Virus record (IMG/VR): IMGVR_UViG_3300031800_000001
Location: 52,087-116,086 of that record
Length of the DNA: 64,000 nucleotides
Source of the DNA: a virus
Reading direction: 5' to 3' (one strand)
In this document: in pieces, positions 1 to 64,000 of the stretch
Layout of the letters: each line of letters begins with the position of its first letter
How positions within the stretch are numbered: the first letter of the stretch is position 1
Made by a program: the position numbers and the translations under genes
Notes under the pieces: generated by a model
Databases searched by the model: none
What the model saw: the letters and a program-made list of their open reading frames with translations, nothing else
Told to the model about the DNA's origin: nothing

Positions 1-1
1 C

Positions 2-184
2 GCAAGTGGGTTTATTGACGTTTATATTAGGCCAACCGATACCTCCGGCGTGCCCGTGGTACAGGGGGTGTATGATGTAGAAAAATATCTAACCGTTCCT
101 ATTGCGTCAGGAGATTGGGAGGCTGAAAAAGTGGTAAAAGGATATTTTAATGTCGTTCCAGAAGTGACAATATCACTACAGTAG
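2..184 (+). CDS. C-terminal end of an unidentified protein (cut by window start)
   Basis: An open frame enters from the left edge and ends with TAG at 182-184, giving the last 60 residues of a protein whose start lies outside the window. The tail of the protein is rich in Val, Thr and aromatic residues and looks like beta structure (for example GFIDVYIRP and VPEVTISLQ). It ends 10 bases before the collagen-like fibre gene, on the same strand, so it is probably another virion or fibre component in the same transcription unit. No family is recognised from this fragment. Confidence 0.6.
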   Translation, partial: ASGFIDVYIRPTDTSGVPVVQGVYDVEKYLTVPIASGDWEAEKVVKGYFNVVPEVTISLQ

Positions 185-194
185 GGAACGATAA

Positions 195-3100
195 ATGGCT
201 CAAAAGGAAGTATCTGTACAGATTACGCAATTGAGTGCAAGCGTAGAAGCTGCCTCTTCTGCCGGTGCTTCTGTGTCCCAATCTACATCCAGCGCTACAG
301 TAATCAGCGCCAAATCAGCAGGAGCACAGACTATCATGGCTGGGCCTCAGGGGCCAGCAGGGCCATCTGGTATATCTGGCATGCAAGGAATATCCGGTAT
401 GTCTGGCACAGGTCCAATAGGACCAAGTGGAGCTACTGGAGCCTCTGGCATTTCTGGAACGCAAGGAGAACAAGGTTCTCAGGGTGACCAAGGCGACCAA
501 GGGATTCAGGGTCCAAGCGGAGCTACAGGAGTCTCGGGTATTTCTGGAACGCAGGGCATCCAAGGCCCTTCTGGGGCTACTGGCATTTCGGGTATTTCTG
601 GAATGCAAGGAGGACAGGGTATTCAAGGAACCCAAGGCGACCAAGGCGACCAAGGCGACCAAGGAATTCAGGGGCCAAGCGGGGCCACGGGAATTATAGG
701 AGCCACGGGCAGCCAAGGCCCTATAGGACCGCATATCACAGGAATTAGTGGTAGTGGGACAGGGGTAAGCTTCTTTGTCTCCGGAGGAGGCATCCTCGGG
801 CCAATAAACATACAAGGACCAAGCGGTGCGACAGGCACTAGTGGAATATCAGGGTTAAAAGGAGACTCGGGACCTCAAGGAGATGTCGGAAGTACTGGAC
901 CAACGGGCCCTCAGGGCTCGCAAGGGGATCAAGGCCTTGTTGGCGGAGACACTTTTAACTTTTATTTTAGTACAGATACCATAGACACAGACCCCACAAA
1001 TGGATATTTAAAATTTGGGAATTCCACCTACTCAAGCATAACCGAAATATACGTCGATGATATGGAAAAAGGTGGAGACTCCATAACTGACTGGGTCGAT
1101 GCCTTAGATGACGTTTATCAATCAAGAATAAAAGTTTTCTCGGCTAGTGACGCAGAAAAGTGGGCGGTCTTCAAAGTAGTTTCGGACAACACCGCAAAGG
1201 TCGGCTATACCCAAATCAATGTTAATTATATAGCTCATAGCGATTTATTCGTAGTAGACGAAGAGGTAGCAATGACTTTTGCGCCAGCCGCACAAGGCCC
1301 GAAGGGGGATACTGGACCGACGGGGCCGGGAGGCGCTCAAGGCGATCAGGGGGATCAAGGGGTTGCTGGAACTAGCGGCATTGGAATCACTGGTATAAGT
1401 GGGAGCGGAACAGGGGTAAGCTTTTTATTATCTGGTGGCGGAACTCTTGGTCCAATAAATATACAGGGCCCATCTGGTTTATCTGGTTTATCTGGAATAT
1501 CAGGAATGCCGGGAGGTCTGGGAAGCACAGGCCCTCAAGGAGCTCAAGGTGACAAAGGCGACAAAGGCGACCAAGGCGACCAAGGAATTCAGGGAATCCA
1601 AGGACCAAGCGGGGCCACAGGAGCCACAGGAGCCGTGGGGCCGCACATTACAGGCGTAAGTGGCAGTGGGACAGGGGTAAGCTTTTTAGTCTCAGGAGGA
1701 GGCGTCATTGGACCAATAAATATACAAGGGCCCTCTGGGCTTACAGGAATCTCCGGAATGCCGGGAGGACTAGGAAGCGCGGGTCCCCAAGGCGATCAAG
1801 GAATCCAAGGGTCGCAAGGCATACAAGGAACCCAAGGAGACCAAGGTCTTGTTGGCGGAGATAGCTTCGATTTTTATTGGACTACTGATACGGTAGTTTC
1901 TGACCCCGGAAATGGATACATAAAGTTTGATAATTCAACTTATGCAAATGTACAAAAAGTTTTAGTTGATGACCTAGAAAAAGGAGGGGATTCAATAATC
2001 GATTGGGTTAATTCTTTGGATCACGTAACCGGCTCTAGAATAAAAATATTCGACTCGGCCACTGCCGAAAAATGGGCCGTATTTAGGATAGGAAAAGATA
2101 ATACTGCTGGAGCAGGATATACCCAGCTTAATGTCAATTATATAGCTCATAGTGACTCTTTCACGTTAAACGAGGCAGTCACATTAACCTATGCACCAGC
2201 GGCCAGTGGAGCACCGGGGGATGCCGGACCAGCAGGGCCTTCGGGAGCTACGGGAGCTACAGGCGTGGCGGGAGAGGGAACAGGGGACTTCGGTGGATAT
2301 AGCTTTAGTTTTTATTATAATAGCGGGTATTCAGAAGCTCTTTGGTCCGAGGGGCCGGGAACCAGCGGGCTTAAGTTGGTGACTCCGAATAATGATATAC
2401 GTGACACGTCGGGCATAGATATATCTTATACTAATTATCGCGGGGGAGATGCTACTTACTGGCTTGAAGATTTTGGAAATTATGGTGATGTAGCAAATAG
2501 AGGCATATTAAAATTATTCCATCGAGATAAAGTCAATGTAGAGTGGGCTGCATTTTTGATTACTGGCCAGCCTGCAAGCCGTGATTCTTGGTCAAACGTA
2601 GGAGTTACATGGAAGTCCTCGTCGTCGAGCAGTCCGCCATTGTTTACTCACTCTGGGGAAACCGTAGTCTCTTTCGTTCCAGCTGGCCCAACCGGACAAG
2701 CAGGAGCAGCAGGAGCAGCAGGAGTAGGCGGCGGTGGCGGTGGTGGTGCTCCAGCCACTGGACATACTGGAGCATTTCAGTTCCATGGAGGCTCTATGAA
2801 TGACGTTGGCGTGGGTTCGCTTTCGGGGTCGAATGTACTTTTTGAAGGGCACGACTTCAACCAATCGACTACCGGATTTGAATACGCAAACGCAATAGGG
2901 ATTGGTCAGGAATTTCAAGAGCTAGCCCTCGGAAACATAGCTCAGTACCCGAACCCAGTCACGCCGGAGTACATCTTAGATTGCGGCATGTCGGGAACGT
3001 TGGACGTAAGGGGCGAGGTGTGGGTCAGTGGAAACCTTGTGCCTCATGTAAGCGGAGGCTTTAATTTGGGCTATAATGAGCCCGCCGGTCTCGGGGCAGA

Positions 3101-4241
3101 AACAAGAGGTAAATGGTGGGGGGAGATCTTTGCAGATAGTGGGACTTTTCATGGGGCCGCAGTTAACTCGCTTGACGTTATAAATCACGGGGCAAGAGTA
3201 AGCATCGGGGCAAGCCCCGACTACATGTATGGATCGGCAGGCGGATCATTATATTGTCCTACCGGCTATTTTGACAAGATAGGATCATGGCTAGATGCAC
3301 AGGGACAACCCCCACTGAATACAACTATGCATGGAGTTTTCCTTCACCAAAATTGTCTGCATTTCTCGCCAGAGCTTGACGGAGGGGCAGATCTTGGAAC
3401 CCCAGATTTATATTGGAGCAGTTTGTATTTAAACAACAACAGTCTCGTAATGTCAGGCGTAGGAATGACCGGCGCTGTGCATATCGGGTTCGATAATGAT
3501 CACAACCTTAGAATAAGCGCACCAAAGACTGGGAACGAAGTAACGATAAGCGGAACACCCTTAACGGGTTATTCTCCTAATACCGTGGCCGACATAAGGT
3601 TCTCCGGCACTGGACTGTCGGAGGCCACAACGCTAAGGGCCAATAGCGTTGGAGAGCTAACTATATCAACCCAAGGAGACGCAGGTGGGCAGACAACTAT
3701 TTCTAATGCTAAAATAACTTCGCCAATTTTTTCTGGAAACTCTGGGGTTTTTCGATCAGGAATAAACCTAACAAACACTGATCTTGGCATAACATATTTT
3801 GACGTACATGATGATGGTAATGCAGTAGGAGACATGACATTCTGTGGTCAAGTTAATCAATGCGTAGAAGACTTGGGGGAATTTGGCGAGACCGGATGGG
3901 TACCGGACCCATATGGTATAGGCATGGGTGGTACTGGATTCAGCATAAATATGGCTGGCAGCAACATGAAGAAATTCAACTTATGCTCGCATGCTCGCGG
4001 GCTTAATTTGACGAACATAAAGGCTGGGCGTTCAGTGACAATCCAGATCTTCGCAACAGACGGCTGTTTGACAGCAGACGATAATTATTACAGATTTTTA
4101 AGCGGTAACAACCTCAATTTTGTGGGAATTGAGCCGCATACCCTAAAGATAGGAAAAATGGGGCTACTGACAATAACCGCATACGGCACCGGCGCTAGCT
4201 CTTGCGTTTGTCACTGGGCTGAATCGGATTACACGGTTTAA
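195..4241 (+). CDS. Collagen-like tail fibre protein
   Basis: A 1,348-residue fibre protein. Residues about 48-250, 365-400, 425-500 and 520-555 are Gly-X-Y collagen triplets, with Ser or Thr very common in the second or third place (GPSGATG, GISGMSG). Bacterial and viral collagens of this kind form triple helices. Between the triplets lie three copies of a motif around GSGTGVSF and two close copies of a globular beta domain (residues about 251-365 and 554-670). A third, diverged copy spans about 700-830. A Gly/Ala-rich hinge near residues 835-855 leads to a C-terminal region of about 490 residues with many Ser-Gly and Thr-Gly turns. The last domain (IGKMGLLTITAYGTG) resembles the end of the protein at 5345-6259. 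ATG at 195 follows GGGAACG-like purines 10 bases after the previous stop. A role as a trimeric adhesion fibre is inferred. The LamG-like gene starts 3 bases downstream. Confidence 0.85.
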   Translation: MAQKEVSVQITQLSASVEAASSAGASVSQSTSSATVISAKSAGAQTIMAGPQGPAGPSGISGMQGISGMSGTGPIGPSGATGASGISGTQGEQGSQGDQGDQGIQGPSGATGVSGISGTQGIQGPSGATGISGISGMQGGQGIQGTQGDQGDQGDQGIQGPSGATGIIGATGSQGPIGPHITGISGSGTGVSFFVSGGGILGPINIQGPSGATGTSGISGLKGDSGPQGDVGSTGPTGPQGSQGDQGLVGGDTFNFYFSTDTIDTDPTNGYLKFGNSTYSSITEIYVDDMEKGGDSITDWVDALDDVYQSRIKVFSASDAEKWAVFKVVSDNTAKVGYTQINVNYIAHSDLFVVDEEVAMTFAPAAQGPKGDTGPTGPGGAQGDQGDQGVAGTSGIGITGISGSGTGVSFLLSGGGTLGPINIQGPSGLSGLSGISGMPGGLGSTGPQGAQGDKGDKGDQGDQGIQGIQGPSGATGATGAVGPHITGVSGSGTGVSFLVSGGGVIGPINIQGPSGLTGISGMPGGLGSAGPQGDQGIQGSQGIQGTQGDQGLVGGDSFDFYWTTDTVVSDPGNGYIKFDNSTYANVQKVLVDDLEKGGDSIIDWVNSLDHVTGSRIKIFDSATAEKWAVFRIGKDNTAGAGYTQLNVNYIAHSDSFTLNEAVTLTYAPAASGAPGDAGPAGPSGATGATGVAGEGTGDFGGYSFSFYYNSGYSEALWSEGPGTSGLKLVTPNNDIRDTSGIDISYTNYRGGDATYWLEDFGNYGDVANRGILKLFHRDKVNVEWAAFLITGQPASRDSWSNVGVTWKSSSSSSPPLFTHSGETVVSFVPAGPTGQAGAAGAAGVGGGGGGGAPATGHTGAFQFHGGSMNDVGVGSLSGSNVLFEGHDFNQSTTGFEYANAIGIGQEFQELALGNIAQYPNPVTPEYILDCGMSGTLDVRGEVWVSGNLVPHVSGGFNLGYNEPAGLGAETRGKWWGEIFADSGTFHGAAVNSLDVINHGARVSIGASPDYMYGSAGGSLYCPTGYFDKIGSWLDAQGQPPLNTTMHGVFLHQNCLHFSPELDGGADLGTPDLYWSSLYLNNNSLVMSGVGMTGAVHIGFDNDHNLRISAPKTGNEVTISGTPLTGYSPNTVADIRFSGTGLSEATTLRANSVGELTISTQGDAGGQTTISNAKITSPIFSGNSGVFRSGINLTNTDLGITYFDVHDDGNAVGDMTFCGQVNQCVEDLGEFGETGWVPDPYGIGMGGTGFSINMAGSNMKKFNLCSHARGLNLTNIKAGRSVTIQIFATDGCLTADDNYYRFLSGNNLNFVGIEPHTLKIGKMGLLTITAYGTGASSCVCHWAESDYTV
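733..1738 (+). repeat. Three dispersed copies of a ~94-bp GSGTGVSF module inside the fibre gene
   Basis: Copies at about 733-826, 1383-1476 and 1644-1738 encode nearly the same peptide (ITGxSGSGTGVSF, then SGGG, then GPINIQGPSG), each joined to collagen triplets. All three share the DNA stretch acaggggtaagctt, while other synonymous positions have drifted. This suggests older internal duplication kept by selection on the protein. Confidence 0.8.
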
Positions 4242-4243
4242 CG

Positions 4244-5296
4244 ATGTTCATTACACAGCCACGGAATTGCGCTCTTATTGGAAGCATACCATCAGGAATA
4301 TTTGAAGGTGACGGTTCAATTCTTCCGAAGACAACTGGGCACTCGACTTCCGATAACGGCGGAACAAAGCTGGTTGGGTACTTTAACCCAAATGATACAG
4401 GTAACGTGTCGGGCTCGACATACAACAACCTAGTTAGTGGTGAAATGGACTTGGCCATCTACAACGGAATGTCTTATACCACGGGATTTGTCGATGGAGC
4501 GGGTTTCTGGAGCGAAACAAGCGGCACGTTGTTTGACGGCAAAATCGTGGACGCGTCGGATTTTAGACTTACTCGTTATTTTGAGAGCGATGGAGCGGAT
4601 GATTTTTTAGGACCTATGTTGTCGTTTTCCGAAGGCTACATCCCCGACGTCCAAGAAACGGGTCTTTATTTAAATGCCGGTGACGGACCCTCGCCTCACG
4701 GTGGATATCAAAATCACGGTTGGGCGATGTGTATGTGGGTAAATTTTCCTCAGCAAGCTTGGGGAACGAGTGGTAATGTTTTGTTTAGCTGTGGACGCGA
4801 TGTTATGGATGATAGATCAACCCTAGCATATACTCTAGAGACGGGGTTTGCATATCAATTTGGTTTGGGGGCAACATATGCCGACACGCAAACACATATT
4901 AAACCAATAGAAGCCGATAGATGGTATTTTGTTGCGTATCAAAACAACGGCACTCGCAGCTTTCTTTACAATGATGATGGAACCGAGATCTCCGTTGATG
5001 GCAAGATCCTTCCTCTCCGACACGAATATGGTGAGTTTTTAAAGCAGGGGAGGTATGCTATGCCAATATACATAGGGGGGTACTACGAGCAGTACGAAAT
5101 AGACCCACCACTAGCCGAAAGGGCATATGATGTATCTAAATCAGGAACAAAATTCGGAATGATGCTCCTATACAGCGGCGAAATAGGAATCAATAGAATT
5201 ATACAAAATTATATAGCTACAAGAGATATGTATAACAGAAATAGCGGAGAAAAAGATCCATATTTTGTAGAAAGCCAAGATACATTTACATATTAA
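4244..5296 (+). CDS. LamG/concanavalin-like fibre-associated protein
   Basis: A 350-residue protein starting 3 bases after the fibre gene. From about residue 45 (LVGYFNPND) through TYNNLVSG, a WAMCMWVNF strand near residue 165, DRWYFVAYQNN near residue 225, and a closing IGGYYEQ then LLYSGEIG, the order of strands matches the LamG/concanavalin A-like jelly-roll fold. This fold commonly binds glycans in phage receptor-binding proteins. The gene at 6262-7239 has the same plan (GHFDPNN, TYSNLVAGQ, KWYMFSLV, HILVYNRAL), so the two are paralogues or share a domain. Binding to host surface polysaccharide is inferred, and the fold assignment rests on pattern rather than a search. A 48-base gap with no clear signal follows. 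Confidence 0.65.
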   Translation: MFITQPRNCALIGSIPSGIFEGDGSILPKTTGHSTSDNGGTKLVGYFNPNDTGNVSGSTYNNLVSGEMDLAIYNGMSYTTGFVDGAGFWSETSGTLFDGKIVDASDFRLTRYFESDGADDFLGPMLSFSEGYIPDVQETGLYLNAGDGPSPHGGYQNHGWAMCMWVNFPQQAWGTSGNVLFSCGRDVMDDRSTLAYTLETGFAYQFGLGATYADTQTHIKPIEADRWYFVAYQNNGTRSFLYNDDGTEISVDGKILPLRHEYGEFLKQGRYAMPIYIGGYYEQYEIDPPLAERAYDVSKSGTKFGMMLLYSGEIGINRIIQNYIATRDMYNRNSGEKDPYFVESQDTFTY

Positions 5297-5344
5297 AAAT
5301 AATTAGCAAGAACACGATCTGAACCCTAAAATAGAAAGAAGAAG

Positions 5345-6259
5345 ATGGATCTAGGAAAGAAAAATAAACAAATATTTGTAAAACAAATAAGCACATCAGG
5401 ATGGGAGCAAGGCGGAGCCCATACTGACTATGAGAATGTTTTCAAAATAGGAAATCCGGGTGACGGAATATTTATTTCTTCAGAAGGAGATAGATTTACA
5501 ATAACCAGCATTACTGGCTCAAACATCACCGGCAGTTTCGCAAGCTCGGGGATTTATGTGGGAAACACAGAGAACACTCTTCTTTTCAAATCTGTAATAG
5601 GAGGCAGTGGAATACAAATCACCGGTTATACGGGGGATTTGGTTATAGACTTTACGGGTAAACCTAGCCCAGAAGGACAAAACATAGGTACTGATTCGTC
5701 GGCTACTGGTTTAAGTGGGGTATTTAGGGGGATAGACCAAGCGGCGGATGGAACTAGTATTTTCCAATTCAGAAGCTTAACTGGTGCCGGAAATATTATT
5801 ATCACAGGCGACACGGGTAGATTAATTATAAGCGGAAATAATAGCGCCGGCGCTGGAGGTGGCGGAGGTGGCGGGGGTGGCTATACGGGTCATCATATTT
5901 ATAGTGGAGGAACAAATCCGGAAGATAGCGGAATTGGGATGATTGAGCAGAGCGGATTTACGGGAAGTTTTGCGCAGTCATTTTCGCAAATGATGGTAAC
6001 CGGAGATATAACTGGATTTAGTATGTCCGGAATGACAACTGGTGCGGCAGCCACAATAATGATAACCTGCCCAACCGGAAATAACGTAAGCTTCATGAAC
6101 GAATTCACATTCATAGGAGAAGAACCCGTGGCTTTTCACTCTGGAAAAACAGGCCTACTTGTTTTTACTTGCTTTGGCACTGGAGGCCCCGGGATTTCCC
6201 CACATGAGCACAATACGCTTCCAAGCGGAGTGTTAGCGGCATACGGAGTACAGGATTAA
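5345..6259 (+). CDS. Second fibre-type structural protein with poly-Gly hinge
   Basis: A 304-residue protein rich in Thr-Gly and Ser-Gly turns (SITGSNITGSF, GSGIQITGYTG, GAGNIIITGDTG), typical of beta-helical or beta-prism phage fibres. A run of nine glycines near residue 175 separates this part from a C-terminal domain ending KTGLLVFTCFGTG. That ending resembles the end of the collagen-like fibre at 195-4241 (KMGLLTITAYGTG). Start ATG 5345 follows a purine-rich ribosome binding site (AGAAAGAAGAAG). The gene forms a second fibre plus LamG pair with 6262-7239, which starts 3 bases after its stop. A role as an alternative or accessory fibre is inferred; the exact position on the virion is unknown. 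Confidence 0.6.
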   Translation: MDLGKKNKQIFVKQISTSGWEQGGAHTDYENVFKIGNPGDGIFISSEGDRFTITSITGSNITGSFASSGIYVGNTENTLLFKSVIGGSGIQITGYTGDLVIDFTGKPSPEGQNIGTDSSATGLSGVFRGIDQAADGTSIFQFRSLTGAGNIIITGDTGRLIISGNNSAGAGGGGGGGGGYTGHHIYSGGTNPEDSGIGMIEQSGFTGSFAQSFSQMMVTGDITGFSMSGMTTGAAATIMITCPTGNNVSFMNEFTFIGEEPVAFHSGKTGLLVFTCFGTGGPGISPHEHNTLPSGVLAAYGVQD

Positions 6260-6261
6260 GG

Positions 6262-7239
6262 ATGCATATAACAGACTGGAAAAGCACTGCTTGGCTACGA
6301 GCATTGGGACAGAAGTCTAGTTCAATCGTCGATGACGTTGAATTCAGGCCCGGAAAAGTTATATCCAAAAATCTTATTGGTCACTTTGATCCGAATAATA
6401 TTTCTTGTTATAACGGCGCTGTGGGAGGGGATACATACAGCAATTTGGTGGCCGGTCAGGAAGATTTATGTCTTTGGAATATGGATACGGTGCCGACGTT
6501 TGGCGAAACGCCTGATTTTGAATCACCGACAAGCACCTCGGTGGGCTATTTTATGGGAGATGGATTAGACAACTATATGCGCGAATGCGGGGGATATGCC
6601 GGAGGGTTCGCCCTTAATGTATCAAACGATTTTACCCTGAATGTCTGGGTTCAAGTGAATGCGGTTGCGCTTGGAAAACTAGGAGGCTCATCGTGTCCAA
6701 GATATGGAGGCTACATTGGGGTCGGTGCTATAAACGACAAGTCTAACGGTGGGTGTGCGGTTGGAGTTGTAGGAGACGATAGTGGGAACTACGGCAGGAT
6801 TGCCCTGTTCGCGCCGTCGGCGGATAGCCCGGCGGCGTATAGTGATCGCCGCTCAATCGGGTCGAAGATTGAGTCAAATAAATGGTATATGTTTTCACTA
6901 GTAAAAGAAGTTCTTAGTCCAAATTTTGATAGAATTACTTTGTATTTAAATGGGGTTTACCAAAGGTTAATTACGGGGGCGAATTGCACGCAAACTGGCA
7001 CAGGACAACACAAAGGAGAACTGATTCCGGCTGGCTATATTGGTGGGGCCCAACAGGTAGTTGTTATGGCTTTATGGCAAGAATATTACGGCATGGGTTC
7101 GCCTTCCCCCGCGTCGAGTGCTAATTTTGGCCACATTTTGGTATACAACAGGGCATTAAAACACTCAGAATTAAGACAAAACTATTTAGCGCTAAATCAA
7201 CTCTATTATCCATTTAGAGAAGGAGCAATAATACAATGA
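6262..7239 (+). CDS. LamG/concanavalin-like protein, paralogue of 4244-5296
   Basis: A 325-residue protein. After a short basic N-terminus comes GHFDPNN, TYSNLVAGQEDL, a FTLNVWVQV strand near residue 130, KWYMFSLV near residue 210, ITLYLNGVYQ, and near the C-terminus HILVYNRALKHSELRQNY. ITLYLNG and the final strand followed by a short helix are typical of LamG-like jelly rolls in phage adhesins. It shares the same strand order with the product of 4244-5296 but has diverged. It ends in a 4-base overlap with the next small gene. Carbohydrate binding is inferred from the fold pattern. Confidence 0.65.
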   Translation: MHITDWKSTAWLRALGQKSSSIVDDVEFRPGKVISKNLIGHFDPNNISCYNGAVGGDTYSNLVAGQEDLCLWNMDTVPTFGETPDFESPTSTSVGYFMGDGLDNYMRECGGYAGGFALNVSNDFTLNVWVQVNAVALGKLGGSSCPRYGGYIGVGAINDKSNGGCAVGVVGDDSGNYGRIALFAPSADSPAAYSDRRSIGSKIESNKWYMFSLVKEVLSPNFDRITLYLNGVYQRLITGANCTQTGTGQHKGELIPAGYIGGAQQVVVMALWQEYYGMGSPSPASSANFGHILVYNRALKHSELRQNYLALNQLYYPFREGAIIQ

Positions 7240-7481
7240 GAGAAGACCTAAAATTTGTTATATTAAACGAGAACGAAGTGGGCTATGTTGACTTCACAGA
7301 AGTCCTTCAAACTAGCCCAGCGTCAATGAGATATTCTTTAGATAGAAGCAAAACATTTGTAAAATATAAAGGGGAGCAGCCCGAGTTTATATTTGAAATT
7401 ACAAACGATCTAGTGGGAAGAAAAGAATACTCACACCAAGAGTTTTTGGAAATACTTAGCACAGAAGAATGGAACCGATAA
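7236..7481 (+). CDS. Small protein of unknown function (81 aa)
   Basis: An acidic 81-residue protein with an alternating strand/helix look: LKFVILNENEVGYVDF, then TSPASMRYSLD, KTFVKYKG, and a C-terminal helix EFLEILSTEEW. It overlaps the preceding LamG gene by 4 bases (ATGA) and the glycosyltransferase gene by 13 bases, so it is translationally coupled to both. It has no Cys and no obvious leader/core division, so it is not an evident peptide substrate for the nearby radical SAM enzymes. No family is recognised. Confidence 0.7.
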   Translation: MREDLKFVILNENEVGYVDFTEVLQTSPASMRYSLDRSKTFVKYKGEQPEFIFEITNDLVGRKEYSHQEFLEILSTEEWNR

Positions 7482-9760
7482 AAGAACCACCCGAAGAGTA
7501 TACGCTGGCTCTGGGAGACGTGATAGTTGGCTTACGCAAACTAGACGACAGAACATTTGCGCCCAAAAATTCCAAAATTTTCAACTCCGTTTTAATCAAA
7601 AATGAAAAATCATACCTAACGGATAGGTTCAGAGTTTGCCTATCTACAGCAAACCAAGAAGAGGATATTCTAAATATACTGAATGATATAGAAGAAAAAA
7701 TGGAAGGTAAAAAATGGATTTTCTTCGTTGCCGATTATTCGAAGGGCGATGAGGCTTTCGAAAAAATAAAGCAACACACCACCTCTGCGGGTTCATTTTT
7801 CCCGATAAAGCTTAAACACTGTAAGGACGAGTTGTCCGCCGAAAAGGCTATAGGTAAAATATCTGACATCTACGAAGAAGAGTATCCATATAAGTTAGAT
7901 TTTAGAAAAGAAAACCCCTCAAAAATTGACCACAAAATACAAAGCTTTTGCTTCGTGGCCACAAAAGAAGTAAAAGAAGAAGCAGCAATTCTGATTAAAA
8001 GCCTCAGGGGATTTCATTCTGAGCCAATATATGTTGTTTGCGACAAGGAAACTGAATATTTCTTATCATGCATAGACTTGGACTTGAATGATATTTTCTT
8101 CAGGCTCGAAATGGAACAGAAGATTTTAGACGCTATAGACAAAAAATATAATTTTGAAAGAAAAAATAATTATCACCGGCCAGAATGCATCATAAAAAAA
8201 ATGGACTGCATGAGTTACGCCTTGGAAAACCACGACAACGTGTTCTTTTTGGATAGCGACATGATTGTGTTAGATTCTCTTCAGGAGAAGTTCGACAAAG
8301 ACATTTTCCTGTCTCCTCACTATCACAAGACGGGCACACCCGACTCGAACAACTCTGTTGATTATGGGTTCTTTAATGCAGGGTACGTGTTTTGTGCGAA
8401 TTCAGATTTGCCAAATTTCTGGAAGGACGCTTATATAAATGATTCTGATTTTTTTGAACAAGAATGCATGAACCAAATATGTGAGAAATTTGATGTCGGA
8501 TTTTTTAGTAACCGTCACAACGTAGGGTTTTGGAGAAAAAACTTTAATGCAAAAATTGAACCAAAAAGTATACATGTCCACGCGGTAGATAACGAAAATT
8601 TACAAAGGAACGCTGGGCTCAAATCAGAAAACAATAAATTAAAATTAAAAACAATTAAACTGCTGCAGTCTAGCGAAAACGAAAACCATCACGAGATATT
8701 AGAATTTATAAATAAAATAGATAGCGGGTGGGGAGGGAGACAGGAGAGTTTTAGGTTCGCAACATCAAACCCCAATGGAAAAATAAACTTAGGTTTGCAA
8801 ACCGTTTTCGATTCCCATAGGAGCGGCTGGAAATATGCTGTGAGCGCACTGGCTTCTTTACACAACAACAATGGAGTTTTGTTAGACGGATTCTTAGAGA
8901 ATAATTTCGCTTGGCATTTAGAAGAATACAGGAGAGAAAGAAAAGTTATACCCTATAAAATCCCTTGGGTTGGGTTTTTCCATAACCCACAGAACATGCC
9001 GCCTTGGTTTTTCAACAAGTATTCCTTACAGAACATTATTGCGGGAGATGAGTTCCAAGAAAGCCTCGAGCATTGCGTGGGGCTATTCACGTTATCGGAA
9101 TATCATGCAAAATACCTAAGGGAAACAACCGGCAAGACGGTATGCTCGCTTATTCATCCAACAGAAATACCCGAAACTCTTTTCGACTATGATAAATTTT
9201 TAAAAAATAAAAACAAACAAATAGTAAACATTGGCTATTGGTTGAGAAAATTAAATTCCATCTACTCAATCCCCATAGCCTCAGGAAACGAATACGTTAA
9301 ACTCAGGCTGATTCCCTATTCTTCTGCTAGACCGCTGGAAGTAATAGACAAGATGCTGCGGAAAGAAAAAGATATATACGACATAAGAATAGAACAAAAA
9401 TATATAGAAAACACAATAACAAAGAGCTCCCTTTCAAACGAAGACTACGATACACTTCTTTCCGAAAATATAGTCTTTTTAGATCTTTATGATTCTAGCG
9501 CAAATAACGCAGTGATAGAGTGTATGGCTCGCGCAACGCCGCTCCTTGTTAACCCGCTGCCGGCAGTAATAGAATACTTGGGCAAGGATTATCCATTTTA
9601 CTACGACTCCCTTGAGGAAGCCGCGGGAAAGGCCGAGAACTTTGAGCTAGTAAAAGAAACTCACGAATACCTTAAAGATTGCGAAATCAGAAAAAAATTA
9701 TCTCAAGAGCATTTTAAAAAATCGTTTGAAGAAAGCGAAGTGTACGGTCTATTAAAATGA
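7469..9760 (+). CDS. Two-domain glycosyltransferase (GT-A plus GT-B)
   Basis: A 763-residue protein with two catalytic-type regions. Residues about 150-400 look like a GT-A enzyme: after KMDCMSYALENHDNV comes FFLDSDMIV with a D262-x-D264 metal/nucleotide-sugar motif, then FNAGYVF, as in GT8-like transferases. Residues about 430-763 look like a GT-B enzyme: IPWVGFFHNP, GLFTLSEYHAKYL, NIGYWLRKL, and near residues 684-706 a nucleotide-binding type region (ECMARATPLLVNPLPAV, then EYLG). The first 150 residues are not assigned. The gene overlaps its upstream neighbour by 13 bases and the radical SAM gene downstream by 4. It likely transfers sugars onto a virion protein or host glycan; which sugar and which acceptor cannot be told from sequence. 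The Ser/Thr-rich fibres next door are natural candidate acceptors. Confidence 0.8.
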   Translation: MEPIKEPPEEYTLALGDVIVGLRKLDDRTFAPKNSKIFNSVLIKNEKSYLTDRFRVCLSTANQEEDILNILNDIEEKMEGKKWIFFVADYSKGDEAFEKIKQHTTSAGSFFPIKLKHCKDELSAEKAIGKISDIYEEEYPYKLDFRKENPSKIDHKIQSFCFVATKEVKEEAAILIKSLRGFHSEPIYVVCDKETEYFLSCIDLDLNDIFFRLEMEQKILDAIDKKYNFERKNNYHRPECIIKKMDCMSYALENHDNVFFLDSDMIVLDSLQEKFDKDIFLSPHYHKTGTPDSNNSVDYGFFNAGYVFCANSDLPNFWKDAYINDSDFFEQECMNQICEKFDVGFFSNRHNVGFWRKNFNAKIEPKSIHVHAVDNENLQRNAGLKSENNKLKLKTIKLLQSSENENHHEILEFINKIDSGWGGRQESFRFATSNPNGKINLGLQTVFDSHRSGWKYAVSALASLHNNNGVLLDGFLENNFAWHLEEYRRERKVIPYKIPWVGFFHNPQNMPPWFFNKYSLQNIIAGDEFQESLEHCVGLFTLSEYHAKYLRETTGKTVCSLIHPTEIPETLFDYDKFLKNKNKQIVNIGYWLRKLNSIYSIPIASGNEYVKLRLIPYSSARPLEVIDKMLRKEKDIYDIRIEQKYIENTITKSSLSNEDYDTLLSENIVFLDLYDSSANNAVIECMARATPLLVNPLPAVIEYLGKDYPFYYDSLEEAAGKAENFELVKETHEYLKDCEIRKKLSQEHFKKSFEESEVYGLLK

Positions 9761-10893
9761 ACGGAGATAAAAGACACAAAATGGCAATCCGTAAAAGGAT
9801 TAGGAAAGATAATTTCCTAGATTCCGAAGGGATAGTTAATACCCCCAGAAAGTCAGAAGGAAAATTTTGCAAGAATCCTTTTGACCAATTTGAAATTCAC
9901 CCTAACGGTATGGTGTCTGTTTGCTGCATGAGTTGGCTTCCCGAGAAAATAGGAAACGTCAAAGAAGAAAGCGTTAAGGAGGTTTTCAACTCGGAAAAAG
10001 CACAGGAAATAAGAGAAAGCATATTGGATGGTTCTTTCAAATACTGCGATCACAAACTATGCCCATACATACAGAACGGATCTTTGCCGGACAAGGAAGA
10101 GGTTACTGATCCTCGTCATAAATCAATTATAAAAAACAACAAAACAAAAGACCTTGAGCCGACGTTTTATAATCTTTGCTATGATGAGTCCTGTAATTTA
10201 AGCTGCCCAAGCTGTAGAAAAAATAAGATTCTTTATTACGAGGGCAAAGTTTATGAAGAAAAGAAAAAAATACAAGATAATATAATAAAACATATCTTCG
10301 GAAAGCCTCACGACAATTACTGCCTTATTAACGTAACTGGCTCGGGAGACCCATTCGGATCGAAGCTTTTTAGGGAACTGTTGTTTAGTATAGATGGAGA
10401 AAAATTTCCTAGGGTATTTTTTAATCTACAGACAAACGGGGTAATGTTCACCCCCAAGTATTGGGAAAAGATGAAAAGAATACAAAAAAACATCAACACA
10501 GTTATGGTTTCATATGACGCCGGAACACCAGAAACATATAAGATTACCCGCAGGGGAGGGGATTGGGATCAGCTTCAAAAAAATATGAAATTTCTGAGCT
10601 CTCTAAGACAAAAAGGTCTTATCAATGAGCTAAGAATAGACTGCGTTGTCCAAAAAGCTAACTACAAAGAATTAGATAAGCTAGTGAAGATAGGTTTAGA
10701 CTTGAAAGTGGATAAAGTATTTTTTTCGCTACTCGTAGATTGGGGCACATGGACACCCGAAATATACAAACAAAATTGTATATGGAAAAAAACACATCCA
10801 GAATTTGAAGAATTTACAAAGGCTTTGCTGAATCCAATTTTCAATGACCCGATTGTGGACTTAGGAAATTTAACGGAATACAAAAAATGTTAG
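9757..10893 (+). CDS. Radical SAM enzyme with N-terminal SPASM-like cysteine domain (first copy)
   Basis: A 378-residue protein. The radical SAM cluster motif is C146-x3-C150-x2-C153 (ESCNLSCPSCR), which would bind a [4Fe-4S] cluster and S-adenosylmethionine. It is followed by TGSGDPF (the SAM-contact region) and MVSYDAGTPETY/RRGGDW, typical of SPASM-type radical SAM proteins. Unusually, the SPASM-like cysteines lie before the core: FCKNPFDQFEIHPNGMVSVCC and KYCDHKLCPY within residues about 39-110. The protein at 12206-13537 has the same plan and shares the stretch RESILDGSF, so they are paralogues. ATG overlaps the stop of the glycosyltransferase by 4 bases. Family members modify peptides or sugars; the substrate here is unknown. 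No candidate small precursor peptide is obvious beside it. Confidence 0.85.
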   Translation: MNGDKRHKMAIRKRIRKDNFLDSEGIVNTPRKSEGKFCKNPFDQFEIHPNGMVSVCCMSWLPEKIGNVKEESVKEVFNSEKAQEIRESILDGSFKYCDHKLCPYIQNGSLPDKEEVTDPRHKSIIKNNKTKDLEPTFYNLCYDESCNLSCPSCRKNKILYYEGKVYEEKKKIQDNIIKHIFGKPHDNYCLINVTGSGDPFGSKLFRELLFSIDGEKFPRVFFNLQTNGVMFTPKYWEKMKRIQKNINTVMVSYDAGTPETYKITRRGGDWDQLQKNMKFLSSLRQKGLINELRIDCVVQKANYKELDKLVKIGLDLKVDKVFFSLLVDWGTWTPEIYKQNCIWKKTHPEFEEFTKALLNPIFNDPIVDLGNLTEYKKC

Positions 10894-11594
10894 TATTTAA
10901 TAAATTAAAATGCGTGTTCACGCCCATATTGAAAGTGGGCACGAATAGTTTTTTTTACTATTGGGGAGACGTAATGTATGGAGAAGAAGACTCCTTGGTT
11001 AAGAAAGTGAAAAAAGGCACTGGTGGAGGTCACTCCACCAAACTTAGACATAGGGTTAAGAGGGATTTTAACGTGGAGTGGGACCCATCGGTTCGAGAGT
11101 CTGTTGCGGGCTATTATAAATTTGCTTTTGTAAGAAATCCGTGGGTCAGGGCCGTGTCGGCTTTTCGGGAACTAATAAGGCGGTATCCATTTGGGCAAAC
11201 CGTGGTAAACGAAGAAGCGGGGTTAACTTATTACGAAATATATGATTTAATGGATGGGCATGTGGATTTTGAAAATTTTATTAATTTTGTCGTAAATAGA
11301 GAAAGGGATCACACAAATGTAATTAATGGGCATTGGAGAACGCAAGTCGTGACTCTTTGTATGCATCATAAGGAAGGAGCTATGGAATATGATTTTTTTG
11401 GTAAATTGGAAAATGTTGATGATGATCTAAATAAGGCTCAAAAGCGTTTGGGTCTTGAAGAAACTAAATTATCCAAAGAGCATGAAACTGCGGCATACGA
11501 TTATAAATTGTACTACAAAAACAAAAAAATAATCGACATGGTCGGGGAATATTATAAAGAAGACATAGAGAAATTCGGTTATGATTTCGCATAA
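10887..11594 (+). CDS. Sulfotransferase family protein (first copy, unusual 5'-PSB loop)
   Basis: A 235-residue protein of the carbohydrate sulfotransferase type (Sulfotransfer_2-like). The 3'-phosphate binding segment is clear: YYKFAFVRNPWVRAVSAF near residues 71-88. The N-terminal 5'-phosphosulfate loop reads FTPILKVGTNSFF rather than the usual PKTGxT/S: the Lys and the Ser/Thr are kept, but the proline is displaced. The C-terminal YYKNKKIIDMVGEYYKEDIEKFGYDF matches the family ending. It would use PAPS to sulfate a hydroxyl, probably on a glycan. It overlaps the radical SAM gene by 7 bases and the next sulfotransferase by 14, so expression is coupled. Activity of this copy is less certain than for the other two. 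Confidence 0.75.
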   Translation: MLVFNKLKCVFTPILKVGTNSFFYYWGDVMYGEEDSLVKKVKKGTGGGHSTKLRHRVKRDFNVEWDPSVRESVAGYYKFAFVRNPWVRAVSAFRELIRRYPFGQTVVNEEAGLTYYEIYDLMDGHVDFENFINFVVNRERDHTNVINGHWRTQVVTLCMHHKEGAMEYDFFGKLENVDDDLNKAQKRLGLEETKLSKEHETAAYDYKLYYKNKKIIDMVGEYYKEDIEKFGYDFA

Positions 11595-12216
11595 GCATAA
11601 AATAATTTTCGTGCCCATCCCAAAGAACGCCAGCCGCTCTATCGCTTTTCTTATTAATGGGGATGAATCGGATTATGGACACTCTACTGCCAAGGGTCTA
11701 ATGAGAAAGCATAGGGAATATTGGGATGATTATTATAAGTTTTGTGTGGTAAGAAACCCTTATGATAGGATTGTGTCTGCATATCATCATTTCAAAACCA
11801 CGCAATTCAAGCGAGGCGTAAGGGGTTCGAAGCCAAGGCGTATGCAGAATTTACTTAAACAATATTCGGGTTTTCAGGATTTTGTTTTGAATTATCTTAA
11901 AGACGCAGAGTTGGTTCAGTTCCGTTTAGTGTCGGGGGCTGATATTTCCATCAGCCCTACTGTGCATTTTTACCCTCAAATTATGTGGCTGTTAAACTCA
12001 AATGGTAAAATAAATGACAATATAAATATATTTAAATTTGAAAAATTAGACGAAGTAGTACAAAAGCTAACGACAGAATACGATATGTCTAACGAGTTTG
12101 GCCACCTCAACAAGGGCAAACGAAACCACTACTCTGAATACTACACAGACGAGCTTTATGAAGTTATTTACAAGAAGTACCAAAAAGACTTCGAGTTATT
12201 AGGCTATGACAGATAA
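11581..12216 (+). CDS. Sulfotransferase family protein (second copy)
   Basis: A 211-residue protein. IIFVPIPKNASRSI near residues 8-21 is a good 5'-phosphosulfate binding loop, and YKFCVVRNPYDRIVSAYHHF near residues 52-71 is the 3'-phosphate binding segment. The ending YYTDELYEVIYKKYQKDFELLGY matches the usual C-terminus of the family. The protein is compact, close to the minimal length of this group, and has no signal peptide or membrane segment, so it would act in the cytoplasm of the infected cell. It overlaps both neighbours (14 and 11 bases). The acceptor is unknown; glycans made by the nearby glycosyltransferase are a reasonable candidate. Confidence 0.85.
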   Translation: MISHKHKIIFVPIPKNASRSIAFLINGDESDYGHSTAKGLMRKHREYWDDYYKFCVVRNPYDRIVSAYHHFKTTQFKRGVRGSKPRRMQNLLKQYSGFQDFVLNYLKDAELVQFRLVSGADISISPTVHFYPQIMWLLNSNGKINDNINIFKFEKLDEVVQKLTTEYDMSNEFGHLNKGKRNHYSEYYTDELYEVIYKKYQKDFELLGYDR

Positions 12217-13537
12217 AATTTATTGCACCAGAGCTTTTGATCATGTTCAATTATTGGACAATGGAGAAATGACACCGTGTTGTCCTCCGTGGGTTGATCA
12301 TTATTCTATAGGCAATATAAATGAACAATCATATGAGGAAATTTGGAACGGCGAAAAAGCTCAAAAATTTAGGGAGTCCATATTAGACGGCTCTTTTCGA
12401 TATTGTAACGCTAAATCTTGTCCACATTTACAATCCCAAACACATTGCGTCGGGACAGTAAAACAATTAAAACAACGCAAATTAATAAATGATTCAATAC
12501 TTTACGACATACTGCATGAAGATGTCGTTTTAAATCATGGGCCTCATGAAATACAATTTTGTTACGACAGATCATGCAATCTATCTTGTCCATCATGCAG
12601 GAGAGGAATAATAATGGTTTCTGGCAAAAAGAAACAAAAATTGTTAGATATGCAAAACAAGCTACAAGCAGACTTTCTAAAAGACGCGGATCGACTTATC
12701 GTTACTGGATCTGGAGACGCATTTGCTAGTCCTATTTTTCGAAAATTCCTGCAAACATTCACAAAAGAACAAGCGCCGAAGCTGCGGCATATAAATATAT
12801 TGACAAACGGCTTACTCATTAAGAAGCACTGGGCAACGCTTAGCGAGTATGCCAAGGAAAAAATTCAATACATTAGCGTATCTATAGACGCAGCAACGCC
12901 GGAAACATATACTATAAACAGGAGGGGTGGAGACTGGAATTTGCTACATGAAAATTTAAAATTTGTTGAAGACTTGAAGGCTGCTAATGAAATTAAAGCA
13001 TTTCAGACTAGTATCGTGGTACAAGATAATAATTTTCGTGAACTGTTTGATTTTATTTTAATGTGTGAAAAATATGCCGTGGACTCTGTTCAGTTGCAAA
13101 TTATTGAGCCAGATTTTATACGGGATTTGGGATACGGTGATTATCTTGAGGAATGGATTCAAAAAGCTGTCCACGAAAAGGTTCATCCTAATCATAACGA
13201 ATTATTAAACATTCTCAAAGATGACTTCTTTAATATTTATATAAACAGATATAACGGTGAAGCTCCAGCCGGAACAGCCGTTTCAATGGGTCAATTGTTT
13301 AATTTAAGAAACGGTAGCGATATATCGCAATATGATCAACTACTAGAAGAAGAAGAAAAACTAAAGTTAGCTAAAAAAAGCTCGCTAAAGGACATATGGT
13401 ACAATAACAAAGTTTATTTTGTCGCTCCCGAAACCCTGAAAAAAATAAACGGAACCGACACAGCCAAGCTACCAACGGGAGAAACGATCATCTGGGACGA
13501 AGATAAAGAGAAGTGGGCAAAATACCATGCCTATTAA
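12206..13537 (+). CDS. Radical SAM enzyme with N-terminal SPASM-like cysteine domain (second copy)
   Basis: A 443-residue paralogue of the protein at 9757-10893. C124-x3-C128-x2-C131 (RSCNLSCPSCRRG) is the radical SAM cluster motif, followed by VTGSGDAFASP and VSIDAATPETY/RRGGDW. The SPASM-like cysteines again come first: GEMTPCCPPW, then RESILDGSFRYCNAKSCPH, within residues about 5-85. It has about 65 extra residues, mostly a C-terminal extension with charged helices and a final segment (TGETIIWDEDKEKWAKY). It overlaps sulfotransferase genes on both sides by 11 bases. Duplication within this island is the simplest explanation for the two copies; the divergence suggests different substrates or a heterodimer, which is inference. 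Confidence 0.85.
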   Translation: MTDKIYCTRAFDHVQLLDNGEMTPCCPPWVDHYSIGNINEQSYEEIWNGEKAQKFRESILDGSFRYCNAKSCPHLQSQTHCVGTVKQLKQRKLINDSILYDILHEDVVLNHGPHEIQFCYDRSCNLSCPSCRRGIIMVSGKKKQKLLDMQNKLQADFLKDADRLIVTGSGDAFASPIFRKFLQTFTKEQAPKLRHINILTNGLLIKKHWATLSEYAKEKIQYISVSIDAATPETYTINRRGGDWNLLHENLKFVEDLKAANEIKAFQTSIVVQDNNFRELFDFILMCEKYAVDSVQLQIIEPDFIRDLGYGDYLEEWIQKAVHEKVHPNHNELLNILKDDFFNIYINRYNGEAPAGTAVSMGQLFNLRNGSDISQYDQLLEEEEKLKLAKKSSLKDIWYNNKVYFVAPETLKKINGTDTAKLPTGETIIWDEDKEKWAKYHAY

Positions 13538-14198
13538 CAGAAAAAGCGAGTTGCTCTTCATTCACATCCCCAAAACAGGCGGAACAAAAATAGAAGAAAT
13601 ACTAGATATGAAATTCGCGGGGGATGACCCTAAGGTTTCAAGCGAAAAACTATATGGGTTTGTAAGAATATACGACGAACTCCATGAACTACAGCACTTA
13701 ACATACAAACAAACATTAGATTTTGGGCTGGTCGACAAAAGCCTGTTCGATAAATGCTATAAATTCGCATTCGTCAGAAATCCGCTTGACAGGGTTGTGT
13801 CTGAATATTTTTGGTTAGGATACAAATACTTTTCTAAGTTCGAGGACTTCGTTGAGTTTTTACATAAGAGAAAAGGAGAACCGGATGTTCGCGGTACTGT
13901 AGAAAATTACATGTCTCTCGACTGGCTTTTAAATTCCCCCTTCTATGCGCCCCAACATAAATTCATTTGCGACAGAAGAGGTAAATTAATGGTTGATTTT
14001 TTAGGCAGATTTGAAAACTTCCCTAAAGATTTAGCTACCCTATTGGACAATCTAGGAGTGGAATACGACGAAGAATTTTTATTTAAAAAAGTAAATGCTA
14101 CGAAACACGAAAAATATACCACTTACTACAACAAAAAAACAAGAGACATGGTTAAATCCATATATAAGAGAGATTTCGAAATATTTGGTTACGAATAA
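13527..14198 (+). CDS. Sulfotransferase family protein (third copy)
   Basis: A 223-residue protein with the clearest sulfotransferase signature of the three: LLFIHIPKTGGTKIEEIL at residues about 9-26 (5'-phosphosulfate loop) and CYKFAFVRNPLDRVVSEYFW near residues 83-102 (3'-phosphate segment). The ending YYNKKTRDMVKSIYKRDFEIFGY again matches the family. It closes the enzyme island: it overlaps the second radical SAM gene by 11 bases, and the next gene starts 14 bases after its stop behind a GTGTAAAT motif. It probably sulfates a glycan or a modified protein using PAPS supplied by the host. Confidence 0.88.
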   Translation: MPINRKSELLFIHIPKTGGTKIEEILDMKFAGDDPKVSSEKLYGFVRIYDELHELQHLTYKQTLDFGLVDKSLFDKCYKFAFVRNPLDRVVSEYFWLGYKYFSKFEDFVEFLHKRKGEPDVRGTVENYMSLDWLLNSPFYAPQHKFICDRRGKLMVDFLGRFENFPKDLATLLDNLGVEYDEEFLFKKVNATKHEKYTTYYNKKTRDMVKSIYKRDFEIFGYE

Positions 14199-14206
14199 GT
14201 GTAAAT
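14198..14206 (+). promoter_or_regulatory. GTGTAAAT motif at end of enzyme island
   Basis: AGTGTAAAT begins on the last base of the preceding stop and lies 15 bases before ATG 14213. The same core recurs before other genes (14474, 18392, 20735, 49904 minus, 49931, 50906). TGTAAATA differs by one base from the T4 late promoter box TATAAATA. The short distance to ATG would leave almost no leader, so an RNA-processing role is also possible. Confidence 0.4.
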
Positions 14207-14212
14207 ATCAGT

Positions 14213-14464
14213 ATGCCTTACTATGACAGCGTAAACCTACTCAAAACTAACTGTACAGTGGAATGGGATGGTGACCCCGGCAAAAAGATCTGCTCTGCTC
14301 GCGGAGGAGAGTTAATACATCCCGGGTGGCCCCTACAGAGAGATGTCAGGGCCAGAACAAGAAGATTAGACATAGACAGACTGGGGTCAATAAGGTACGA
14401 CCAGCCCGGGAGAAGGGTTTCTGACGGTAAGTTTCCACGTTTTACAGAACAATGGATTAGTTAA
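14213..14464 (+). CDS. Small basic protein of unknown function (83 aa)
   Basis: An 83-residue protein rich in Arg, Gly and Asp, with two cysteines (NCTVEW and KICSARGGE) and a central RDVRARTRRLDIDRLGSIRYD stretch. It stands first in the neck/tail gene block, 14 bases after the sulfotransferase and 26 bases before the connector-like gene. A minor neck protein is possible from position alone. It has no leader-core layout that would make it a clear substrate of the nearby radical SAM enzymes. No family is recognised. Confidence 0.6.
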   Translation: MPYYDSVNLLKTNCTVEWDGDPGKKICSARGGELIHPGWPLQRDVRARTRRLDIDRLGSIRYDQPGRRVSDGKFPRFTEQWIS

Positions 14465-14473
14465 GCTCTTTCC

Positions 14474-14482
14474 GGTGTAATC
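14474..14482 (+). promoter_or_regulatory. GGTGTAATC motif before connector gene
   Basis: GGTGTAATC lies in the 26-base gap between two genes, with its core GTGTAAT starting 16 bases before ATG 14491. It belongs to the recurring GTGTAA(A/T)T set. Confidence 0.4.
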
Positions 14483-14490
14483 TTAATTGT

Positions 14491-15000
14491 ATGAAAGCCG
14501 TAGATATTGCAGACCAAATCCACAGAGAATTAGGAAGCCCGACAGACCTAGGCATAGCCGCTATAGCATTTTGGGTACGCACAAACATTGGCGCGCTGAA
14601 TAACTACCTGAATACCAGCTATGCAATTAATCAATCTTCGTATGAAATAGAGAGAGATATCAATGGTACAGCAACCGCAATAGGTATTAATGAAGGGGGT
14701 ATACTCAAAAAAATGTATACAATACACTATTACGACAATAAACTGAGGAGCGTATTATCCGCAGCAACCTCAGATGCGGTTATCGCTTTGTCTTCAGACG
14801 GGTCATCAATTAAAAAGATTAACAAAAACGAACAAGCAAAGCTCTATGCGACCATACGCGGCGCAAGCCAATCAGAATTGGAGCGCATGGTGGGTCAATA
14901 CAAGCTGAACGACGTACAACCATTACAGGTGGCAGGGGACGACGATCAATCGGCGTATATACTTCCGAATAGAGAATATGTAAGAATTAGGAAATACTAA
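14491..15000 (+). CDS. Probable head-tail connector/adaptor protein
   Basis: A 169-residue, mostly helical protein. The N-terminus (ADQIHRELGSPTDLGIAAIAFWVRTNIGALNNYL) and a central IHYYDNKLRSVLSA helix resemble a conserved neck protein seen in many large tailed phages, placed just upstream of head-closure and tail-completion genes. The latter part (INKNEQAKLYATIRGASQSEL, then LNDVQPLQVAGDDD) also fits that group. Its position, first of four small genes before the tail tube gene, matches the adaptor position in lambda-like gene order. The role in joining the portal to the tail is inferred from order and general resemblance. Confidence 0.55.
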   Translation: MKAVDIADQIHRELGSPTDLGIAAIAFWVRTNIGALNNYLNTSYAINQSSYEIERDINGTATAIGINEGGILKKMYTIHYYDNKLRSVLSAATSDAVIALSSDGSSIKKINKNEQAKLYATIRGASQSELERMVGQYKLNDVQPLQVAGDDDQSAYILPNREYVRIRKY

Positions 15001-15002
15001 TT

Positions 15003-15443
15003 ATGGCGAGCTTAGTATCAGCAGACGAAATCAACTCGTTCACGGGTGATTTTCAGAATTTATTTGACACTTTTAAGAGGTCGATCACGGTGCACAAGGC
15101 ACCTAAAAAGATCATTAACCAAATAAATACTGATTTTTTACATGGTTACGGCGATTCATCTGATCAGGTTAATTATACATATTCTCCGGTGTCTAAAGCT
15201 TTTGATTGCATGGTGCTATACAAAGACAGACAGGAGGCAGACGAAATGGAAAATATTAACTTAACCTATTTCGCCGGAGACATAAGAATAAAGGTCGACG
15301 AAGAAACGAAAGACTACATACGAAACGGAAAAACAGAAAAGATTTCAGTAGACGGAAAAGACTTTCAGCTAATGACTGAAGAATCTGTGAAGTATTTTTT
15401 CGGAATAAAGCTTTATGTTTTTCATCTACAATTTACCAAGTAA
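15003..15443 (+). CDS. Probable head-closure or neck protein
   Basis: A 146-residue protein of mixed strand and helix. KRSITVHKAPKKII near residues 23-36 and YTYSPVSKAFDCMVLYKDRQE near residues 53-73 precede a beta-rich half ending FGIKLYVFHLQFTK. It starts 3 bases after the connector-like gene and overlaps the next gene by one base (TAATG), so the two are coupled. The size, beta content and place between connector and tail-completion genes fit a head-closure (stopper) protein. No specific signature is recognised, so this rests on gene order. Confidence 0.45.
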   Translation: MASLVSADEINSFTGDFQNLFDTFKRSITVHKAPKKIINQINTDFLHGYGDSSDQVNYTYSPVSKAFDCMVLYKDRQEADEMENINLTYFAGDIRIKVDEETKDYIRNGKTEKISVDGKDFQLMTEESVKYFFGIKLYVFHLQFTK

Positions 15444-16030
15444 TGAGAATAAACCCAATAAAAATCAAAAGAAAGATAGTAAGGAACATAAAAAAAGTTC
15501 CTGAAAGGGTTAAAATAGAGGCTCAAAGAAAGTTTAACCGAGCAAAACGAGAAATGATAACTGAATTTGAAAGCCACCCGATTACTCAAGAGCTAGAAGG
15601 CGGACCTATGGGAGGAAACGTCTCTGGCACGCTTGGAGGAGTAGGAAATCTATTTAGTTTCATAGGTTTTCAAGAAGGATCAAATCCAATAGCTACGCTA
15701 AGAGAGATGCTAAATAATTACCGGATCAATATTATGTCACCAAAGATAATTAAAAGAAGTTCCGGGGTAGACTTTCAATTTAGGGTAACTGGCCCAAGTA
15801 TGGCAGAAATTGAAGCAGCAACATATCTAAGTTGGCTTGGGAAAAGTTGGGTAAGAGGCGTAGAAAGAGGTATGACTGGGTTGGGAAACTATTTAGCGCT
15901 GATGGGAGCAATCGGAAGTAGATCAGGAGGGGGTATACAGGCAAAAACATCATATAGGGGAGGAGCCTATAGGCCCACTAAATACATGAGTTCGTTATTG
16001 AGAACGTTCTTTTTAAATTTTAGAAGATAA
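15443..16030 (+). CDS. Probable tail completion/neck protein
   Basis: A 195-residue basic protein. The first 45 residues are highly Lys/Arg-rich (INPIKIKRKIVRNIKK). A central loop rich in Gly (GGPMGGNVSGTLGGVGNL) is followed by VDFQFRVTGPSMAEIEAAT and a C-terminal basic region. Its place between a head-closure-like gene and a longer gene just before the tail tube corresponds to lambda Z or HK97 gp10 in gene order. It starts on the last base of the previous stop and ends directly against the next ATG. The function is by position and general features. Confidence 0.45.
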   Translation: MRINPIKIKRKIVRNIKKVPERVKIEAQRKFNRAKREMITEFESHPITQELEGGPMGGNVSGTLGGVGNLFSFIGFQEGSNPIATLREMLNNYRINIMSPKIIKRSSGVDFQFRVTGPSMAEIEAATYLSWLGKSWVRGVERGMTGLGNYLALMGAIGSRSGGGIQAKTSYRGGAYRPTKYMSSLLRTFFLNFRR

Positions 16031-16945
16031 ATGAAAGCACAATTTGACAATAAAGTGATGTCCAGCTTCTTGCTGTGGTTCGACCACACGCTGCTTAGAG
16101 AAGGCGAAGCGTTTACGGACATCTCTAGTTGGTTTTACCCCGTGGAGAGCCTACATAATAACCTGTATACATACGGTGCCCCATTCAAGCAGTTCGTAAG
16201 TGATTTTTCTATAACAGGAACCGGCGCGGCATTCGCCAACAGAACAGTACAGATTCCTACCGGAATCTATCTAGATGGTTCGCTCATAGGAACGGGGACA
16301 AGCAATTTTAGTGGCATGAGTTACGAGCAGGGGCAAGTTTATTTTGGCACAGAAATAACAACCCCCGAAACAAGGCTGAGTGGTGATTATGCCGTAAAGG
16401 ATTTCAATGTATATCTAACTAACGAGCCAGAAGAAAAATTGCTTTTTGAGACGAAGTTCCACCTAAGGCCTAAAACCGCCGAAACACAAACAGGCTTAGC
16501 TTCTAACGCGATAACCTATCCAGCTATTTTTTTAAGATATAACGGTTCCCACAGTGAACCATTGGCGTTTGGCGGGTATGACATGACGACCATAAATCTA
16601 AGGGCGGTAGTCTTGGCGGATAATCAATTTAATTTAGACGCTGTTTGTTCCATAATGAGGGACAAGGTAAGAACATTTTTTACGTTATTTGGTACAGGGG
16701 ATATGCCTTACAACACTCTTGGTGACTATAAAAGCGGTGTGCCTTGGAGCTATACCGGAAAGAAAGCAAGTTATGAAGAAAACAGTTACATTTTCATAGA
16801 AAACGTAGGAATTTCTAAATTTTCTAGAGATGTGAACGTTAAGGTAAATAATTTGAACCCGGATGTCTTTAATGGTGTAATTGACTTTGAGGTTACGAAA
16901 CCTAGGTATCCTCGAAAGGCTAATAGAAATCAGGATTTACAATAA
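16031..16945 (+). CDS. Probable tail terminator-region structural protein
   Basis: A 304-residue, beta-rich protein beginning directly after the previous stop. SFLLWFDHTLLREGEAF near residues 12-28 is helical; the rest alternates short strands with Gly/Thr turns (SITGTGAAF, YAVKDFNVYLTN) and ends FEVTKPRYPRKANRNQ. In lambda order this slot, immediately before the tail tube gene, belongs to the tail terminator U, but this protein is about twice the usual length, so the match is by position only. A 59-base A/T-rich gap follows, with the ribosome binding site of the tail tube gene. Confidence 0.4.
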   Translation: MKAQFDNKVMSSFLLWFDHTLLREGEAFTDISSWFYPVESLHNNLYTYGAPFKQFVSDFSITGTGAAFANRTVQIPTGIYLDGSLIGTGTSNFSGMSYEQGQVYFGTEITTPETRLSGDYAVKDFNVYLTNEPEEKLLFETKFHLRPKTAETQTGLASNAITYPAIFLRYNGSHSEPLAFGGYDMTTINLRAVVLADNQFNLDAVCSIMRDKVRTFFTLFGTGDMPYNTLGDYKSGVPWSYTGKKASYEENSYIFIENVGISKFSRDVNVKVNNLNPDVFNGVIDFEVTKPRYPRKANRNQDLQ

Positions 16946-17004
16946 CAAAAAAAGTTTTCCCTAAAAACTAAAAAATATGTAATAAAAAGAAAGGATTATA
17001 AATC

Positions 17005-18312
17005 ATGGCAAGAAACAGAGTTATTTATCAAAGTGAGGCTCTCTATGTGAGTCAAACACCGGCTGTTAGTGGCTTCTTTACTGACAAAACTGCCGTTGGT
17101 GCAGAAGGATATATCAGCGCTCCGCTGCATCCATCTGGAAACCAAGTAAGGCAGTTGCACAGAATTCAGACCGCTAACTATTCGTTTAACATACCGCGCA
17201 CAGACATTAACCAGTTTGGCGAGTTGGCTGCTATCGACAGAGTTGTAATGGACACTCCCACGGTAGCATTGGACTTCAGTTACATACTAGCAACCATGGA
17301 AAACGAAATGAATCTTGGATTCGTTACGGATGGACATGCTAGCTGCATTTCTGGGATTCTTAATAAGACACAAGACGAGAAAAACTACTTCATCAAGACT
17401 GTTGGTGAGGGTGTTGACGCCGTCGGAGATCTTGGACCCGAAAAAGACAGCATCGCAATCGAAGGAGATTACGAGTTTGTAATTGGAATTGGCAATGGAT
17501 TCATTACCTCGTACACGACAGAGTGTTCGGTGGGTAATTTCCCAACTGTTACAATAAATGTTGAGGGTCTTAACATGACTTTCGAGAGCGGCGTGAGTGG
17601 CGCAAGCCCCGCGGTGAAGCCCGAAAGTGGAACAAGACTTGAGCATTTCAAGTATATTCTTCCGACTACCACAGGCAGCGCCGAGACAGGAATTATGGCA
17701 ACAAGCGCCCTGCGCCCCGGAGACATCACCTTCGCCTTCGCGAAAGCCGATAGAGAATCAGTGCAATTATCTGGTACGCTCTTCGATTCGGTTACCGACG
17801 ACGAGGATACGTATGATGCTCCCGGAGCACACCTCGGAAACATGGATTCCAAAGCACACGCTAAGATTCAAAGCTACAACATCAGTCTAGATATGGCAAG
17901 AGAGCCGATCAACAGACTCGGAAGCCGGTTTGCGTTCTCTCGTGAGATCACATTCCCGATGTCCGTGACCTGTACGATTGACGCTCTGGTGGCCGATCTG
18001 ACCACTGGTAGTTTGTCGGATATCATCAATTGTGATGATTCTTACGACATCGTAGTTAACCTTCTGCGTCCCACAAGCTGCCCCGGCACGCTTACTGATG
18101 GAACCGCAAAGGATATCTTCGCCCAGTATTGGTTGAAGAACTGCAAAGTGAATAGCCAAGCGTTTAGCTCGGATATCGGCAGCAACAAGAGTGTGACTCT
18201 CGAGTTCGCAACTCAGGTTGGTGGACCGAACCAGAAGAACCAAGGCTTGTTTATGAGCGGTATCTCGACTGGATATCTCTCGATGCAAAGAGATGCGAGT
18301 GCTGATTCCTAA
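17005..18312 (+). CDS. Major tail tube protein
   Basis: A 435-residue protein likely to form the tail tube. It sits before a strong terminator and ahead of the chaperone and tape measure genes, as in other long-tailed phages. It has a good ribosome binding site (AAAGGA, 16990-16995) ahead of ATG 17005. Two halves can be seen. The first contains FITSYTTECSVGNFPTVTINVEG (residues about 166-190); the second contains SYNISLDMAREPINRLGSRFAF with FPMSVTCTID (about 290-325). Both motifs recur in the proteins at 49947, 50942 and 51859, so this is one of four related tube-like proteins. The codon choice is richer in C-ending codons than its neighbours, consistent with high expression, judged by eye. 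Confidence 0.75.
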   Translation: MARNRVIYQSEALYVSQTPAVSGFFTDKTAVGAEGYISAPLHPSGNQVRQLHRIQTANYSFNIPRTDINQFGELAAIDRVVMDTPTVALDFSYILATMENEMNLGFVTDGHASCISGILNKTQDEKNYFIKTVGEGVDAVGDLGPEKDSIAIEGDYEFVIGIGNGFITSYTTECSVGNFPTVTINVEGLNMTFESGVSGASPAVKPESGTRLEHFKYILPTTTGSAETGIMATSALRPGDITFAFAKADRESVQLSGTLFDSVTDDEDTYDAPGAHLGNMDSKAHAKIQSYNISLDMAREPINRLGSRFAFSREITFPMSVTCTIDALVADLTTGSLSDIINCDDSYDIVVNLLRPTSCPGTLTDGTAKDIFAQYWLKNCKVNSQAFSSDIGSNKSVTLEFATQVGGPNQKNQGLFMSGISTGYLSMQRDASADS

Positions 18313-18341
18313 GCCGAATTAAGCAACTAAACCTTAACCAG

Positions 18342-18369
18342 CCCCCGGTGAAAACCGGGGGTTTTTTTT
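18342..18369 (+). terminator. Strong intrinsic terminator after tail tube gene
   Basis: A perfect 8-bp stem CCCCCGGT/ACCGGGGG closed by a GAAA tetraloop, followed by eight T residues (18362-18369). It would end or attenuate transcription after the tail tube gene and so raise tube mRNA above downstream mRNA. Confidence 0.93.
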
Positions 18370-18391
18370 ATTTTACAGGTTGTGGTTAAAA

Positions 18392-18400
18392 TGTGTAAAT
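18392..18400 (+). promoter_or_regulatory. TGTGTAAAT motif downstream of terminator
   Basis: TGTGTAAAT lies between the terminator and the next gene, about 33 bases before ATG 18426. This is where a promoter restarting transcription would be expected. It matches the recurring GTGTAA(A/T)T set. Confidence 0.45.
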
Positions 18401-18425
18401 CTTTGCAGGAAAAAGGCTGAAAGGA

Positions 18426-18671
18426 ATGCATGGAGACATGAACAAAGGGGGTGAAAAATCCAAGGACTTCTTAGTATTTCAACTACGTCGCAAGATAGTC
18501 AATCTTTATAAAAATTATCTTTTTATTTTAGAAGATTTAGAAAAGTCTGGCTATGATATTCCAGAAGAAGAGTTCCAAAGAATAAGGAAAAGAATTCTTG
18601 ATTACGGGAATGATACCATAAGGGAAATTGAGGAAAATTTAGATAAATTTGACATTGAGCTAAAGTTATGA
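18426..18671 (+). CDS. Small helical protein, candidate tail assembly chaperone component
   Basis: An 81-residue, nearly all-helical charged protein (LVFQLRRKIVNLYKNYLFILEDLEK, then EEEFQRIRKRILDYGNDTIREIEE). It follows the terminator after the tail tube gene and overlaps the next gene by 4 bases (ATGA at 18668-18671), so translation is coupled. The start is uncertain: ATG 18426 is abutted by AAGGA with no spacing, whereas the in-frame ATG 18438 has AAGGA 12 bases upstream. Its place between tube and tape measure genes suggests tail assembly, but no family is recognised. Confidence 0.6.
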   Translation: MHGDMNKGGEKSKDFLVFQLRRKIVNLYKNYLFILEDLEKSGYDIPEEEFQRIRKRILDYGNDTIREIEENLDKFDIELKL

Positions 18672-19651
18672 AAAAACTATATGAATTTGCAGTAACTAAA
18701 GTAGAGTCCGTTGTGAAGAGGGATACTACTACTAACGAAAAAGGCGAGAAAGTAACCACGGAAAAAACCGTGGATGAGAAGGTTAAACATCAATTTTTTC
18801 TCAGAAAACCCACCAGATCCCTTTATGACGAGGCCGAGTTATTTTACGGCATAGAACTTTCCAAGGGCATTAAGGCCGGACTCCTTACGAAGGCCCTTCT
18901 AGCTAAAAGGTACGAAAACGACGGTGGCTCTTTAAGCGACGGTGAAATAGAAAGATACGGCAACTTATATCTAGATTTCTACAGAAAAACAGACGAATAT
19001 CAAAAACTATTAATAAAAGACGAAGAGAATTTAACTCAAGAAAACCGGGACGATATGGAGCGACTGGAAAAGGAATTGACAGATAATCGAAGTACCCTGA
19101 CTCAATTTGAGATGGAACAGCAGAGTCTGTACGAACAGACAGCGGAAGTCAGAGCCAGAAATAAAACCATCTTATGGTGGATTTTAGCACTGTCATATGG
19201 GGGCGACGATAATGCGTATTTTCCCGGCAAAACATTTGACGATAAACTTGCGGTATATGACGAACTAAGTGAAGAGGAAGACGATTTTATAAATACTGTG
19301 ATTCAAAGGCTTACATACTTTGTGAGTTTTTGGTTTGTGGGTAGGGCATCTACACAAGAAGAGTTCGACGCTATGCTTAGGGAACAAGGCCTACAAGAAA
19401 TTGAAGAAGAAGAAGAACAAGAAGACCTTGATGCACAAGAAGAGCTCCCAGTAGAAGATGACACAAAAGCAACTCAAGATATAGTCCTTGAGAACGTGGT
19501 AAGTGAAGAGAAACCCGCGGAAGAGAAACCCGCCGAGGTTAAGCCTAAAAAGAACAAGAAAACAAAAAAGAAAGCTCCCGTAAAGAAAGAGCTTAAGAAT
19601 GATGATGATAATAATCCTGAAGAACCGACGGAGCAGCAAGAGACAGAGTAA
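18668..19651 (+). CDS. Candidate tail assembly chaperone or tail-associated protein
   Basis: A 327-residue protein. The N-terminal part has short strands (KKLYEFAVTKVESV). A helical section resembles proteins encoded just before tape measure genes in large phages (YGIELSKGIKAGLLTKALLAKRY, then GGSLSDGEIERY). Residues about 115-165 form a coiled coil, and residues from about 240 are very acidic and then Lys/Pro-rich (KPKKNKKTKKKAPVKK), so the C-terminus is probably disordered. It lies in the slot of lambda G/T. A slippery-looking A_AAA_AAG at 19564-19570 exists, but a -1 shift meets a stop eight codons later, so a G-GT style fusion is not supported. A terminator follows directly. Confidence 0.5.
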   Translation: MKKLYEFAVTKVESVVKRDTTTNEKGEKVTTEKTVDEKVKHQFFLRKPTRSLYDEAELFYGIELSKGIKAGLLTKALLAKRYENDGGSLSDGEIERYGNLYLDFYRKTDEYQKLLIKDEENLTQENRDDMERLEKELTDNRSTLTQFEMEQQSLYEQTAEVRARNKTILWWILALSYGGDDNAYFPGKTFDDKLAVYDELSEEEDDFINTVIQRLTYFVSFWFVGRASTQEEFDAMLREQGLQEIEEEEEQEDLDAQEELPVEDDTKATQDIVLENVVSEEKPAEEKPAEVKPKKNKKTKKKAPVKKELKNDDDNNPEEPTEQQETE

Positions 19652-19673
19652 CAATGGAAAACTAACCTGAACT

Positions 19674-19699
19674 CCCCCGCCTCAGGTGGGGGTTTTTTT
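19674..19699 (+). terminator. Intrinsic terminator before pre-tape-measure gene
   Basis: CCCCCGCC pairs with GGTGGGGG (one G-T pair) around a TCA loop at 19674-19692, followed by seven T residues (19693-19699). It is only 7 bases before ATG 19706, so either read-through or a promoter inside the preceding gene is needed to express the next gene. Confidence 0.85.
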
Positions 19700-19705
19700 A
19701 TACAT

Positions 19706-20728
19706 ATGACCAAAGAGAAAGAAAAAATGAACAGTGCCTCACTGAGGCTTCTTTATGCTGATATAATAAAGGGCTACTCCAAGACCGAGGACAAGAGATA
19801 CAAAGCCACATACATAAAACACCTCGGCACTATTGACGCCGCCGGCATGGACGAAATAAAAAGTAGGTACTACGAAGAAGCTAAAAAAGAAGGGCTACCA
19901 ACAGAAGATGACAAGCTCGAGTATCTCCATAAAGAGGGGGACTGGACGAAACAAGACGAGGCTAAGTTGGATGGATTAAGAAGCTGGGTCAAACAACTAA
20001 AAGTAAATAAATCCAAACTCTTCTTGGAGAGAGACAAGAATCAATTAATTAACCAAATAAGAGAAACAGAAGGCGAAATACAAGTAAAAGAAAACAGAAG
20101 GTTAGAGTGGATCGGGATGACTTGCGACTCTTATAGCTCAAAAAAATCAAACGAACACTATATATTTCAATCATTATTTAAAAATTCCGAATGTCTTGAT
20201 CATTTGCTCTCTGCAGAAGAATTCGACGAGTTGAGCACTCAGGAAATTTTTTATTTAGTTAAGCTTTACAATGGAAAAATGGAGCCATTTTTTCCGAGAA
20301 ACCTAAAAAAAATAGCTTTATCAGGTTTTTTTCTTAATTTCTTTTATTTGTGTGACGACAACCCAATGACATTCTTTGGTGAACCAGCGGTAAGCTTAAC
20401 CTTTTATCAGGCTGAACTTTTCGGCCATGCGAAATATTTTAAATCTATACTCCAAGATTCGAAAAATAAACCCCCACATGATGTAATGGATGATCCAGAC
20501 GCCATTATAGACTGGTATGAGTCCAGCAAAGCGTCTCAGGCTGCGTTTGATAAGGTCAAGGATACCGGTAATGTGGGCGGAAGCTCAATAGTGGGTGCAT
20601 CCAAGCAAGAAATGACAAAACTTGGGGCTATAGACGACGGTGAAAAATTTATTGATTTGGCCCAAGAAGCTATGAAGAAAGGCGGATCGCTTAATATGGA
20701 GGAGCTTATAAAGTTACATGGGCAGTGA
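19706..20728 (+). CDS. Candidate tail assembly protein upstream of tape measure
   Basis: A 340-residue protein of mainly helical character. Residues about 80-135 form a charged coiled coil (KLDGLRSWVKQLKVNKSKL, then NQLINQIRETEGEIQVKENRR). The middle part has aromatic-rich segments (IALSGFFLNFFYLCDD). The C-terminal 70 residues are Gly/Lys/Asp-rich and probably flexible. The coiled-coil-in-the-middle layout resembles the protein at 18668-19651, and the two may be distant relatives. ATG 19706 has no visible ribosome binding site next to the terminator; ATG 19727 follows a purine-rich AAAGAGAAAG and may be the true start. The gene is 32 bases upstream of the tape measure gene, a typical chaperone position. 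Confidence 0.5.
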   Translation: MTKEKEKMNSASLRLLYADIIKGYSKTEDKRYKATYIKHLGTIDAAGMDEIKSRYYEEAKKEGLPTEDDKLEYLHKEGDWTKQDEAKLDGLRSWVKQLKVNKSKLFLERDKNQLINQIRETEGEIQVKENRRLEWIGMTCDSYSSKKSNEHYIFQSLFKNSECLDHLLSAEEFDELSTQEIFYLVKLYNGKMEPFFPRNLKKIALSGFFLNFFYLCDDNPMTFFGEPAVSLTFYQAELFGHAKYFKSILQDSKNKPPHDVMDDPDAIIDWYESSKASQAAFDKVKDTGNVGGSSIVGASKQEMTKLGAIDDGEKFIDLAQEAMKKGGSLNMEELIKLHGQ

Positions 20729-20734
20729 TTTTTT

Positions 20735-20750
20735 AGTGTAATTAATAAAA
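20735..20750 (+). promoter_or_regulatory. AGTGTAATTAATAAAA motif before tape measure gene
   Basis: AGTGTAATTAATAAAA lies in the 32-base gap, with its core 25 bases before ATG 20761. It is very like AGTGTAATTGATAAAG at 50906-50921. It is the best extended match in the GTGTAA(A/T)T set. Confidence 0.5.
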
Positions 20751-20760
20751 ACACAAGGCC

Positions 20761-23700
20761 ATGGCGGATAGTTTTATCACACTAGGAACAAGGTTAGATA
20801 GCGCATCGCTGCAAAGCACTTTAAGGCAAATAAACAGCGCTATTACCCGAGTAGAAAGGAAAGGGGTTAACATTAAAGTTGACTCTGGGAAATTTACTAG
20901 ACCCCTTGGGAAGATCACTGGTGCCACAAATGAATTCACAAGATCACTCGAAGCATCAAATGCGCGTGTTTTAGCGTTTGGAGCTTCTGCCGGGGCAATT
21001 TTTCAAGTTCAAAGGGCGTTTGAATTTTTACTTAAAAGCACTATTGAGGTCGAGAAAAGACTTCAGGATGTCAATGTAATTTTGGCGCAAACAGACCGAG
21101 GCCTCGCCAAGTTCGGAAACAACCTTTTCTCGATAGCTCAAAAAACGGCACAGAGTTTCGATACTGTCGCTGAAGCAGCGACAGAATTAGCTAGGCAAGG
21201 CTTGACAGTCGAAGAGACCCTTCAGAGGACAAACGACGCCCTCATTCTTACGAGGCTTTCCGGTATGGATGCGGCAGCATCAGTTTCTTCCTTGACAGCA
21301 GCATTAAATACGTTCAACAGGGAGGCGTTAACTTCTACTCAGGTAATTAATAAGCTTGCCAATGTGGATGCGGCGTTTGCTGTAAGCACAGACGATTTAG
21401 CCCAAGCCATGAGGCGCGTGGGAAGTACCGCTCAGGACGTTGGCGTATCCTTCGACCAACTTCTTGCAATTACAGCCTCTGTTCAGCAAACAACTGCTCG
21501 CGGTGGCCCCGTAATTGGTAACGCATTAAAAAGTATATTCACAAGAATCCAAAGAAAAGACACTCTTAATCTTTTAGAAGAGTTGGGGATAAAGGTGAGG
21601 GACTTAGAGGGGCAAATGCTACCCGCAATGAATGTTCTTGGCAATTTGGCCAAAAAGTTTCCCGAGCTATCTAAGGCTCAACAAGCTCATACTGCTGAGG
21701 TGACTGCTGGCGTATTCCAAATGAATAACTTAAGAGCGATACTCGCTGACCTTGGGAAAGAATATTCGATTTACGATAAAGCCGTGCAGATATCGACAGG
21801 GTCTACAAATGAAGCAATATTAAGAAATGAGATGCTCAACAAAACCCTCGATGCCCAAGTAAAAAAGACGATGGCTTTAGCCACGCAGGCAGCCAAGAAA
21901 ATAGGAGACCTAACCTTAAGGCCGGTCTCAGAGAGAGTGGTTGGGATCATGCAGAAAGTTTTGGGCGATATTAATGATAAAGACACAAATGACATAGGCG
22001 GAAAGATAGCGCAAGGGATGCTGTCCGGAATTGGAAATTTTTTATCGGGCCCGGGGCTACTTTTGTTAACTGGATTCCTTGGAAAACTTGGAATGAACCT
22101 AGCTAAATTCGTTAAGGAATCTGGAGCTCAATTTATGGGGCTGAACACGGCTGCGGTTCAACAAAAAAGCATACAAGAAGGAATAGCCAGAATATTGCAA
22201 TCTCAGCCACAACTTATAGCAAGGGCAGCGACATCCACACAGGCAAGAGTGGTGGTAGAAAGAGAAATAATCGGTATACTCGAACAAGAGACTCTTGCGA
22301 TGCTAAACTTGGAGAAGGTTGCCCAAAGAATGGCTGGCATGATGGTAAGAGGCGGGGTAACCGTAAGTGGTTCAGGACAAGTGGCGGCACCGGCGTATTT
22401 GAGGGGGAGAGGACCCAAGGCTGCGGCGAGGGGGACCGGCATTTCGGCACAAGGGCACATACCGAATTTTGCTAAAAAAAGCGAAGTAAGCGAAATAATA
22501 AGCGCAGCCGAGGGCGGATACAAAGCGGGGCAAATAAAACAAATGAAAATGCCCGGGCTTGGAACAATGACCTACAACTCAAGAGAACAGGTTAAACATG
22601 TTCCCGGCTTTGCTCAGCCATTCATTAATCCACCACTGCACTCAAAGGCCGGCAGGCAACATAGGGAAAAATCAGTGGCTGAAACCGGTGTCGATCCTTA
22701 TGCAGTTCCAAATTTTGCCAACCCAGCGATGCTTTCCTTATATGCTCGAGGCAGATTGGGGGTGGGTACCATAGGTATGCCCGGCAAAGGAGCCGCTGCT
22801 TCTTTAGAAAGTTTTGGAATAGGGAGATTTTATAAATCCGGGCCCAAGGTTCCCAAAGGTCAAAAAAATGTATTAAGGACTGCTTATGATCATGCAATAG
22901 CGGGTCATGGTGTATCAGCCGTAAAGGGGAAAATAGCGTTAGGAGAAATAGGAGAAGTAGCAGTCGCGAGAGCTACAATGCCAAGCGATGTTGCAAAACG
23001 ATTTTATAATGATCTATTGTCTCCGGCGATGGGCAAGACAGCGTACAAGGGTTTTACTGATGCACTTGGAGGGAAAACCAAGGCGGCGGGCATAGCGCAA
23101 GATATAGTATACCATCAAAACGGAACAGCGCGGTCATTCCAAGGGGCAAGAGAAAGGGCAATGGAAGTGCTTGCAAATAATCCCGCCGCTAAAGGTTCAT
23201 TTTTCGCAAAAGCAGAATTGACTCATTCTACTTTGTTAGAAAAAGCCCTTTTTGAACGCGGTGCCGGTCAGCATCTTCTGCCATTCAGCAAGGTGAAGAT
23301 GGGGCAAGGAGAGACAATTCTAGACGCAATAACTGTAAAAGGAGGAAAAGTAATTGGACCTGCTGAATTCAAACCAACTTTTCATGCGGGAATGTCCGGC
23401 AGAGATGCCAGAGGAAGCCTGTCGTACAAGTCGTTATTCTCTTCTGACTCAGGTAAAGAGGGCGGACTATTGCATTTTTTACGGTCAGGAATGGAAAAGA
23501 ATATTGCCCGCGGTGGCTACAAAGACAAATCCGGTCAATTCCATGGCCCAGAGAAGTTAAGAGGCGATCTAAACAAATTAGATGATTATATAAGTACCGC
23601 AAAAACGTCAGACTTCGCTAGAATGCAAAGAGTTTCCCAAGGTGAAATTACGCTTGAGGGAGCTAAATCCGCAACAGCAATAAAAGATATTTTTGGCAAG

Positions 23701-26700
23701 GATGTAATGAAACTCCTTGAATCGACCCCGTCGGCATCAAATTATGATAAATTAATGGCGCATTTTGGTGCGGCCCAAGGCTTCATTCCTAATCTCATGA
23801 TGCGGGGATCAATGAAAAAGAAATTAGCCACTGCGAGCACGAGTGGAAAAGGAAATATTTTCGATTTTGATGGGACGCTAGGTATACCCCCGAAAGGGAT
23901 GGTTACCACCCCAACAGGCATGAGAAAAATGCAAGAATCAGATACGTGGCATGGTTGGTCTGTCGGTCATATGAAACCAACTGAATTAGCAATGGCAGCG
24001 GCTAAAAATAAAGAGCCAATAACAGTTTTAACCGCAAGAGGGCAAGATTCAGTTCCGTATATCCAGAGTTGGTTAAAGGCCCAAAAAATTCCATACAGTG
24101 AAGTAATAGCTACTGGAAGCAGACAATACCCCAAAGGGATAGAGAAAACCCACCAGAAGAAGGCCTATGAAATTTTTGAACGCCCACATTTACGAAACGC
24201 AAAGTTCTATGAAGACTCACGGGCAAACGCATATTACGCGGCACTAAGAGGTGCAAGCAAAGATATGAATATACAGCCCCGAATAGTAGATTTTGGCAGC
24301 CGTTGGGGGCAGGTTAATCCAGCTGGCCAAGGGCTCATTCCGAATTTCAGTAAAGATTCATCACTAACGGCTGCGTTTAAAAGGGAAAAGAAAGCCACCG
24401 GGTTACCCGAAAATCAACTTTATGCAGCTTCCATAGATACTCCAGAATACAAAGGTTTGGCGGTAGGAAATAAGAGAGATGAGCGGACAAGGACGGATCT
24501 AATTAAAGCTGTCAAGTCTCACCCGAACCCAGCAAGAGCAGGCATGAAGGCAAGCGGGGGTTATATACCCAACTTTGCCGCAGATAGCGTGGATTACATG
24601 GCCATGACATCAGGAATGATGATGGCGGGAATGATGATGCAAATGGGCGGATCCAGCGCTCAAGAAAAACAAATGCTGGCCGACCAAAAGAGTGACTTTA
24701 GAAAACAAGAAAATATTAAGAAAAAAGCAAGAGCAGCCGCTAAAAATCAAGAGAGAGCACAAAAAAGCCAAGAACGAGAAAGAACTAGATTACAAACAGA
24801 AGTCAAGACTGCTGAGCGCGAGGGACAGCAGGCGACCAAGGCGCAATTGCAGGCCAAACATGGAACGGCAACCACTCCGGGGGGGCCGAGAACGGGAGGC
24901 GTAAAACAAGCTCAAGCGGCGCAGCAAAGAGCAGCAGATAGAATAGTCCGAAGAGAAGTAAACAGGGCAATAATGCACGGTGGCACGCCAGCGACTTTGG
25001 CGGGGGGTGCCCCAATTCCCACTGGCGGTACACCCGCAAGAATTGCGGGACTGGGAATGGCTGGGGTACACGCTGAAGCTGGCGGGGGGCGGGGCATAAA
25101 CCCAGCCACTGGTCTACCACATACGGCAGCATACAACGCGAAAATCGAAAAGCTAAGAGGGGTTGGTTTCGGGAAAGCGCAACAAATAATTGCACAATCC
25201 ACACAGACTACAGGAACAACCCCAAGGGGAGCCGTCGCTGTACATGGTGGCGACAAAGCAGCCAAGGACCTAACCAAAAAAACCTTACTCCTTCAAAAGG
25301 CGAGAGAGGCTGAAGCCCGCGCCGCTGATCGAGTAAAGGCAGCAAGCGACAAAAAGACCGCCGCGGCAGCAAAAATTATTGCGCAAGATAAAGAAATAGC
25401 AAAGTCCTCAAGGAAAGTAACCGCCGCAAAGGCCGCAGAAGCAAAAGCGACAGAAAGGGCCGCGGCAATGAAGCCGGACAGAAAAGCTGCCATCAGTAAG
25501 TGGGTCAAAGGAAAAGGTTTTGGACTGGGAATAGGCATTCAAATGATGGCTGGAGTGGCCGAACAATTTGTGGGAGGCAAAGGTGAAACCCCAGAAGAAA
25601 GAGCAGAAAAAGCAAAAGTTAGAGGGGTTGGCACCGCGGCAGGAATGGCCGGAACTGGCGCAATGATTGGCGGTGTGCCCGGCGCGCTCATTGGCTTAGC
25701 TATTGGTTCAGGGCTAGCCGTCATGGATCATCAAAAAGCCAGCAAGAAAACAGCGGAAGACTACGCGAAAGCTATTCAAAAAGAGACAGAAGCAAGAAAG
25801 AAAGCCTTACTTGGCGCGGAGTCATATATTAAATTGCAGGGGAGATTAACCGGCATGTTTAATAGGGGCGCTGGTCCTGCCGAACAGGGGTTGATGCGCA
25901 GACAAATGAAAGAACAACTCATGCAGGTTGAGGACGCGGGGCTAAGAAGAGGGCTAATTGAGGCGGCTGGTGATGAAAGTAAAATGCGAGAAGCTATGGC
26001 TAAAGTGCAGGAAACTATTAGCATACAGGAAAAGAAAGGTGGGATAGGCGTATTAGCGGCAAAGGCAGCAGAGGCCGGTGGGGGAACGCGGACACCGCTA
26101 ATGAAGGACTTGGCGAAAACCCTGTCTTCTGCATTCGAATTAAAAGGAATTAAGACTTGGGAGCTCATGGGTAAATCTGGCGCTGAGCTAACGACTACAC
26201 TCGAAGGGATGGGCGTTGGTGCTAAAGAAGCCGCAGACATGATAGCAGCACTTGGAGAAGAAAATCAAGGTCTTATACCGCAGATAATGGCTCAAGCCCA
26301 AGGATATGAAGAGCTCGAAGCAGAAACTTCAAGATCTGTAGAATCAATAGAAAGAATGGCGCTAGCTACGGCTGATCTAAACTATAGGTTATCACAAATA
26401 TCAAATTCATTTGAACATTTAATGAATGTATCAAAGCAGTTCTTTGACCACAGTCAGAAAGTGACCAAAGCGTTATCAGGCTCCATCACGGGAGATGACA
26501 CGATTGGTAAGGAGCGCAGAGAAAGGTTTGGGCTTACCGGTAATATACTCAAAAACATCGAAACTAACACCTTAAAAAATACCCTGTTGCAAAAAAGATT
26601 TCACGACGCAATCCTTAAGATGACCATGGAAAAAAGTAGCGCGGGAGGAAGCTTGCCGGGGGGATTGCAGCAACTTCAAGTCTTGGCGCGGGAAATGATA

Positions 26701-29700
26701 GTCGGCCCAGCTAGTCTTGCCGCGGAGGCATACAGAGAAATAATCGGTGATAAGGAAGGAACAGGGGGGCTCGGAAGAGTGACGGCTAGAAAACTAGAAG
26801 ATGCACTTTCCAAAGCAGAAAATGAAATAAAAGAAAATAGTTTAAAGCTTGCCCAATCAAACAGGCTTCTGATAATTCAAAATCAGCTTGCAGTATCAAA
26901 CAGGTCGTTTCAAAGAAGAAGAACCCTGCAGGAATCCATGACAGCAGGGGGAGCTTTTGGCGGGGGAGGCATTATCGACGCTTTGAAGAACTTAACGACT
27001 GTGGCGGGGATTCCAACTAGACGCGAAACTTCAAGAGTGGCGATGATGCAGATGCAGGGGCTAAGAGATCTAGAAAAAATGGGATTTGATTTTGCAAATG
27101 GAATAGGTAAAGCCATAAAAGAAAACCTTCTAGAAAGAACCTTCAGGGCAGAAGCTCCTGATGCTTTAGAGGCTCTTGGAATGAGTCCGGACAACGTAAG
27201 TAAAATCATTAATAGCAACTTTAATCCAGACGTATCAAAAAATATAATAGAAAGCATGAATTCTGCTCAAGGCGGAATGATGGCGCAGGTTATAGACTCA
27301 GCTAATTTATCAAAAATTGCACAAGAGGAAAGACAATACAAAGCTAAACTTCTAGAGGCCGAGTTCAAAAACAGAAACATGTTAGTGGAGAGCTTGGGTG
27401 CAAATGTTGACGTAACTGCTTTGCTTATTGGCAGTAATTACGATCTTATAGTTTCAAATGAGAAACTTGGCGAAGATTCAATGGACGCGCAGGAATTCGG
27501 CGCAAGGGAGCGGAGAACTAACGATCAAATTTATAAAGCTGCGATAGACACTGCGATGAAAGGGGCTGTGTCAAAAATGGGCGAAATCATGGTTAAGGCG
27601 AACCAAGGGTTCATGCAGGCGGTAGAGGTATTTAGGGGGGAACAAGACCTACAGCATACCAGAATAAACCAAGAAAAAGCCTTTGCCTCTTTAGCAGGTA
27701 AAACAGCAGGTGCCGAGGATATGCTGAGCAGCTTGAGCAGGGGGGAAAAATTCGAAATGACTCCCCCCAAGGCAGAAGAGATCTTCGACAAATCAGGTTT
27801 TACGAGGGCGTTGAGCTGGGTCCTGAGGCACGAAGCTGCGTTTTTGGGAATGTTTAGCCCGACTGAGACCATGACGTGGGAAAACCTTACCGAGAGCTTG
27901 GACACCTCGGGGGTTATTGGGGTACGTGGACATGATGTCAAGGCAAGTGCCTTCGACGAAAATATGATGGCCTTCATGAAGAGGATGCAAAGGGGCGGAG
28001 GCGAAGAGGATAAGCTGAGAATGAAGGCTGGCTTTGAGGCGTATCGATCCACTTTGACTGATGCAAATGTCCCTCAGTTTGAGCAAATGTCGATATCCAT
28101 GGTAAGAGCACAGGAGGGCCTGCTGATGGCCTTTGCTAAAATAAGCGAAATAGCAGATAAGCAGGGACTGATCGAAAGAATAGAAGACCCCGGAGGAGGA
28201 GCAAACATTATACGCGGTGCTCTGCCCTTGGACTTAGCAGATTGGCCAAAAATCGCGGAGTTTATGGGTGCAACCGCCGATCCCGCCGAGGCGATGAGGC
28301 AAATGAAAAAAGCATTAAGCGAAATGGTTTTCGAGGGTGATGCGGGAAAATGGCAGCCAAACATGATAGCGGAATTATCCAACTTGTCGGAAGTCGTAAG
28401 GTTAATGGGAAGAGAAAAGGGATTCGAAGCGTATGAACTAAAAGCAGACCCTGCGAAACTTCTTACAGCATTATTGGCTATACAAACAGCCGTGATCGGA
28501 GTTCACCCGAGTCAACAGGGTCAGATATATACCAGACGAGAAGGAAGCGTAATCGGACACGGTACGGCGCAAGGACAAACATTCGAACAGGCTGTTCAAC
28601 GTGGTGAGCGGACATCTAGGGAGTTTTGGAACGAAATACCAGTCTTTAGTCAGCAACAACCGTTGCCAGAAGGCGAATATGAGAAGATGATGGGGGCGGT
28701 TAGCTCCATGATGGAGGATTACCGCTCAGCAGGGAGGCTGTTATTTTCCAATTTTCAAAAGACCTTTAAGGAAGGGGGAACGGTAAATACCGACATTGCT
28801 AAGCAACTTAAGCGCTCTATAGATACTCTTGAAGGGAACGAGGGCAGGATCAGAACAATCTTAGCAGCCTTGGCTAAAAGAACCGGCGGAGAGGAGGGGT
28901 TCTTTGAGACACACGATGATCTATTACCTCTCTTGGACGGCTTTGACACAATAACAGATGAGTTTCTTGCCATGCTTAGGGCAATTATTGATCCAGACAA
29001 AGGGATTGTAGTAGATAAAAAATTAGCGGAGCAGATAGCCGATCTTTTGAAGGACACACTCCCCCCCCTCAAACCATTCCGGGCAGGACAGATATATACT
29101 GGAAAGCCGATTCCGGACAGGCCGGAAGGCGGGGGTACCGGTGATCTTGGGAAAGCATGGGCAACTGCGTTTAGCACGAAGGTAAAAGATGATTTAAAAA
29201 ATTGGAAGATGTCCATGGATCCCGCGGGGGAACTTGGATCCGCCATGAGCCAATTCGAGGGAACGGGGCCCGAGTGGACCGATGCACTCGGCGTTCTCAG
29301 GAGCGTTGTTACCGCCCTTGACGAGCTAGACCTTACGATATCAGCAGACCCACTTGAAACTCCTTTATTGGCTATACAGCAATCGATGGACGCCTTGAAG
29401 AAGATTAATACAAACGGCAACGAAGACATAAGAAACGCTTTCAACAATAAAGAAGACGTAGTTATAGAGACTCTTAGAAACATACTCGAAGCTATACTAT
29501 CCGACGAATCTACTTCATCAAGTCAACGAGAAGAAATAAGAAAAGCACTCAATCTGTTGCCGGATGCATACAAAAGGACAATGGAGGATATAGCAGGAAG
29601 GTCTGGCACAAGAATGATAAGAGACGAACTTCTCAAGCTCAGGCAAAGAGGCAACAACGGGACCCCACTGTCTCCCCCGCTTATACCGGGTAGTATGCTT

Positions 29701-32700
29701 GCTGGCCAAGTACGACGAGGGACGCAACAAACTTCTCGTCCACTCACCACAATGGCTAGACAAACATTTGGTAAATACGGAAGAGCATTCTTAGGAGGAA
29801 ATAAAGACTATAAGGGGCCAAGAAGCGGATTGCCAAGCGCAAACAGCCTTTTAGGCATCAAAACTAGTTTTAAGAATATTCCTGATCCTAGCAAGATAGA
29901 TGACATGATGAGGGACATACAGAAAGCGTCTCCAGATATAAAGGACCCCGCAAAAAGGGCAAGTCTGAGCTATCTATCGATGCTGAAAACAGGGCAAAAA
30001 ACAATATTTAATGTAGCACAACAAGTTGCGGAACGGTTAAGGGGCGACAACACGCTAATGATTGAAGAAATTCATAAATTGGCACCGGTTTTGGGCGATC
30101 TACCTTTCCGCGAATTAGAAGAAGGTTTAAAAGCCGCGAACAAAGATATGTCCGCCGTAGTTAGGGATCAAACCGACGCCACGAGTAAAGCAGCTGGTAT
30201 GGCAAAAACGCTAAGTAAGCACACTATGGAGATGGCCAACATTTTCATAAATCAGAATCTGCTTGCGAACTTCAGGGGGCCTCAACAGATCGACAAGGCA
30301 AGAAAAGTTGGGAAGCAATGGATGGATACGCTAAAGGAGGGGATTCCGGACATTGGTGGTAAGATGGATCCTTCGCGCCTCGGCCCCGAGGGTTTGAAAC
30401 CCGGTACTTACAAAGGGGGTTTGTTTGGCGGTAAACTGAACCAAGATGGCTTGTGGCGACGGGCAGCAGCGAGAAAAGAAGGGGACCCATTCATCCCGGA
30501 CCGCACCCGTGACTATGAACACTCAATGATGGGCCCCGGTAGTATATGGCAACTCTCACCAACAAGGGGCGATGACACGTTTGCTAATAAGCGAGACATG
30601 GCGTACAGATTTTTGGAGAAGCTAAAGCAGGGCAAGGCTCATCAACGGATGATGGCAGCACCCGGCGGAACTACCGGGGGGCCACCGGCACTTGGATTTC
30701 AGCCGGGGCGGGAACACACGATATTGGGTGGCGAGACAGCTGGCGTGATAGCGCAAAAATTCGGCGTCTCTCTGGAGAATTTAAAAGAGGCAAATTCCCA
30801 AATTGCAGACATTAATAGAATTAATGCTGGGGACAAAATGAATATCCCGGCCCAATATAGTATTGAACACACGCTGGGGCAGAAACTCACCGCCAATCAA
30901 CAAAAGAAAATTGCTGAACAACTCGACAAACAATTTAAAGAAGGCGTAGTCTACCATAACGAAATGCACAAGGCAACTGTAGCCCGGAAAAAAATAGCAG
31001 AGAACGCTAAGGAGATTGCAGGAATAGAAGAAAAAATAAAAAACAGAACGATTGAGGCTAGCAAAGCACAAGACAAATTAAAGGCTTTATACGCTCAGAG
31101 AGTGATGATTGAATCGAAGCTAAACGAAAAGGAAAAATCGCTGGCAATCCAGAGTTCGAAAATTGGGGACGATAATATAAGAGCGCGGCATCAAGCGGTG
31201 GTATTAAGAGCAGCTTTAGAACAGAGAGCTATAAAAGAAAGAACAGACCAAACGGCCATGCTCCAAAAAACCGTAGATGTGCATGGTGGCAGAGCGCTGC
31301 TCCCCGAGGAGATAAAAGACCCAAGAGCAAAGGCTGCCGCGGACCAAATAGCGATAAATGAGGCAGCAAACGAGCAGGGCCAGCGGTTCGTTGACTCTTT
31401 ACAAGCAGAAAGAGATGCTTTGCTTCAAGCCAATGCCGCGCTTGAAGGGTTCTCTAAAGCAATTGGAATTTCCTCAAAAGATTTGCAAAACATGTCTCCT
31501 TTCGAGCTTAACCTTGAGCTTATAAGACAAGAGGGTTTGCCAAGACAAAATTTATTGGATGCGATGCGCAGCCCAAGAATGCCACAGCCGGGTGGCAAAT
31601 TTGCCGCGCAGACATTTAGCGCAATTTCACCATCAAGAGTGGGGGAAGCGCAGCAAAAAAATCTCAAGGAAGAGATGGAGAAAATTTTACGCATCGAAAA
31701 AGAAGCAGCTGCGGGACCAAGAAAAATACATCTCGCAGAGAGCAAGGTGGCGGAAGCAAAAATCATCACGGCGGGTTTTATGCGGGAACCGGAATTCAAA
31801 GCTTTTGAGAAAAGCTCGGGGGCTTTGAAAACTGCGGAAAATAAGAGGGTGTCTGAGGAGGAAAAGGTGGTTACCTTGCTCGTCGCCAAAGGTGAACTAC
31901 TGAAGAAGGAGGGCGACAATGCAAAAGCTCTCGACGCCTTGGGAGAGGAGATTGAGAATGCAAACACAGCGGTAGTGATAGCAAGGGGAGTTGAAAAAAC
32001 CGCCATCGATAAGCATAACGCAACATATGCCGAGTACATAAATGTTATAAAGGCAGGAGAAGATGCTGAAAATGAATTAAACAAAGCAAAACAATCACAC
32101 ATTGACGCGCTGGGCGCTCAAGGAGTAATTATTAGAAACTGGGGGTCGGTAGCTGAAGCAGCTATAGAAATACAAAAGAGATTTGTAACTGCAGAACACG
32201 TGAAGAGGATGGAGCAACTCGATACGCAAATAGCTAGCACGACAATGAGTTTAGCCCTAATGGACGACCCAAAAAAATTCAGAGAATTATTAGAATCAAC
32301 GAAAAAGCTAACAGAGGCCCAATTAAGGCTAGCGGCAAAACAAGCCAGACTAGAAGAAGCAGCAGGCATAGGAACTGCTCAGGACACATACCAAAGAGAA
32401 CAGGATGTAACCCGTCAGCAACTAAGAACGGGAAAAATAGGCGTCTGGGAAGCGTTTGGAGCGGATACATTTGAAAAAGGCGAAGCGATGTCAAGAGGAT
32501 GGAAAGAAAGGGTCCTCGACGACATGATCGAAATAAGAGAGGGAATGATTTCGTCTTTCTCAGACGGTTGGGCCGCTTTCGCGCTAGAGGGCAAAAGCGC
32601 ATCCGAGGTAGCGAAACAGTGGGGAAGAGATTTTTTACGGATGATAAATCAAGCGTTCTATAACGCTACGATAGGTAGATTTATGGGGAACTTGATGAGT

Positions 32701-35700
32701 GGCGGCTTTGGAAGCTATGGGAGACCGAGCTTGCCGAGACAACAGTCAGGCGGAGAACTCCATGGTCCTTCTCATTCGAAGGGGGGTATCAAGCTCGAGG
32801 CAGAAGGTGGCGAATTCATAGTTAGAAAAAGCGAAGTCAGAAAACCCGGAGTGCTGGGTCATTTACGCGAGATAAATGAAGGACGAGTTTTTCAGCAGGG
32901 CGGCCCAGTGGGGATAAATAGGAATATTTGGCGGCACCCAACTACTTGGCCAGATCAGCAACCAGTTATGCCGGGATGGGGCGGAGGCCGGCAATTAGGT
33001 GGAAAATTCCAAGGTCAACAGAACTGGGCTGGGCAAAAAGTTCTGCCCAATGCCGCGGGTAATCCCGGGGGCCAACATGGAATTTTTGCTAATGACTTTG
33101 CCCCCCCGGCATTTCATCATAGACAATCTGAATTAGAGATGATAGACCTATTTAATCAAAGAGCGGGGGCAGCGGGTAACCCATTCAATCTTCAGAAAGG
33201 GAAAGGTGCCGCATTTGCGAAAAATCGAATGGACAACATGATGCAAGCCATTGCTGGAGGTGGTTACCTTGACAATGAGCACACGCTGTTGGGTTTTGGG
33301 CATCGAATTGGCCCTAACGGCCCCATGCTCCCCTTGCCCGCCAGACTTAACGAGAAAGAACACGCAGCCAGAGAACAGCTACAATTTTTTCAGGATGAAA
33401 ACCCTCTTGCCTTTAATCATCTAAATCAGTGGTGGAGAAAAAATAAATCCGGATGGACTAACCCACAGGTTTATCAAGAAGGTGGCCACGTGATGCCGCT
33501 GGGCGCACCGGGCTTCTCTATAGCAGAAAAAAGGGAGGCATTTAAGAATCAAACACTTCGCGATCTTAAGAGACTCAAGATGGATCACCCACGCGGCTGG
33601 GACATAGAAGGTTGGCCCCCAATGTGGACGCCGTGGAAACAGTTTGACAACGAGCAAGAATACAAAAAAGCTATCGTCGCACAACGAAGGGCTGACTGGC
33701 AGGCCGACATGAATCGTGAGGACGAGATACAAGGGATGAGGAAAGCGGGATTTGGTCCAAAAGGCATGCTGTTGCGCCGCGACCCATGGCCCGGGCCCGC
33801 GCCGGTGGGACCGCCTTTCGTGCCCGGTCCGGCCATGTTTGCACCCGACCCCCGCAACAATCAGGGCGGTGCGGGTATGCTAGATCGGATGGAGGCGATG
33901 CGACGCCAGATTGAGGCGGCGCGGGGTAACAGGCCGGAGTTGGTAAGGCCAGACAAATATGAAGATGGCGGCAGGGTTACGCTTTCAAAGCCCACCGTTG
34001 CAAACGTACCGAAATTAGACAAGAATTATATATTAAAGCTGGCTAATAACCCTCACGTATTGAACTGGATGAAAGATCCAAATACTATAGAAAGATTTAA
34101 CCTTAAAGGGAATGAAACATTTGAGGGGGCTTACATGAAGATGATTCGTCACGCCGAAAAGATTAAATTAAAACCGGGAAGAATGAACCAGACGTTGTCG
34201 GGGGCGGGTATCCCGCTATGGAGAGACGGTATGACTCCCGACGTAGCGAATAAGATGATGGGTGCCGGGTGGATTAGACCAGAAGCTTTTGGAGTATTAA
34301 ACGAATGGTTTAACATAAGGGATGGAGGCAGGGGGGGAATGTGGGCGAGGGATGAAAAAAATACGGGTAGGTGGGGGGGCGGCGTGAACGCGTTCTACAC
34401 CGGCGAGAGCGAAATAAAAGACCAACAAAGAGGTCTTAATAAAAATTTAACCAGCATGGGTCTCATGTCGCCAAATCCTAAACCCGGTCAGATTAAGCCC
34501 CTTAAGGTAGACGGCTGGGATGGAGACGCTACTACTGCGGCATTAACATTATTCCGAAACAAAAAAGGTATACCGATCCCGTCACGTGCAGCAACCAATG
34601 ACGAGATACTCGCCCACCCCACGTTTGCCCCACACAGAATTCCATTGCCGGGGAAGCTCCGCGACAAGAAGACTAGAGATGCATTAGGTATGGTTGGTCA
34701 TCACCCGGGGATGTCCAGAGCCGGGTGGAGAGGTGTGGCACCTTGGGATATGATGAAGGAAAAACGTTTTAAATCGACGAACCGCGCTGAAGTGGAGGTA
34801 CATCCATATACTGGCATGGTCGACCAAGACGGGCCCGGGGTGAGGGAGGGGTGGGAGTTGGATCCCAAAAGCAAATGGTACCGCGAGGAGGAAGGTTTTC
34901 CGTCAAGATACGAAATAATTCCCGGAAAAGGACTGGGTCACGTGGTAAAGGTGGGAGAAAGTATTACCGCCATAGGTCAACAGTACAAAAAAGAAATGAT
35001 GTTGTCTGGTTCAAAAGACGGATCGGCGACCACCCTTTCTTTGGCGCTGCAGGCGGCTAATCCAAAATTAATGGAAACATTAAAACAGAGAGCTGGGGGG
35101 AAACCTGATATTAGCAAATTCCTTATGCCAAATGACGTTGTTCTTATACCGGGAGGGGGAAATTTGTTCGATCCAAAAGCAAACATGAAAGCTGGTGAGC
35201 TTGATGGAAAACCGTTCCCGGGCTTTAGGCGAGGATGGTGGGATCAATTCAATAAGCAACATTCATCATTCAAGATGGATTACATGGAATACGGGGCTGG
35301 CGGTGTTGTTTGGGATCCCAGAAGTTCAGCCTCTGTTCCAAATCGATTTACAAGACAATCAAGACTTCAAATTCCCGGAACCCCCGTGTCGGGTATAGAG
35401 GGTAACCAATTGCTACCGCAACACCGAGCATGGAACAATAGACTCTCGGCATTTTGGGCAACAACTTTCGCAGCTTCTGGCAACAACGTACCGTTAGCTA
35501 CCCAAAGATTTTACGATGGAATTCAGGACCACATGACTGCTGGACGCGTGAGGGCAGCGGGTGGACAGCACGGCGTTTCTCCCGGTGGATATAGATATAC
35601 AAGGGGGCCAGCAGTAAGCACCCTAGTGGGAGGTAATATTGATGACGGTGGAGTAGCAGGAATGGGCCCGCCAGCAAGAGGTCATCGTATAGCGATGAGA

Positions 35701-38700
35701 AATGCCAATAGCTATTTCCAAAGAGAAGAAACCCCAGACTTTGCACCGTGGGGAATACACCCGTCAGCTGTAGATAAAGACGTAGCTAGGGTAATATTTT
35801 CAGAAGTCGGAGCACAGCACGAGGATCTTGTGCATGTCGTTGGGGACGCAATGAGAAATAGATACGATAATCAAGCATCAAGAACAAGGCACGGCATTTC
35901 TACTGAGCACGGAATATCGGTTAACGGTGCCAGATATCCAGCAAGGGTTAGAGACAGGGCGTGGCAAGTTCAAGCGCCGAATAGAAACGGGAGGGGACTT
36001 ACTTGGCGTGCCGCAACAGCGGCAGAGGGGGTAACGGCAAGCAAGATTGGCATGAAGGATATCGCGTGGCAGGGCGCACCGGGGGGATTCCGTCCCGAAA
36101 CAACACAACAATTTACCGCCATTGGTCATCGAGAGAACGATAATTGGCATTTATCCGGAAGACTGTCGGTATTCCACCAAAGCCCACAGGGGTTTGCCGA
36201 CATGAATACTTGGCTCGGCGGGGGTCCAGCGGGACGCGCCGTTACAGCGCAATATAGCAGGCATTACGGAAGCGATGTTCTGGGAAATGCGACTGACGGG
36301 TGGATCGGTGCACGCGAAAGCATTCAAAATGTATGGAAAAAATCCCTAGCACAATCCGCATCAAATAAAAGAATAGGAAATCCAGCAGATGGAGTAACGC
36401 TACCCGGCCAGCAGCAATCAGGCTTATTAGCTAAAGATGATGAATGGTATAAATCTTGGCAGATAGGAATGAGCTCAGAATTTGATCCTCGAATGAAGCC
36501 TACGGCCATGACGCAAAATGTAGGTCCATTTTGGCTGTGGAGAGCTGATTACACAACGGATTGGCAATCCAGAGCTAATGATCAGCAGCGCAGTGATCGC
36601 GGCTTGCCCACCCGTCGAGGAAGAGTGCAAGCTGATCGAAGACAAAGAGGAGGATTGATTACCGCTGGCTCGGGAGTGACAGATGACGTACCGGTGTACC
36701 TGAAAAAGGGCGAAATGGTGATGACCCAGAAAGCAGTACAAGATAATGGCGTCCAGTATTTCAAGGACATAGAGGCGGGAAGAGTACGCATGGAGGAAGG
36801 TGGCGAAGTTGATGAGGAAATGATTAATGAAGCCAACAAGGCGACTGAAAAAAATCAAGAGAACGAGGGGGAGGAGACTGGAGAGAGGAATCCGCCAAGC
36901 CTGAATGAAAAATACGGGATGAACCTTGCAGAGGCGTGGGGTGGAGCTCCCGGCGAATTTAAAATGGAAGGCATAGCAACGCAAGATAAAAAGTGGTATA
37001 ACTCTGGAAATATGCCGGGTCAAGGTATGCGACGTGTTGCTGAGGTTGTGGAAGAACGATTTGGAAAAGGATTTAAATACGGTGGGACAAACACATTCGC
37101 CTACAATGACCCCGACAAGCCATCATTAGGAAGATTTTTCGTGGATAATAAGATGAGCATGTACGCCATGGAAGCTAAAGATAACCCACAGAATGAGATG
37201 CGTGAGAAACGAAGGAAGATGTTCGTTGATTATAAGGTTTATCTTAATGACGAATACAAAAATAGAAAACAACAATTTGACGACTTCAAGAAGAAAAAGA
37301 AACAGATGCTCAAGGCGGCGTGGATTCAGTTCGCCGTCGCAATGGTGCAGGTTGGAGTGGCGGCCAAGTCGGAATCAGCAAATGCAGAATATGGTACCGA
37401 GGAACAAGTCAAGGCCAATCCGGGGAAATATAAGTCTATGAAAGGCGCGCCGAAAGGTACGAAGGCGGGATCGTATGTCAATCCGACAGCGCAGGCGTCT
37501 TGGGCGAACAAAATGAAATGGGCGGATAGTCCGGGGGGGTCGGCGCTGATAGCAGGTACAACAACTGCCGCTATAGGCTATGGCATGGGTATGGAGGGGA
37601 AGGACATAGCCCTGACTGCTGGAACAGCAATGGCAACGGCTGCTATAACATCCTACGCAAAAATTAAAGGGATGGGCAAACAAGAACAGAACGCCTTAAA
37701 CAGCAACGATCCCGCGATTCAGCAGGCTGCATTAGACCGGTGGAAGAAACACCTGAGACCCGAAGAAATAGCAGGCGCAGAACAAAGCATTGAATTTCAC
37801 GGAACCGAACAGCAACTCAAACAGTGGGTTAAGGAAGAGAACAAATGGCAAAAGAGTAGCATGCATTGGGCTAACCTCGCGAATGACGACCAGACGCCAG
37901 AAGGACAGAGAGCCTTGGCGAAAAGGACTGCCCAGTCCCACGCAAATAAATTACGGCATGTCCAAGCGCAGAAGAATGCCTTCATTGGAAACAGCCAAGC
38001 TCTTCACCCGGACCTTCTTGTGCGTGATGCCAAGAACAATGTGTGGGGGATGAACGCTAAAACAAGGGCAAATCTTAAATCAATTAAAATCGGATGGGCA
38101 AGAAGTAAAGAAGCGGCGACGGTAAGAAGAAACCAGTTGGAAGGCATGAACGAAAACGCGGACATGCTTGGGCGGATGATGCAGCCCGGCGGCAACATGG
38201 GCGGGTTTCCTATACCAAGAAAAGCCCAAGGAGGACTAATAACTGGTGCGGATGGACCTCCCGGCGAGGACACAGTTAGAGCCTTACTTACGAGAGGAGA
38301 GTTTGTGGTCAGCAAGGAGGGAGTTGACAAATTCCCCGGCGGAGCAAACGCACTCCTCAGGTACAACGACATAGCAAAACATGGAGGTCAGGTTGCAAGG
38401 TTTGCAGAAGGAGGGATGGTTACAGGAAGAGAATCTCAATTTAACCCCACCTCTCCCATCACTGCGGCAACTGGTGGTGCTTTGGGTCTGAATGTGGGGC
38501 AGGGAGCCGAAGGGATGACGGATTCTCTTATGCAATTGGTTGATATAGTTCAATCAATCAGAGACACAGTCGATAAAGAAACAGCAGAAAAACAAAGAGA
38601 AAAGACCGCTGGGGGGCAAAACGACACTCAAAATGGCACTAGTGGTGTAAATCAAGAGATAACAAATAACGTTGCGGTAACGGTCAATGTAAACAATGAC

Positions 38701-38874
38701 GGTACAACAGACGCAACCTCGACGTCGTCCACGGAGGGTGGGGGAGATTCGAAGGAAGATAGCGAAGCAGACGCGGATAACCATGAAAGATTTGCAGAGT
38801 TAATGCAGGCGGTTGTTCTGCAGACAATAGTTGAGGAACAGAGGCCGGGAGGTTTATTGTGGAAAACGGCGTAA
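20761..38874 (+). CDS. Giant tape measure protein with embedded enzyme-like and cell-wall domains
   Basis: A 6,037-residue protein. Residues about 70-420 match the TP901/phage-minor-tail core of tape measure proteins (ELARQGLTVEETLQRTNDAL, RRVGSTAQDVGVSFDQL). Residues 567-1273 hold five IPNF-type motifs (567, 649, 1009, 1193, 1269) separating compact modules. One has D855 and E869-x-K871 as in PD-(D/E)xK nucleases; another has HAD motifs (DFDGT from D1035, T1091, E1151-D1152). Membrane-like Gly/Ala segments occur near 1626-1654 and 5593-5635. Further along are a LysM-like domain (about 3315-3366), long charged coiled coils, a peptidoglycan-binding-like motif (VDGWDGDATTAALTLFRNKKG, near 4575), a second LysM-like region (about 4726-4800), and a SleB-like hydrolase region (ARVIFSEVGA, E5015). 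Three GEF/GEM motifs typical of tape measure C-termini lie near 4020, 5315 and 5850. It sets tail length and probably helps DNA entry. Confidence 0.93.
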   Translation: MADSFITLGTRLDSASLQSTLRQINSAITRVERKGVNIKVDSGKFTRPLGKITGATNEFTRSLEASNARVLAFGASAGAIFQVQRAFEFLLKSTIEVEKRLQDVNVILAQTDRGLAKFGNNLFSIAQKTAQSFDTVAEAATELARQGLTVEETLQRTNDALILTRLSGMDAAASVSSLTAALNTFNREALTSTQVINKLANVDAAFAVSTDDLAQAMRRVGSTAQDVGVSFDQLLAITASVQQTTARGGPVIGNALKSIFTRIQRKDTLNLLEELGIKVRDLEGQMLPAMNVLGNLAKKFPELSKAQQAHTAEVTAGVFQMNNLRAILADLGKEYSIYDKAVQISTGSTNEAILRNEMLNKTLDAQVKKTMALATQAAKKIGDLTLRPVSERVVGIMQKVLGDINDKDTNDIGGKIAQGMLSGIGNFLSGPGLLLLTGFLGKLGMNLAKFVKESGAQFMGLNTAAVQQKSIQEGIARILQSQPQLIARAATSTQARVVVEREIIGILEQETLAMLNLEKVAQRMAGMMVRGGVTVSGSGQVAAPAYLRGRGPKAAARGTGISAQGHIPNFAKKSEVSEIISAAEGGYKAGQIKQMKMPGLGTMTYNSREQVKHVPGFAQPFINPPLHSKAGRQHREKSVAETGVDPYAVPNFANPAMLSLYARGRLGVGTIGMPGKGAAASLESFGIGRFYKSGPKVPKGQKNVLRTAYDHAIAGHGVSAVKGKIALGEIGEVAVARATMPSDVAKRFYNDLLSPAMGKTAYKGFTDALGGKTKAAGIAQDIVYHQNGTARSFQGARERAMEVLANNPAAKGSFFAKAELTHSTLLEKALFERGAGQHLLPFSKVKMGQGETILDAITVKGGKVIGPAEFKPTFHAGMSGRDARGSLSYKSLFSSDSGKEGGLLHFLRSGMEKNIARGGYKDKSGQFHGPEKLRGDLNKLDDYISTAKTSDFARMQRVSQGEITLEGAKSATAIKDIFGKDVMKLLESTPSASNYDKLMAHFGAAQGFIPNLMMRGSMKKKLATASTSGKGNIFDFDGTLGIPPKGMVTTPTGMRKMQESDTWHGWSVGHMKPTELAMAAAKNKEPITVLTARGQDSVPYIQSWLKAQKIPYSEVIATGSRQYPKGIEKTHQKKAYEIFERPHLRNAKFYEDSRANAYYAALRGASKDMNIQPRIVDFGSRWGQVNPAGQGLIPNFSKDSSLTAAFKREKKATGLPENQLYAASIDTPEYKGLAVGNKRDERTRTDLIKAVKSHPNPARAGMKASGGYIPNFAADSVDYMAMTSGMMMAGMMMQMGGSSAQEKQMLADQKSDFRKQENIKKKARAAAKNQERAQKSQERERTRLQTEVKTAEREGQQATKAQLQAKHGTATTPGGPRTGGVKQAQAAQQRAADRIVRREVNRAIMHGGTPATLAGGAPIPTGGTPARIAGLGMAGVHAEAGGGRGINPATGLPHTAAYNAKIEKLRGVGFGKAQQIIAQSTQTTGTTPRGAVAVHGGDKAAKDLTKKTLLLQKAREAEARAADRVKAASDKKTAAAAKIIAQDKEIAKSSRKVTAAKAAEAKATERAAAMKPDRKAAISKWVKGKGFGLGIGIQMMAGVAEQFVGGKGETPEERAEKAKVRGVGTAAGMAGTGAMIGGVPGALIGLAIGSGLAVMDHQKASKKTAEDYAKAIQKETEARKKALLGAESYIKLQGRLTGMFNRGAGPAEQGLMRRQMKEQLMQVEDAGLRRGLIEAAGDESKMREAMAKVQETISIQEKKGGIGVLAAKAAEAGGGTRTPLMKDLAKTLSSAFELKGIKTWELMGKSGAELTTTLEGMGVGAKEAADMIAALGEENQGLIPQIMAQAQGYEELEAETSRSVESIERMALATADLNYRLSQISNSFEHLMNVSKQFFDHSQKVTKALSGSITGDDTIGKERRERFGLTGNILKNIETNTLKNTLLQKRFHDAILKMTMEKSSAGGSLPGGLQQLQVLAREMIVGPASLAAEAYREIIGDKEGTGGLGRVTARKLEDALSKAENEIKENSLKLAQSNRLLIIQNQLAVSNRSFQRRRTLQESMTAGGAFGGGGIIDALKNLTTVAGIPTRRETSRVAMMQMQGLRDLEKMGFDFANGIGKAIKENLLERTFRAEAPDALEALGMSPDNVSKIINSNFNPDVSKNIIESMNSAQGGMMAQVIDSANLSKIAQEERQYKAKLLEAEFKNRNMLVESLGANVDVTALLIGSNYDLIVSNEKLGEDSMDAQEFGARERRTNDQIYKAAIDTAMKGAVSKMGEIMVKANQGFMQAVEVFRGEQDLQHTRINQEKAFASLAGKTAGAEDMLSSLSRGEKFEMTPPKAEEIFDKSGFTRALSWVLRHEAAFLGMFSPTETMTWENLTESLDTSGVIGVRGHDVKASAFDENMMAFMKRMQRGGGEEDKLRMKAGFEAYRSTLTDANVPQFEQMSISMVRAQEGLLMAFAKISEIADKQGLIERIEDPGGGANIIRGALPLDLADWPKIAEFMGATADPAEAMRQMKKALSEMVFEGDAGKWQPNMIAELSNLSEVVRLMGREKGFEAYELKADPAKLLTALLAIQTAVIGVHPSQQGQIYTRREGSVIGHGTAQGQTFEQAVQRGERTSREFWNEIPVFSQQQPLPEGEYEKMMGAVSSMMEDYRSAGRLLFSNFQKTFKEGGTVNTDIAKQLKRSIDTLEGNEGRIRTILAALAKRTGGEEGFFETHDDLLPLLDGFDTITDEFLAMLRAIIDPDKGIVVDKKLAEQIADLLKDTLPPLKPFRAGQIYTGKPIPDRPEGGGTGDLGKAWATAFSTKVKDDLKNWKMSMDPAGELGSAMSQFEGTGPEWTDALGVLRSVVTALDELDLTISADPLETPLLAIQQSMDALKKINTNGNEDIRNAFNNKEDVVIETLRNILEAILSDESTSSSQREEIRKALNLLPDAYKRTMEDIAGRSGTRMIRDELLKLRQRGNNGTPLSPPLIPGSMLAGQVRRGTQQTSRPLTTMARQTFGKYGRAFLGGNKDYKGPRSGLPSANSLLGIKTSFKNIPDPSKIDDMMRDIQKASPDIKDPAKRASLSYLSMLKTGQKTIFNVAQQVAERLRGDNTLMIEEIHKLAPVLGDLPFRELEEGLKAANKDMSAVVRDQTDATSKAAGMAKTLSKHTMEMANIFINQNLLANFRGPQQIDKARKVGKQWMDTLKEGIPDIGGKMDPSRLGPEGLKPGTYKGGLFGGKLNQDGLWRRAAARKEGDPFIPDRTRDYEHSMMGPGSIWQLSPTRGDDTFANKRDMAYRFLEKLKQGKAHQRMMAAPGGTTGGPPALGFQPGREHTILGGETAGVIAQKFGVSLENLKEANSQIADINRINAGDKMNIPAQYSIEHTLGQKLTANQQKKIAEQLDKQFKEGVVYHNEMHKATVARKKIAENAKEIAGIEEKIKNRTIEASKAQDKLKALYAQRVMIESKLNEKEKSLAIQSSKIGDDNIRARHQAVVLRAALEQRAIKERTDQTAMLQKTVDVHGGRALLPEEIKDPRAKAAADQIAINEAANEQGQRFVDSLQAERDALLQANAALEGFSKAIGISSKDLQNMSPFELNLELIRQEGLPRQNLLDAMRSPRMPQPGGKFAAQTFSAISPSRVGEAQQKNLKEEMEKILRIEKEAAAGPRKIHLAESKVAEAKIITAGFMREPEFKAFEKSSGALKTAENKRVSEEEKVVTLLVAKGELLKKEGDNAKALDALGEEIENANTAVVIARGVEKTAIDKHNATYAEYINVIKAGEDAENELNKAKQSHIDALGAQGVIIRNWGSVAEAAIEIQKRFVTAEHVKRMEQLDTQIASTTMSLALMDDPKKFRELLESTKKLTEAQLRLAAKQARLEEAAGIGTAQDTYQREQDVTRQQLRTGKIGVWEAFGADTFEKGEAMSRGWKERVLDDMIEIREGMISSFSDGWAAFALEGKSASEVAKQWGRDFLRMINQAFYNATIGRFMGNLMSGGFGSYGRPSLPRQQSGGELHGPSHSKGGIKLEAEGGEFIVRKSEVRKPGVLGHLREINEGRVFQQGGPVGINRNIWRHPTTWPDQQPVMPGWGGGRQLGGKFQGQQNWAGQKVLPNAAGNPGGQHGIFANDFAPPAFHHRQSELEMIDLFNQRAGAAGNPFNLQKGKGAAFAKNRMDNMMQAIAGGGYLDNEHTLLGFGHRIGPNGPMLPLPARLNEKEHAAREQLQFFQDENPLAFNHLNQWWRKNKSGWTNPQVYQEGGHVMPLGAPGFSIAEKREAFKNQTLRDLKRLKMDHPRGWDIEGWPPMWTPWKQFDNEQEYKKAIVAQRRADWQADMNREDEIQGMRKAGFGPKGMLLRRDPWPGPAPVGPPFVPGPAMFAPDPRNNQGGAGMLDRMEAMRRQIEAARGNRPELVRPDKYEDGGRVTLSKPTVANVPKLDKNYILKLANNPHVLNWMKDPNTIERFNLKGNETFEGAYMKMIRHAEKIKLKPGRMNQTLSGAGIPLWRDGMTPDVANKMMGAGWIRPEAFGVLNEWFNIRDGGRGGMWARDEKNTGRWGGGVNAFYTGESEIKDQQRGLNKNLTSMGLMSPNPKPGQIKPLKVDGWDGDATTAALTLFRNKKGIPIPSRAATNDEILAHPTFAPHRIPLPGKLRDKKTRDALGMVGHHPGMSRAGWRGVAPWDMMKEKRFKSTNRAEVEVHPYTGMVDQDGPGVREGWELDPKSKWYREEEGFPSRYEIIPGKGLGHVVKVGESITAIGQQYKKEMMLSGSKDGSATTLSLALQAANPKLMETLKQRAGGKPDISKFLMPNDVVLIPGGGNLFDPKANMKAGELDGKPFPGFRRGWWDQFNKQHSSFKMDYMEYGAGGVVWDPRSSASVPNRFTRQSRLQIPGTPVSGIEGNQLLPQHRAWNNRLSAFWATTFAASGNNVPLATQRFYDGIQDHMTAGRVRAAGGQHGVSPGGYRYTRGPAVSTLVGGNIDDGGVAGMGPPARGHRIAMRNANSYFQREETPDFAPWGIHPSAVDKDVARVIFSEVGAQHEDLVHVVGDAMRNRYDNQASRTRHGISTEHGISVNGARYPARVRDRAWQVQAPNRNGRGLTWRAATAAEGVTASKIGMKDIAWQGAPGGFRPETTQQFTAIGHRENDNWHLSGRLSVFHQSPQGFADMNTWLGGGPAGRAVTAQYSRHYGSDVLGNATDGWIGARESIQNVWKKSLAQSASNKRIGNPADGVTLPGQQQSGLLAKDDEWYKSWQIGMSSEFDPRMKPTAMTQNVGPFWLWRADYTTDWQSRANDQQRSDRGLPTRRGRVQADRRQRGGLITAGSGVTDDVPVYLKKGEMVMTQKAVQDNGVQYFKDIEAGRVRMEEGGEVDEEMINEANKATEKNQENEGEETGERNPPSLNEKYGMNLAEAWGGAPGEFKMEGIATQDKKWYNSGNMPGQGMRRVAEVVEERFGKGFKYGGTNTFAYNDPDKPSLGRFFVDNKMSMYAMEAKDNPQNEMREKRRKMFVDYKVYLNDEYKNRKQQFDDFKKKKKQMLKAAWIQFAVAMVQVGVAAKSESANAEYGTEEQVKANPGKYKSMKGAPKGTKAGSYVNPTAQASWANKMKWADSPGGSALIAGTTTAAIGYGMGMEGKDIALTAGTAMATAAITSYAKIKGMGKQEQNALNSNDPAIQQAALDRWKKHLRPEEIAGAEQSIEFHGTEQQLKQWVKEENKWQKSSMHWANLANDDQTPEGQRALAKRTAQSHANKLRHVQAQKNAFIGNSQALHPDLLVRDAKNNVWGMNAKTRANLKSIKIGWARSKEAATVRRNQLEGMNENADMLGRMMQPGGNMGGFPIPRKAQGGLITGADGPPGEDTVRALLTRGEFVVSKEGVDKFPGGANALLRYNDIAKHGGQVARFAEGGMVTGRESQFNPTSPITAATGGALGLNVGQGAEGMTDSLMQLVDIVQSIRDTVDKETAEKQREKTAGGQNDTQNGTSGVNQEITNNVAVTVNVNNDGTTDATSTSSTEGGGDSKEDSEADADNHERFAELMQAVVLQTIVEEQRPGGLLWKTA
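22459..24579 (+). repeat. Five IPNF(A/S)-type motifs bracketing modules in the tape measure protein
   Basis: IPNFA (22459-22473), VPNFA (22705-22719), IPNLM (23785-23799), IPNFS (24337-24351) and IPNFA (24565-24579), usually preceded by Gly (GHIPNFA, QGFIPN, QGLIPNFS, GGYIPNFA). They separate four different sequence modules. The DNA is not repeated, so the repeat is at protein level. Confidence 0.75.
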
Positions 38875-38902
38875 ATCAAGTTAAATAAGGATACAACAGA
38901 AA

Positions 38903-39799
38903 ATGGCAAAAGAATCAATTTATAATCGGGGCTCCATAAAGGAAGGCGGGAACACGGTTGTCTGCCAATCAAGGTTTCATGCGCCAACACACGCAAGGGT
39001 CGGATCTTACATAAGGTTCTATGGCGACAACGAGATGTATCAAATAGCAAAGATGGAGCCATTTTTTTGCATACTTGATTTTGAAACAATAATATCAGAT
39101 AGGGTTTTTGTGAAAGATGAAGACGCCGTGGGATTGGTCGTGGGAGACCTAGTAGAAATTTCATACAAAGAGTACGAGCTCTCAGCCTCTATAAACGTAA
39201 TGAACGGGGGAGAAGGGTACTTAAAAGGTGACACTTTTATCGTAAAAGATGGTGTGCCAGCGGAAGACGTGATAAGTACAGAGAAAAGTCATGCAAAAAT
39301 TGAAGTAATTGAAGTGGATAAAAACGGTTGCGTCATAAAAGTTAAAGTCGTTGATTGCGGGAAATATTGGGAATCTCCGCCGGAGCAAGTTTCATTAGGT
39401 TGGGAACCGAAAGGCGGTTCAGGAAAAGGCGCAGAACTAGCTTTAGTATATAAGACAACAGATTATCGGTCCGCGATGACAAGAGAGGTCACCTCGCTGG
39501 AGGTTGCAGAAGGGGGCTGGAGGGTAATTTTTTCGAATACGCTCCCTCCTAATGTGCTTGGGGGCAAGCTTTCTTGTAAAAAACATAAATTGATTTTAAG
39601 TTCTACTTATGTTTCTATGACAAAATGGTCGGAGCATTTTCAACTTATAGTAGACTTTACGCCTAATTGTGGGGTGCCATTGATGCTGGAGAATAGTTTA
39701 TCTGTGTCGTTGGTATACAATAAGGCTATGATACTTTTAGATAAGAAAATAAAAATGCTTGAAAAAGAAATCGAAAGCCTAAAAGAGAAAGCGGATTAA
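38903..39799 (+). CDS. Structural protein of unknown function with C-terminal coiled coil
   Basis: A 298-residue protein, beta-rich for about 270 residues, with a closing coiled coil (ILLDKKIKMLEKEIESLKEK). The middle contains MNGGEGYLKGDTFIV and VVDCGKYWESPP, the same Gly-Gly-x-Gly-Tyr type of repeat found in the protein encoded tail-to-tail at 39796-40755 (SGGSSYTAPPTIEF, TPGCGYIEDP). TAAGGA about 14 bases upstream could serve as the ribosome binding site. It is the last gene of the plus-strand tail block. Its stop overlaps the stop of the opposite-strand gene by 4 bases. A trimeric virion spike or tail-associated protein is plausible but unproven. Confidence 0.55.
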   Translation: MAKESIYNRGSIKEGGNTVVCQSRFHAPTHARVGSYIRFYGDNEMYQIAKMEPFFCILDFETIISDRVFVKDEDAVGLVVGDLVEISYKEYELSASINVMNGGEGYLKGDTFIVKDGVPAEDVISTEKSHAKIEVIEVDKNGCVIKVKVVDCGKYWESPPEQVSLGWEPKGGSGKGAELALVYKTTDYRSAMTREVTSLEVAEGGWRVIFSNTLPPNVLGGKLSCKKHKLILSSTYVSMTKWSEHFQLIVDFTPNCGVPLMLENSLSVSLVYNKAMILLDKKIKMLEKEIESLKEKAD

Positions 39800-40755
39800 A
39801 ACTCTTTGGGTAATCTGTCCTCTAGTTCTTCCTGTGTGAAACTAGGGTATTCTTGTATGACTCTGTTGTAAATCTTCGCGGAAACAACGGCCTGTTTACC
39901 GTTAGGAGAAGTTGGTTTGGACACGATAAGCTTGGGGTCTTCTATGTATCCGCATCCGGGTGTTATAACTATAACCTCAGTTAACGAACCGTTTTCTATG
40001 ATACATTGATATTTAGGAGACATAGCTCCAACATATTCACACTGAAACTCTATAGTCGGGGGGGCTGTGTAGCTTGATCCACCGCTCAGAATATCCACGA
40101 TTAAAATATTATGGAATGGCGTAAATCTTAAGGCGTCTTGCCTGCCGTATCTTTGGTTGAAAAGCTCCACGTAAAATCTCTGTTGAGAGGTGGTAAACGC
40201 ATCGAAGGAGTCGACCAAACCAACGGGTGTGCCTTTGTAATAAATTTGACCATTTCTTTGGCTAAATCTAGAATCGTTCTGAGATATACCTGTCCACTCC
40301 CCATTGCTTTTCACAACCTCAAGGGTTTCAGCCCATTTTGTGAGCACAAAGTTCGGCAAGTCTCTTAGGAACTCTTTGTTGGTAACTATTATTTTCTTTT
40401 CTTTTTCGTCATTTTTTTCTAGAGCTCGCATGAATTGAATATCCAAATCCTTAAGCAACTCTCTTCTTTGTGGCATCCAATAATTAAAATTTAATTCTAT
40501 CATTTTAGCAGAATCCCATTTTACGGAATCGGTTGCTCGATCATAGACAAGACACGGCAAATAAAATTCAGGTATGACTTTGTCGCCAGAATCGACAACC
40601 GTGGCGTGAAGGACATCGTCCATCGTTTTTTTATTAGTGTCGAGGGTGTAGTGGAAAAGGAAGTCGATATCTTGCCCAGCCCTTATAATGTGCATCTCAG
40701 ACGGAGGGGCTTGATTTTTATCCTCGGGCTTAAAAAATATAACTAAAATTTGCAT
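39796..40755 (-). CDS. Tail-assembly-chaperone-like protein after gene J
   Basis: A 319-residue protein, last gene of the minus-strand tail-tip block, beginning 2 bases after the stop of J. Residues about 92-131 (NYWMPQRRELLKDLDIQFMRALEKND, then NKEFLRDLPNF) resemble the conserved motif of phage tail assembly chaperones and of fibre-associated phage proteins: Trp, Arg-rich helix, Asp, then LRDLP. The C-terminal half holds two SGGSSYTAPP/PGCGYIEDP repeats like those in virion proteins. Position after J matches where fibre or fibre-assembly genes occur in lambda-like phages. Whether it is part of the virion or only helps assembly is not settled. It ends convergently with the gene at 38903-39799. 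Confidence 0.5.
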   Translation of the reverse strand: MQILVIFFKPEDKNQAPPSEMHIIRAGQDIDFLFHYTLDTNKKTMDDVLHATVVDSGDKVIPEFYLPCLVYDRATDSVKWDSAKMIELNFNYWMPQRRELLKDLDIQFMRALEKNDEKEKKIIVTNKEFLRDLPNFVLTKWAETLEVVKSNGEWTGISQNDSRFSQRNGQIYYKGTPVGLVDSFDAFTTSQQRFYVELFNQRYGRQDALRFTPFHNILIVDILSGGSSYTAPPTIEFQCEYVGAMSPKYQCIIENGSLTEVIVITPGCGYIEDPKLIVSKPTSPNGKQAVVSAKIYNRVIQEYPSFTQEELEDRLPKEF

Positions 40756-40757
40756 GA

Positions 40758-43700
40758 TTAACTTAAATTGTAAGTGCTAATACCTTGGTCTTGTCCGTAC
40801 TTAGTAGCTTTTGTCGTGTCCCAAGTATCAAAATTGTAATCAAAAACTGGATCAGAACTTAATTGGCCAAATCCACCAAGGTCTTCTCCTCCCGGTGGGA
40901 AAGGCGAGCCGAGTAATATGCCAACAAAAAGATTTCCTTGTACTGGCCTGCTACCTTGACCGAAGCCTCCAAGCGCAGAGTCTTTGAGGGTGAAGTGAGT
41001 CGTTGTCTTTTGGAGAACGCCATCCTTTGTGAGTATTTGCATATTTGGAGAAAGAGATGAGTCCGACCCATAAACGGGGATTCTGTCAGTTGCTGTCCTC
41101 CATTTGGGCGTCGCAGAGAACCAAACAACTATTTCATACTGATCTGTGGGTTGTGGCGTAGTAAATGTAAATTTGCGAGCTTGTCTGTATGCTTGGATAG
41201 TTGTGAAATTATATTTTGTTTCTGGGCTTTTACCTCCAGTACTCCAAGCTCTTCTTATTTGATAGTCTCCGGCGTAATCCACAAGGGTAATTGTATCGAA
41301 ACCTCCTAGGTGATAGCTAAGGTCTGTCGCGCAATCCCAGTTAACGTTTACGACTGCCCAAGCTCTCCACGACAAAGAGCCAGCCAAGAAGGCGTTTCTC
41401 GCTCCAATCTTGATAACGTTATCGGAAAACTCGTTGCCCCATAATAATTTTTTAACTATATCTTTTTTGGTGGGTCTTTGTTTTCCGGCTTCCGATAAAA
41501 AATGATCAACAAACGCAACGGCCATATAAAGATGCGTAAATGATCCGACCTCTCCTATAGCGCTCTCGGATTGAATGTTCTGGAACGGAGTAGGCACGCT
41601 AAGTGCATAATCAAGACTGGAGGTAAACCCTTGGCCCATAACGAGATACGTCTCGGCGCTCAAATTGAGTCTATACGGACTCGTTAGCTCTGCTGAGTTA
41701 TCGCCCCCAAGGCTTCCATCGTCATCTATGAGGCCATTTTGTAGCATCGTTGGTATGTCGGAGGTGTCAAAGTGACTTCTTGAAATTAAGAAGGCGGCAT
41801 TTGTAACATCAGCTTGTCCTGTAACGCGTCCCGGAAGATCTCTTCTAAGGAGAAAATTAAGAGTTCCATCGGCGTTTAACCATTGGTCGGTACAGTAATT
41901 GACAGTGTTTGGGTGCACGCAGTTTTCTGCAGCTTGACCGGGTCCTTCTGCAACTCGGTGAGTTAATCTTATTCCACTTGCGGGTGTGTTTTGAATATAT
42001 AATATATCATATCCAGCTGGATTTTCAGCATGAGAGGAGTCCTGAGTGAGGACACCGGCGGGAGTATATAAAACTTGACCTCCAGCAGAAGAGTTGCCGT
42101 CTGCATCTATAGCTTCTACAACGACATCCATTGCTCTAAGTGGGGTAACGATTTCCCCTCTTACGGAGGGATAATCGTATCCAGCGGGCAAAGCAATGTC
42201 CATATTATCATTTAAAGAAAGAGAATAATTAAGGTCAGCAGGAGTCTGGCCAGTAATCTCCTTATGAATCAAGGGGTCTGGGAAATCATTTCCGGGACCA
42301 GATGGTTTTCTAAAGGTTATCCTAAATGTATAATCTTGAGGGAGAGCCAGCCCTGCCAGTTCAGTTGGATCACCCGCGAAACCGGCTTGCCAAGCTATGT
42401 TGGCGTTCCCAAGATGATAATAGGGCCAGCCGTCTTTGCTTCCAGCGTCGTTATCAACGTTAGTTAACGCGTAGTTTGCCGCTTCTGATACCTGCTGTGT
42501 AAAGTCTGATAAATCTGTGGCCCCAGCTAAAGAAAGCGCAGATATGGATACGTCCCTAATAAGATTAATATCACTGACGGTTACGCTAGCTGCGCAGTGA
42601 GCGTTCCTACTTTCTGATCTTCCGTGTTTGTTTACCGAATAAATCCTTACATAGTATGTTCCGTTTTGGAATGGAATAAAATATGTGGATGGAGAACTGC
42701 CATCGTCAGGAACAAACCTACTAAAATATACACCGTTTGGGTGGGCTCCCCATATATCTTCATGAAAATCTTCGCTGTTAACGAAATTGGCGTCCCTCTT
42801 TATGTAAATATTATAGCCAGCTAAATTAGTGTCTGGACTTGGCTTATTCCATCGAATCGTAACCTTTTTTGCTGTTAAGCTGCCTAGCTGAGAAATGGTA
42901 AATGGACTAGACGAGAACGTAGGAGCATTTGGGGTGCCTATAGATTCCGTCACGAGGGGCTCGTATTTTTTATCAACAAAATCAAACTTATCGGGGTCAT
43001 GCGCTACGCATTGAACTCCATATCTGAAATTATTTTTTTCTTCTACCCCGATGACTTTCCAGAGCTCTTGATCTCGTTTACCGCCGTGTCCTTGGAGCAA
43101 AGCGCCGGTATATGCCACTGACCAGATGAAACTGTCTGGCGAATCCTCTACGAACCCGGAATAGTTGACCCCATCAGGAGCTAATTGTTCATTCCCGTTT
43201 CTGTCCCAAAGCAGCCCTGTGAATCCTGTTACGTTGTAATCTTTGTCGTTGAGTACGTTTGTTCCGTTGTGGTATAGCCCCGTGAAATGTATTATAGTGT
43301 GGTTTTCAATGGACGTTTTGTCATAGTCAGAAATTGATAATGACCCATCAGCCATTAAGTCATTGGTGGCCCAACCACTTTCTCCCACGAAGTTGGTTAA
43401 TGTTCCGACCCCGGCATCTGCTTTCCTGAAATTAAGATTCTGAACAGCGGATTTTCTGCTATAAAGATTTGCCAAATCGCTTGTGCTAAGGTCAGTTACC
43501 AGAGGGTCACCATAAGCTGGAGGGGTTACGATGCTAAAATTTAATTGAGCCTTATCGCCGAGCTCAGGTATTGAATAATGAGCGCCACCATCAAGCCAAC
43601 CAGATATCGAGCTATCAAGAACTGCTCTCCCCGTCCAGTTCGGTTGGCCGTCCATGTTATGGCCAGAAGAAATCTGAAAATTAAGAATTCTCCCCCCCCT

Positions 43701-45785
43701 TCTCCTTGTAGCTACGTCTTGATACGTCCCCCTGTTTGCGTCTGACGTAGCAACAATATCCCCCGCCTGAAGATAAGCCCCTTCTATTCCGGCTGTAAAG
43801 TTGCAGGTTTCTGTTTCGAGCCTTTCGGTGGCTAAGGTCCATTGTCCCCATCTTTGTGCTTGATTTTTTGAGGTCGTACCAAAGGCGGTTATATCTTTTA
43901 CTCTTATTCCATATTTTTTTATAGAATCAATATCCTCAACATATTCCATGCTGGGTTTGTACCTGTTCGCTTCGTCGTTGTATCTCACTAGGCAAACTGA
44001 ATGTCTAGCTTTCTTGGCGGAACTGCTGTACATGAAGTCTCCTTCCATGACATTTGCATTGGTGAACAAGTATGTCGGCTCCTTCGGCGCGTCATGCGTT
44101 GCCTGAAGCTTACCCGCGCTATAAAAAGTAAGCCCCCTAAATACACTGGCAACATTATTGATTACGGAAAAAGCATCTTCTTGGTTGGAGATATAAATAT
44201 TTGCTGTAAACCTAGGCTCGCCAAAATCTTCTTCGGGTCTGTCATCATAGTCTTGCGCTGTGAAGCCATTGGGGACAAGCTCGTCGCAATATTGTGCGAT
44301 TTTGAACATAGACCATTTATCGACCCGCTCTTCTCCGATGTATTTTCCTAAACCGTATCTTTTATTTGTTATGAGGTCGTAGTAAATCCAAGCGGGATTG
44401 TCTGTCCATTCTTTTTTCAGTGTTCCGTCGGCATGCCGTTTCCAGTCTCCATCCCAAACCTCGGTTGTGGTGTCAAGTAGGGGATCTCCTTCATTGTCTG
44501 GTCGGACCCCAACGGCGCTACCACCTCGAATTCCCCCATATGTGCGCATAAGAGGGTTGTAGTTGTTTGGCACCTTGACCCGCATCCCTCTCACCCGATG
44601 GGTTCTTTTTGGAATTGCGTTGAATGTGTCCGCCCTGAATTTGTGTCTTATAAATGCAGTGGTTGGATAGCAGAATTTTTCTTCATATATTTCAGTGAGA
44701 GAATCGACAAAGGTTTGATTCCTTAAAGACCCCCTAAAAGAATCAAAGGTTTCCCTGTATATGGCAATACGCCAGCCTATGAAATCAGGATCTTCCGTTA
44801 CGCTAGAGTACCCGTAAGTGGATCCAAAAGAAGAAGGATCGGGAGTTATTTTTGTTGTTTTTGCATACCCATCTGTAATCTTACCACGAATTGTTACCGC
44901 TACGACATTAGTAATAGGTTCTTGCACTACTTCGCCTGCGCTATTCCTAGGAAAGAAGTCGGTATTTTTTGTATCGTCAGAATAATACGGCTTGTGGTCT
45001 ATGCGATAGGTGACGGCGGTTTGCTTTACGTCACCTTTTCCGGTTTTAGCGCCGTCCTCTGTAGACCCGCTCATTAGGGTCTCTGATAGCATTGATACTC
45101 GCACAACGACTATGAAGCCAGTACATCTTTTATTTGTTATGTTGTAAATCTTTGGAAGGCCCTCGCTTCTACCGAGCTTGTCCTCGCCCTCTTTAAGAAT
45201 CATGGAGTCAGCAGAGTAATTTGAATCTTTATATTTAAGCTCCGGTCCGCGTAGCCTTTCCCCCAAGGCTCTTTGGATCTGCAAGGCGTCATCAGAATTA
45301 GAATCTAATACTAAATTTTCACCCGCAGGCTCGCCTTTGGAATGAGTCACATCAACATTTTGAAAATTCCTATAGCCAGCTTTTGACATGACCGCTACGC
45401 CGTTATAGTATACAGATCTAGCCCATCCAGATTGAATCTGACCGGCAGTACCAGATACGTATGGTCTAAATTTTACCAACTCGTAACCGGTTTCTCCTAC
45501 GTAACCAGACTTGTGAAAATAGCCCGAAGAGAGTCCATCAATGGGGCCTTCACTTAAGGCATCTAAAACTTCTACAGTAGAAAGAGATACTGCACCCGGG
45601 GGTTTACCCTGAGAATCGTCAGCCGCTGGACGAGGAAAATCGGGTGAATCCACTCCTTCCGCCTCGACAACAATATCTCTAGGGGTTGGTGGAGTTCCCC
45701 CTCCACCCTTAAAGAATTGGATTTCTCCACTTGGCCCAAGCGTGATAGGGTATCTCGTCTTTTTAATTTTGGGCTTTCTTTTCAT
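40758..45785 (-). CDS. J: Tail tip attachment protein J (central fibre/hub)
   Basis: A 1,675-residue homologue of lambda J, the tail-tip protein that contacts the host receptor. Signs are VEVLDALSEGPIDGL near residue 57, the NPAWIYYDLITNKRYGLG segment near residues 460-480, QYCDELVPNG, NIYISNQEDAF, and GAYLQAGDIV near residue 665. A fibronectin type III-like domain covers about residues 947-1060 (KVTIRWNKPSPDTNLAGYNIYI, GTYYVRIYSVNKHG). The remaining 600 residues are beta-rich and unmatched, as expected for a variable receptor-binding end. It is about 540 residues longer than lambda J (1,132). It follows I by 4 bases in the lambda gene order M-L-K-I-J. No strong ribosome binding site is seen before ATG 45785. 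Confidence 0.9.
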   Translation of the reverse strand: MKRKPKIKKTRYPITLGPSGEIQFFKGGGGTPPTPRDIVVEAEGVDSPDFPRPAADDSQGKPPGAVSLSTVEVLDALSEGPIDGLSSGYFHKSGYVGETGYELVKFRPYVSGTAGQIQSGWARSVYYNGVAVMSKAGYRNFQNVDVTHSKGEPAGENLVLDSNSDDALQIQRALGERLRGPELKYKDSNYSADSMILKEGEDKLGRSEGLPKIYNITNKRCTGFIVVVRVSMLSETLMSGSTEDGAKTGKGDVKQTAVTYRIDHKPYYSDDTKNTDFFPRNSAGEVVQEPITNVVAVTIRGKITDGYAKTTKITPDPSSFGSTYGYSSVTEDPDFIGWRIAIYRETFDSFRGSLRNQTFVDSLTEIYEEKFCYPTTAFIRHKFRADTFNAIPKRTHRVRGMRVKVPNNYNPLMRTYGGIRGGSAVGVRPDNEGDPLLDTTTEVWDGDWKRHADGTLKKEWTDNPAWIYYDLITNKRYGLGKYIGEERVDKWSMFKIAQYCDELVPNGFTAQDYDDRPEEDFGEPRFTANIYISNQEDAFSVINNVASVFRGLTFYSAGKLQATHDAPKEPTYLFTNANVMEGDFMYSSSAKKARHSVCLVRYNDEANRYKPSMEYVEDIDSIKKYGIRVKDITAFGTTSKNQAQRWGQWTLATERLETETCNFTAGIEGAYLQAGDIVATSDANRGTYQDVATRRRGGRILNFQISSGHNMDGQPNWTGRAVLDSSISGWLDGGAHYSIPELGDKAQLNFSIVTPPAYGDPLVTDLSTSDLANLYSRKSAVQNLNFRKADAGVGTLTNFVGESGWATNDLMADGSLSISDYDKTSIENHTIIHFTGLYHNGTNVLNDKDYNVTGFTGLLWDRNGNEQLAPDGVNYSGFVEDSPDSFIWSVAYTGALLQGHGGKRDQELWKVIGVEEKNNFRYGVQCVAHDPDKFDFVDKKYEPLVTESIGTPNAPTFSSSPFTISQLGSLTAKKVTIRWNKPSPDTNLAGYNIYIKRDANFVNSEDFHEDIWGAHPNGVYFSRFVPDDGSSPSTYFIPFQNGTYYVRIYSVNKHGRSESRNAHCAASVTVSDINLIRDVSISALSLAGATDLSDFTQQVSEAANYALTNVDNDAGSKDGWPYYHLGNANIAWQAGFAGDPTELAGLALPQDYTFRITFRKPSGPGNDFPDPLIHKEITGQTPADLNYSLSLNDNMDIALPAGYDYPSVRGEIVTPLRAMDVVVEAIDADGNSSAGGQVLYTPAGVLTQDSSHAENPAGYDILYIQNTPASGIRLTHRVAEGPGQAAENCVHPNTVNYCTDQWLNADGTLNFLLRRDLPGRVTGQADVTNAAFLISRSHFDTSDIPTMLQNGLIDDDGSLGGDNSAELTSPYRLNLSAETYLVMGQGFTSSLDYALSVPTPFQNIQSESAIGEVGSFTHLYMAVAFVDHFLSEAGKQRPTKKDIVKKLLWGNEFSDNVIKIGARNAFLAGSLSWRAWAVVNVNWDCATDLSYHLGGFDTITLVDYAGDYQIRRAWSTGGKSPETKYNFTTIQAYRQARKFTFTTPQPTDQYEIVVWFSATPKWRTATDRIPVYGSDSSLSPNMQILTKDGVLQKTTTHFTLKDSALGGFGQGSRPVQGNLFVGILLGSPFPPGGEDLGGFGQLSSDPVFDYNFDTWDTTKATKYGQDQGISTYNLS

Positions 45786-45789
45786 TTGG

Positions 45790-46482
45790 TTAGTTCGTTA
45801 TAGAGCTCGACGCTGCATCCACGTCGTATACATCATAATAAGCGGCAAGCGTCTGACTGCCGCATATAAGTTCACCGTAGCAAATGGGTACGGGGCCGCC
45901 CTCTGTCGAAACGTTTACTGGGCCATTAAATAAGTAGGAAGCTGACATGGCCCCCTCTAAGTTCTTTAGCTCCTCCATCTCAGGGGGCTCCATAAGCAAT
46001 GCCGCTATTCCTGCGGCCAAAAGACCAATTCCAGCCATTATTATCATCGCTCCAATATCGGGACTGATGTAAACGGCTACTAGAATGCCTATGATAATAA
46101 TTATAATAGCAAAAATTATAGTAAAAGTTTCATCCGCGCCCTCAACTACGGGAACTATATCTATTTTTTTCAGCTTGGGGTTATTAATCTTAAGCTCGGA
46201 ATTCCTTATGGCTTCCAGTTGTTTCTTGGTTTTATCTTTGTTGTCGTATATATGGTCAAACCGAATATCTGAGGATGATTTCCATGGCTCATTATTGATT
46301 AATATTTTAAATTTTTGATTTTTCTTCTGCTCTCTGCCGAGTTGTCTGAATAGCTTACCATCTGATAGTTTATTAATTGCATGCATCGCTTCCGAGACGC
46401 TTTGTACGTGCAAGTTCCAAGTCTTCATTCCTACTTTTTTCCCCAGCTTTCCGTGGAGTTTAATTTCAACGGGCTTTTTCAT
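45790..46482 (-). CDS. I: Tail assembly protein I (ubiquitin-like plus hydrophobic segment)
   Basis: A 230-residue homologue of lambda tail assembly protein I. The N-terminal ~90 residues look like a beta-grasp fold (IKLHGKLGKKVG, then SVSEAMHAINKL). Residues about 118-162 form hydrophobic helices (FTIIFAIIIIIIGILVAVYI and MIIMAGIGLLAAGIAALLM). The C-terminal motif SYLFNGPVNVSTEGGPVPICYGELICGS is diagnostic for this family. It overlaps the K-like gene upstream by 17 bases and precedes J by 4 bases. In lambda, I is needed for tail-tip assembly but is not found in the finished tail. Confidence 0.9.
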   Translation of the reverse strand: MKKPVEIKLHGKLGKKVGMKTWNLHVQSVSEAMHAINKLSDGKLFRQLGREQKKNQKFKILINNEPWKSSSDIRFDHIYDNKDKTKKQLEAIRNSELKINNPKLKKIDIVPVVEGADETFTIIFAIIIIIIGILVAVYISPDIGAMIIMAGIGLLAAGIAALLMEPPEMEELKNLEGAMSASYLFNGPVNVSTEGGPVPICYGELICGSQTLAAYYDVYDVDAASSSITN

Positions 46483-47299
46483 GTCTTAAAATATTTGTTA
46501 TTGCTAGTTTATGATTAATGTTAAGTTTTTCTATTTTTGAGATCTGTTTCCATGGGTGATGCAATATCTTGCCATCGCCAAGATAGATCATGGAGTGTAT
46601 TGCTTGGGTTATGTTGTATTTTTTGTTCCATTTTTCGTTCCAAGTTTTAGTTAAAATTACATCGTGTTTTTTGAGAGTTTTAACTTCATGAAATCCGTTG
46701 TGTTTGAGAAAATTTAAGTATACGGGGGTTGTTTTATATTTTTCAATCATTTTTCTCAAGTACGCCCCTTCCTCGTTGTCTTTTACGGATTTAAACAGCA
46801 TGGACATGGTGCATGATTCACCACGAGCTTCGCCAATCACCGAGCCAATAAATTCTTTTTGGCCGGTAAGTTCTATGTTAAAGAATTTTTTATAGTAATC
46901 TTCTACCAAATCTACACATGTGGTAATGCCCGAAGTCCATTCTCTCCCCACGAAAGGAGCAACAAAACCATCTGGTTGATGAGAATCAAAACAATCATCC
47001 TCGACACAGTAAAGAATGATGTTTGTTTCTAGTCTTTCGCTTTCGTGTTTATCAGCCCAAGATAGCTTTTTTCCATCAAAATGAGAATGGTAAATAGCAA
47101 AAAGATCCGAATCTCCAATTTTGTTCTTTAAGTCTTCTTCGGAGATAACACAATGATAGGTAGGATTTTGCGATACATTTTTACATTTTTTGGTAATAAA
47201 GTGACCGTCATTTTCCAAAACAACGCCGCAGCATTCGTTTGGGGATTCTTCCAAGGAATGTTTCTTGATGCTTTTTTTAATTGTTTCTGATATTTTCAA
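46466..47299 (-). CDS. Second tail assembly protein K-like (JAB plus NlpC/P60)
   Basis: A 277-residue protein with two domains. Residues about 14-95 are a JAB/JAMM metallopeptidase-type domain (SPNECCG, then IYHSHFDGKKLSWAD, an HxH-x6-SxxD pattern). Residues about 100-277 are NlpC/P60-like, with TTCVDLVEDYY holding the presumed catalytic Cys, then LKKHDVILT and MIYLGDGKILHHP holding the His residues. This is the plan of lambda K. It is a tandem paralogue of the gene at 47296-48030, which shares ESPNECCG, HSH and ALKKHDVIL/TLKKHDVIL. It overlaps that gene by 4 bases. It may cleave peptidoglycan cross-links at the tail tip or process a tail protein. Confidence 0.82.
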   Translation of the reverse strand: MKISETIKKSIKKHSLEESPNECCGVVLENDGHFITKKCKNVSQNPTYHCVISEEDLKNKIGDSDLFAIYHSHFDGKKLSWADKHESERLETNIILYCVEDDCFDSHQPDGFVAPFVGREWTSGITTCVDLVEDYYKKFFNIELTGQKEFIGSVIGEARGESCTMSMLFKSVKDNEEGAYLRKMIEKYKTTPVYLNFLKHNGFHEVKTLKKHDVILTKTWNEKWNKKYNITQAIHSMIYLGDGKILHHPWKQISKIEKLNINHKLAITNILRHEKAR

Positions 47300-48030
47300 A
47301 ACTGACTTTCGTGCCTTAGTGCGTGTGTGGTTCTTTTTTTAAATTCTTTATTGTACTCTTCGATTCTAGAGTAGCAACTTATTTGGTGGTGTAAAATTAA
47401 ATCATTGCCAACATAAATAGCACCATGACTAGGGTTCTTCTTTCCGTAGCTCTTCATTAGGATAACGTCGTGTTTTTTGAGTGCGGATATGTCGGTAACC
47501 TCTCCCTTCAGGACGACTTCGAACCCTTCGTTAGGATACTCATCAACATACCAATTTGGGTTTGATGTAATATACTCAAAGTTCCTTTCTTTTTCTGGTA
47601 AATCGACGTCTAATTCTTTTTTGTAGTAATCGCGTATTATGGTATAGCAATCATTTTTACCTAGGCAAAAATCTCTCCCTATGTAAAAAGATTCGCATCC
47701 CTTCGGCTCGTATTCTTTAAACTCTTGACTCTTAAGGCTATACATTATGAATTTTATTTCGTGGTGTTCGCTTTGTATTTTGTCGTAATCAGAAAATTCA
47801 CTGCTGTTGATGTGCGAGTGGTAAAAGGAAATTATTTCACCAAAGCACGAGGCTTTAAGGTAGTCGCTTGGGTCAATTGAAAACATCATACGTTTGTTTT
47901 CGGCCATATTTCTACATCTTAGGGCTTTAAGCTGAAGGGTGTCTTCCTCTTGATATAAAATTCCACAGCACTCGTTGGGCGACTCTTCTAGAGCGTGGTC
48001 TTTTATGTGTTTTTTGATGTAGTCTTTCAT
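47296..48030 (-). CDS. K: Tail assembly protein K (JAB plus NlpC/P60)
   Basis: A 244-residue protein with a JAB/JAMM-type N-terminal domain (ESPNECCGILYQ, FYHSHINSSEFSDYD) and an NlpC/P60-like C-terminal domain (KNDCYTIIRDYYKKELDVDLP, ALKKHDVILMKSYG, HGAIYVGNDLILHH). The start was set at ATG 48030, whose product begins MKDYIKKHIKDHALEESPNECCG, because it aligns with the start of its paralogue (MKISETIKKSIKKHSLEESPNECCG region). The frame extends 30 codons further upstream, but that part overlaps the end of gene L and looks unlike protein of this family. It lies 2 bases after L in lambda order. Both copies keep the metal-binding and cysteine residues, so both may be active. Confidence 0.85.
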   Translation of the reverse strand: MKDYIKKHIKDHALEESPNECCGILYQEEDTLQLKALRCRNMAENKRMMFSIDPSDYLKASCFGEIISFYHSHINSSEFSDYDKIQSEHHEIKFIMYSLKSQEFKEYEPKGCESFYIGRDFCLGKNDCYTIIRDYYKKELDVDLPEKERNFEYITSNPNWYVDEYPNEGFEVVLKGEVTDISALKKHDVILMKSYGKKNPSHGAIYVGNDLILHHQISCYSRIEEYNKEFKKRTTHALRHESQF

Positions 48031-48032
48031 CG

Positions 48033-49325
48033 TTACTCTGATCCATGTAGTTTTTCGACGGCTGGGAAGCCTCCAAATGGTAAGCAACCGGCATGCGTAT
48101 TTGTGCCGCAGCCACCACATGGGTTACTCATTGAGTAAACGCCGCAAGTTGTTGAGGTACCAATCATCGAATCCGTGGATGTGCCAAAAATACGTACATC
48201 TCCGTGCCTTTTGTACTCATCCGACCATCTTAATTTGCACCCCTTTATTGTCTTGGAGCACTTGTCTTCCAGCCAATAATTGTTATTGGGTGGAATTGTT
48301 GATAAAGTTCCTCCTTGCGCGGTTGAAGCTGCGGGTACGGCGTCTTTTGCTATAAAATAATATTTTATATCATTTTTAGTTATGTAAATATTTTCTCCTA
48401 TAGAATAGGCCCTTTCGGGATCATACGCTGTTGCCGCTTGTTGTGGGCGGTAGTCTGTACCGAGTTTGTCTATGAAAAGCTCGTCATTTTCGTTTGCTAA
48501 AGGGGGAGCTTTACAGGGAAATTTAAGTTCGCTGAAGCTATCCGTGCCAAAGGCCGATTCGAGTTGGTCGTTAGTCATGTTTTGCCCAACTTGCTCGTAT
48601 TCGTAAATGCACCCTTCTCCTCTGTACTGAAATTGACAATACCTTGAAATAACCAGCCTCATTGGAAGCTTTAGATTTTCAAAATCAATAAAGGAACCCA
48701 ACTCAAATTCTAATCCATTTTTGCTCTCTACGCTTTTTCTGTTTATGAAAAATACTTCCCTAGGGAATTCGGCTAGTGGATCTGGTGCAAACCCTTCGGG
48801 TATTAAAGTGTCGTCACCCAAGGTAACTCTTCCTCCTCCGGGTTGGATATCATAAAAGTTTTTCAGATCTAGATACTTAGCGAAAGTCCTTACTCTTGTT
48901 ACTTTAGCTCCAATTAGATCATCTAGCTTTCTCACCATTGTCTTAAAGTCTTTAAACATCGATTGCTGGTCTTCTTTTTCATTCGACATCATACTCATTC
49001 TGGGGGTAGGCGTAGAGCTCCTCGTGCTGCTGTCGAACCCCTCCACACTTATAGGTAAGGGGTGGTATTCTTCACCCTTCCAGTATATTTTTTGTTTAGT
49101 AAGTTTTAGGTTATTATGGAATCTAAAAACGGCTTCTCCGGCTAAAGTAGTTTCAAGATAGGGCATGCTTTCATCTATCAGCAAATCTTCTAAATCTATT
49201 TCGTATAGAGTCACAACAGCAGACGGAGCCACCTTACCCATCTGGGTGACAATTTTTTCCCCGGACTGCTTCGATCTATTTATTATGACCTTCGGGAAAT
49301 CACTTAATTTTTTATCACTTGACAT
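48033..49325 (-). CDS. L: Minor tail tip protein L (candidate iron-sulfur cluster)
   Basis: A 430-residue homologue of lambda tail-tip protein L. The N-terminal part (GEKIVTQMGKVAPSAVVTLYEIDLEDLL) and PLPISVEGFDSS match the family start. Four cysteines are placed as in the family: ISRYCQFQYRGEGCIYEY near residues 227-236, and DKCSKTIKGCKLRWSDEY near residues 375-382. In lambda L the C-terminal domain binds a [4Fe-4S] cluster through conserved cysteines, so the same is likely here. About 130 residues separate the two pairs, more than in lambda, and include a region (AYSIGENIYITKNDIKYYFIA) that looks like an inserted small carbohydrate-binding-type beta domain. It lies between M and K, as in lambda. 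The C-terminus has further Cys/Gly (SNPCGGCGTNTHAGC). Confidence 0.85.
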   Translation of the reverse strand: MSSDKKLSDFPKVIINRSKQSGEKIVTQMGKVAPSAVVTLYEIDLEDLLIDESMPYLETTLAGEAVFRFHNNLKLTKQKIYWKGEEYHPLPISVEGFDSSTRSSTPTPRMSMMSNEKEDQQSMFKDFKTMVRKLDDLIGAKVTRVRTFAKYLDLKNFYDIQPGGGRVTLGDDTLIPEGFAPDPLAEFPREVFFINRKSVESKNGLEFELGSFIDFENLKLPMRLVISRYCQFQYRGEGCIYEYEQVGQNMTNDQLESAFGTDSFSELKFPCKAPPLANENDELFIDKLGTDYRPQQAATAYDPERAYSIGENIYITKNDIKYYFIAKDAVPAASTAQGGTLSTIPPNNNYWLEDKCSKTIKGCKLRWSDEYKRHGDVRIFGTSTDSMIGTSTTCGVYSMSNPCGGCGTNTHAGCLPFGGFPAVEKLHGSE

Positions 49326-49334
49326 ATTGCGATG

Positions 49335-49880
49335 TTAGTTTGTTACTTCTTCGAAGGTTGCTCTTATGGTATAATTTTCATAGAAATTAAAAGTTACGCC
49401 CCAATCTCTGGCAACATACAATTTATCAATATTATACGGAGCGGGAAGCATGCATAGGAAGGATTCCTGAGCCTTTCTCGAATGAAAAAAATGAGTAATT
49501 GCTTTGGCCTCAGCCGCGTCTCTGGTCTCAAAACTAATCGTGGCTCTCAGCAGAATGCTTTCTATACCATCTATGACTCTTTGTTCGTAGCCGTCTCCAT
49601 AGGAATAACGGATAACTCTCGGTTTATTTTCTACGGTAAAATTATAGGAAGGTTTCCACCAGAAATGAGGCTTGTTGGTCGAGGTTTTGATGTTGTCAAA
49701 TTTCACCCCCGCCCACTCGTGGTTTGAAAGCGACGGCGCACTAAGAACGCCGGGAACAGAGGCGTACCAATAGTATTTACGCGTTTTACCACTTACCGTA
49801 AGATCGTGCCAGACTATGTCGTTTTTCTTATATTCTGTTCCGGCATTAAACTTCTCTATATTGTAAATGTTAGTACCCAT
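49335..49880 (-). CDS. M: Minor tail protein M
   Basis: A 181-residue homologue of lambda tail protein M, which joins the tape measure complex to the tail tip. The family pattern is clear from residue about 75 on: VENKPRVIRYSYGDGYEQRV, TISFETRDAAEAKAITHFF, SFLCMLPAPYN, and LYVARDWGVTF before the closing TIRATFEE. The N-terminal 70 residues (YKKNDIVWHDLTVSGKTRKYYWYAS) resemble a small carbohydrate-binding-type beta domain, which lambda M lacks. It is the first gene of the minus-strand block, read from the divergent gap at 49881-49946 with AAAAAGG as a likely ribosome binding site and GTGTAAAT about 31 bases upstream. Confidence 0.85.
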   Translation of the reverse strand: MGTNIYNIEKFNAGTEYKKNDIVWHDLTVSGKTRKYYWYASVPGVLSAPSLSNHEWAGVKFDNIKTSTNKPHFWWKPSYNFTVENKPRVIRYSYGDGYEQRVIDGIESILLRATISFETRDAAEAKAITHFFHSRKAQESFLCMLPAPYNIDKLYVARDWGVTFNFYENYTIRATFEEVTN

Positions 49881-49903
49881 ACACCATACCTTTTTCCTGA
49901 TTT

Positions 49904-49911
49904 ATTTACAC
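49904..49911 (-). promoter_or_regulatory. GTGTAAAT motif facing the minus-strand tail-tip block
   Basis: Read on the minus strand, GTGTAAATAAAT lies about 31 bases before the start codon of gene M. It shares a 66-base divergent gap with a plus-strand copy at 49931. Finding the motif pointing both ways in this gap supports a promoter role. Confidence 0.5.
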
Positions 49912-49930
49912 GTAGTTGCCAAATATATGC

Positions 49931-49938
49931 AGTGTAAT
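49931..49938 (+). promoter_or_regulatory. AGTGTAAT motif facing the plus-strand tube-like genes
   Basis: AGTGTAAT lies in the divergent gap, with its core 15 bases before ATG 49947. No clear ribosome binding site is present between the motif and the ATG. Confidence 0.45.
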
Positions 49939-49946
49939 AGTATTCG

Positions 49947-50900
49947 ATGGCATTCAAGATAATCAATAGAGAAAAGCAGGAGGTTTTCATAGGATCTGGG
50001 CAGGTACATGGGGTGCAGTCCATATCATATAATTGGGCAATACCAGAAGCGCCGATTGAATTCATAGGCCAGTCAAACTCCCTTATAGTCCCGCAGGGGC
50101 CACAAATAGGGGATTTTTCAATCAATATGCTAGTTGTGGATACTGACCCACTTGTAAAATGCATAAGTAGCGGAGCTTTCAATGGGTTTATAACTGACGA
50201 CAGAAGAGATCCCACTAGATTTTACAGTTTTTATTCGGGGTATTTAACTAGATATACCCTATCATGCGGTGTTGACTCATTACCCCAAGTAAACGCGACC
50301 TTTAGGGTAGTGGGGGATATGGGGAAAATTCCATCTGGATCGTTACCGCCAGAACCAGCGGCAGAATTAAGATACATAACTGGAACAACCCCAGCGCAAA
50401 CCGCACCTACAGGATTCGCGGATAATCCGGGTGATGGGGGATATAGAATTGGTGCGCCGACAAGCGTTGAGATAACAATGGACGATTTTGAAGCCAATAT
50501 TGTAAATAGTTTTACATTAGGGCTTGAGATACCGAGGAGAGACTATTATAAAATAGGAAGAAGGAGTCCGTTTTCCGTAGAAATAGACTATCCCGTGGCG
50601 GCAACAGCGGATTTCACAATTGAAGTCAATGGTGCTGACATAGGGTATTCTGGCAGTACATTTAGAGGGTATCCATGCAAGGCGAAACTTAAGAATTTTG
50701 ACGTTAAAATAAAAGATTACCAAACTTATCAAGTAATAACGCAATTTAATTTCACGGGGGCCACTTTAATAGGCGAAAATTACCAAGTAGACGTCAATAA
50801 TAACTTAAAAATACAAGCCAGATATAAGGTATACATTGAGAACCTTCTGTCCGAAACCGGAAACCTCAATACTCCACAATTAGTTACAATTACTAACTAA
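49947..50900 (+). CDS. Tail tube-like protein (paralogue 2)
   Basis: A 317-residue protein related to the main tail tube protein at 17005. Residues about 98-122 (YLTRYTLSCGVDSLPQVNATF) match its FITSYTTECSVGNFPTVTI segment. Residues about 188-230 (FTLGLEIPRRDYYKIGRRSPF, then IDYPVAATADFTIEVNG) match the second-half motif. The first 60 residues contain IGSGQVHGVQSISYNWAIPEAP, a strand-turn-strand start common in tube proteins. It is the first gene of the plus-strand block after the divergent gap. A role in a specialised ring of the tail, such as the distal tube or a collar for fibres, is inferred from similarity and from the giant fibre-like gene that follows. Confidence 0.6.
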   Translation: MAFKIINREKQEVFIGSGQVHGVQSISYNWAIPEAPIEFIGQSNSLIVPQGPQIGDFSINMLVVDTDPLVKCISSGAFNGFITDDRRDPTRFYSFYSGYLTRYTLSCGVDSLPQVNATFRVVGDMGKIPSGSLPPEPAAELRYITGTTPAQTAPTGFADNPGDGGYRIGAPTSVEITMDDFEANIVNSFTLGLEIPRRDYYKIGRRSPFSVEIDYPVAATADFTIEVNGADIGYSGSTFRGYPCKAKLKNFDVKIKDYQTYQVITQFNFTGATLIGENYQVDVNNNLKIQARYKVYIENLLSETGNLNTPQLVTITN

Positions 50901-50905
50901 TTTCC

Positions 50906-50921
50906 AGTGTAATTGATAAAG
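50906..50921 (+). promoter_or_regulatory. AGTGTAATTGATAAAG motif between tube-like genes
   Basis: AGTGTAATTGATAAAG lies in the 41-base gap, with its core 35 bases before ATG 50942, leaving room for a leader with AAAGAGG as ribosome binding site. It is almost the same as the 16 bases at 20735-20750. Confidence 0.5.
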
Positions 50922-50941
50922 AGGTACAAGGTTTTTGGGCA

Positions 50942-51859
50942 ATGATTTTTTTCAACAATTGTGACGTGGTGGTAAACGGTACGGGTGTAATGGCCGAGCA
51001 GGTATCATTGTCTACCGCTAACTCAATTGTTGCTGTCCGAGCTATGGGCAAAAACCTCGCAGAAGGCTCTGATCCAGACGGACAATATTCAGCCGCTGTG
51101 CGCTTTTCTTACTACTTGGAGGTGGAAAAAGACCCGGTTTACGCAAACGTTTTAGATTATTTGGGCTTGGTTCACAACACGGTTGACCCAAACTATCACG
51201 ATATTCCGCCAAATGTAATAGGGGTAGCTGGAGTAACTGGAGTCTACTACTTGGATAGCTACAGCGTAAGCGTGTCATCAAACGACATAATCAAAGCTAA
51301 CGCTTCATACGTGGGGTTTGTGCCGCCCACGGGTACAGTAATCAAGCGATCAGGTGTAGTCGACAAGGGGTACGCGGAAAGCTTTAGCGGATTAGCTCAC
51401 TCTTGGACAACGTCCCTTCTCGCTAGTGATGGGACAATATTGGCTCCAGTTTATGATTTTTCCTATAATTTCAGAGGGGTAGTAAATCCAATTTACGTAT
51501 TAGGGCAAAAATACCCGAAGCAAGTACAACTCCTAACCGCGGAAGAAACAGTGAATGTAGTTAAAGACACGTCTTCCATAAATATAAGCGGCCAAGGCCC
51601 CGACTCTCATCCAATTACTTTTTACGGAGAAAGTGGATGGGCTTTATTTAGTGGGCAGCTAGAGGACGGATCATATTTCAGCGAATATGATCCCGAGTCC
51701 CCACCTAGGGTAAGAATTGAACCATTAAGTGGTCTATGCGATACTTCTTTGCATTTTATGGAATTTGATTTTTCAGGAATGAAAATAGAAACTTCAGATA
51801 TATCTATAGACACAAACGATTTTGCAAAAACTTCGTACACACTTAGGAGGTACCATTAA
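50942..51859 (+). CDS. Tail tube-like protein (paralogue 3)
   Basis: A 305-residue beta-rich protein. Near residues 103-126 it carries YLDSYSVSVSSNDIIKANASY, the same strand-turn motif as the tail tube protein. Near residues 155-205 it has a second-half pattern (SWTTSLLASDG, then NPIYVLGQKYPKQVQLL). The start CDVVVNGTGVMAEQVSLSTANS parallels CTVLLNNRSFVAANLSFDINAN in the next protein, so these two are closest to each other. ATG 50942 has AAAGAGG upstream with long spacing. Its stop overlaps the next ATG by one base, so the pair is translationally coupled. Virion placement is inferred. Confidence 0.55.
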   Translation: MIFFNNCDVVVNGTGVMAEQVSLSTANSIVAVRAMGKNLAEGSDPDGQYSAAVRFSYYLEVEKDPVYANVLDYLGLVHNTVDPNYHDIPPNVIGVAGVTGVYYLDSYSVSVSSNDIIKANASYVGFVPPTGTVIKRSGVVDKGYAESFSGLAHSWTTSLLASDGTILAPVYDFSYNFRGVVNPIYVLGQKYPKQVQLLTAEETVNVVKDTSSINISGQGPDSHPITFYGESGWALFSGQLEDGSYFSEYDPESPPRVRIEPLSGLCDTSLHFMEFDFSGMKIETSDISIDTNDFAKTSYTLRRYH

Positions 51860-52968
51860 TGTATTATACATATAAAAATTGTACCGTACTTTTAAACAAT
51901 CGTTCTTTCGTTGCTGCTAATCTTTCGTTTGACATAAATGCCAATTTAGAAGCACGGTATTTTGCAAGTAAAAAATACTCTCATTTTTACCAAGCGTCGG
52001 AACCGATTCGTGGGACCATGTCTTTTACGTACTTTCTAACCGGGCAGGATTATTTTCATGATTTAATATATAAAGAAGACGTAGGAATAGAAGGAAACTT
52101 TGGGCAGATGAGCTTTCCTAGTGGACATCTTACAAGCTACAGGATAAGTGCGACGCCCAACCGTATGGCGCGGGCAGACGTAGAGATAGAGTTTTTTGAT
52201 TTTGAAGGCCAACTTGGGTCAGGCTCGTTTACGCCGAACACAGAAAAACCGAGCCAAGACAAAAAAATGCTAAACTTCTTGGACGCGACGATTAACGGTA
52301 CGGGTCTAACAGACGCTAACTCATTGGTGACAGACGCTTCATTCTCTTATTCAATGGAGGTAAGGCCCGTCTATAATTTAGTAACGGGGACAGGGCTCTA
52401 TAACATAAAGCCAGATAGCATCTCTTTCGGTCCAAAAAAATTAGAAACATCCGTGACCATCGATAACTTAAGTGGCGCTATGAGAATGCAGGGAGAAAAT
52501 ACGGTACTCGGAATAGAATTAAGAGACAGGGAAACGCGATCAAGACAGGTGTACTACGAGGCTAGGGGATTTACAAATGTAAAAAGTATACAAGCAGATA
52601 ATCAAAGTTTCGCAAAAAACTCAATACGGGTAACTCAAGAAGCTCCGAGCTTTTTAGCTCAAATAACGGGGCTCGTTGAGGACCACCCAGACAACGGAGG
52701 AGAAGGGTGGGGACCCACGGGTGGAGCGCCGGGGGACACGATAGACATAAGTGGAATAAATTTTTTAAGCTATCCAGATGTATGGATTGGTAATTTTGAG
52801 TTGTTTGAGTGCCAATATGTCCACGACAATTTAATAAGATTTGTAGTCCCAGAGGAAACGGCTGGAGGAGACGGGTACATATATTTAAAAAATGGAGATT
52901 ACGCCAACGCATCAACTATGGGATTTACGTCTTTATCTTCTAGTATATTAATAACCAGAATAAGGTAA
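51859..52968 (+). CDS. Tail tube-like protein with C-terminal IPT/TIG domain (paralogue 4)
   Basis: A 369-residue protein. Residues 1-270 follow the tube-like plan: CTVLLNNRSFVAANLSF at the start, HLTSYRISATPNRMARADVEI near residues 90-110, and FSYSMEVRPVYNL near residue 160 with the paired strands after it. Residues about 285-365 are an extra IPT/TIG (Ig-like) domain: GGAPGDTIDISGINFLSYPDVWIG, then LIRFVVPEETAGGDGYIYL. The next gene starts 2 bases after its stop and begins directly with more IPT/TIG domains. This suggests that this protein anchors the giant neighbour to the tail, or that the two once formed one chain. An Ig-like domain at the end of a tube protein is known from lambda V. Confidence 0.6.
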   Translation: MYYTYKNCTVLLNNRSFVAANLSFDINANLEARYFASKKYSHFYQASEPIRGTMSFTYFLTGQDYFHDLIYKEDVGIEGNFGQMSFPSGHLTSYRISATPNRMARADVEIEFFDFEGQLGSGSFTPNTEKPSQDKKMLNFLDATINGTGLTDANSLVTDASFSYSMEVRPVYNLVTGTGLYNIKPDSISFGPKKLETSVTIDNLSGAMRMQGENTVLGIELRDRETRSRQVYYEARGFTNVKSIQADNQSFAKNSIRVTQEAPSFLAQITGLVEDHPDNGGEGWGPTGGAPGDTIDISGINFLSYPDVWIGNFELFECQYVHDNLIRFVVPEETAGGDGYIYLKNGDYANASTMGFTSLSSSILITRIR

Positions 52969-52970
52969 GC

Positions 52971-55900
52971 ATGTCATCAGGAATAATAGGCCAGACAGTT
53001 AGGATCGAAGGGCAGGGGTTTGTCCAAATCGACAGCGTCTCTTTCCCCTTCGAGCCTAATACGGATGCCATTGGCGGGATAGATTATACTTTTGCTAATT
53101 TCTCTTGGGTCAATGAAGAACTATTAATTGCCACAATTCCAAATGGCGCTCAATGGGGGAATCCAAGGGTGGGTTCTTCGCTTAGGAAGCAAACGGGAAC
53201 CGCAGGCGAATTTTTTGTCCCTATGCCCCAAATTTTAGGGGTAACCACGGACAAACCAGAGCCCGGGTCGCAAATGAGCGTGAGTGGTCTGGGGCTATCG
53301 GGGGTTACTGGGGCATTTTTTGGCACAGGGCAATTGCCGGCGACAACCGTGCACAGCGGAATGGTCGATATAAATTTTCTACCGCTCACCGTTCCTTATG
53401 GACACATAGATGGGCCTTTGAAAATAGTGGGGCAAAGTGGGCTGAATGCCACATACCCCACGATGAAAACAAACGTCATTATTACGGGGGTTCAGCCCTC
53501 TTCTGGAGAAAGGCATAGACCCGGAGGGGGAGAACAGCCATTTGATGATATCGTAATTTCTGGAGAAAACTTTGCAACAGGGGCTCTTGTAAGGGCGTCA
53601 ACAGACCCCTCTAGTCAAGATTATAACCGTTGGTTGGTTGATTTCAATGGGGCAGAAACCGGATTTGGGCTAATAGGGACAACAGGATTAAGTGGTAAGA
53701 TACCTTCCAATGCGAACTCGGGCCTTCTGTCAATAAGAAATTCACTTGGGGGCTCTCACGCTAATGGAATTGATTTTTATGTGATTCCCGGACCACCTGT
53801 TCTATCGGCAATAGGTCCAGTCACTGGTAAACCCGCGGGTAGGCACGGAGGAAATCGGGATCATTCCATATTAATTAGTGAGGGTGACTACGTAACGCTG
53901 TCTGGAGAGTTTTTTGGCAACACTACAGGCTTATATGTCTATCCAATAGGACAAAGAGATGGGGATCATAAAGAAAACTTAATTAACCCACAGGTAATAG
54001 CATACGGAGCGAATAAAGACAATACCCGAATAGACTTTTCCCTGCCAACAGGAACGGGAAGATACAGAGACTGTGACGTAGTAATAGAAACGACAAGGGG
54101 GTCTGCAACCGGAGAAAGCTCTTTATACATAAAGTACCCTCCGTTCATAAAAGGATTTGAGCCAAAAAGCGAATTCAAAGGAAACAAGGTAGACATAACT
54201 GGTAGCGGATTTTTTGATGATTCCGAAACTAATGTATATTTTAGTGGGTTGGCTAGTCATGGAGGCTTCTCTGGAAATATAGGAGCAAGCATATCAGGAA
54301 TAGAGGGCACCCCTGATGCTGGTCTTCAGGTGATGAGCGTGTACGTTCCCGGCTTGTCTGAAGATTCTAACTTCTCCATAGTTGTGGATAACAGTGTTGG
54401 TAAATCCACAAGCCCAGAGGGGCAATATTTTGGGTTCTTTGCTGAACCAGAAATTTCTGGATTTTCTCCCACTTCTGGAACACATGGAACCACGGTAATA
54501 ATAAGCGGAACAAGCTTAGTAAACTTAGTCTCAATTTACCATGGTAATACACCAGTAACGACCTACTCTGTTCTGGGGTCAAGGGGAACTGGAATAAGTT
54601 TTCAAATACCCTCAAAGCACGCTTACTTAACTAATGATTATTTATATCGCGAACTCCAAGTCCCAATAAGGATATCAGCAGTAGGCGGATCAACAACCAC
54701 AGCGGAAAGGTTTCAAACAATACCGGATAGCATATTTTACAGTGGTCATTATCCAGACTTGGTTGCAAGAAACGATTTCCTAAAAATATCTGGTGCGAAT
54801 TTAGAATTAGTTACAGGAGTAAGGTTTACAGGAAAAAACGACACCCAGACAACAGTAGAAGTAGTCCCAGTAGGTTACTATTCCTTACTTGAGCCGACGG
54901 GATTTGGTTTTCCAAAGACAGGATTAAACATAAGAGTGCCGATAGACGCAGACGACGGCAAGCCTATGCTTATGGGCGAATTTACAAACTCGCAAAGCAT
55001 TCTGCCAATAGAGGTTTTTGAAATAGTAACACTGGACCTTGTTAAGCCCGGAACAGGCATATATGGGGATTCGATAATACTAAGCGGGACAGATACCCAT
55101 CAGTCCAAATATTGGTTTCAGGGGTATTCAAGTGGACACATGGATATGTCGAATATCTCTAGTGGGGTGGGGCAATTTACATCAGCACAACAAGGCCCCT
55201 CATTTTTAGTGACCCAAGGGGGCGGAATAGGGGGAGGAATTTTTGACCCAACTGTCGAGGTCAGACTAAACAAGCACCCAACGTGGGATTACATAAAACC
55301 ATTAAACGGAAATGATATATATAAGTATGGGGCAGATGGCGAAGAGTATGTAGAGCTTCAAATTCCAGCTTGTCTTCTTGAAGACACAAGATTGTTTACG
55401 TCAAGGCGAGATAAGGCGGATGTTGACCTTACTATAACTGACTATCAAGACCTGTCAACAACTATCTCTGCGTATCCAACGATATCTGGCATTTCAGCAA
55501 CAACAATTAGAGTAGGGCAAACATTATACATCTCAGGAATAAACGCCGAAAAAACCTTCATTAACGCTATAGGAATTAGTGGAACAGGACTAGCTCACCC
55601 CGGAGAAGAAGGCGGAGGAAATAGGGAAATAGAATTTGTTAGTAAATACAGCACAAGACAAGACTTGCTTTTCCAAGACGGAACCGAGGCTACTTGGTTT
55701 AATCTGGGGGATTATTTTATTCCGAATAGTCCATTTCAGTTGCTAGACAGCTCCGATCCATTAGGACACATATGGAACGCAGAGATAAGAAGGCACATAC
55801 ACACAAGCGGATTAAGAGACGAGGGCGTAGCTAAAACCGGCCTATACAACATACCAATAACCATATCAGACAATTTCGTAGGAACAGGGTTTTTATTCTT

Positions 55901-58900
55901 CTGGTTGGATGAAGACACTGTATACAAAAGTGGCCAAACAATTTTTGAACAAAGCTTCGCGAAACCGCTTAGGCAGTTATATAGGGAAAACATAGCGGGT
56001 ACGCCAAGATTTTACGACACGGTTGATGTAAATCAAGACGGGCAAGTAACTGCCGAAGACTTGTTCTACTGGAGCGGAGAAGCCGGAACCACAAATATCC
56101 ATAAGAAAGAGGGAAACTTTTATAGCGGATGGACAGGTACGGAGACTTACCAAAGATTAAGAAACGATTTATTATTCAAAATTCCAATTATAATCGAGCC
56201 AGAAATATTGGCCATAGGATTTACGGAACCCACAAGTGGATACCACGGCCAACAAATAAGGCTATACGGCACTGGACTGGCAAACATAACTGGCCTGTTC
56301 ATGAGAGACAGCGGGTATGGAATATCAAATTACAACCAATACGACGCCAGCAGTAGTTTAGCGAAAAGAGAATACAACAATTTGTATTTCCAGATTCCTT
56401 CTGACTTTCCAATTTCAGACGGCACAGGAAATGCAAGCGGAACACTGTTTGCTCAATCATCATTTTCATCAGACTCCAATGCCGACATGGGTTCTTTGGG
56501 GCTATTAAATGTTCTTAAGTCTCCAACAATAACGAGCTTCACCCCGAAAGAGGGGGTAGTCGGAAAAACAGTAGTCACTGTCTATGGGGAAATGCTGCAT
56601 TATACTTCTGATCTTCAGTTTATATCAAATTTAGATGGTGATTTACATAGTTCACCCGTATGGGACAAGGTGGGTGATGGAGCCGGCGGAACATACTTAA
56701 CCGGACTCGTTCCTACAGGGTTAGTTACATTCCCACAGGACTTCAAGATTAGGATAACTACCGATGAAGTTGGCGCAAGCTCAAGTCAACTTGGAGATTT
56801 CATAATATACGAGGGTGATACCACCATATATGGTAAATTAACCGTATTGGGGGATACGGTTGTAGAAAACGACGTCAACGTATCTGGAAGATACCTTGTC
56901 GACTCAGTGCCTATAGAGGACACAATAGAGCATAAGCTTCACAAAGCAATAATACTAGAGAATAAACTCCTCCACCTAAGCGCCGAAACAAAAAACAGTT
57001 ATACCGGTGACGGAACTTGGCAAGACCTCACTACGTACAACCACGATGCGACACTTTATAATTCTCCAGTACTAATCAACAGCACTCTTCAATTCGGGTG
57101 GGATGAAGGAAGAGTCCCGAAGGATCAGCACGCAATAATTCCAATAACAAACGACCTGAAGCCGGAAACATTTACGCTTGGGGTCATGTTTATGCCGCTG
57201 GAGGTAGGGGGAACGGTTGGAGATCCGCTTATACAGGTGCCCAATACTCATGGTACTATAGCGGCATCCTATGAGATAACCTACGACGTAAACAAGAGGT
57301 TTTATTCAAAAATAACATTTAATGAGGGGTCAGACACGAGTGATACATCGTCTACATTATTTACCGCCCCAGTAGAGACGGGCCAGTATTCTCTTGTTAA
57401 CACGACTTGGGATGGGAGTACTCACAGCCTATACCTGAATGGAAGCCTTGTTGGTTCGGACAGCGTGGGGTCAAAAACTATTAATTACGTGGACCCAAGC
57501 GTACCCGTAAAAGATTTTCATATACTAACGAACTCGACGGCGACAAAACACATCAAGGGGCTTCTAAGGAATGTCCACTTATATTCTGGAGCACTTTCAC
57601 AAGATAACGTTTATGAAAATTACAGAAGGCTTACCTCTATAGTGGTGCCGGAAAGAGACTTCGAAATATCAGGTGGTGCATTGCGGGTATCTGAATTTGG
57701 AAATACCGGGCACTTTGCTTTAATTAGAGACAATAAAATGTTCCTGTCTGGATCGGGGGCCCAATTTTTCATTAATGATGACGAGGTTTTGCCCGCATCC
57801 GAATACCTTTTTCAAAATATAACAGGAACCAATATACAGTTTGACCTTTCTGGAGTAAGAAGAGACTTGACTCTAAGGTTCGGGGAGGGAACAGGGGTTG
57901 GTAATATAGCCGGGTCCGCGTCTTATGTGGGAGACGGCGTAACGAATGCATTCCATCTTGAACTAACAGAAGACAACATTAAAAACGTTTGGGTTTCTCT
58001 TGATGGATCGACACTAACCCCGACCACGGACTACACAATAGACAATCTTACGGGGGTAGTCTTCCCCCAAGCACCAAAGGTGGCGGAGGAGGTGCTCATA
58101 CGGCAATTCACTGATACCGTGGTCCCGACACCAATTGAGTATAACATAAATCTGTTTATGACCGGGTCTGGCCAAAGGCTGACTATGACTGATTTGTCAA
58201 CCGGGACATCGATTCAATTCACGGGTAGCGTAGATTCGCTAGAGATAGAAAACTATAATATATACGACAGCGATGTAAGTATCACCGGCTCCGTATCTTC
58301 GGTAAGAAACGAGTATTCGGGGGTAACAACAAACATATATAACCAAGCCTTGGCTACGGCAACAAACCTGTTCAATGAGCCGGGCTCTGAAGTTAGAGCG
58401 TACTCAATAAATCCAAATGTGTTTGTAGCAAACGAGGGGTCAGTAAGTTATATCTCTGGGGGAGAAGATATAATCATATACTCCAATACCGGTCAGGGAA
58501 GGGTATATATAACCGGGGGTCGAGGCCACACGATAACCGGAAATGTTACCATGACTGGTGGCACACATACTGTCTCTACGGATGATGTACAAATTTATAA
58601 TTCGGTAAATACTATTTACCCCACTGGATCGACAAATATAAGCGGGACTTCGAATATAATTTATAATACCGGCGACGGGTTGATACAGTATATTTCGGGA
58701 ACAGATATTTCGATATTTGGGACTATAAGCGGCACGACACTAAGTACTAATGCATTTAATATAAATGATGGGGCAACGGCGTTCATAACCGGTACAAATC
58801 CAATCATAAATATAACAGGCGGCACGAACATTATGTCTCTTACGGGAGAGGCGATTATAACCGCTAATGCTTCTTTCTCTTTATCGAGCCTTACTGGAAC

Positions 58901-61900
58901 AACGGTAAACATTACCGGAAATGCTGGGTCAATACACAACGCGCAGCTTGTCACCGTGGAAGGTCCGGAAACAGTTTTCGCGAATGACAGCAACATCGTA
59001 AACATAACAGGTCATCAAATAAACAGTTTAGTGGTGAGCGGAAGAGGCTCTACCACAAACATAGAATTCGACACTGGTATTCTTTATTTTAGTGGAAACT
59101 TTTTCGATTCTAACACTCTGACCCTGCACACCGGAAGAATAGACGCTACGGGTATTAGTTTCGATATAAGGCAATCGCAAAACGTTCACGCAACGGGGGG
59201 GACAGTAGTCGTATCAAATTCTACGGGTGTATTTAGCGGAGTTAATATTAACGTGATTAGTTCCACGGGTGTGTTCTATTCTGCAAAAGAACAACCAATT
59301 AACATAACAGGGGGAACAAATTTGTTTACTTCTGGTACCGCCACTGTGTCAGGGAACTTGATGGCAACCAGCGGGGGTAACATAAGCGCGGTGATGACCA
59401 ATGCTCCGCATATAAGTTTCCATAATTCAACAGGGTCAATCACGGCAAACTCTGGGTCTGTGTTCGTAACGGGATCAATCGTGAACTTAAGCGGGCAAAC
59501 GAACTTCGTTACTGGCAATTACATTTTTGTGCAAAGTGGAGCCAGCATATTCAGCGGGGTTGAAATAGGGGTTACTGGGGGGGTCAATACCATAACAGTA
59601 CAAAGCGGGAGTGATTTATATGTAATAGGCGGATCGTCAAGCGCGCTTCTCAAAAGCGGTAATGTTTACATTACTGGGGGTGCAAATACGACGTACAATA
59701 TGCTCATTAATGAGGATGGCGGATACATGGCCATAACCGGCGACATAAACTATATAACCGGGGGGGTCATTCAGACAATCACAAGTAACCAAACAATTAT
59801 TTCTGGAGCAGTTGCGGAGAGCAACGTGGTGCGCAGCATCATTACGGAAAGCGCAGTGATCGGTAGGAGTACGGTCACCATAACTAATTCTGATGATATT
59901 ACCGTGGCTGCGGGAGCCGTAGTGGAAACAATTACAGATAATATAATTACAAATTTCACCCTAGAAGGGGGCTCTCCAAGAATCTACAGGGGTACTAGTA
60001 TATTTAATGATGTAACTGGCCTTATTGTCATAACCGGATTAGAGACTCTTAACATATCAGGCATGCAAAGCGGAGCCACCATAGGAATTACGGGGGATGG
60101 AATGAGCCTGTATAATCCATCCGGTGGCGTTGTCAACTTAACTGGCTCAAACTACAAAGTGTTTAATACCGGAGGAAACATTTTCATAACCGGTTCGGAT
60201 ATAACCGTATCTGGAGATCAGAATTTTGTAACCGGATTTGTAACCATTAATAACGGTTTCATAACTGGCAGTACCGTGACCATCACGGGGGATGGCACCA
60301 CTTACGTATCAGGCGGAAATATTGATGTCAATAGTTTAAACACTGAAATAAACGAGCTTAAAGATAGTATTCTACAATCTTTTGGAAACGCAAACATAGA
60401 CGAGTCAACGGTTTCTATGCTGTCGGCTGGAAACACTTATGTTTCTGGGTTCACGACAAGCGTGGTTGCTAACCCCGGTTCTACCACGTATATAACGGGT
60501 TCAAATATTGATCTTGATAACTTTGGGACAGTGTCGATAACTAATTCGACATACACAGATGTGACCGGCACGACTATCCTTATTACAGACGGAATAAATA
60601 CGGTATCGGGACAACAATTTTTTATAACCGGGGGAACAAACTACATAAGTGGGAATGACGTTAGGATAACCGGAGGCAATAACACAATAACAGGTACCGC
60701 ATATATAACGGGTACGACCTATTCTACAGGCATAGTCTATGCAACGGGTAATATTTACGCGACAGGAATTACTTACTCTACGGGCAACACATACGCAACC
60801 GGAACAACTTACGCAACCGGCGCAATATACACAACGGGGACAACCTACGCAACCGGCGTAATCTATGCGACGGGTACGATTTACGTGACAGGGACAACCT
60901 ATGCGACGGGTATAACTTACGCCACGGGAATCCAACACATAACGGGTACAGCTTATACAACGGGGACTCAATACATAAGTGGTACCACTTACGCCACAGG
61001 AACCCAATATATAACGGGAGAAAATATCTACACCACGGGGGTCAGTTATGTAACTGGGACAGTCTACGCAACTGGCACAATATACGCAACGGGAACGACC
61101 TACGCGACGGGGACAACCTACGCCACGGGAACCCAATATATAACGGGAGAAAATATCTACACCACGGGGGTCAGTTATGTAACTGGGACAACTTATTCCA
61201 CAGGCATAACCTATGCAACCGGGACCGTATACGCCACGGGTATCAACTACGTAACCGGGACGGCTTATGTAACAGGAACCACTAGTTATGTAACTGGAAC
61301 AGCCTACATTACTGGAACCAACAACTATGTAACTGGAACAGCCTACGTAACCGGCACGGCTTACACCACGGGTATTAATTACATAACCGGCACGGCTTAC
61401 ACCACGGGTATTAATTACATAACCGGCACGGCTTACACCACGGGTATCAATACTTACGTAACTGGTACGGCTTACGCTACGGGTATTAATATCTACGTAA
61501 CCGGCACGGCTAATATAACCGGGGGTCATAACTTCGTAACCGGAAGAGGCATAACCATTCAAAGTGGAACCATAGGGATAACGGGAATAGAGTCCGGCGC
61601 TATTCTTAATGTATATAGCTCAGATATAAGGATGACGGGTGATTGCAGCGGAGTGAATATACACGCCGGTGCACGACTTTTCTTAGCTGACACGGGGGTC
61701 ATAGACTTTACTAACTTTACAAATTTAGTCCTTGATGGAGGAACAGGATTCATAAGCGGGACGAACATTAGTGGTATACATATAACCGGGGGAATAACTC
61801 ATATCACGGGTACCATAAACGCAGACACAGGTATCGTAATATACGCCGGTGCGGAAGTGCATTTACACAATACGGGTGTCTATCATATTCCCGAGGGGGA

Positions 61901-64000
61901 ACCGGTTCATGTTCACAATGAGGGGATAGTATTTGCAACGGGATCGGTAATAAATGTTTTTGCCAGTGGAACCGGTAATTATACAGGTTATAATATAAAT
62001 GTAACGGGTGGAACAAACTATATTACCGGTACAAGTGTTTCAATAACAGGAGGAACAAACTATATTACCGGTGCTGTTTTCGGGGGAATAACTGGCGGAA
62101 CGAATTACTTATCAGGTACAACTTTTTATGTTTCAGGACATGGGAGCTCGATAACTGGCGGCTCGGTATACGTAACCGGAGGAGGCAATATAATTTCAGG
62201 AAATATTGCTTACGTAACCGGGAATCAAGCTTTTGTTACTGGTGGAACGGTTTATATAACAGGCAACTCAATTAACGTATCTGGGGTTTCAAATTACGTA
62301 ACTGGTTATGATATAAATATAGAGGGTGGAATTACTTATCTTTCTGGAACAGGAAATATAACCTTTGGCGATGGCGCGATAGGAAACCTTACCGTTCAGG
62401 GCGATACTTTTATAACGTCAGGTGATTCTATAAATGTAACCGGCGATTCGGTGTATATAACCGGAACTGATATAAGCGTAACGGGGGGTATCGTTTATGT
62501 AACTGGAAGCAGTTTGTCGGTGTCAGGCTATAAGTCCTACGTCTCTGGAAATTTTGTTTATGTAACCGGGGGTGCTGTTTACGCCACGGGCACCACTTAC
62601 GCAACTGGAACTACTTACGCTACAGGCACGACCTATGCCACGGGCACCATCTACTCGACGGGCACAACCTATGCCACAGGGACTACCTACGCTACAGGCA
62701 CAACCTATGCCACGGGCACTATCTACTCGACGGGCACTATCTACTCGACGGGCACCACCTACGCTACGGGCATAACCTACGCCACGGGCACCATCTACGC
62801 CACAGGTATCAACTATATAACCGGTACGGCCCACGTAACGGGAATCAACAGTTATATAAACGGGACAGCTTATGTCACAGGAGAAACCAGCTACATAACC
62901 GGAACAGCCTATGTGACAGGAGAAACCAGCTATATAACCGGCACGGTTTACTCCACAGGAACATCTTATGTAAGCGGAGTGGTCTACGCAACAGGCGTCA
63001 CCTACGCAACAGGAACAACCTACGCAACAGGTATTAACTACATAACCGGAACGGCCTACGTGACGGGAACCAACAGCTACATAACCGGAACAGCCTATGT
63101 GACGGGAGAGACCAGCTATATAACCGGCACGGTTTACTCCACGGGAATATCTTATGTAAGCGGGGTGGTCTACGCAACAGGCGTCACCCACGCAACAGGA
63201 ACAATCTATGCAACAGGAACCACTTACGCAACTGGTAGCTCTTTCTATGTAACTGGAATTAATTACATAACCGGAACAGACATAAACGTAACAGGAATCA
63301 ACTACATAACGGGTGGAACAATACGCATAACCGGCGGGACTAATGTATTTACGGGGGAACTTGTGCAGTTGGTTTCTGGCACATATTACGTGACAGGCGG
63401 AACAGGTTTAAGCATACATGGGGGAACCGTTTATATAACTGGCGGATCTGGATTTAACGTTCCAATAAGCAACTCAACCGTGGTCTTAAGTGGTTCTGGG
63501 CATAATGTGACAATTGAGGCTGGGGCGTCGCTGATTGTGGAAGATACCGGCGTTTTAGATCTAACACAGTTCACTAATCTTACATTTATAAGTGGGACAA
63601 TTAATATAAGCGGTGTTGTAAGTGGGATAGATATAACGGGTGGGGTAACAAATTTCCAAAGTGGAACAGTCATATCCGGGAGTGGGGTAGTTATAGGGAG
63701 CGGCGCAGTTGTTAATATACTAAATACTGGAATATTTACGATAGCAGAGCAATCTACCGTAACGGTGTTAAACACCGGAACTGTTAACGCAACCGGAACT
63801 AAAATATATGTTACGGATGGGCTTAACTATCTTTCGGGGGGAGATATATACGTAACAGGAACAGCTTACGCCACAGGCACTACCTACGCTACGGGAACGA
63901 CCTACGCGACGGGGACAACCTACGCCACGGGAACCCAATATATAACGGGAGAAAATATCTACACCACGGGGGTCAGTTATGTAACTGGGACAACTTATTC
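52971..64000 (+). CDS. Giant IPT/TIG, LamG and hexapeptide-repeat adhesin-like protein (cut by window end)
   Basis: An open frame of 3,676 codons from ATG 52971 that is still open at the window edge. Residues 1 to about 1150 are successive IPT/TIG-type Ig folds (GEQPFDDIVISGENFATG, FKGNKVDITGSGFFD, SGTHGTTVIISGTSL). Residues 1019-1030 form an EF-hand/dockerin-like loop (DVNQDGQVTAED). Residues about 1339-1561 are LamG-like (DGTWQDLTTYNHDATLYNSP, TWDGSTHSLYLNGSLVG). From about 1600 on it is beta-solenoid-like, with repeats such as GGTNYITG, then arrays of a six-residue Tyr-x-Thr-Gly-Thr-x unit at residues 2575-2850, 3201-3436 and 3627 onward. Cysteine is almost absent. There is no membrane segment in the visible part. 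A very long tail fibre or virion surface adhesin is inferred; the N-terminal neighbour may anchor it. The very high Thr/Ser/Gly content makes it a possible target for the glycosyl/sulfotransferase island. Confidence 0.85.
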   Translation, partial: MSSGIIGQTVRIEGQGFVQIDSVSFPFEPNTDAIGGIDYTFANFSWVNEELLIATIPNGAQWGNPRVGSSLRKQTGTAGEFFVPMPQILGVTTDKPEPGSQMSVSGLGLSGVTGAFFGTGQLPATTVHSGMVDINFLPLTVPYGHIDGPLKIVGQSGLNATYPTMKTNVIITGVQPSSGERHRPGGGEQPFDDIVISGENFATGALVRASTDPSSQDYNRWLVDFNGAETGFGLIGTTGLSGKIPSNANSGLLSIRNSLGGSHANGIDFYVIPGPPVLSAIGPVTGKPAGRHGGNRDHSILISEGDYVTLSGEFFGNTTGLYVYPIGQRDGDHKENLINPQVIAYGANKDNTRIDFSLPTGTGRYRDCDVVIETTRGSATGESSLYIKYPPFIKGFEPKSEFKGNKVDITGSGFFDDSETNVYFSGLASHGGFSGNIGASISGIEGTPDAGLQVMSVYVPGLSEDSNFSIVVDNSVGKSTSPEGQYFGFFAEPEISGFSPTSGTHGTTVIISGTSLVNLVSIYHGNTPVTTYSVLGSRGTGISFQIPSKHAYLTNDYLYRELQVPIRISAVGGSTTTAERFQTIPDSIFYSGHYPDLVARNDFLKISGANLELVTGVRFTGKNDTQTTVEVVPVGYYSLLEPTGFGFPKTGLNIRVPIDADDGKPMLMGEFTNSQSILPIEVFEIVTLDLVKPGTGIYGDSIILSGTDTHQSKYWFQGYSSGHMDMSNISSGVGQFTSAQQGPSFLVTQGGGIGGGIFDPTVEVRLNKHPTWDYIKPLNGNDIYKYGADGEEYVELQIPACLLEDTRLFTSRRDKADVDLTITDYQDLSTTISAYPTISGISATTIRVGQTLYISGINAEKTFINAIGISGTGLAHPGEEGGGNREIEFVSKYSTRQDLLFQDGTEATWFNLGDYFIPNSPFQLLDSSDPLGHIWNAEIRRHIHTSGLRDEGVAKTGLYNIPITISDNFVGTGFLFFWLDEDTVYKSGQTIFEQSFAKPLRQLYRENIAGTPRFYDTVDVNQDGQVTAEDLFYWSGEAGTTNIHKKEGNFYSGWTGTETYQRLRNDLLFKIPIIIEPEILAIGFTEPTSGYHGQQIRLYGTGLANITGLFMRDSGYGISNYNQYDASSSLAKREYNNLYFQIPSDFPISDGTGNASGTLFAQSSFSSDSNADMGSLGLLNVLKSPTITSFTPKEGVVGKTVVTVYGEMLHYTSDLQFISNLDGDLHSSPVWDKVGDGAGGTYLTGLVPTGLVTFPQDFKIRITTDEVGASSSQLGDFIIYEGDTTIYGKLTVLGDTVVENDVNVSGRYLVDSVPIEDTIEHKLHKAIILENKLLHLSAETKNSYTGDGTWQDLTTYNHDATLYNSPVLINSTLQFGWDEGRVPKDQHAIIPITNDLKPETFTLGVMFMPLEVGGTVGDPLIQVPNTHGTIAASYEITYDVNKRFYSKITFNEGSDTSDTSSTLFTAPVETGQYSLVNTTWDGSTHSLYLNGSLVGSDSVGSKTINYVDPSVPVKDFHILTNSTATKHIKGLLRNVHLYSGALSQDNVYENYRRLTSIVVPERDFEISGGALRVSEFGNTGHFALIRDNKMFLSGSGAQFFINDDEVLPASEYLFQNITGTNIQFDLSGVRRDLTLRFGEGTGVGNIAGSASYVGDGVTNAFHLELTEDNIKNVWVSLDGSTLTPTTDYTIDNLTGVVFPQAPKVAEEVLIRQFTDTVVPTPIEYNINLFMTGSGQRLTMTDLSTGTSIQFTGSVDSLEIENYNIYDSDVSITGSVSSVRNEYSGVTTNIYNQALATATNLFNEPGSEVRAYSINPNVFVANEGSVSYISGGEDIIIYSNTGQGRVYITGGRGHTITGNVTMTGGTHTVSTDDVQIYNSVNTIYPTGSTNISGTSNIIYNTGDGLIQYISGTDISIFGTISGTTLSTNAFNINDGATAFITGTNPIINITGGTNIMSLTGEAIITANASFSLSSLTGTTVNITGNAGSIHNAQLVTVEGPETVFANDSNIVNITGHQINSLVVSGRGSTTNIEFDTGILYFSGNFFDSNTLTLHTGRIDATGISFDIRQSQNVHATGGTVVVSNSTGVFSGVNINVISSTGVFYSAKEQPINITGGTNLFTSGTATVSGNLMATSGGNISAVMTNAPHISFHNSTGSITANSGSVFVTGSIVNLSGQTNFVTGNYIFVQSGASIFSGVEIGVTGGVNTITVQSGSDLYVIGGSSSALLKSGNVYITGGANTTYNMLINEDGGYMAITGDINYITGGVIQTITSNQTIISGAVAESNVVRSIITESAVIGRSTVTITNSDDITVAAGAVVETITDNIITNFTLEGGSPRIYRGTSIFNDVTGLIVITGLETLNISGMQSGATIGITGDGMSLYNPSGGVVNLTGSNYKVFNTGGNIFITGSDITVSGDQNFVTGFVTINNGFITGSTVTITGDGTTYVSGGNIDVNSLNTEINELKDSILQSFGNANIDESTVSMLSAGNTYVSGFTTSVVANPGSTTYITGSNIDLDNFGTVSITNSTYTDVTGTTILITDGINTVSGQQFFITGGTNYISGNDVRITGGNNTITGTAYITGTTYSTGIVYATGNIYATGITYSTGNTYATGTTYATGAIYTTGTTYATGVIYATGTIYVTGTTYATGITYATGIQHITGTAYTTGTQYISGTTYATGTQYITGENIYTTGVSYVTGTVYATGTIYATGTTYATGTTYATGTQYITGENIYTTGVSYVTGTTYSTGITYATGTVYATGINYVTGTAYVTGTTSYVTGTAYITGTNNYVTGTAYVTGTAYTTGINYITGTAYTTGINYITGTAYTTGINTYVTGTAYATGINIYVTGTANITGGHNFVTGRGITIQSGTIGITGIESGAILNVYSSDIRMTGDCSGVNIHAGARLFLADTGVIDFTNFTNLVLDGGTGFISGTNISGIHITGGITHITGTINADTGIVIYAGAEVHLHNTGVYHIPEGEPVHVHNEGIVFATGSVINVFASGTGNYTGYNINVTGGTNYITGTSVSITGGTNYITGAVFGGITGGTNYLSGTTFYVSGHGSSITGGSVYVTGGGNIISGNIAYVTGNQAFVTGGTVYITGNSINVSGVSNYVTGYDINIEGGITYLSGTGNITFGDGAIGNLTVQGDTFITSGDSINVTGDSVYITGTDISVTGGIVYVTGSSLSVSGYKSYVSGNFVYVTGGAVYATGTTYATGTTYATGTTYATGTIYSTGTTYATGTTYATGTTYATGTIYSTGTIYSTGTTYATGITYATGTIYATGINYITGTAHVTGINSYINGTAYVTGETSYITGTAYVTGETSYITGTVYSTGTSYVSGVVYATGVTYATGTTYATGINYITGTAYVTGTNSYITGTAYVTGETSYITGTVYSTGISYVSGVVYATGVTHATGTIYATGTTYATGSSFYVTGINYITGTDINVTGINYITGGTIRITGGTNVFTGELVQLVSGTYYVTGGTGLSIHGGTVYITGGSGFNVPISNSTVVLSGSGHNVTIEAGASLIVEDTGVLDLTQFTNLTFISGTINISGVVSGIDITGGVTNFQSGTVISGSGVVIGSGAVVNILNTGIFTIAEQSTVTVLNTGTVNATGTKIYVTDGLNYLSGGDIYVTGTAYATGTTYATGTTYATGTTYATGTQYITGENIYTTGVSYVTGTTY
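60693..61520 (+). repeat. Hexapeptide array 1 (Tyr-x-Thr-Gly-Thr-x)
   Basis: About 276 codons built from an 18-bp unit encoding variations on T-T-Y-A-T-G, with occasional one-residue insertions (TSYVTG, NIYVTG). Third codon positions vary widely, showing age and selection on protein. A 36-bp unit (TAYTTGINYITG) is repeated three times almost unchanged at about 61344-61450. Confidence 0.9.
60999..61190 (+). repeat. Identical 63-bp copies inside array 1
   Basis: 60999-61061 and 61128-61190 are identical over 63 bases (encoding GTQYITGENIYTTGVSYVTGT), 129 bases apart. A third copy is at 63930-63992. The identity contrasts with the drifted codons around it and points to recent gene conversion or unequal recombination. 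Confidence 0.88.
62571..63278 (+). repeat. Hexapeptide array 2
   Basis: About 236 codons of the same six-residue unit, starting with a run of TTYATG/TIYSTG and passing into longer ETSYITGTAYVTG units. The segment TSYVSGVVYATGVTYATG and its near copy with ISYVSGVVYATGVTHATG (about 62960-63200) show a recent internal duplication. Confidence 0.88.
63849..64000 (+). repeat. Hexapeptide array 3 (continues beyond window)
   Basis: The same unit starts again after a 570-base linker. Its last 110 bases in the window (63891-64000) are identical to 61089-61198 in array 1, an offset of 2,802 bases or 934 codons. Confidence 0.9.

Follow-up and report, generated by a model that had tools for sequence, protein, structure and literature searches.

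Why would the tape measure protein of a phage carry several enzyme-like modules in its interior, each set off from the next by a copy of one short peptide? The question is raised by a 64,000-nucleotide stretch of viral DNA (the window), part of a virus record of 116,086 bases, in which the original prediction described five GxIPNF(A/S)-type motifs separating four different modules, among them a nuclease-like and a HAD-like one. It proposed that these modules are exchangeable cargo lying between conserved cut or folding signals, and that they could be delivered into the host as effectors.

A motif array within the tape measure protein

The array resides in a single open reading frame of 6037 amino acids (Table 1). 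PF10145 (PhageMin_Tail) was matched with an E-value of 4e-34 (1.5e-36 in the own-record search) and tape-measure families of PHROG with a best E-value of 1e-50, so that both collections assign a tape-measure N-terminal domain to this protein.

Table 1. Features of the array-carrying protein, in window coordinates
Feature	Position	Strand	Basis or remark
Tape measure protein, 6037 aa, array carrier	20761..38874	+	Single ORF; PF10145 and PHROG tape-measure matches
PhageMin_Tail domain, aa 126-312, within the conserved ~540-aa N-terminus	21136..21696	+	PF10145
Motif 1, IPNFA, aa 567-571 (GHIPNFA)	22459..22473	+	
N-cap module, aa 572-648, conserved, not cargo	22474..22704	+	Family in at least 40 tape measures
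Motif 2, VPNFA, aa 649-653 (YAVPNFA)	22705..22719	+	
Putative PD-(D/E)xK-like cargo module, aa 654-1008	22720..23784	+	Residues E729/E732, D855, E869-x-K871
Motif 3, variant IPNLM, aa 1009-1013 (GFIPNLM)	23785..23799	+	
HAD phosphatase cargo module, core aa ~1030-1165, PNK-phosphatase-like	23800..24336	+	Motifs, model, alignment
Motif 4, IPNFS, aa 1193-1197 (GLIPNFS)	24337..24351	+	
C-cap module, aa 1198-1268, conserved, not cargo	24352..24564	+	Family in at least 171 tape measures
Motif 5, IPNFA, aa 1269-1273 (GYIPNFA), array end	24565..24579	+	

When checked in this reading frame, all five motif copies were found where they had been placed, and the residues singled out earlier (E729, E732, D855, E869, K871, D1035, D1037, T1039, T1091, E1151 and D1152) were all correct. 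The proposed consensus holds for copies 1, 4 and 5; copy 2 lacks the leading glycine, and copy 3 ends in L-M. A chance origin is ruled out, as the 700-residue array stretch contains five copies of [IV]PN[FL] versus 0.014 expected from the protein's own composition; the pattern was not found in the rest of the 6037-residue protein. The number of modules between the motifs, four, was also as predicted, but the first and last belong to conserved families, making them caps and leaving just two as cargo.

Both cargo modules are retained in two relatives (L327; L002/L328) at 82-93% identity. As the array order is identical in these two close relatives, no swap is visible at this distance. The dN/dS ratios against the relatives, 0.22-0.39 for the module at aa 654-1008 and 0.23-0.26 for the HAD module, indicate that both are under purifying selection.

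Two cargo modules in the window

The HAD module contains the complete motif set, with D1035/D1037/T1039 as DxDx(T/V), T1091 as the T/S motif, the lysine within KTHQKK, and E1151-D1152 as the acidic motif IV. All four motifs are conserved in the aligned modules, and their residues are invariant in modules of several other tape measures that share 22-30% identity. Folding by AlphaFold from an 11-row alignment (A2) gave a model with a confident core (pLDDT ~65-94) and the motifs at low confidence, in which aa 1030-1165 adopt a Rossmannoid HAD fold. In the PDB ranking, Pnkp1 from the Pnkp1/Rnl/Hen1 RNA-repair complex came first (probability 1.00, E 5e-3; TM-score of the best match 0.35, taken over a model with disordered parts), and the top of the ranking consisted mostly of HAD phosphatases. 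In addition, BFVD matches had E-values of 1e-5 to 1e-3, several of the named viral ones being PNKP or PseT phosphatases, and the PHROG matches included polynucleotide kinase (PHROG 415). With its full motif set, confident core fold and HAD phosphatase structure matches, the HAD-like domain of the original prediction is upheld. These similarities point to a polynucleotide-phosphatase-like enzyme, with the substrate predicted by likeness to known proteins. The module has the HAD fold and motifs in common with Pnkp1 and the T4 PseT-type 3'-phosphatase, but with only 10-19% identity, and the window version sits in a tape measure and lacks the kinase part.

For aa 654-1008, the claimed PD-(D/E)xK signature is present and is retained in the two relatives, although E..D..(D/E)xK is a short pattern that may arise by chance. 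Profile searches gave no match to families (Pfam, PHROG) or PDB chains, hhalign gave no match to other module clusters, and a further scan for relatives recovered close relatives only. The fold model, built from three near-identical sequences, reached a pLDDT of 37, and with so few and so similar sequences no usable fold was obtained. Given this model and the lack of a profile match, the assignment to PD-(D/E)xK is one by residue signature, and we describe the module as putatively nuclease-like, a reasonable but unproven reading.

The motif among viruses and cellular genomes

To our count, at least 282 distinct open reading frames bear the motif, the window included and contained copies removed, though these frames were chosen by the motif and their numbers are therefore not prevalences. 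They come from IMG/VR, which was scanned three times with degenerate DNA patterns encoding the motif; each scan yielded at least 120 stretches. Each scan selects one motif copy, leaving additional copies within a frame unselected, and most of the frames have two or more. Among the matches listed, the tape-measure N-terminus (~540 aa) is common to 148 of the 154 frames with an intact 5' end. In these 154 frames, whose 5' end is inside the locus, the 5-95% range of the first motif position is aa 539-650. The search for GxIPNFA in other phage tape measures, suggested along with the original prediction, thus found it in hundreds of them with various domains between the motifs, and restriction of the motif to one phage is ruled out by these matches.

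Bacterial and archaeal genomes totalling 257 Gb matched the motif pattern 16 times versus about 22 expected (an estimate at equal base frequencies), and only L311 and L318 among these matches have several motifs per reading frame. Being at chance level there and found in IMG/VR, the motif is virus-specific. A consensus of caps and motifs, searched at an E-value of 10 against 50,697 phage records, matched none of them. With L088, a complete member of this tape-measure family, as the query, 94 phage records were matched, of which the best 50 cover the N-terminal part of L088 only. From these two results, the array seems to be characteristic of phages absent from isolate collections.

Module exchange at the motif

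The modules of all collected arrays form 150 sequence clusters. Swap cases, defined as an unaligned replacement between segments at least 45% identical on either side, numbered 130 among pairs of tape measures and are partly non-independent. Breakpoints fell within 5 residues of a motif on the left in 63% and on the right in 52%, compared with 10% of random array positions, and within 15 residues in 79% and 65%, compared with 24%. Conservation of the motif itself may lengthen an alignment, though only by a few residues, and cannot shift a distant breakpoint. The replaced modules belong to different clusters in 43 of the 130 cases, comprising 22 distinct replacements. As an example, before one same following module, three tape measures (L254, L259, L206) have a 176-aa SNase-type module, two (L228, L289) a 245-aa module and one (L011) a 171-aa module, with flanks that are 78-97% identical. 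The neighbours of HAD modules likewise include modules of PD-(D/E)xK-like, ART-like and other types, in an order that varies between tape measures. With breakpoints at the motif and 22 distinct replacements, the predicted exchange of cargo between conserved motifs is borne out, and the comparison of arrays shows that whole modules have been replaced between motifs during evolution.

Within the motif, third codon positions vary freely and the encoded peptide is preserved, indicating selection on the peptide rather than on DNA and disfavouring a DNA recombination site in its place. P-N-F is kept in nearly all copies. In more than 100 tape measures, one small N-terminal cap contains a trio of motifs at fixed spacings of 22 and ~35 residues.

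Cargo classes across the arrays

The tape measure L110 contains a nearly full-length CCA-adding tRNA nucleotidyltransferase (NCBIfam E 1.3e-40, below the model's own cut-off; Pfam PolyA_pol E 2.7e-14, above cut-off) that by eye keeps the GG..RD, DxD and HD residues, and the same reading frame carries the tape-measure N-terminus (E 9e-149). Other cargo matches include a GNAT module (profile match E 4e-7), an SNase module (E 9.5e-5, above cut-off), a cytidyltransferase-related region (E 1.3e-7), P-loop modules (PDB match E 7.5e-6) and a weak ParB-like match (E 0.013).

Further classes are recognised by their residues. In a 153-member PD-(D/E)xK-like cluster, the residues G, E, D and K are invariant across 39 representatives and follow the PD-(D/E)xK order; ART-like modules have the R, S-x-x-S and E-x-E signature of ADP-ribosyltransferases; some modules have a kinase-like residue signature; and three modules of other tape measures contain HExxH. 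The PD-(D/E)xK-, ART- and kinase-like classes found no support in PDB profile searches, and these three, together with HExxH, are provisional assignments from residue signatures. Overall, the modules seem to keep catalytic-type residues, as shown for HAD and as residue signatures suggest for the other classes. PADLOC gave no match among 105 segments, and no cell-wall enzyme was found among the recognised cargo. Most cargo modules would, by prediction, either work on nucleic acids or modify molecules of the host.

Discussion

We consider it fairly probable that the array is a cargo cassette in the tape measure, from which interchangeable enzymes are delivered to the host with the motif as a recognition peptide. 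In this proposal, a ~540-aa N-terminal domain would be followed by an N-cap, one to several enzyme modules, a C-cap and the remaining tape measure, with the peptide G-[FYH]-[IV]-P-N-F-[AS] expected at module junctions. As tape measures exit the virion before the DNA does, entry of the modules into the host cell at infection is most likely, making their delivery as effectors plausible. Once there, the cargo would refold and act before phage gene expression. Early in infection the modules may serve in host takeover, RNA/tRNA repair or counter-defence; enzymes acting on nucleic acids and tRNA would fit either host takeover or the repair of damage by host defences. The phage of the window would be expected to deliver a nuclease-like enzyme and a polynucleotide phosphatase. 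The lambda tape measure is described as reaching inner-membrane proteins during DNA injection (PMC13190303).

A folded domain of ~20-35 kDa is too big for the tail lumen, which counts against delivery, and unfolding followed by refolding must therefore be assumed. The motif would most likely be a short recognition peptide that docks the unfolded module on a tail chaperone or in the tail lumen. That the arrays amount to a general effector-loading platform of abundant uncultured phages, with tag-flanked enzymes threaded through the tail into the bacterial cytoplasm alongside the first DNA and exchanged as cassettes, is a broader proposal that we hold tentatively and with somewhat less than even confidence.

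Alternatively, the motif may be a site at which a phage or host protease frees single modules in the virion or after injection, which we judge unlikely but deserving of weight. Such a site would agree with one motif per module junction and with the very strict P-N-F, and HExxH, the mark of zincin peptidases, occurs in three modules elsewhere; peptidases of this type are proposed to process polyvalent proteins (PMC5512222). However, HExxH modules are rare and none is in the window array, the frequent neighbour families, as judged from sequence, included no common protease that could be recognised, and cuts at the motif trio would only shred the small cap that holds it. The spacing of that trio, in more than 100 tape measures, suggests that the motif functions in docking or folding rather than in cleavage, at least in the trio caps.

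It is a good deal less probable that the modules act outside the cytoplasm, in the envelope during entry, or in the producing cell as late enzymes fused to an abundant protein. Tape measures are indeed made late and in abundance, and the enzymes known from tape measures, such as lytic transglycosylases, target the cell wall (survey PMC10194240). The recognised cargo classes, on the other hand, use cytoplasmic substrates and include no recognised cell-wall enzyme, and late expression by itself needs no tape measure. We think it very unlikely that the modules are structural spacers, that is, inactive captured enzyme folds that set tail length or tape stiffness: tape measure length determines tail length in known phages and array lengths vary widely, but the catalytic residues are the invariant ones in highly diverged HAD and PD-(D/E)xK-like modules, and the CCA-adding module retains its GG..RD, DxD and HD. 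There is similarly little to recommend the motif as a mere DNA-level hot spot or an inert linker tolerating recombination, since breakpoints coincide with it but synonymous positions vary while the peptide stays, and an inert linker would not retain P-N-F in nearly all copies.

Returning to the cargo cassette, the polyvalent proteins encoded by phages and conjugative elements (Iyer et al. 2017, PMC5512222; jumbo-phage review PMC7824862) are likewise large, multidomain, associated with virion genes and thought to be co-injected with DNA, and their repertoire of ART, GNAT, ParB-like, nucleotidyltransferase and zincin domains is in common with the arrays. The arrays differ in having the tape measure as carrier, conserved caps, and G-x-I-P-N-F-A at the junctions; the term "tape measure" is absent from the searched text of PMC5512222. 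Here too, a single polypeptide from a virion gene region combines several enzyme domains, in the window one supported (HAD) and one putative, and zincins, frequent but not universal in polyvalent proteins, have no HExxH counterpart in the window array. MuF polymorphic toxins of temperate phages (PMC12226406) also join a conserved virion part to a variable enzyme domain, but they have one variable C-terminal domain and immunity proteins, whereas the present array is internal and multi-module; Pfam and PHROG searches of the 6037-residue protein matched no MuF domain, with the tape-measure domain in its place. Sle1/Tme tape-measure-like effectors (PMC13277306) are likewise ejected and have exchangeable domains, but belong to bacterial contractile injection systems, have a C-terminal helical domain and, like the MuF toxins, vary a single terminal domain; the searched passages describe neither a junction peptide nor an enzyme array. 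Tape measures that carry cell-wall enzymes (survey PMC10194240) likewise contain an enzyme domain, but their lytic transglycosylases act on peptidoglycan at entry, whereas the cargo here is of cytoplasmic classes. No earlier description of such arrays, or of IPNFA, was found in the open-licence literature searched.

Should injection of the modules occur, the tape measure would be a natural protein-delivery device with a defined tag and insertion points. The sequences between motifs would then list early enzymes of uncultured phages, including nucleases, RNA-end and tRNA repair, acetyl transfer and possibly ADP-ribosylation. This also makes it testable whether takeover or counter-defence enzymes arrive via the tail rather than the capsid.

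Finally, stop codon reassignment was considered for the ORF-poor part of the window at 53-64 kb and proved unnecessary, as a giant open reading frame there continues past the window edge.

Junction peptide and array cargo

The motif of G-x-I-P-N-F-A type that marks module junctions is present three times, at a constant spacing of 22 and ~35 residues, in the N-cap (the conserved small module at the array start) of many loci. The middle copy of this trio, SEYIVPNFAGG, resembles a common tape measure motif of the GEyvVP type, and the junction peptide may therefore have been derived from it. Motif matches in the ~1820-aa ORFs of five further loci (L147, L180, L189, L209 and L218), which do not have the tape-measure N-terminus, represent either chance or a different carrier protein.

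HD-type residues are present in the tRNA nucleotidyltransferase module of locus L110 (Table). HExxH zincin-like sites were observed in array modules of loci L036, L229 and L274, as they are in polyvalent proteins.

Features of the window and of locus L110
Feature	Location	Strand	Remarks
CCA-adding tRNA nucleotidyltransferase (predicted)	L110 aa 1206-1681		nearly full-length; within tape measure protein
Radical-SAM-type protein	window 9757-10893	+	phrog_21308, E 3.4e-7
Tape measure protein	window 20761-38874	+	6037 aa
Giant ORF	window 52971-63998	+	>3676 aa; extends beyond window end

Other features of the window

The C-terminal part of the window tape measure (aa ~4000-5860) contains repeated GG-L-I-T-G ... 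GE-F-V-V segments and, by eye, LysM-like and cell-wall-hydrolase-like text. Upstream, within the same gene run, lies the Radical-SAM-type gene. The end of the window appears ORF-poor because a single giant ORF fills this stretch, with long YATGTTYATGT-type repeats and, at its start, text judged by eye to be IPT/TIG-like.

Follow-up and report, generated by a model that had tools for sequence, protein, structure and literature searches.

A giant reading frame beside phage tail genes carries heptad repeats and long arrays of a Tyr-x-Thr-Gly hexad

The stretch analysed here (the window) comprises the last 64 kb, bases 52,087–116,086, of a virus record of 116,086 bases, and holds tail genes on both strands together with one giant reading frame that runs into the contig end (Table 1). 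The tape measure gene is followed on the opposite strand by those for the hub protein J and the lambda-like assembly proteins, beyond which lie two conserved genes that matched no family, a TIG-domain gene and the giant gene. At ~0.15 nm per residue, a tape measure protein of this size, longer than the one with 5,002 residues in Thermus phage P23-45 (PMC10770324), would mean a tail near 900 nm. Among the assembly genes, the two encoding the JAB/NlpC-P60 tail protein K are adjacent (46466–48120, minus strand), one being weaker on both domains. The window also encodes a collagen-like tail fibre protein of 1,348 aa (195–4241, plus strand) and, amid structural genes (9757–14198, plus strand), a radical-SAM-like protein together with sulfotransferase-like and SPASM-like proteins recognized by eye, a block of possible modification genes.

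Table 1. Features of the tail module and of the giant gene, in window coordinates.
Feature	Position	Strand	Basis or remark
Tape measure protein, 6,037 aa, LysM domain	20761..38874	+	Family/PHROG matches
Central tail fibre / hub protein J	40758..45785	-	phrog_31, E 2e-125
Lambda-like tail assembly genes I, K (two copies), L	45790..49325	-	Family/PHROG matches
Two conserved genes of the same upstream block	49947..51859	+	Synteny; tail-tube-like by position only
TIG-domain protein adjoining the giant gene upstream	51859..52968	+	PF01833 above cut-off; kept in relatives
Giant fibre gene, 5′ part, 3,676 codons	52971..63998	+	Runs past contig end; full-length relative 8,003 aa
Ig/TIG-like N-terminal domains, residues 1–1330	52971..56958	+	32–36% identity to relatives' gene A
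LamG / concanavalin A-like lectin domain, residues 1385–1547	57123..57611	+	PF13385, E 1.4e-12
T7 tail-fibre N-terminal-like linker, residues 1650–1717	57918..58121	+	PF03906
Irregular heptad region A	58218..60695	+	[TS]G spacing, position-specific make-up
Boundary point of relatives' gene A / gene B, fused here	59220..59241	+	Mapped from relatives' alignments
Hexad array 1 (xxYx[TS]G)	60696..61505	+	[TS]G spacing, make-up by position, AF2 model
Heptad region B	61506..62576	+	Relative's counterpart above LbR_Ice_bind cut-off
Hexad array 2	62577..63280	+	[TS]G spacing
Irregular heptad region C	63281..63869	+	[TS]G spacing
Hexad array 3, truncated by contig end	63870..63998	+	3′ 110 bases duplicate 61089–61198

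The giant gene has no stop codon up to the contig end, and it is open at its 3′ side because the contig itself finishes there; the unfinished frame with Tyr-x-Thr-Gly hexad arrays described in an earlier sequence-only reading is thus borne out. In the second half of the protein, successive [TS]G motifs are mostly spaced by six residues (95 times) or seven (61 times), the former concentrated in the three arrays of nearly pure hexads which that reading had noticed (residues ~2576–2845, 3203–3436 and 3634–3676). Y-x-[TS]-G recurs at six- to seven-residue spacing up to 30 times in succession, a run that never exceeded two in 1000 shuffles of residues 2001–3676. All synonymous codons are in use at the fixed Tyr, Thr and Gly of the hexads and, relative to the nearest relative, dN/dS is 0.15–0.16 in the arrays and similar in the remaining protein, indicative of purifying selection; hence, the repeat is maintained at the protein level.

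The order of domains along the whole protein is Ig/TIG domains, LamG lectin, T7-fibre-like linker, long repeat region, C1q and a short tip. Within the N-terminal part, one TIG domain (PF01833) exceeded the Pfam cut-off (24.2 versus 20.9 bits; piece 54126–54470), as did the lectin domain (Laminin_G_3; 48.4 versus 27.6 bits). PF03906 scored 19.4 bits in the window, below its cut-off of 25.2, but 31.9 bits in a relative (L082). The N-terminal 2,000 residues found no match among phage records, and the N-terminus matched no tail-fibre family in PHROGs. Collagen-like profiles, including the tail fibre families phrog_28263 and phrog_3420, were rejected, since glycine does not occur at every third residue: the matches were caused by the six-residue spacing of glycine, with Tyr midway.

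Two relatives with ~88% identity to the window (L001 and L002) likewise stop inside array 1. This termination of the lineage's contigs within arrays, and the final 110 bases of the window (63891–64000), which exactly copy 61089–61198 where the relative differs, are what one might expect if the long arrays were an artefact of tandem repeats being looped or mis-stacked during assembly, and because of the duplication the extreme 3′ end of the window may indeed be an assembly loop. For the arrays as a whole, however, we regard an artefact as very improbable: the three separate records are concordant through array 1, dS between the window and L001 is ~0.4, and complete related genes of 3,546–4,453 codons occur. 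The number of hexad copies varies between relatives, a count that may be in error in short-read assemblies.

A scan for hexad-coding DNA located a further contig, C27 (L019 + L008 + L029; 37,422 bases), from the same sample as L001, whose minus strand starts open within a hexad array. L001 and C27 share a terminal overlap of 134 bp, at the end of the former and the start of the latter, with one mismatch and the reading frame kept. The window is continuous across this junction and collinear until its final residues, apart from gains and losses of hexad units. Moreover, the giant gene is followed by the same downstream genes in C27 as in three other records (G004, G005 and G008), which supports the join. 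The joined protein, which derives from two contigs of a relative and not from the window phage itself, has 8,003 residues (826 kDa, pI 4.4). The continuation that had been anticipated beyond the window was thereby found in a close relative, and by comparison with it the window's own gene is probably of similar full length, ~8,000 residues. The C-terminal part of the relative, downstream of where the window ends, contains a C1q domain (PF00386; 28.1 bits, cut-off 23.7), nearest in sequence to cerebellin among PDB entries, and a short tip without repeats. By eye, the L029 part of C27 also carries RecA-, DnaB-, primase-, fatty acid desaturase- and halogenase-like genes.

With a DNA pattern encoding the heptad GGTNYITG, we found six further IMG/VR contigs (G004–G009) with giant heptad-rich genes and a gene order largely common to the window, the two shortest covering just part of it. 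J, I, K and L share one strand and are succeeded by two or three conserved genes and the giant gene or genes, opposed by a ~250-codon gene, one that starts with MHLVESYATNCG or a similar sequence, and a glycosyltransferase-like gene. In G004, G005 and G008 the giant is split into two genes, A (2,186–2,309 codons) and B (3,546–3,774 codons), while G006 has a differing set of 1,037, 801, 4,453 and 1,530 codons. Gene A aligns to residues 1–2085 of the 8,003-residue protein and gene B starts at 2078, so that the two form one frame in the window lineage, with a longer middle part. Runs of Y-x-[TS]-G in G004–G009 reach two motifs at most, so long hexad arrays were noted only in the lineage of the window. 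Phage proteins had been suggested as the place to look for the hexad, and it is present in relatives of the window's lineage, whereas a pattern search of IMG/VR and 84,980 species genomes gave no convincing in-frame homologous array. Pattern matches elsewhere were mostly short or out-of-frame tandem-repeat DNA, and tblastn matches in Salmonella phages Sasha and Sergei, opposite in strand to the annotated gene, were deemed chance.

The main repeat of the protein is the heptad x-x-[NV]-Y-[IV]-[TS]-G, with a position-specific make-up of G/T/N – T/N/S – I/N/V – Y (45%) – V/I (75%) – T/S – G, and that of the hexad is T/I/V – T/A/I/V/N/S – Y (78%) – A/I/V (79%) – T/S – G, where the residue preceding Thr-Gly is thus a small aliphatic one in ~80% of units. 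Because the two agree position by position, the hexad looks like a heptad that lacks one residue. A 200-aa heptad block of a relative matched LbR_Ice_bind (PF21300) with 34.9 bits, above the cut-off of 30, and the window's own heptad block scored 27.0 bits, below it; reversed, unit-shuffled and fully shuffled heptad controls gave no match to this family, nor did either of two hexad arrays, for which the whole of Pfam offered nothing convincing. The proposal that the arrays represent a new solenoid type may hold as regards a distinct Tyr-hexad packing, but not as regards unrelatedness to known repeats, given that the heptad from which the hexad seems to differ by one residue resembles LbR_Ice_bind, a family with the repeat XXNXVXG (PMC6834126). 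The stated difference from the classical left-handed hexapeptide holds, since there was no Pfam hexapeptide match and the fixed residues are Tyr, Thr and Gly.

Modelled with AF2 over 196 residues (5 sequences), array 1 was strand nearly throughout, with pLDDT 67 and pTM 0.63, and took the form of a parallel beta-solenoid, albeit at modest confidence; a solenoid had been suspected in the sequence-only reading. The model superposed on parallel beta-helices at 2.3–3.0 Å over ~190 residues, including 5ny0 (Z 17.4, 2.3 Å, 196 residues) and the antifreeze protein 3p4g (Z 15.2, 3.0 Å, 194 residues), compared with only ~12 Å rmsd for left-handed hexapeptide enzymes; 3ult was absent among the structural matches listed for this model. 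A second model, of mixed heptads and hexads, was of low confidence (the mean pLDDT of the two being 56 and 67) and gave no significant match in Foldseek. Repetitive models easily reach middling Z, so modelled handedness and coil size are not to be trusted. Alternatively, only the heptad parts might be ordered and the hexads be low-complexity sequence or disordered linkers rich in Thr, Tyr and Gly, which the very low complexity, few charges and modest model confidence of the hexads would suit. We nevertheless consider disorder unlikely, for Tyr, Thr, Gly and the small aliphatic residue before Thr-Gly are strictly kept while codons are free and dN/dS is 0.15, and the array model is all strand and superposes on parallel beta-helices.

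Unit properties (core, Tyr, Asn and length) alternate along the repeats (lag 2 z 3.8–5.2, compared with −3.1 to 2.0 at lag 3), and this period of two, which may partly stem from 36-base duplications, suggests two units per coil. It conflicts with a coil of three hexads, ~18 residues, which is how the AF2 superpositions may be read with modest confidence. Known C1q domains are trimeric and phage fibres are usually trimers, and with the weakness of the single-chain models this leaves some room, if rather little, for arrays in which three chains intertwine into a beta-structure like that of phage spikes, with one repeat per chain per layer; against it, the period-two alternation fits a two-unit coil within a single chain, and the heptad match is to a monomeric beta-roll family. 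The fibre as a whole is perhaps trimeric, to judge from its C1q domain. Our tentative reading of the arrays, possible rather than probable, is that the Tyr-hexads pack in a distinct way, with coils of 12 or 18 residues and unbroken ladders of Tyr and Thr; the unit would derive from an LbR-type heptad that lost one residue, and would have been tandemly amplified in what would be among the longest phage fibre proteins.

As for function, a long tail-associated fibre is the likeliest role because the tape measure, hub and assembly genes adjoin and LamG and, in the relative, C1q domains are present; judged by this context, the product is probably a receptor-binding fibre of an uncultured long-tailed phage with a lambda-like tail module. 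In such a fibre, the Ig/TIG-rich N-terminal 1,300 residues would probably dock on or decorate the tail, and ligand binding is predicted for LamG, C1q and the short tip at the C-terminus. In addition, ~6,000 residues of heptads and hexads would fold into a parallel beta-solenoid, long, acidic and rich in Thr and Gly, serving as a rigid spacer of ~140–240 nm, according to coil size; virion location, receptor binding and solenoid geometry are all predictions here. The hexad arrays may have arisen when the heptad lost one residue and 18- or 36-base units were then amplified in tandem, which would make rapid change in fibre length possible, the length being adjusted through gain and loss of repeats. 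Likewise, two genes separate in relatives would have become a single 8,003-codon frame in this lineage, although for both the contraction and the fusion we infer the direction.

The LbR_Ice_bind match also raises an ice-binding or surface-templating role, as in grass antifreeze or ice nucleation proteins. The latter, with 16-residue coils, have been modelled as a beta-solenoid that displays ranks of outward Thr and a stacked Tyr ladder (PMC9418140), and the Tyr ladders and Thr faces envisaged in the sequence-only reading, while retained in ours, are to that extent not unprecedented. The gene, though, sits in a tail module and carries lectin-like domains, and nothing indicates an icy habitat. 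Secreted solenoids, too, commonly bear outward Thr. An ice-related role is very unlikely, and we retain that of a tail-associated fibre.

Large solenoid fibres are already known as a kind; what appears new to the collections searched is the Tyr-hexad contraction of an LbR-type heptad within an 8,003-residue single gene. If the join is true, the ~2,200- and ~3,500-codon genes of relatives and the single 8,003-codon gene make up a natural series, with heptads next to contracted hexads, for tracing how a beta-solenoid fibre grows, and such phage fibres are candidate stiff, self-folding protein rods. On the same proviso, 8,003 residues slightly exceed the largest of the giant proteins predicted for huge phages (maximum 7,694 aa, some tentatively structural; PMC7162821), and the genome class here, to the extent seen, is a smaller one. 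Marine phages share with this gene a C1q-like domain beside tail genes, in proteins that adjoin tail fibres and have been proposed as receptor-binding (PMC3909814), but here C1q is one domain within an 8,003-residue solenoid fibre. The six-residue unit and its small or aliphatic position are common to the left-handed beta-helix hexapeptide of LpxD and GlmU, from which the phage hexad differs in its fixed Tyr-x-Thr-Gly, and ice nucleation proteins differ from the phage arrays in their 16-residue repeat and cellular surface location, with no sequence match in this analysis. The phage heptad compares with the grass antifreeze beta-roll (PF21300; PDB 3ult, an ice recrystallization inhibition protein-like entry with a weak sequence match, E 0.035) in its xx[N]x[V]xG pattern, aliphatic core position and glycine turn, and departs from it in having Tyr before the core residue and Thr/Ser before Gly, in extending over thousands of residues and in being phage-encoded.
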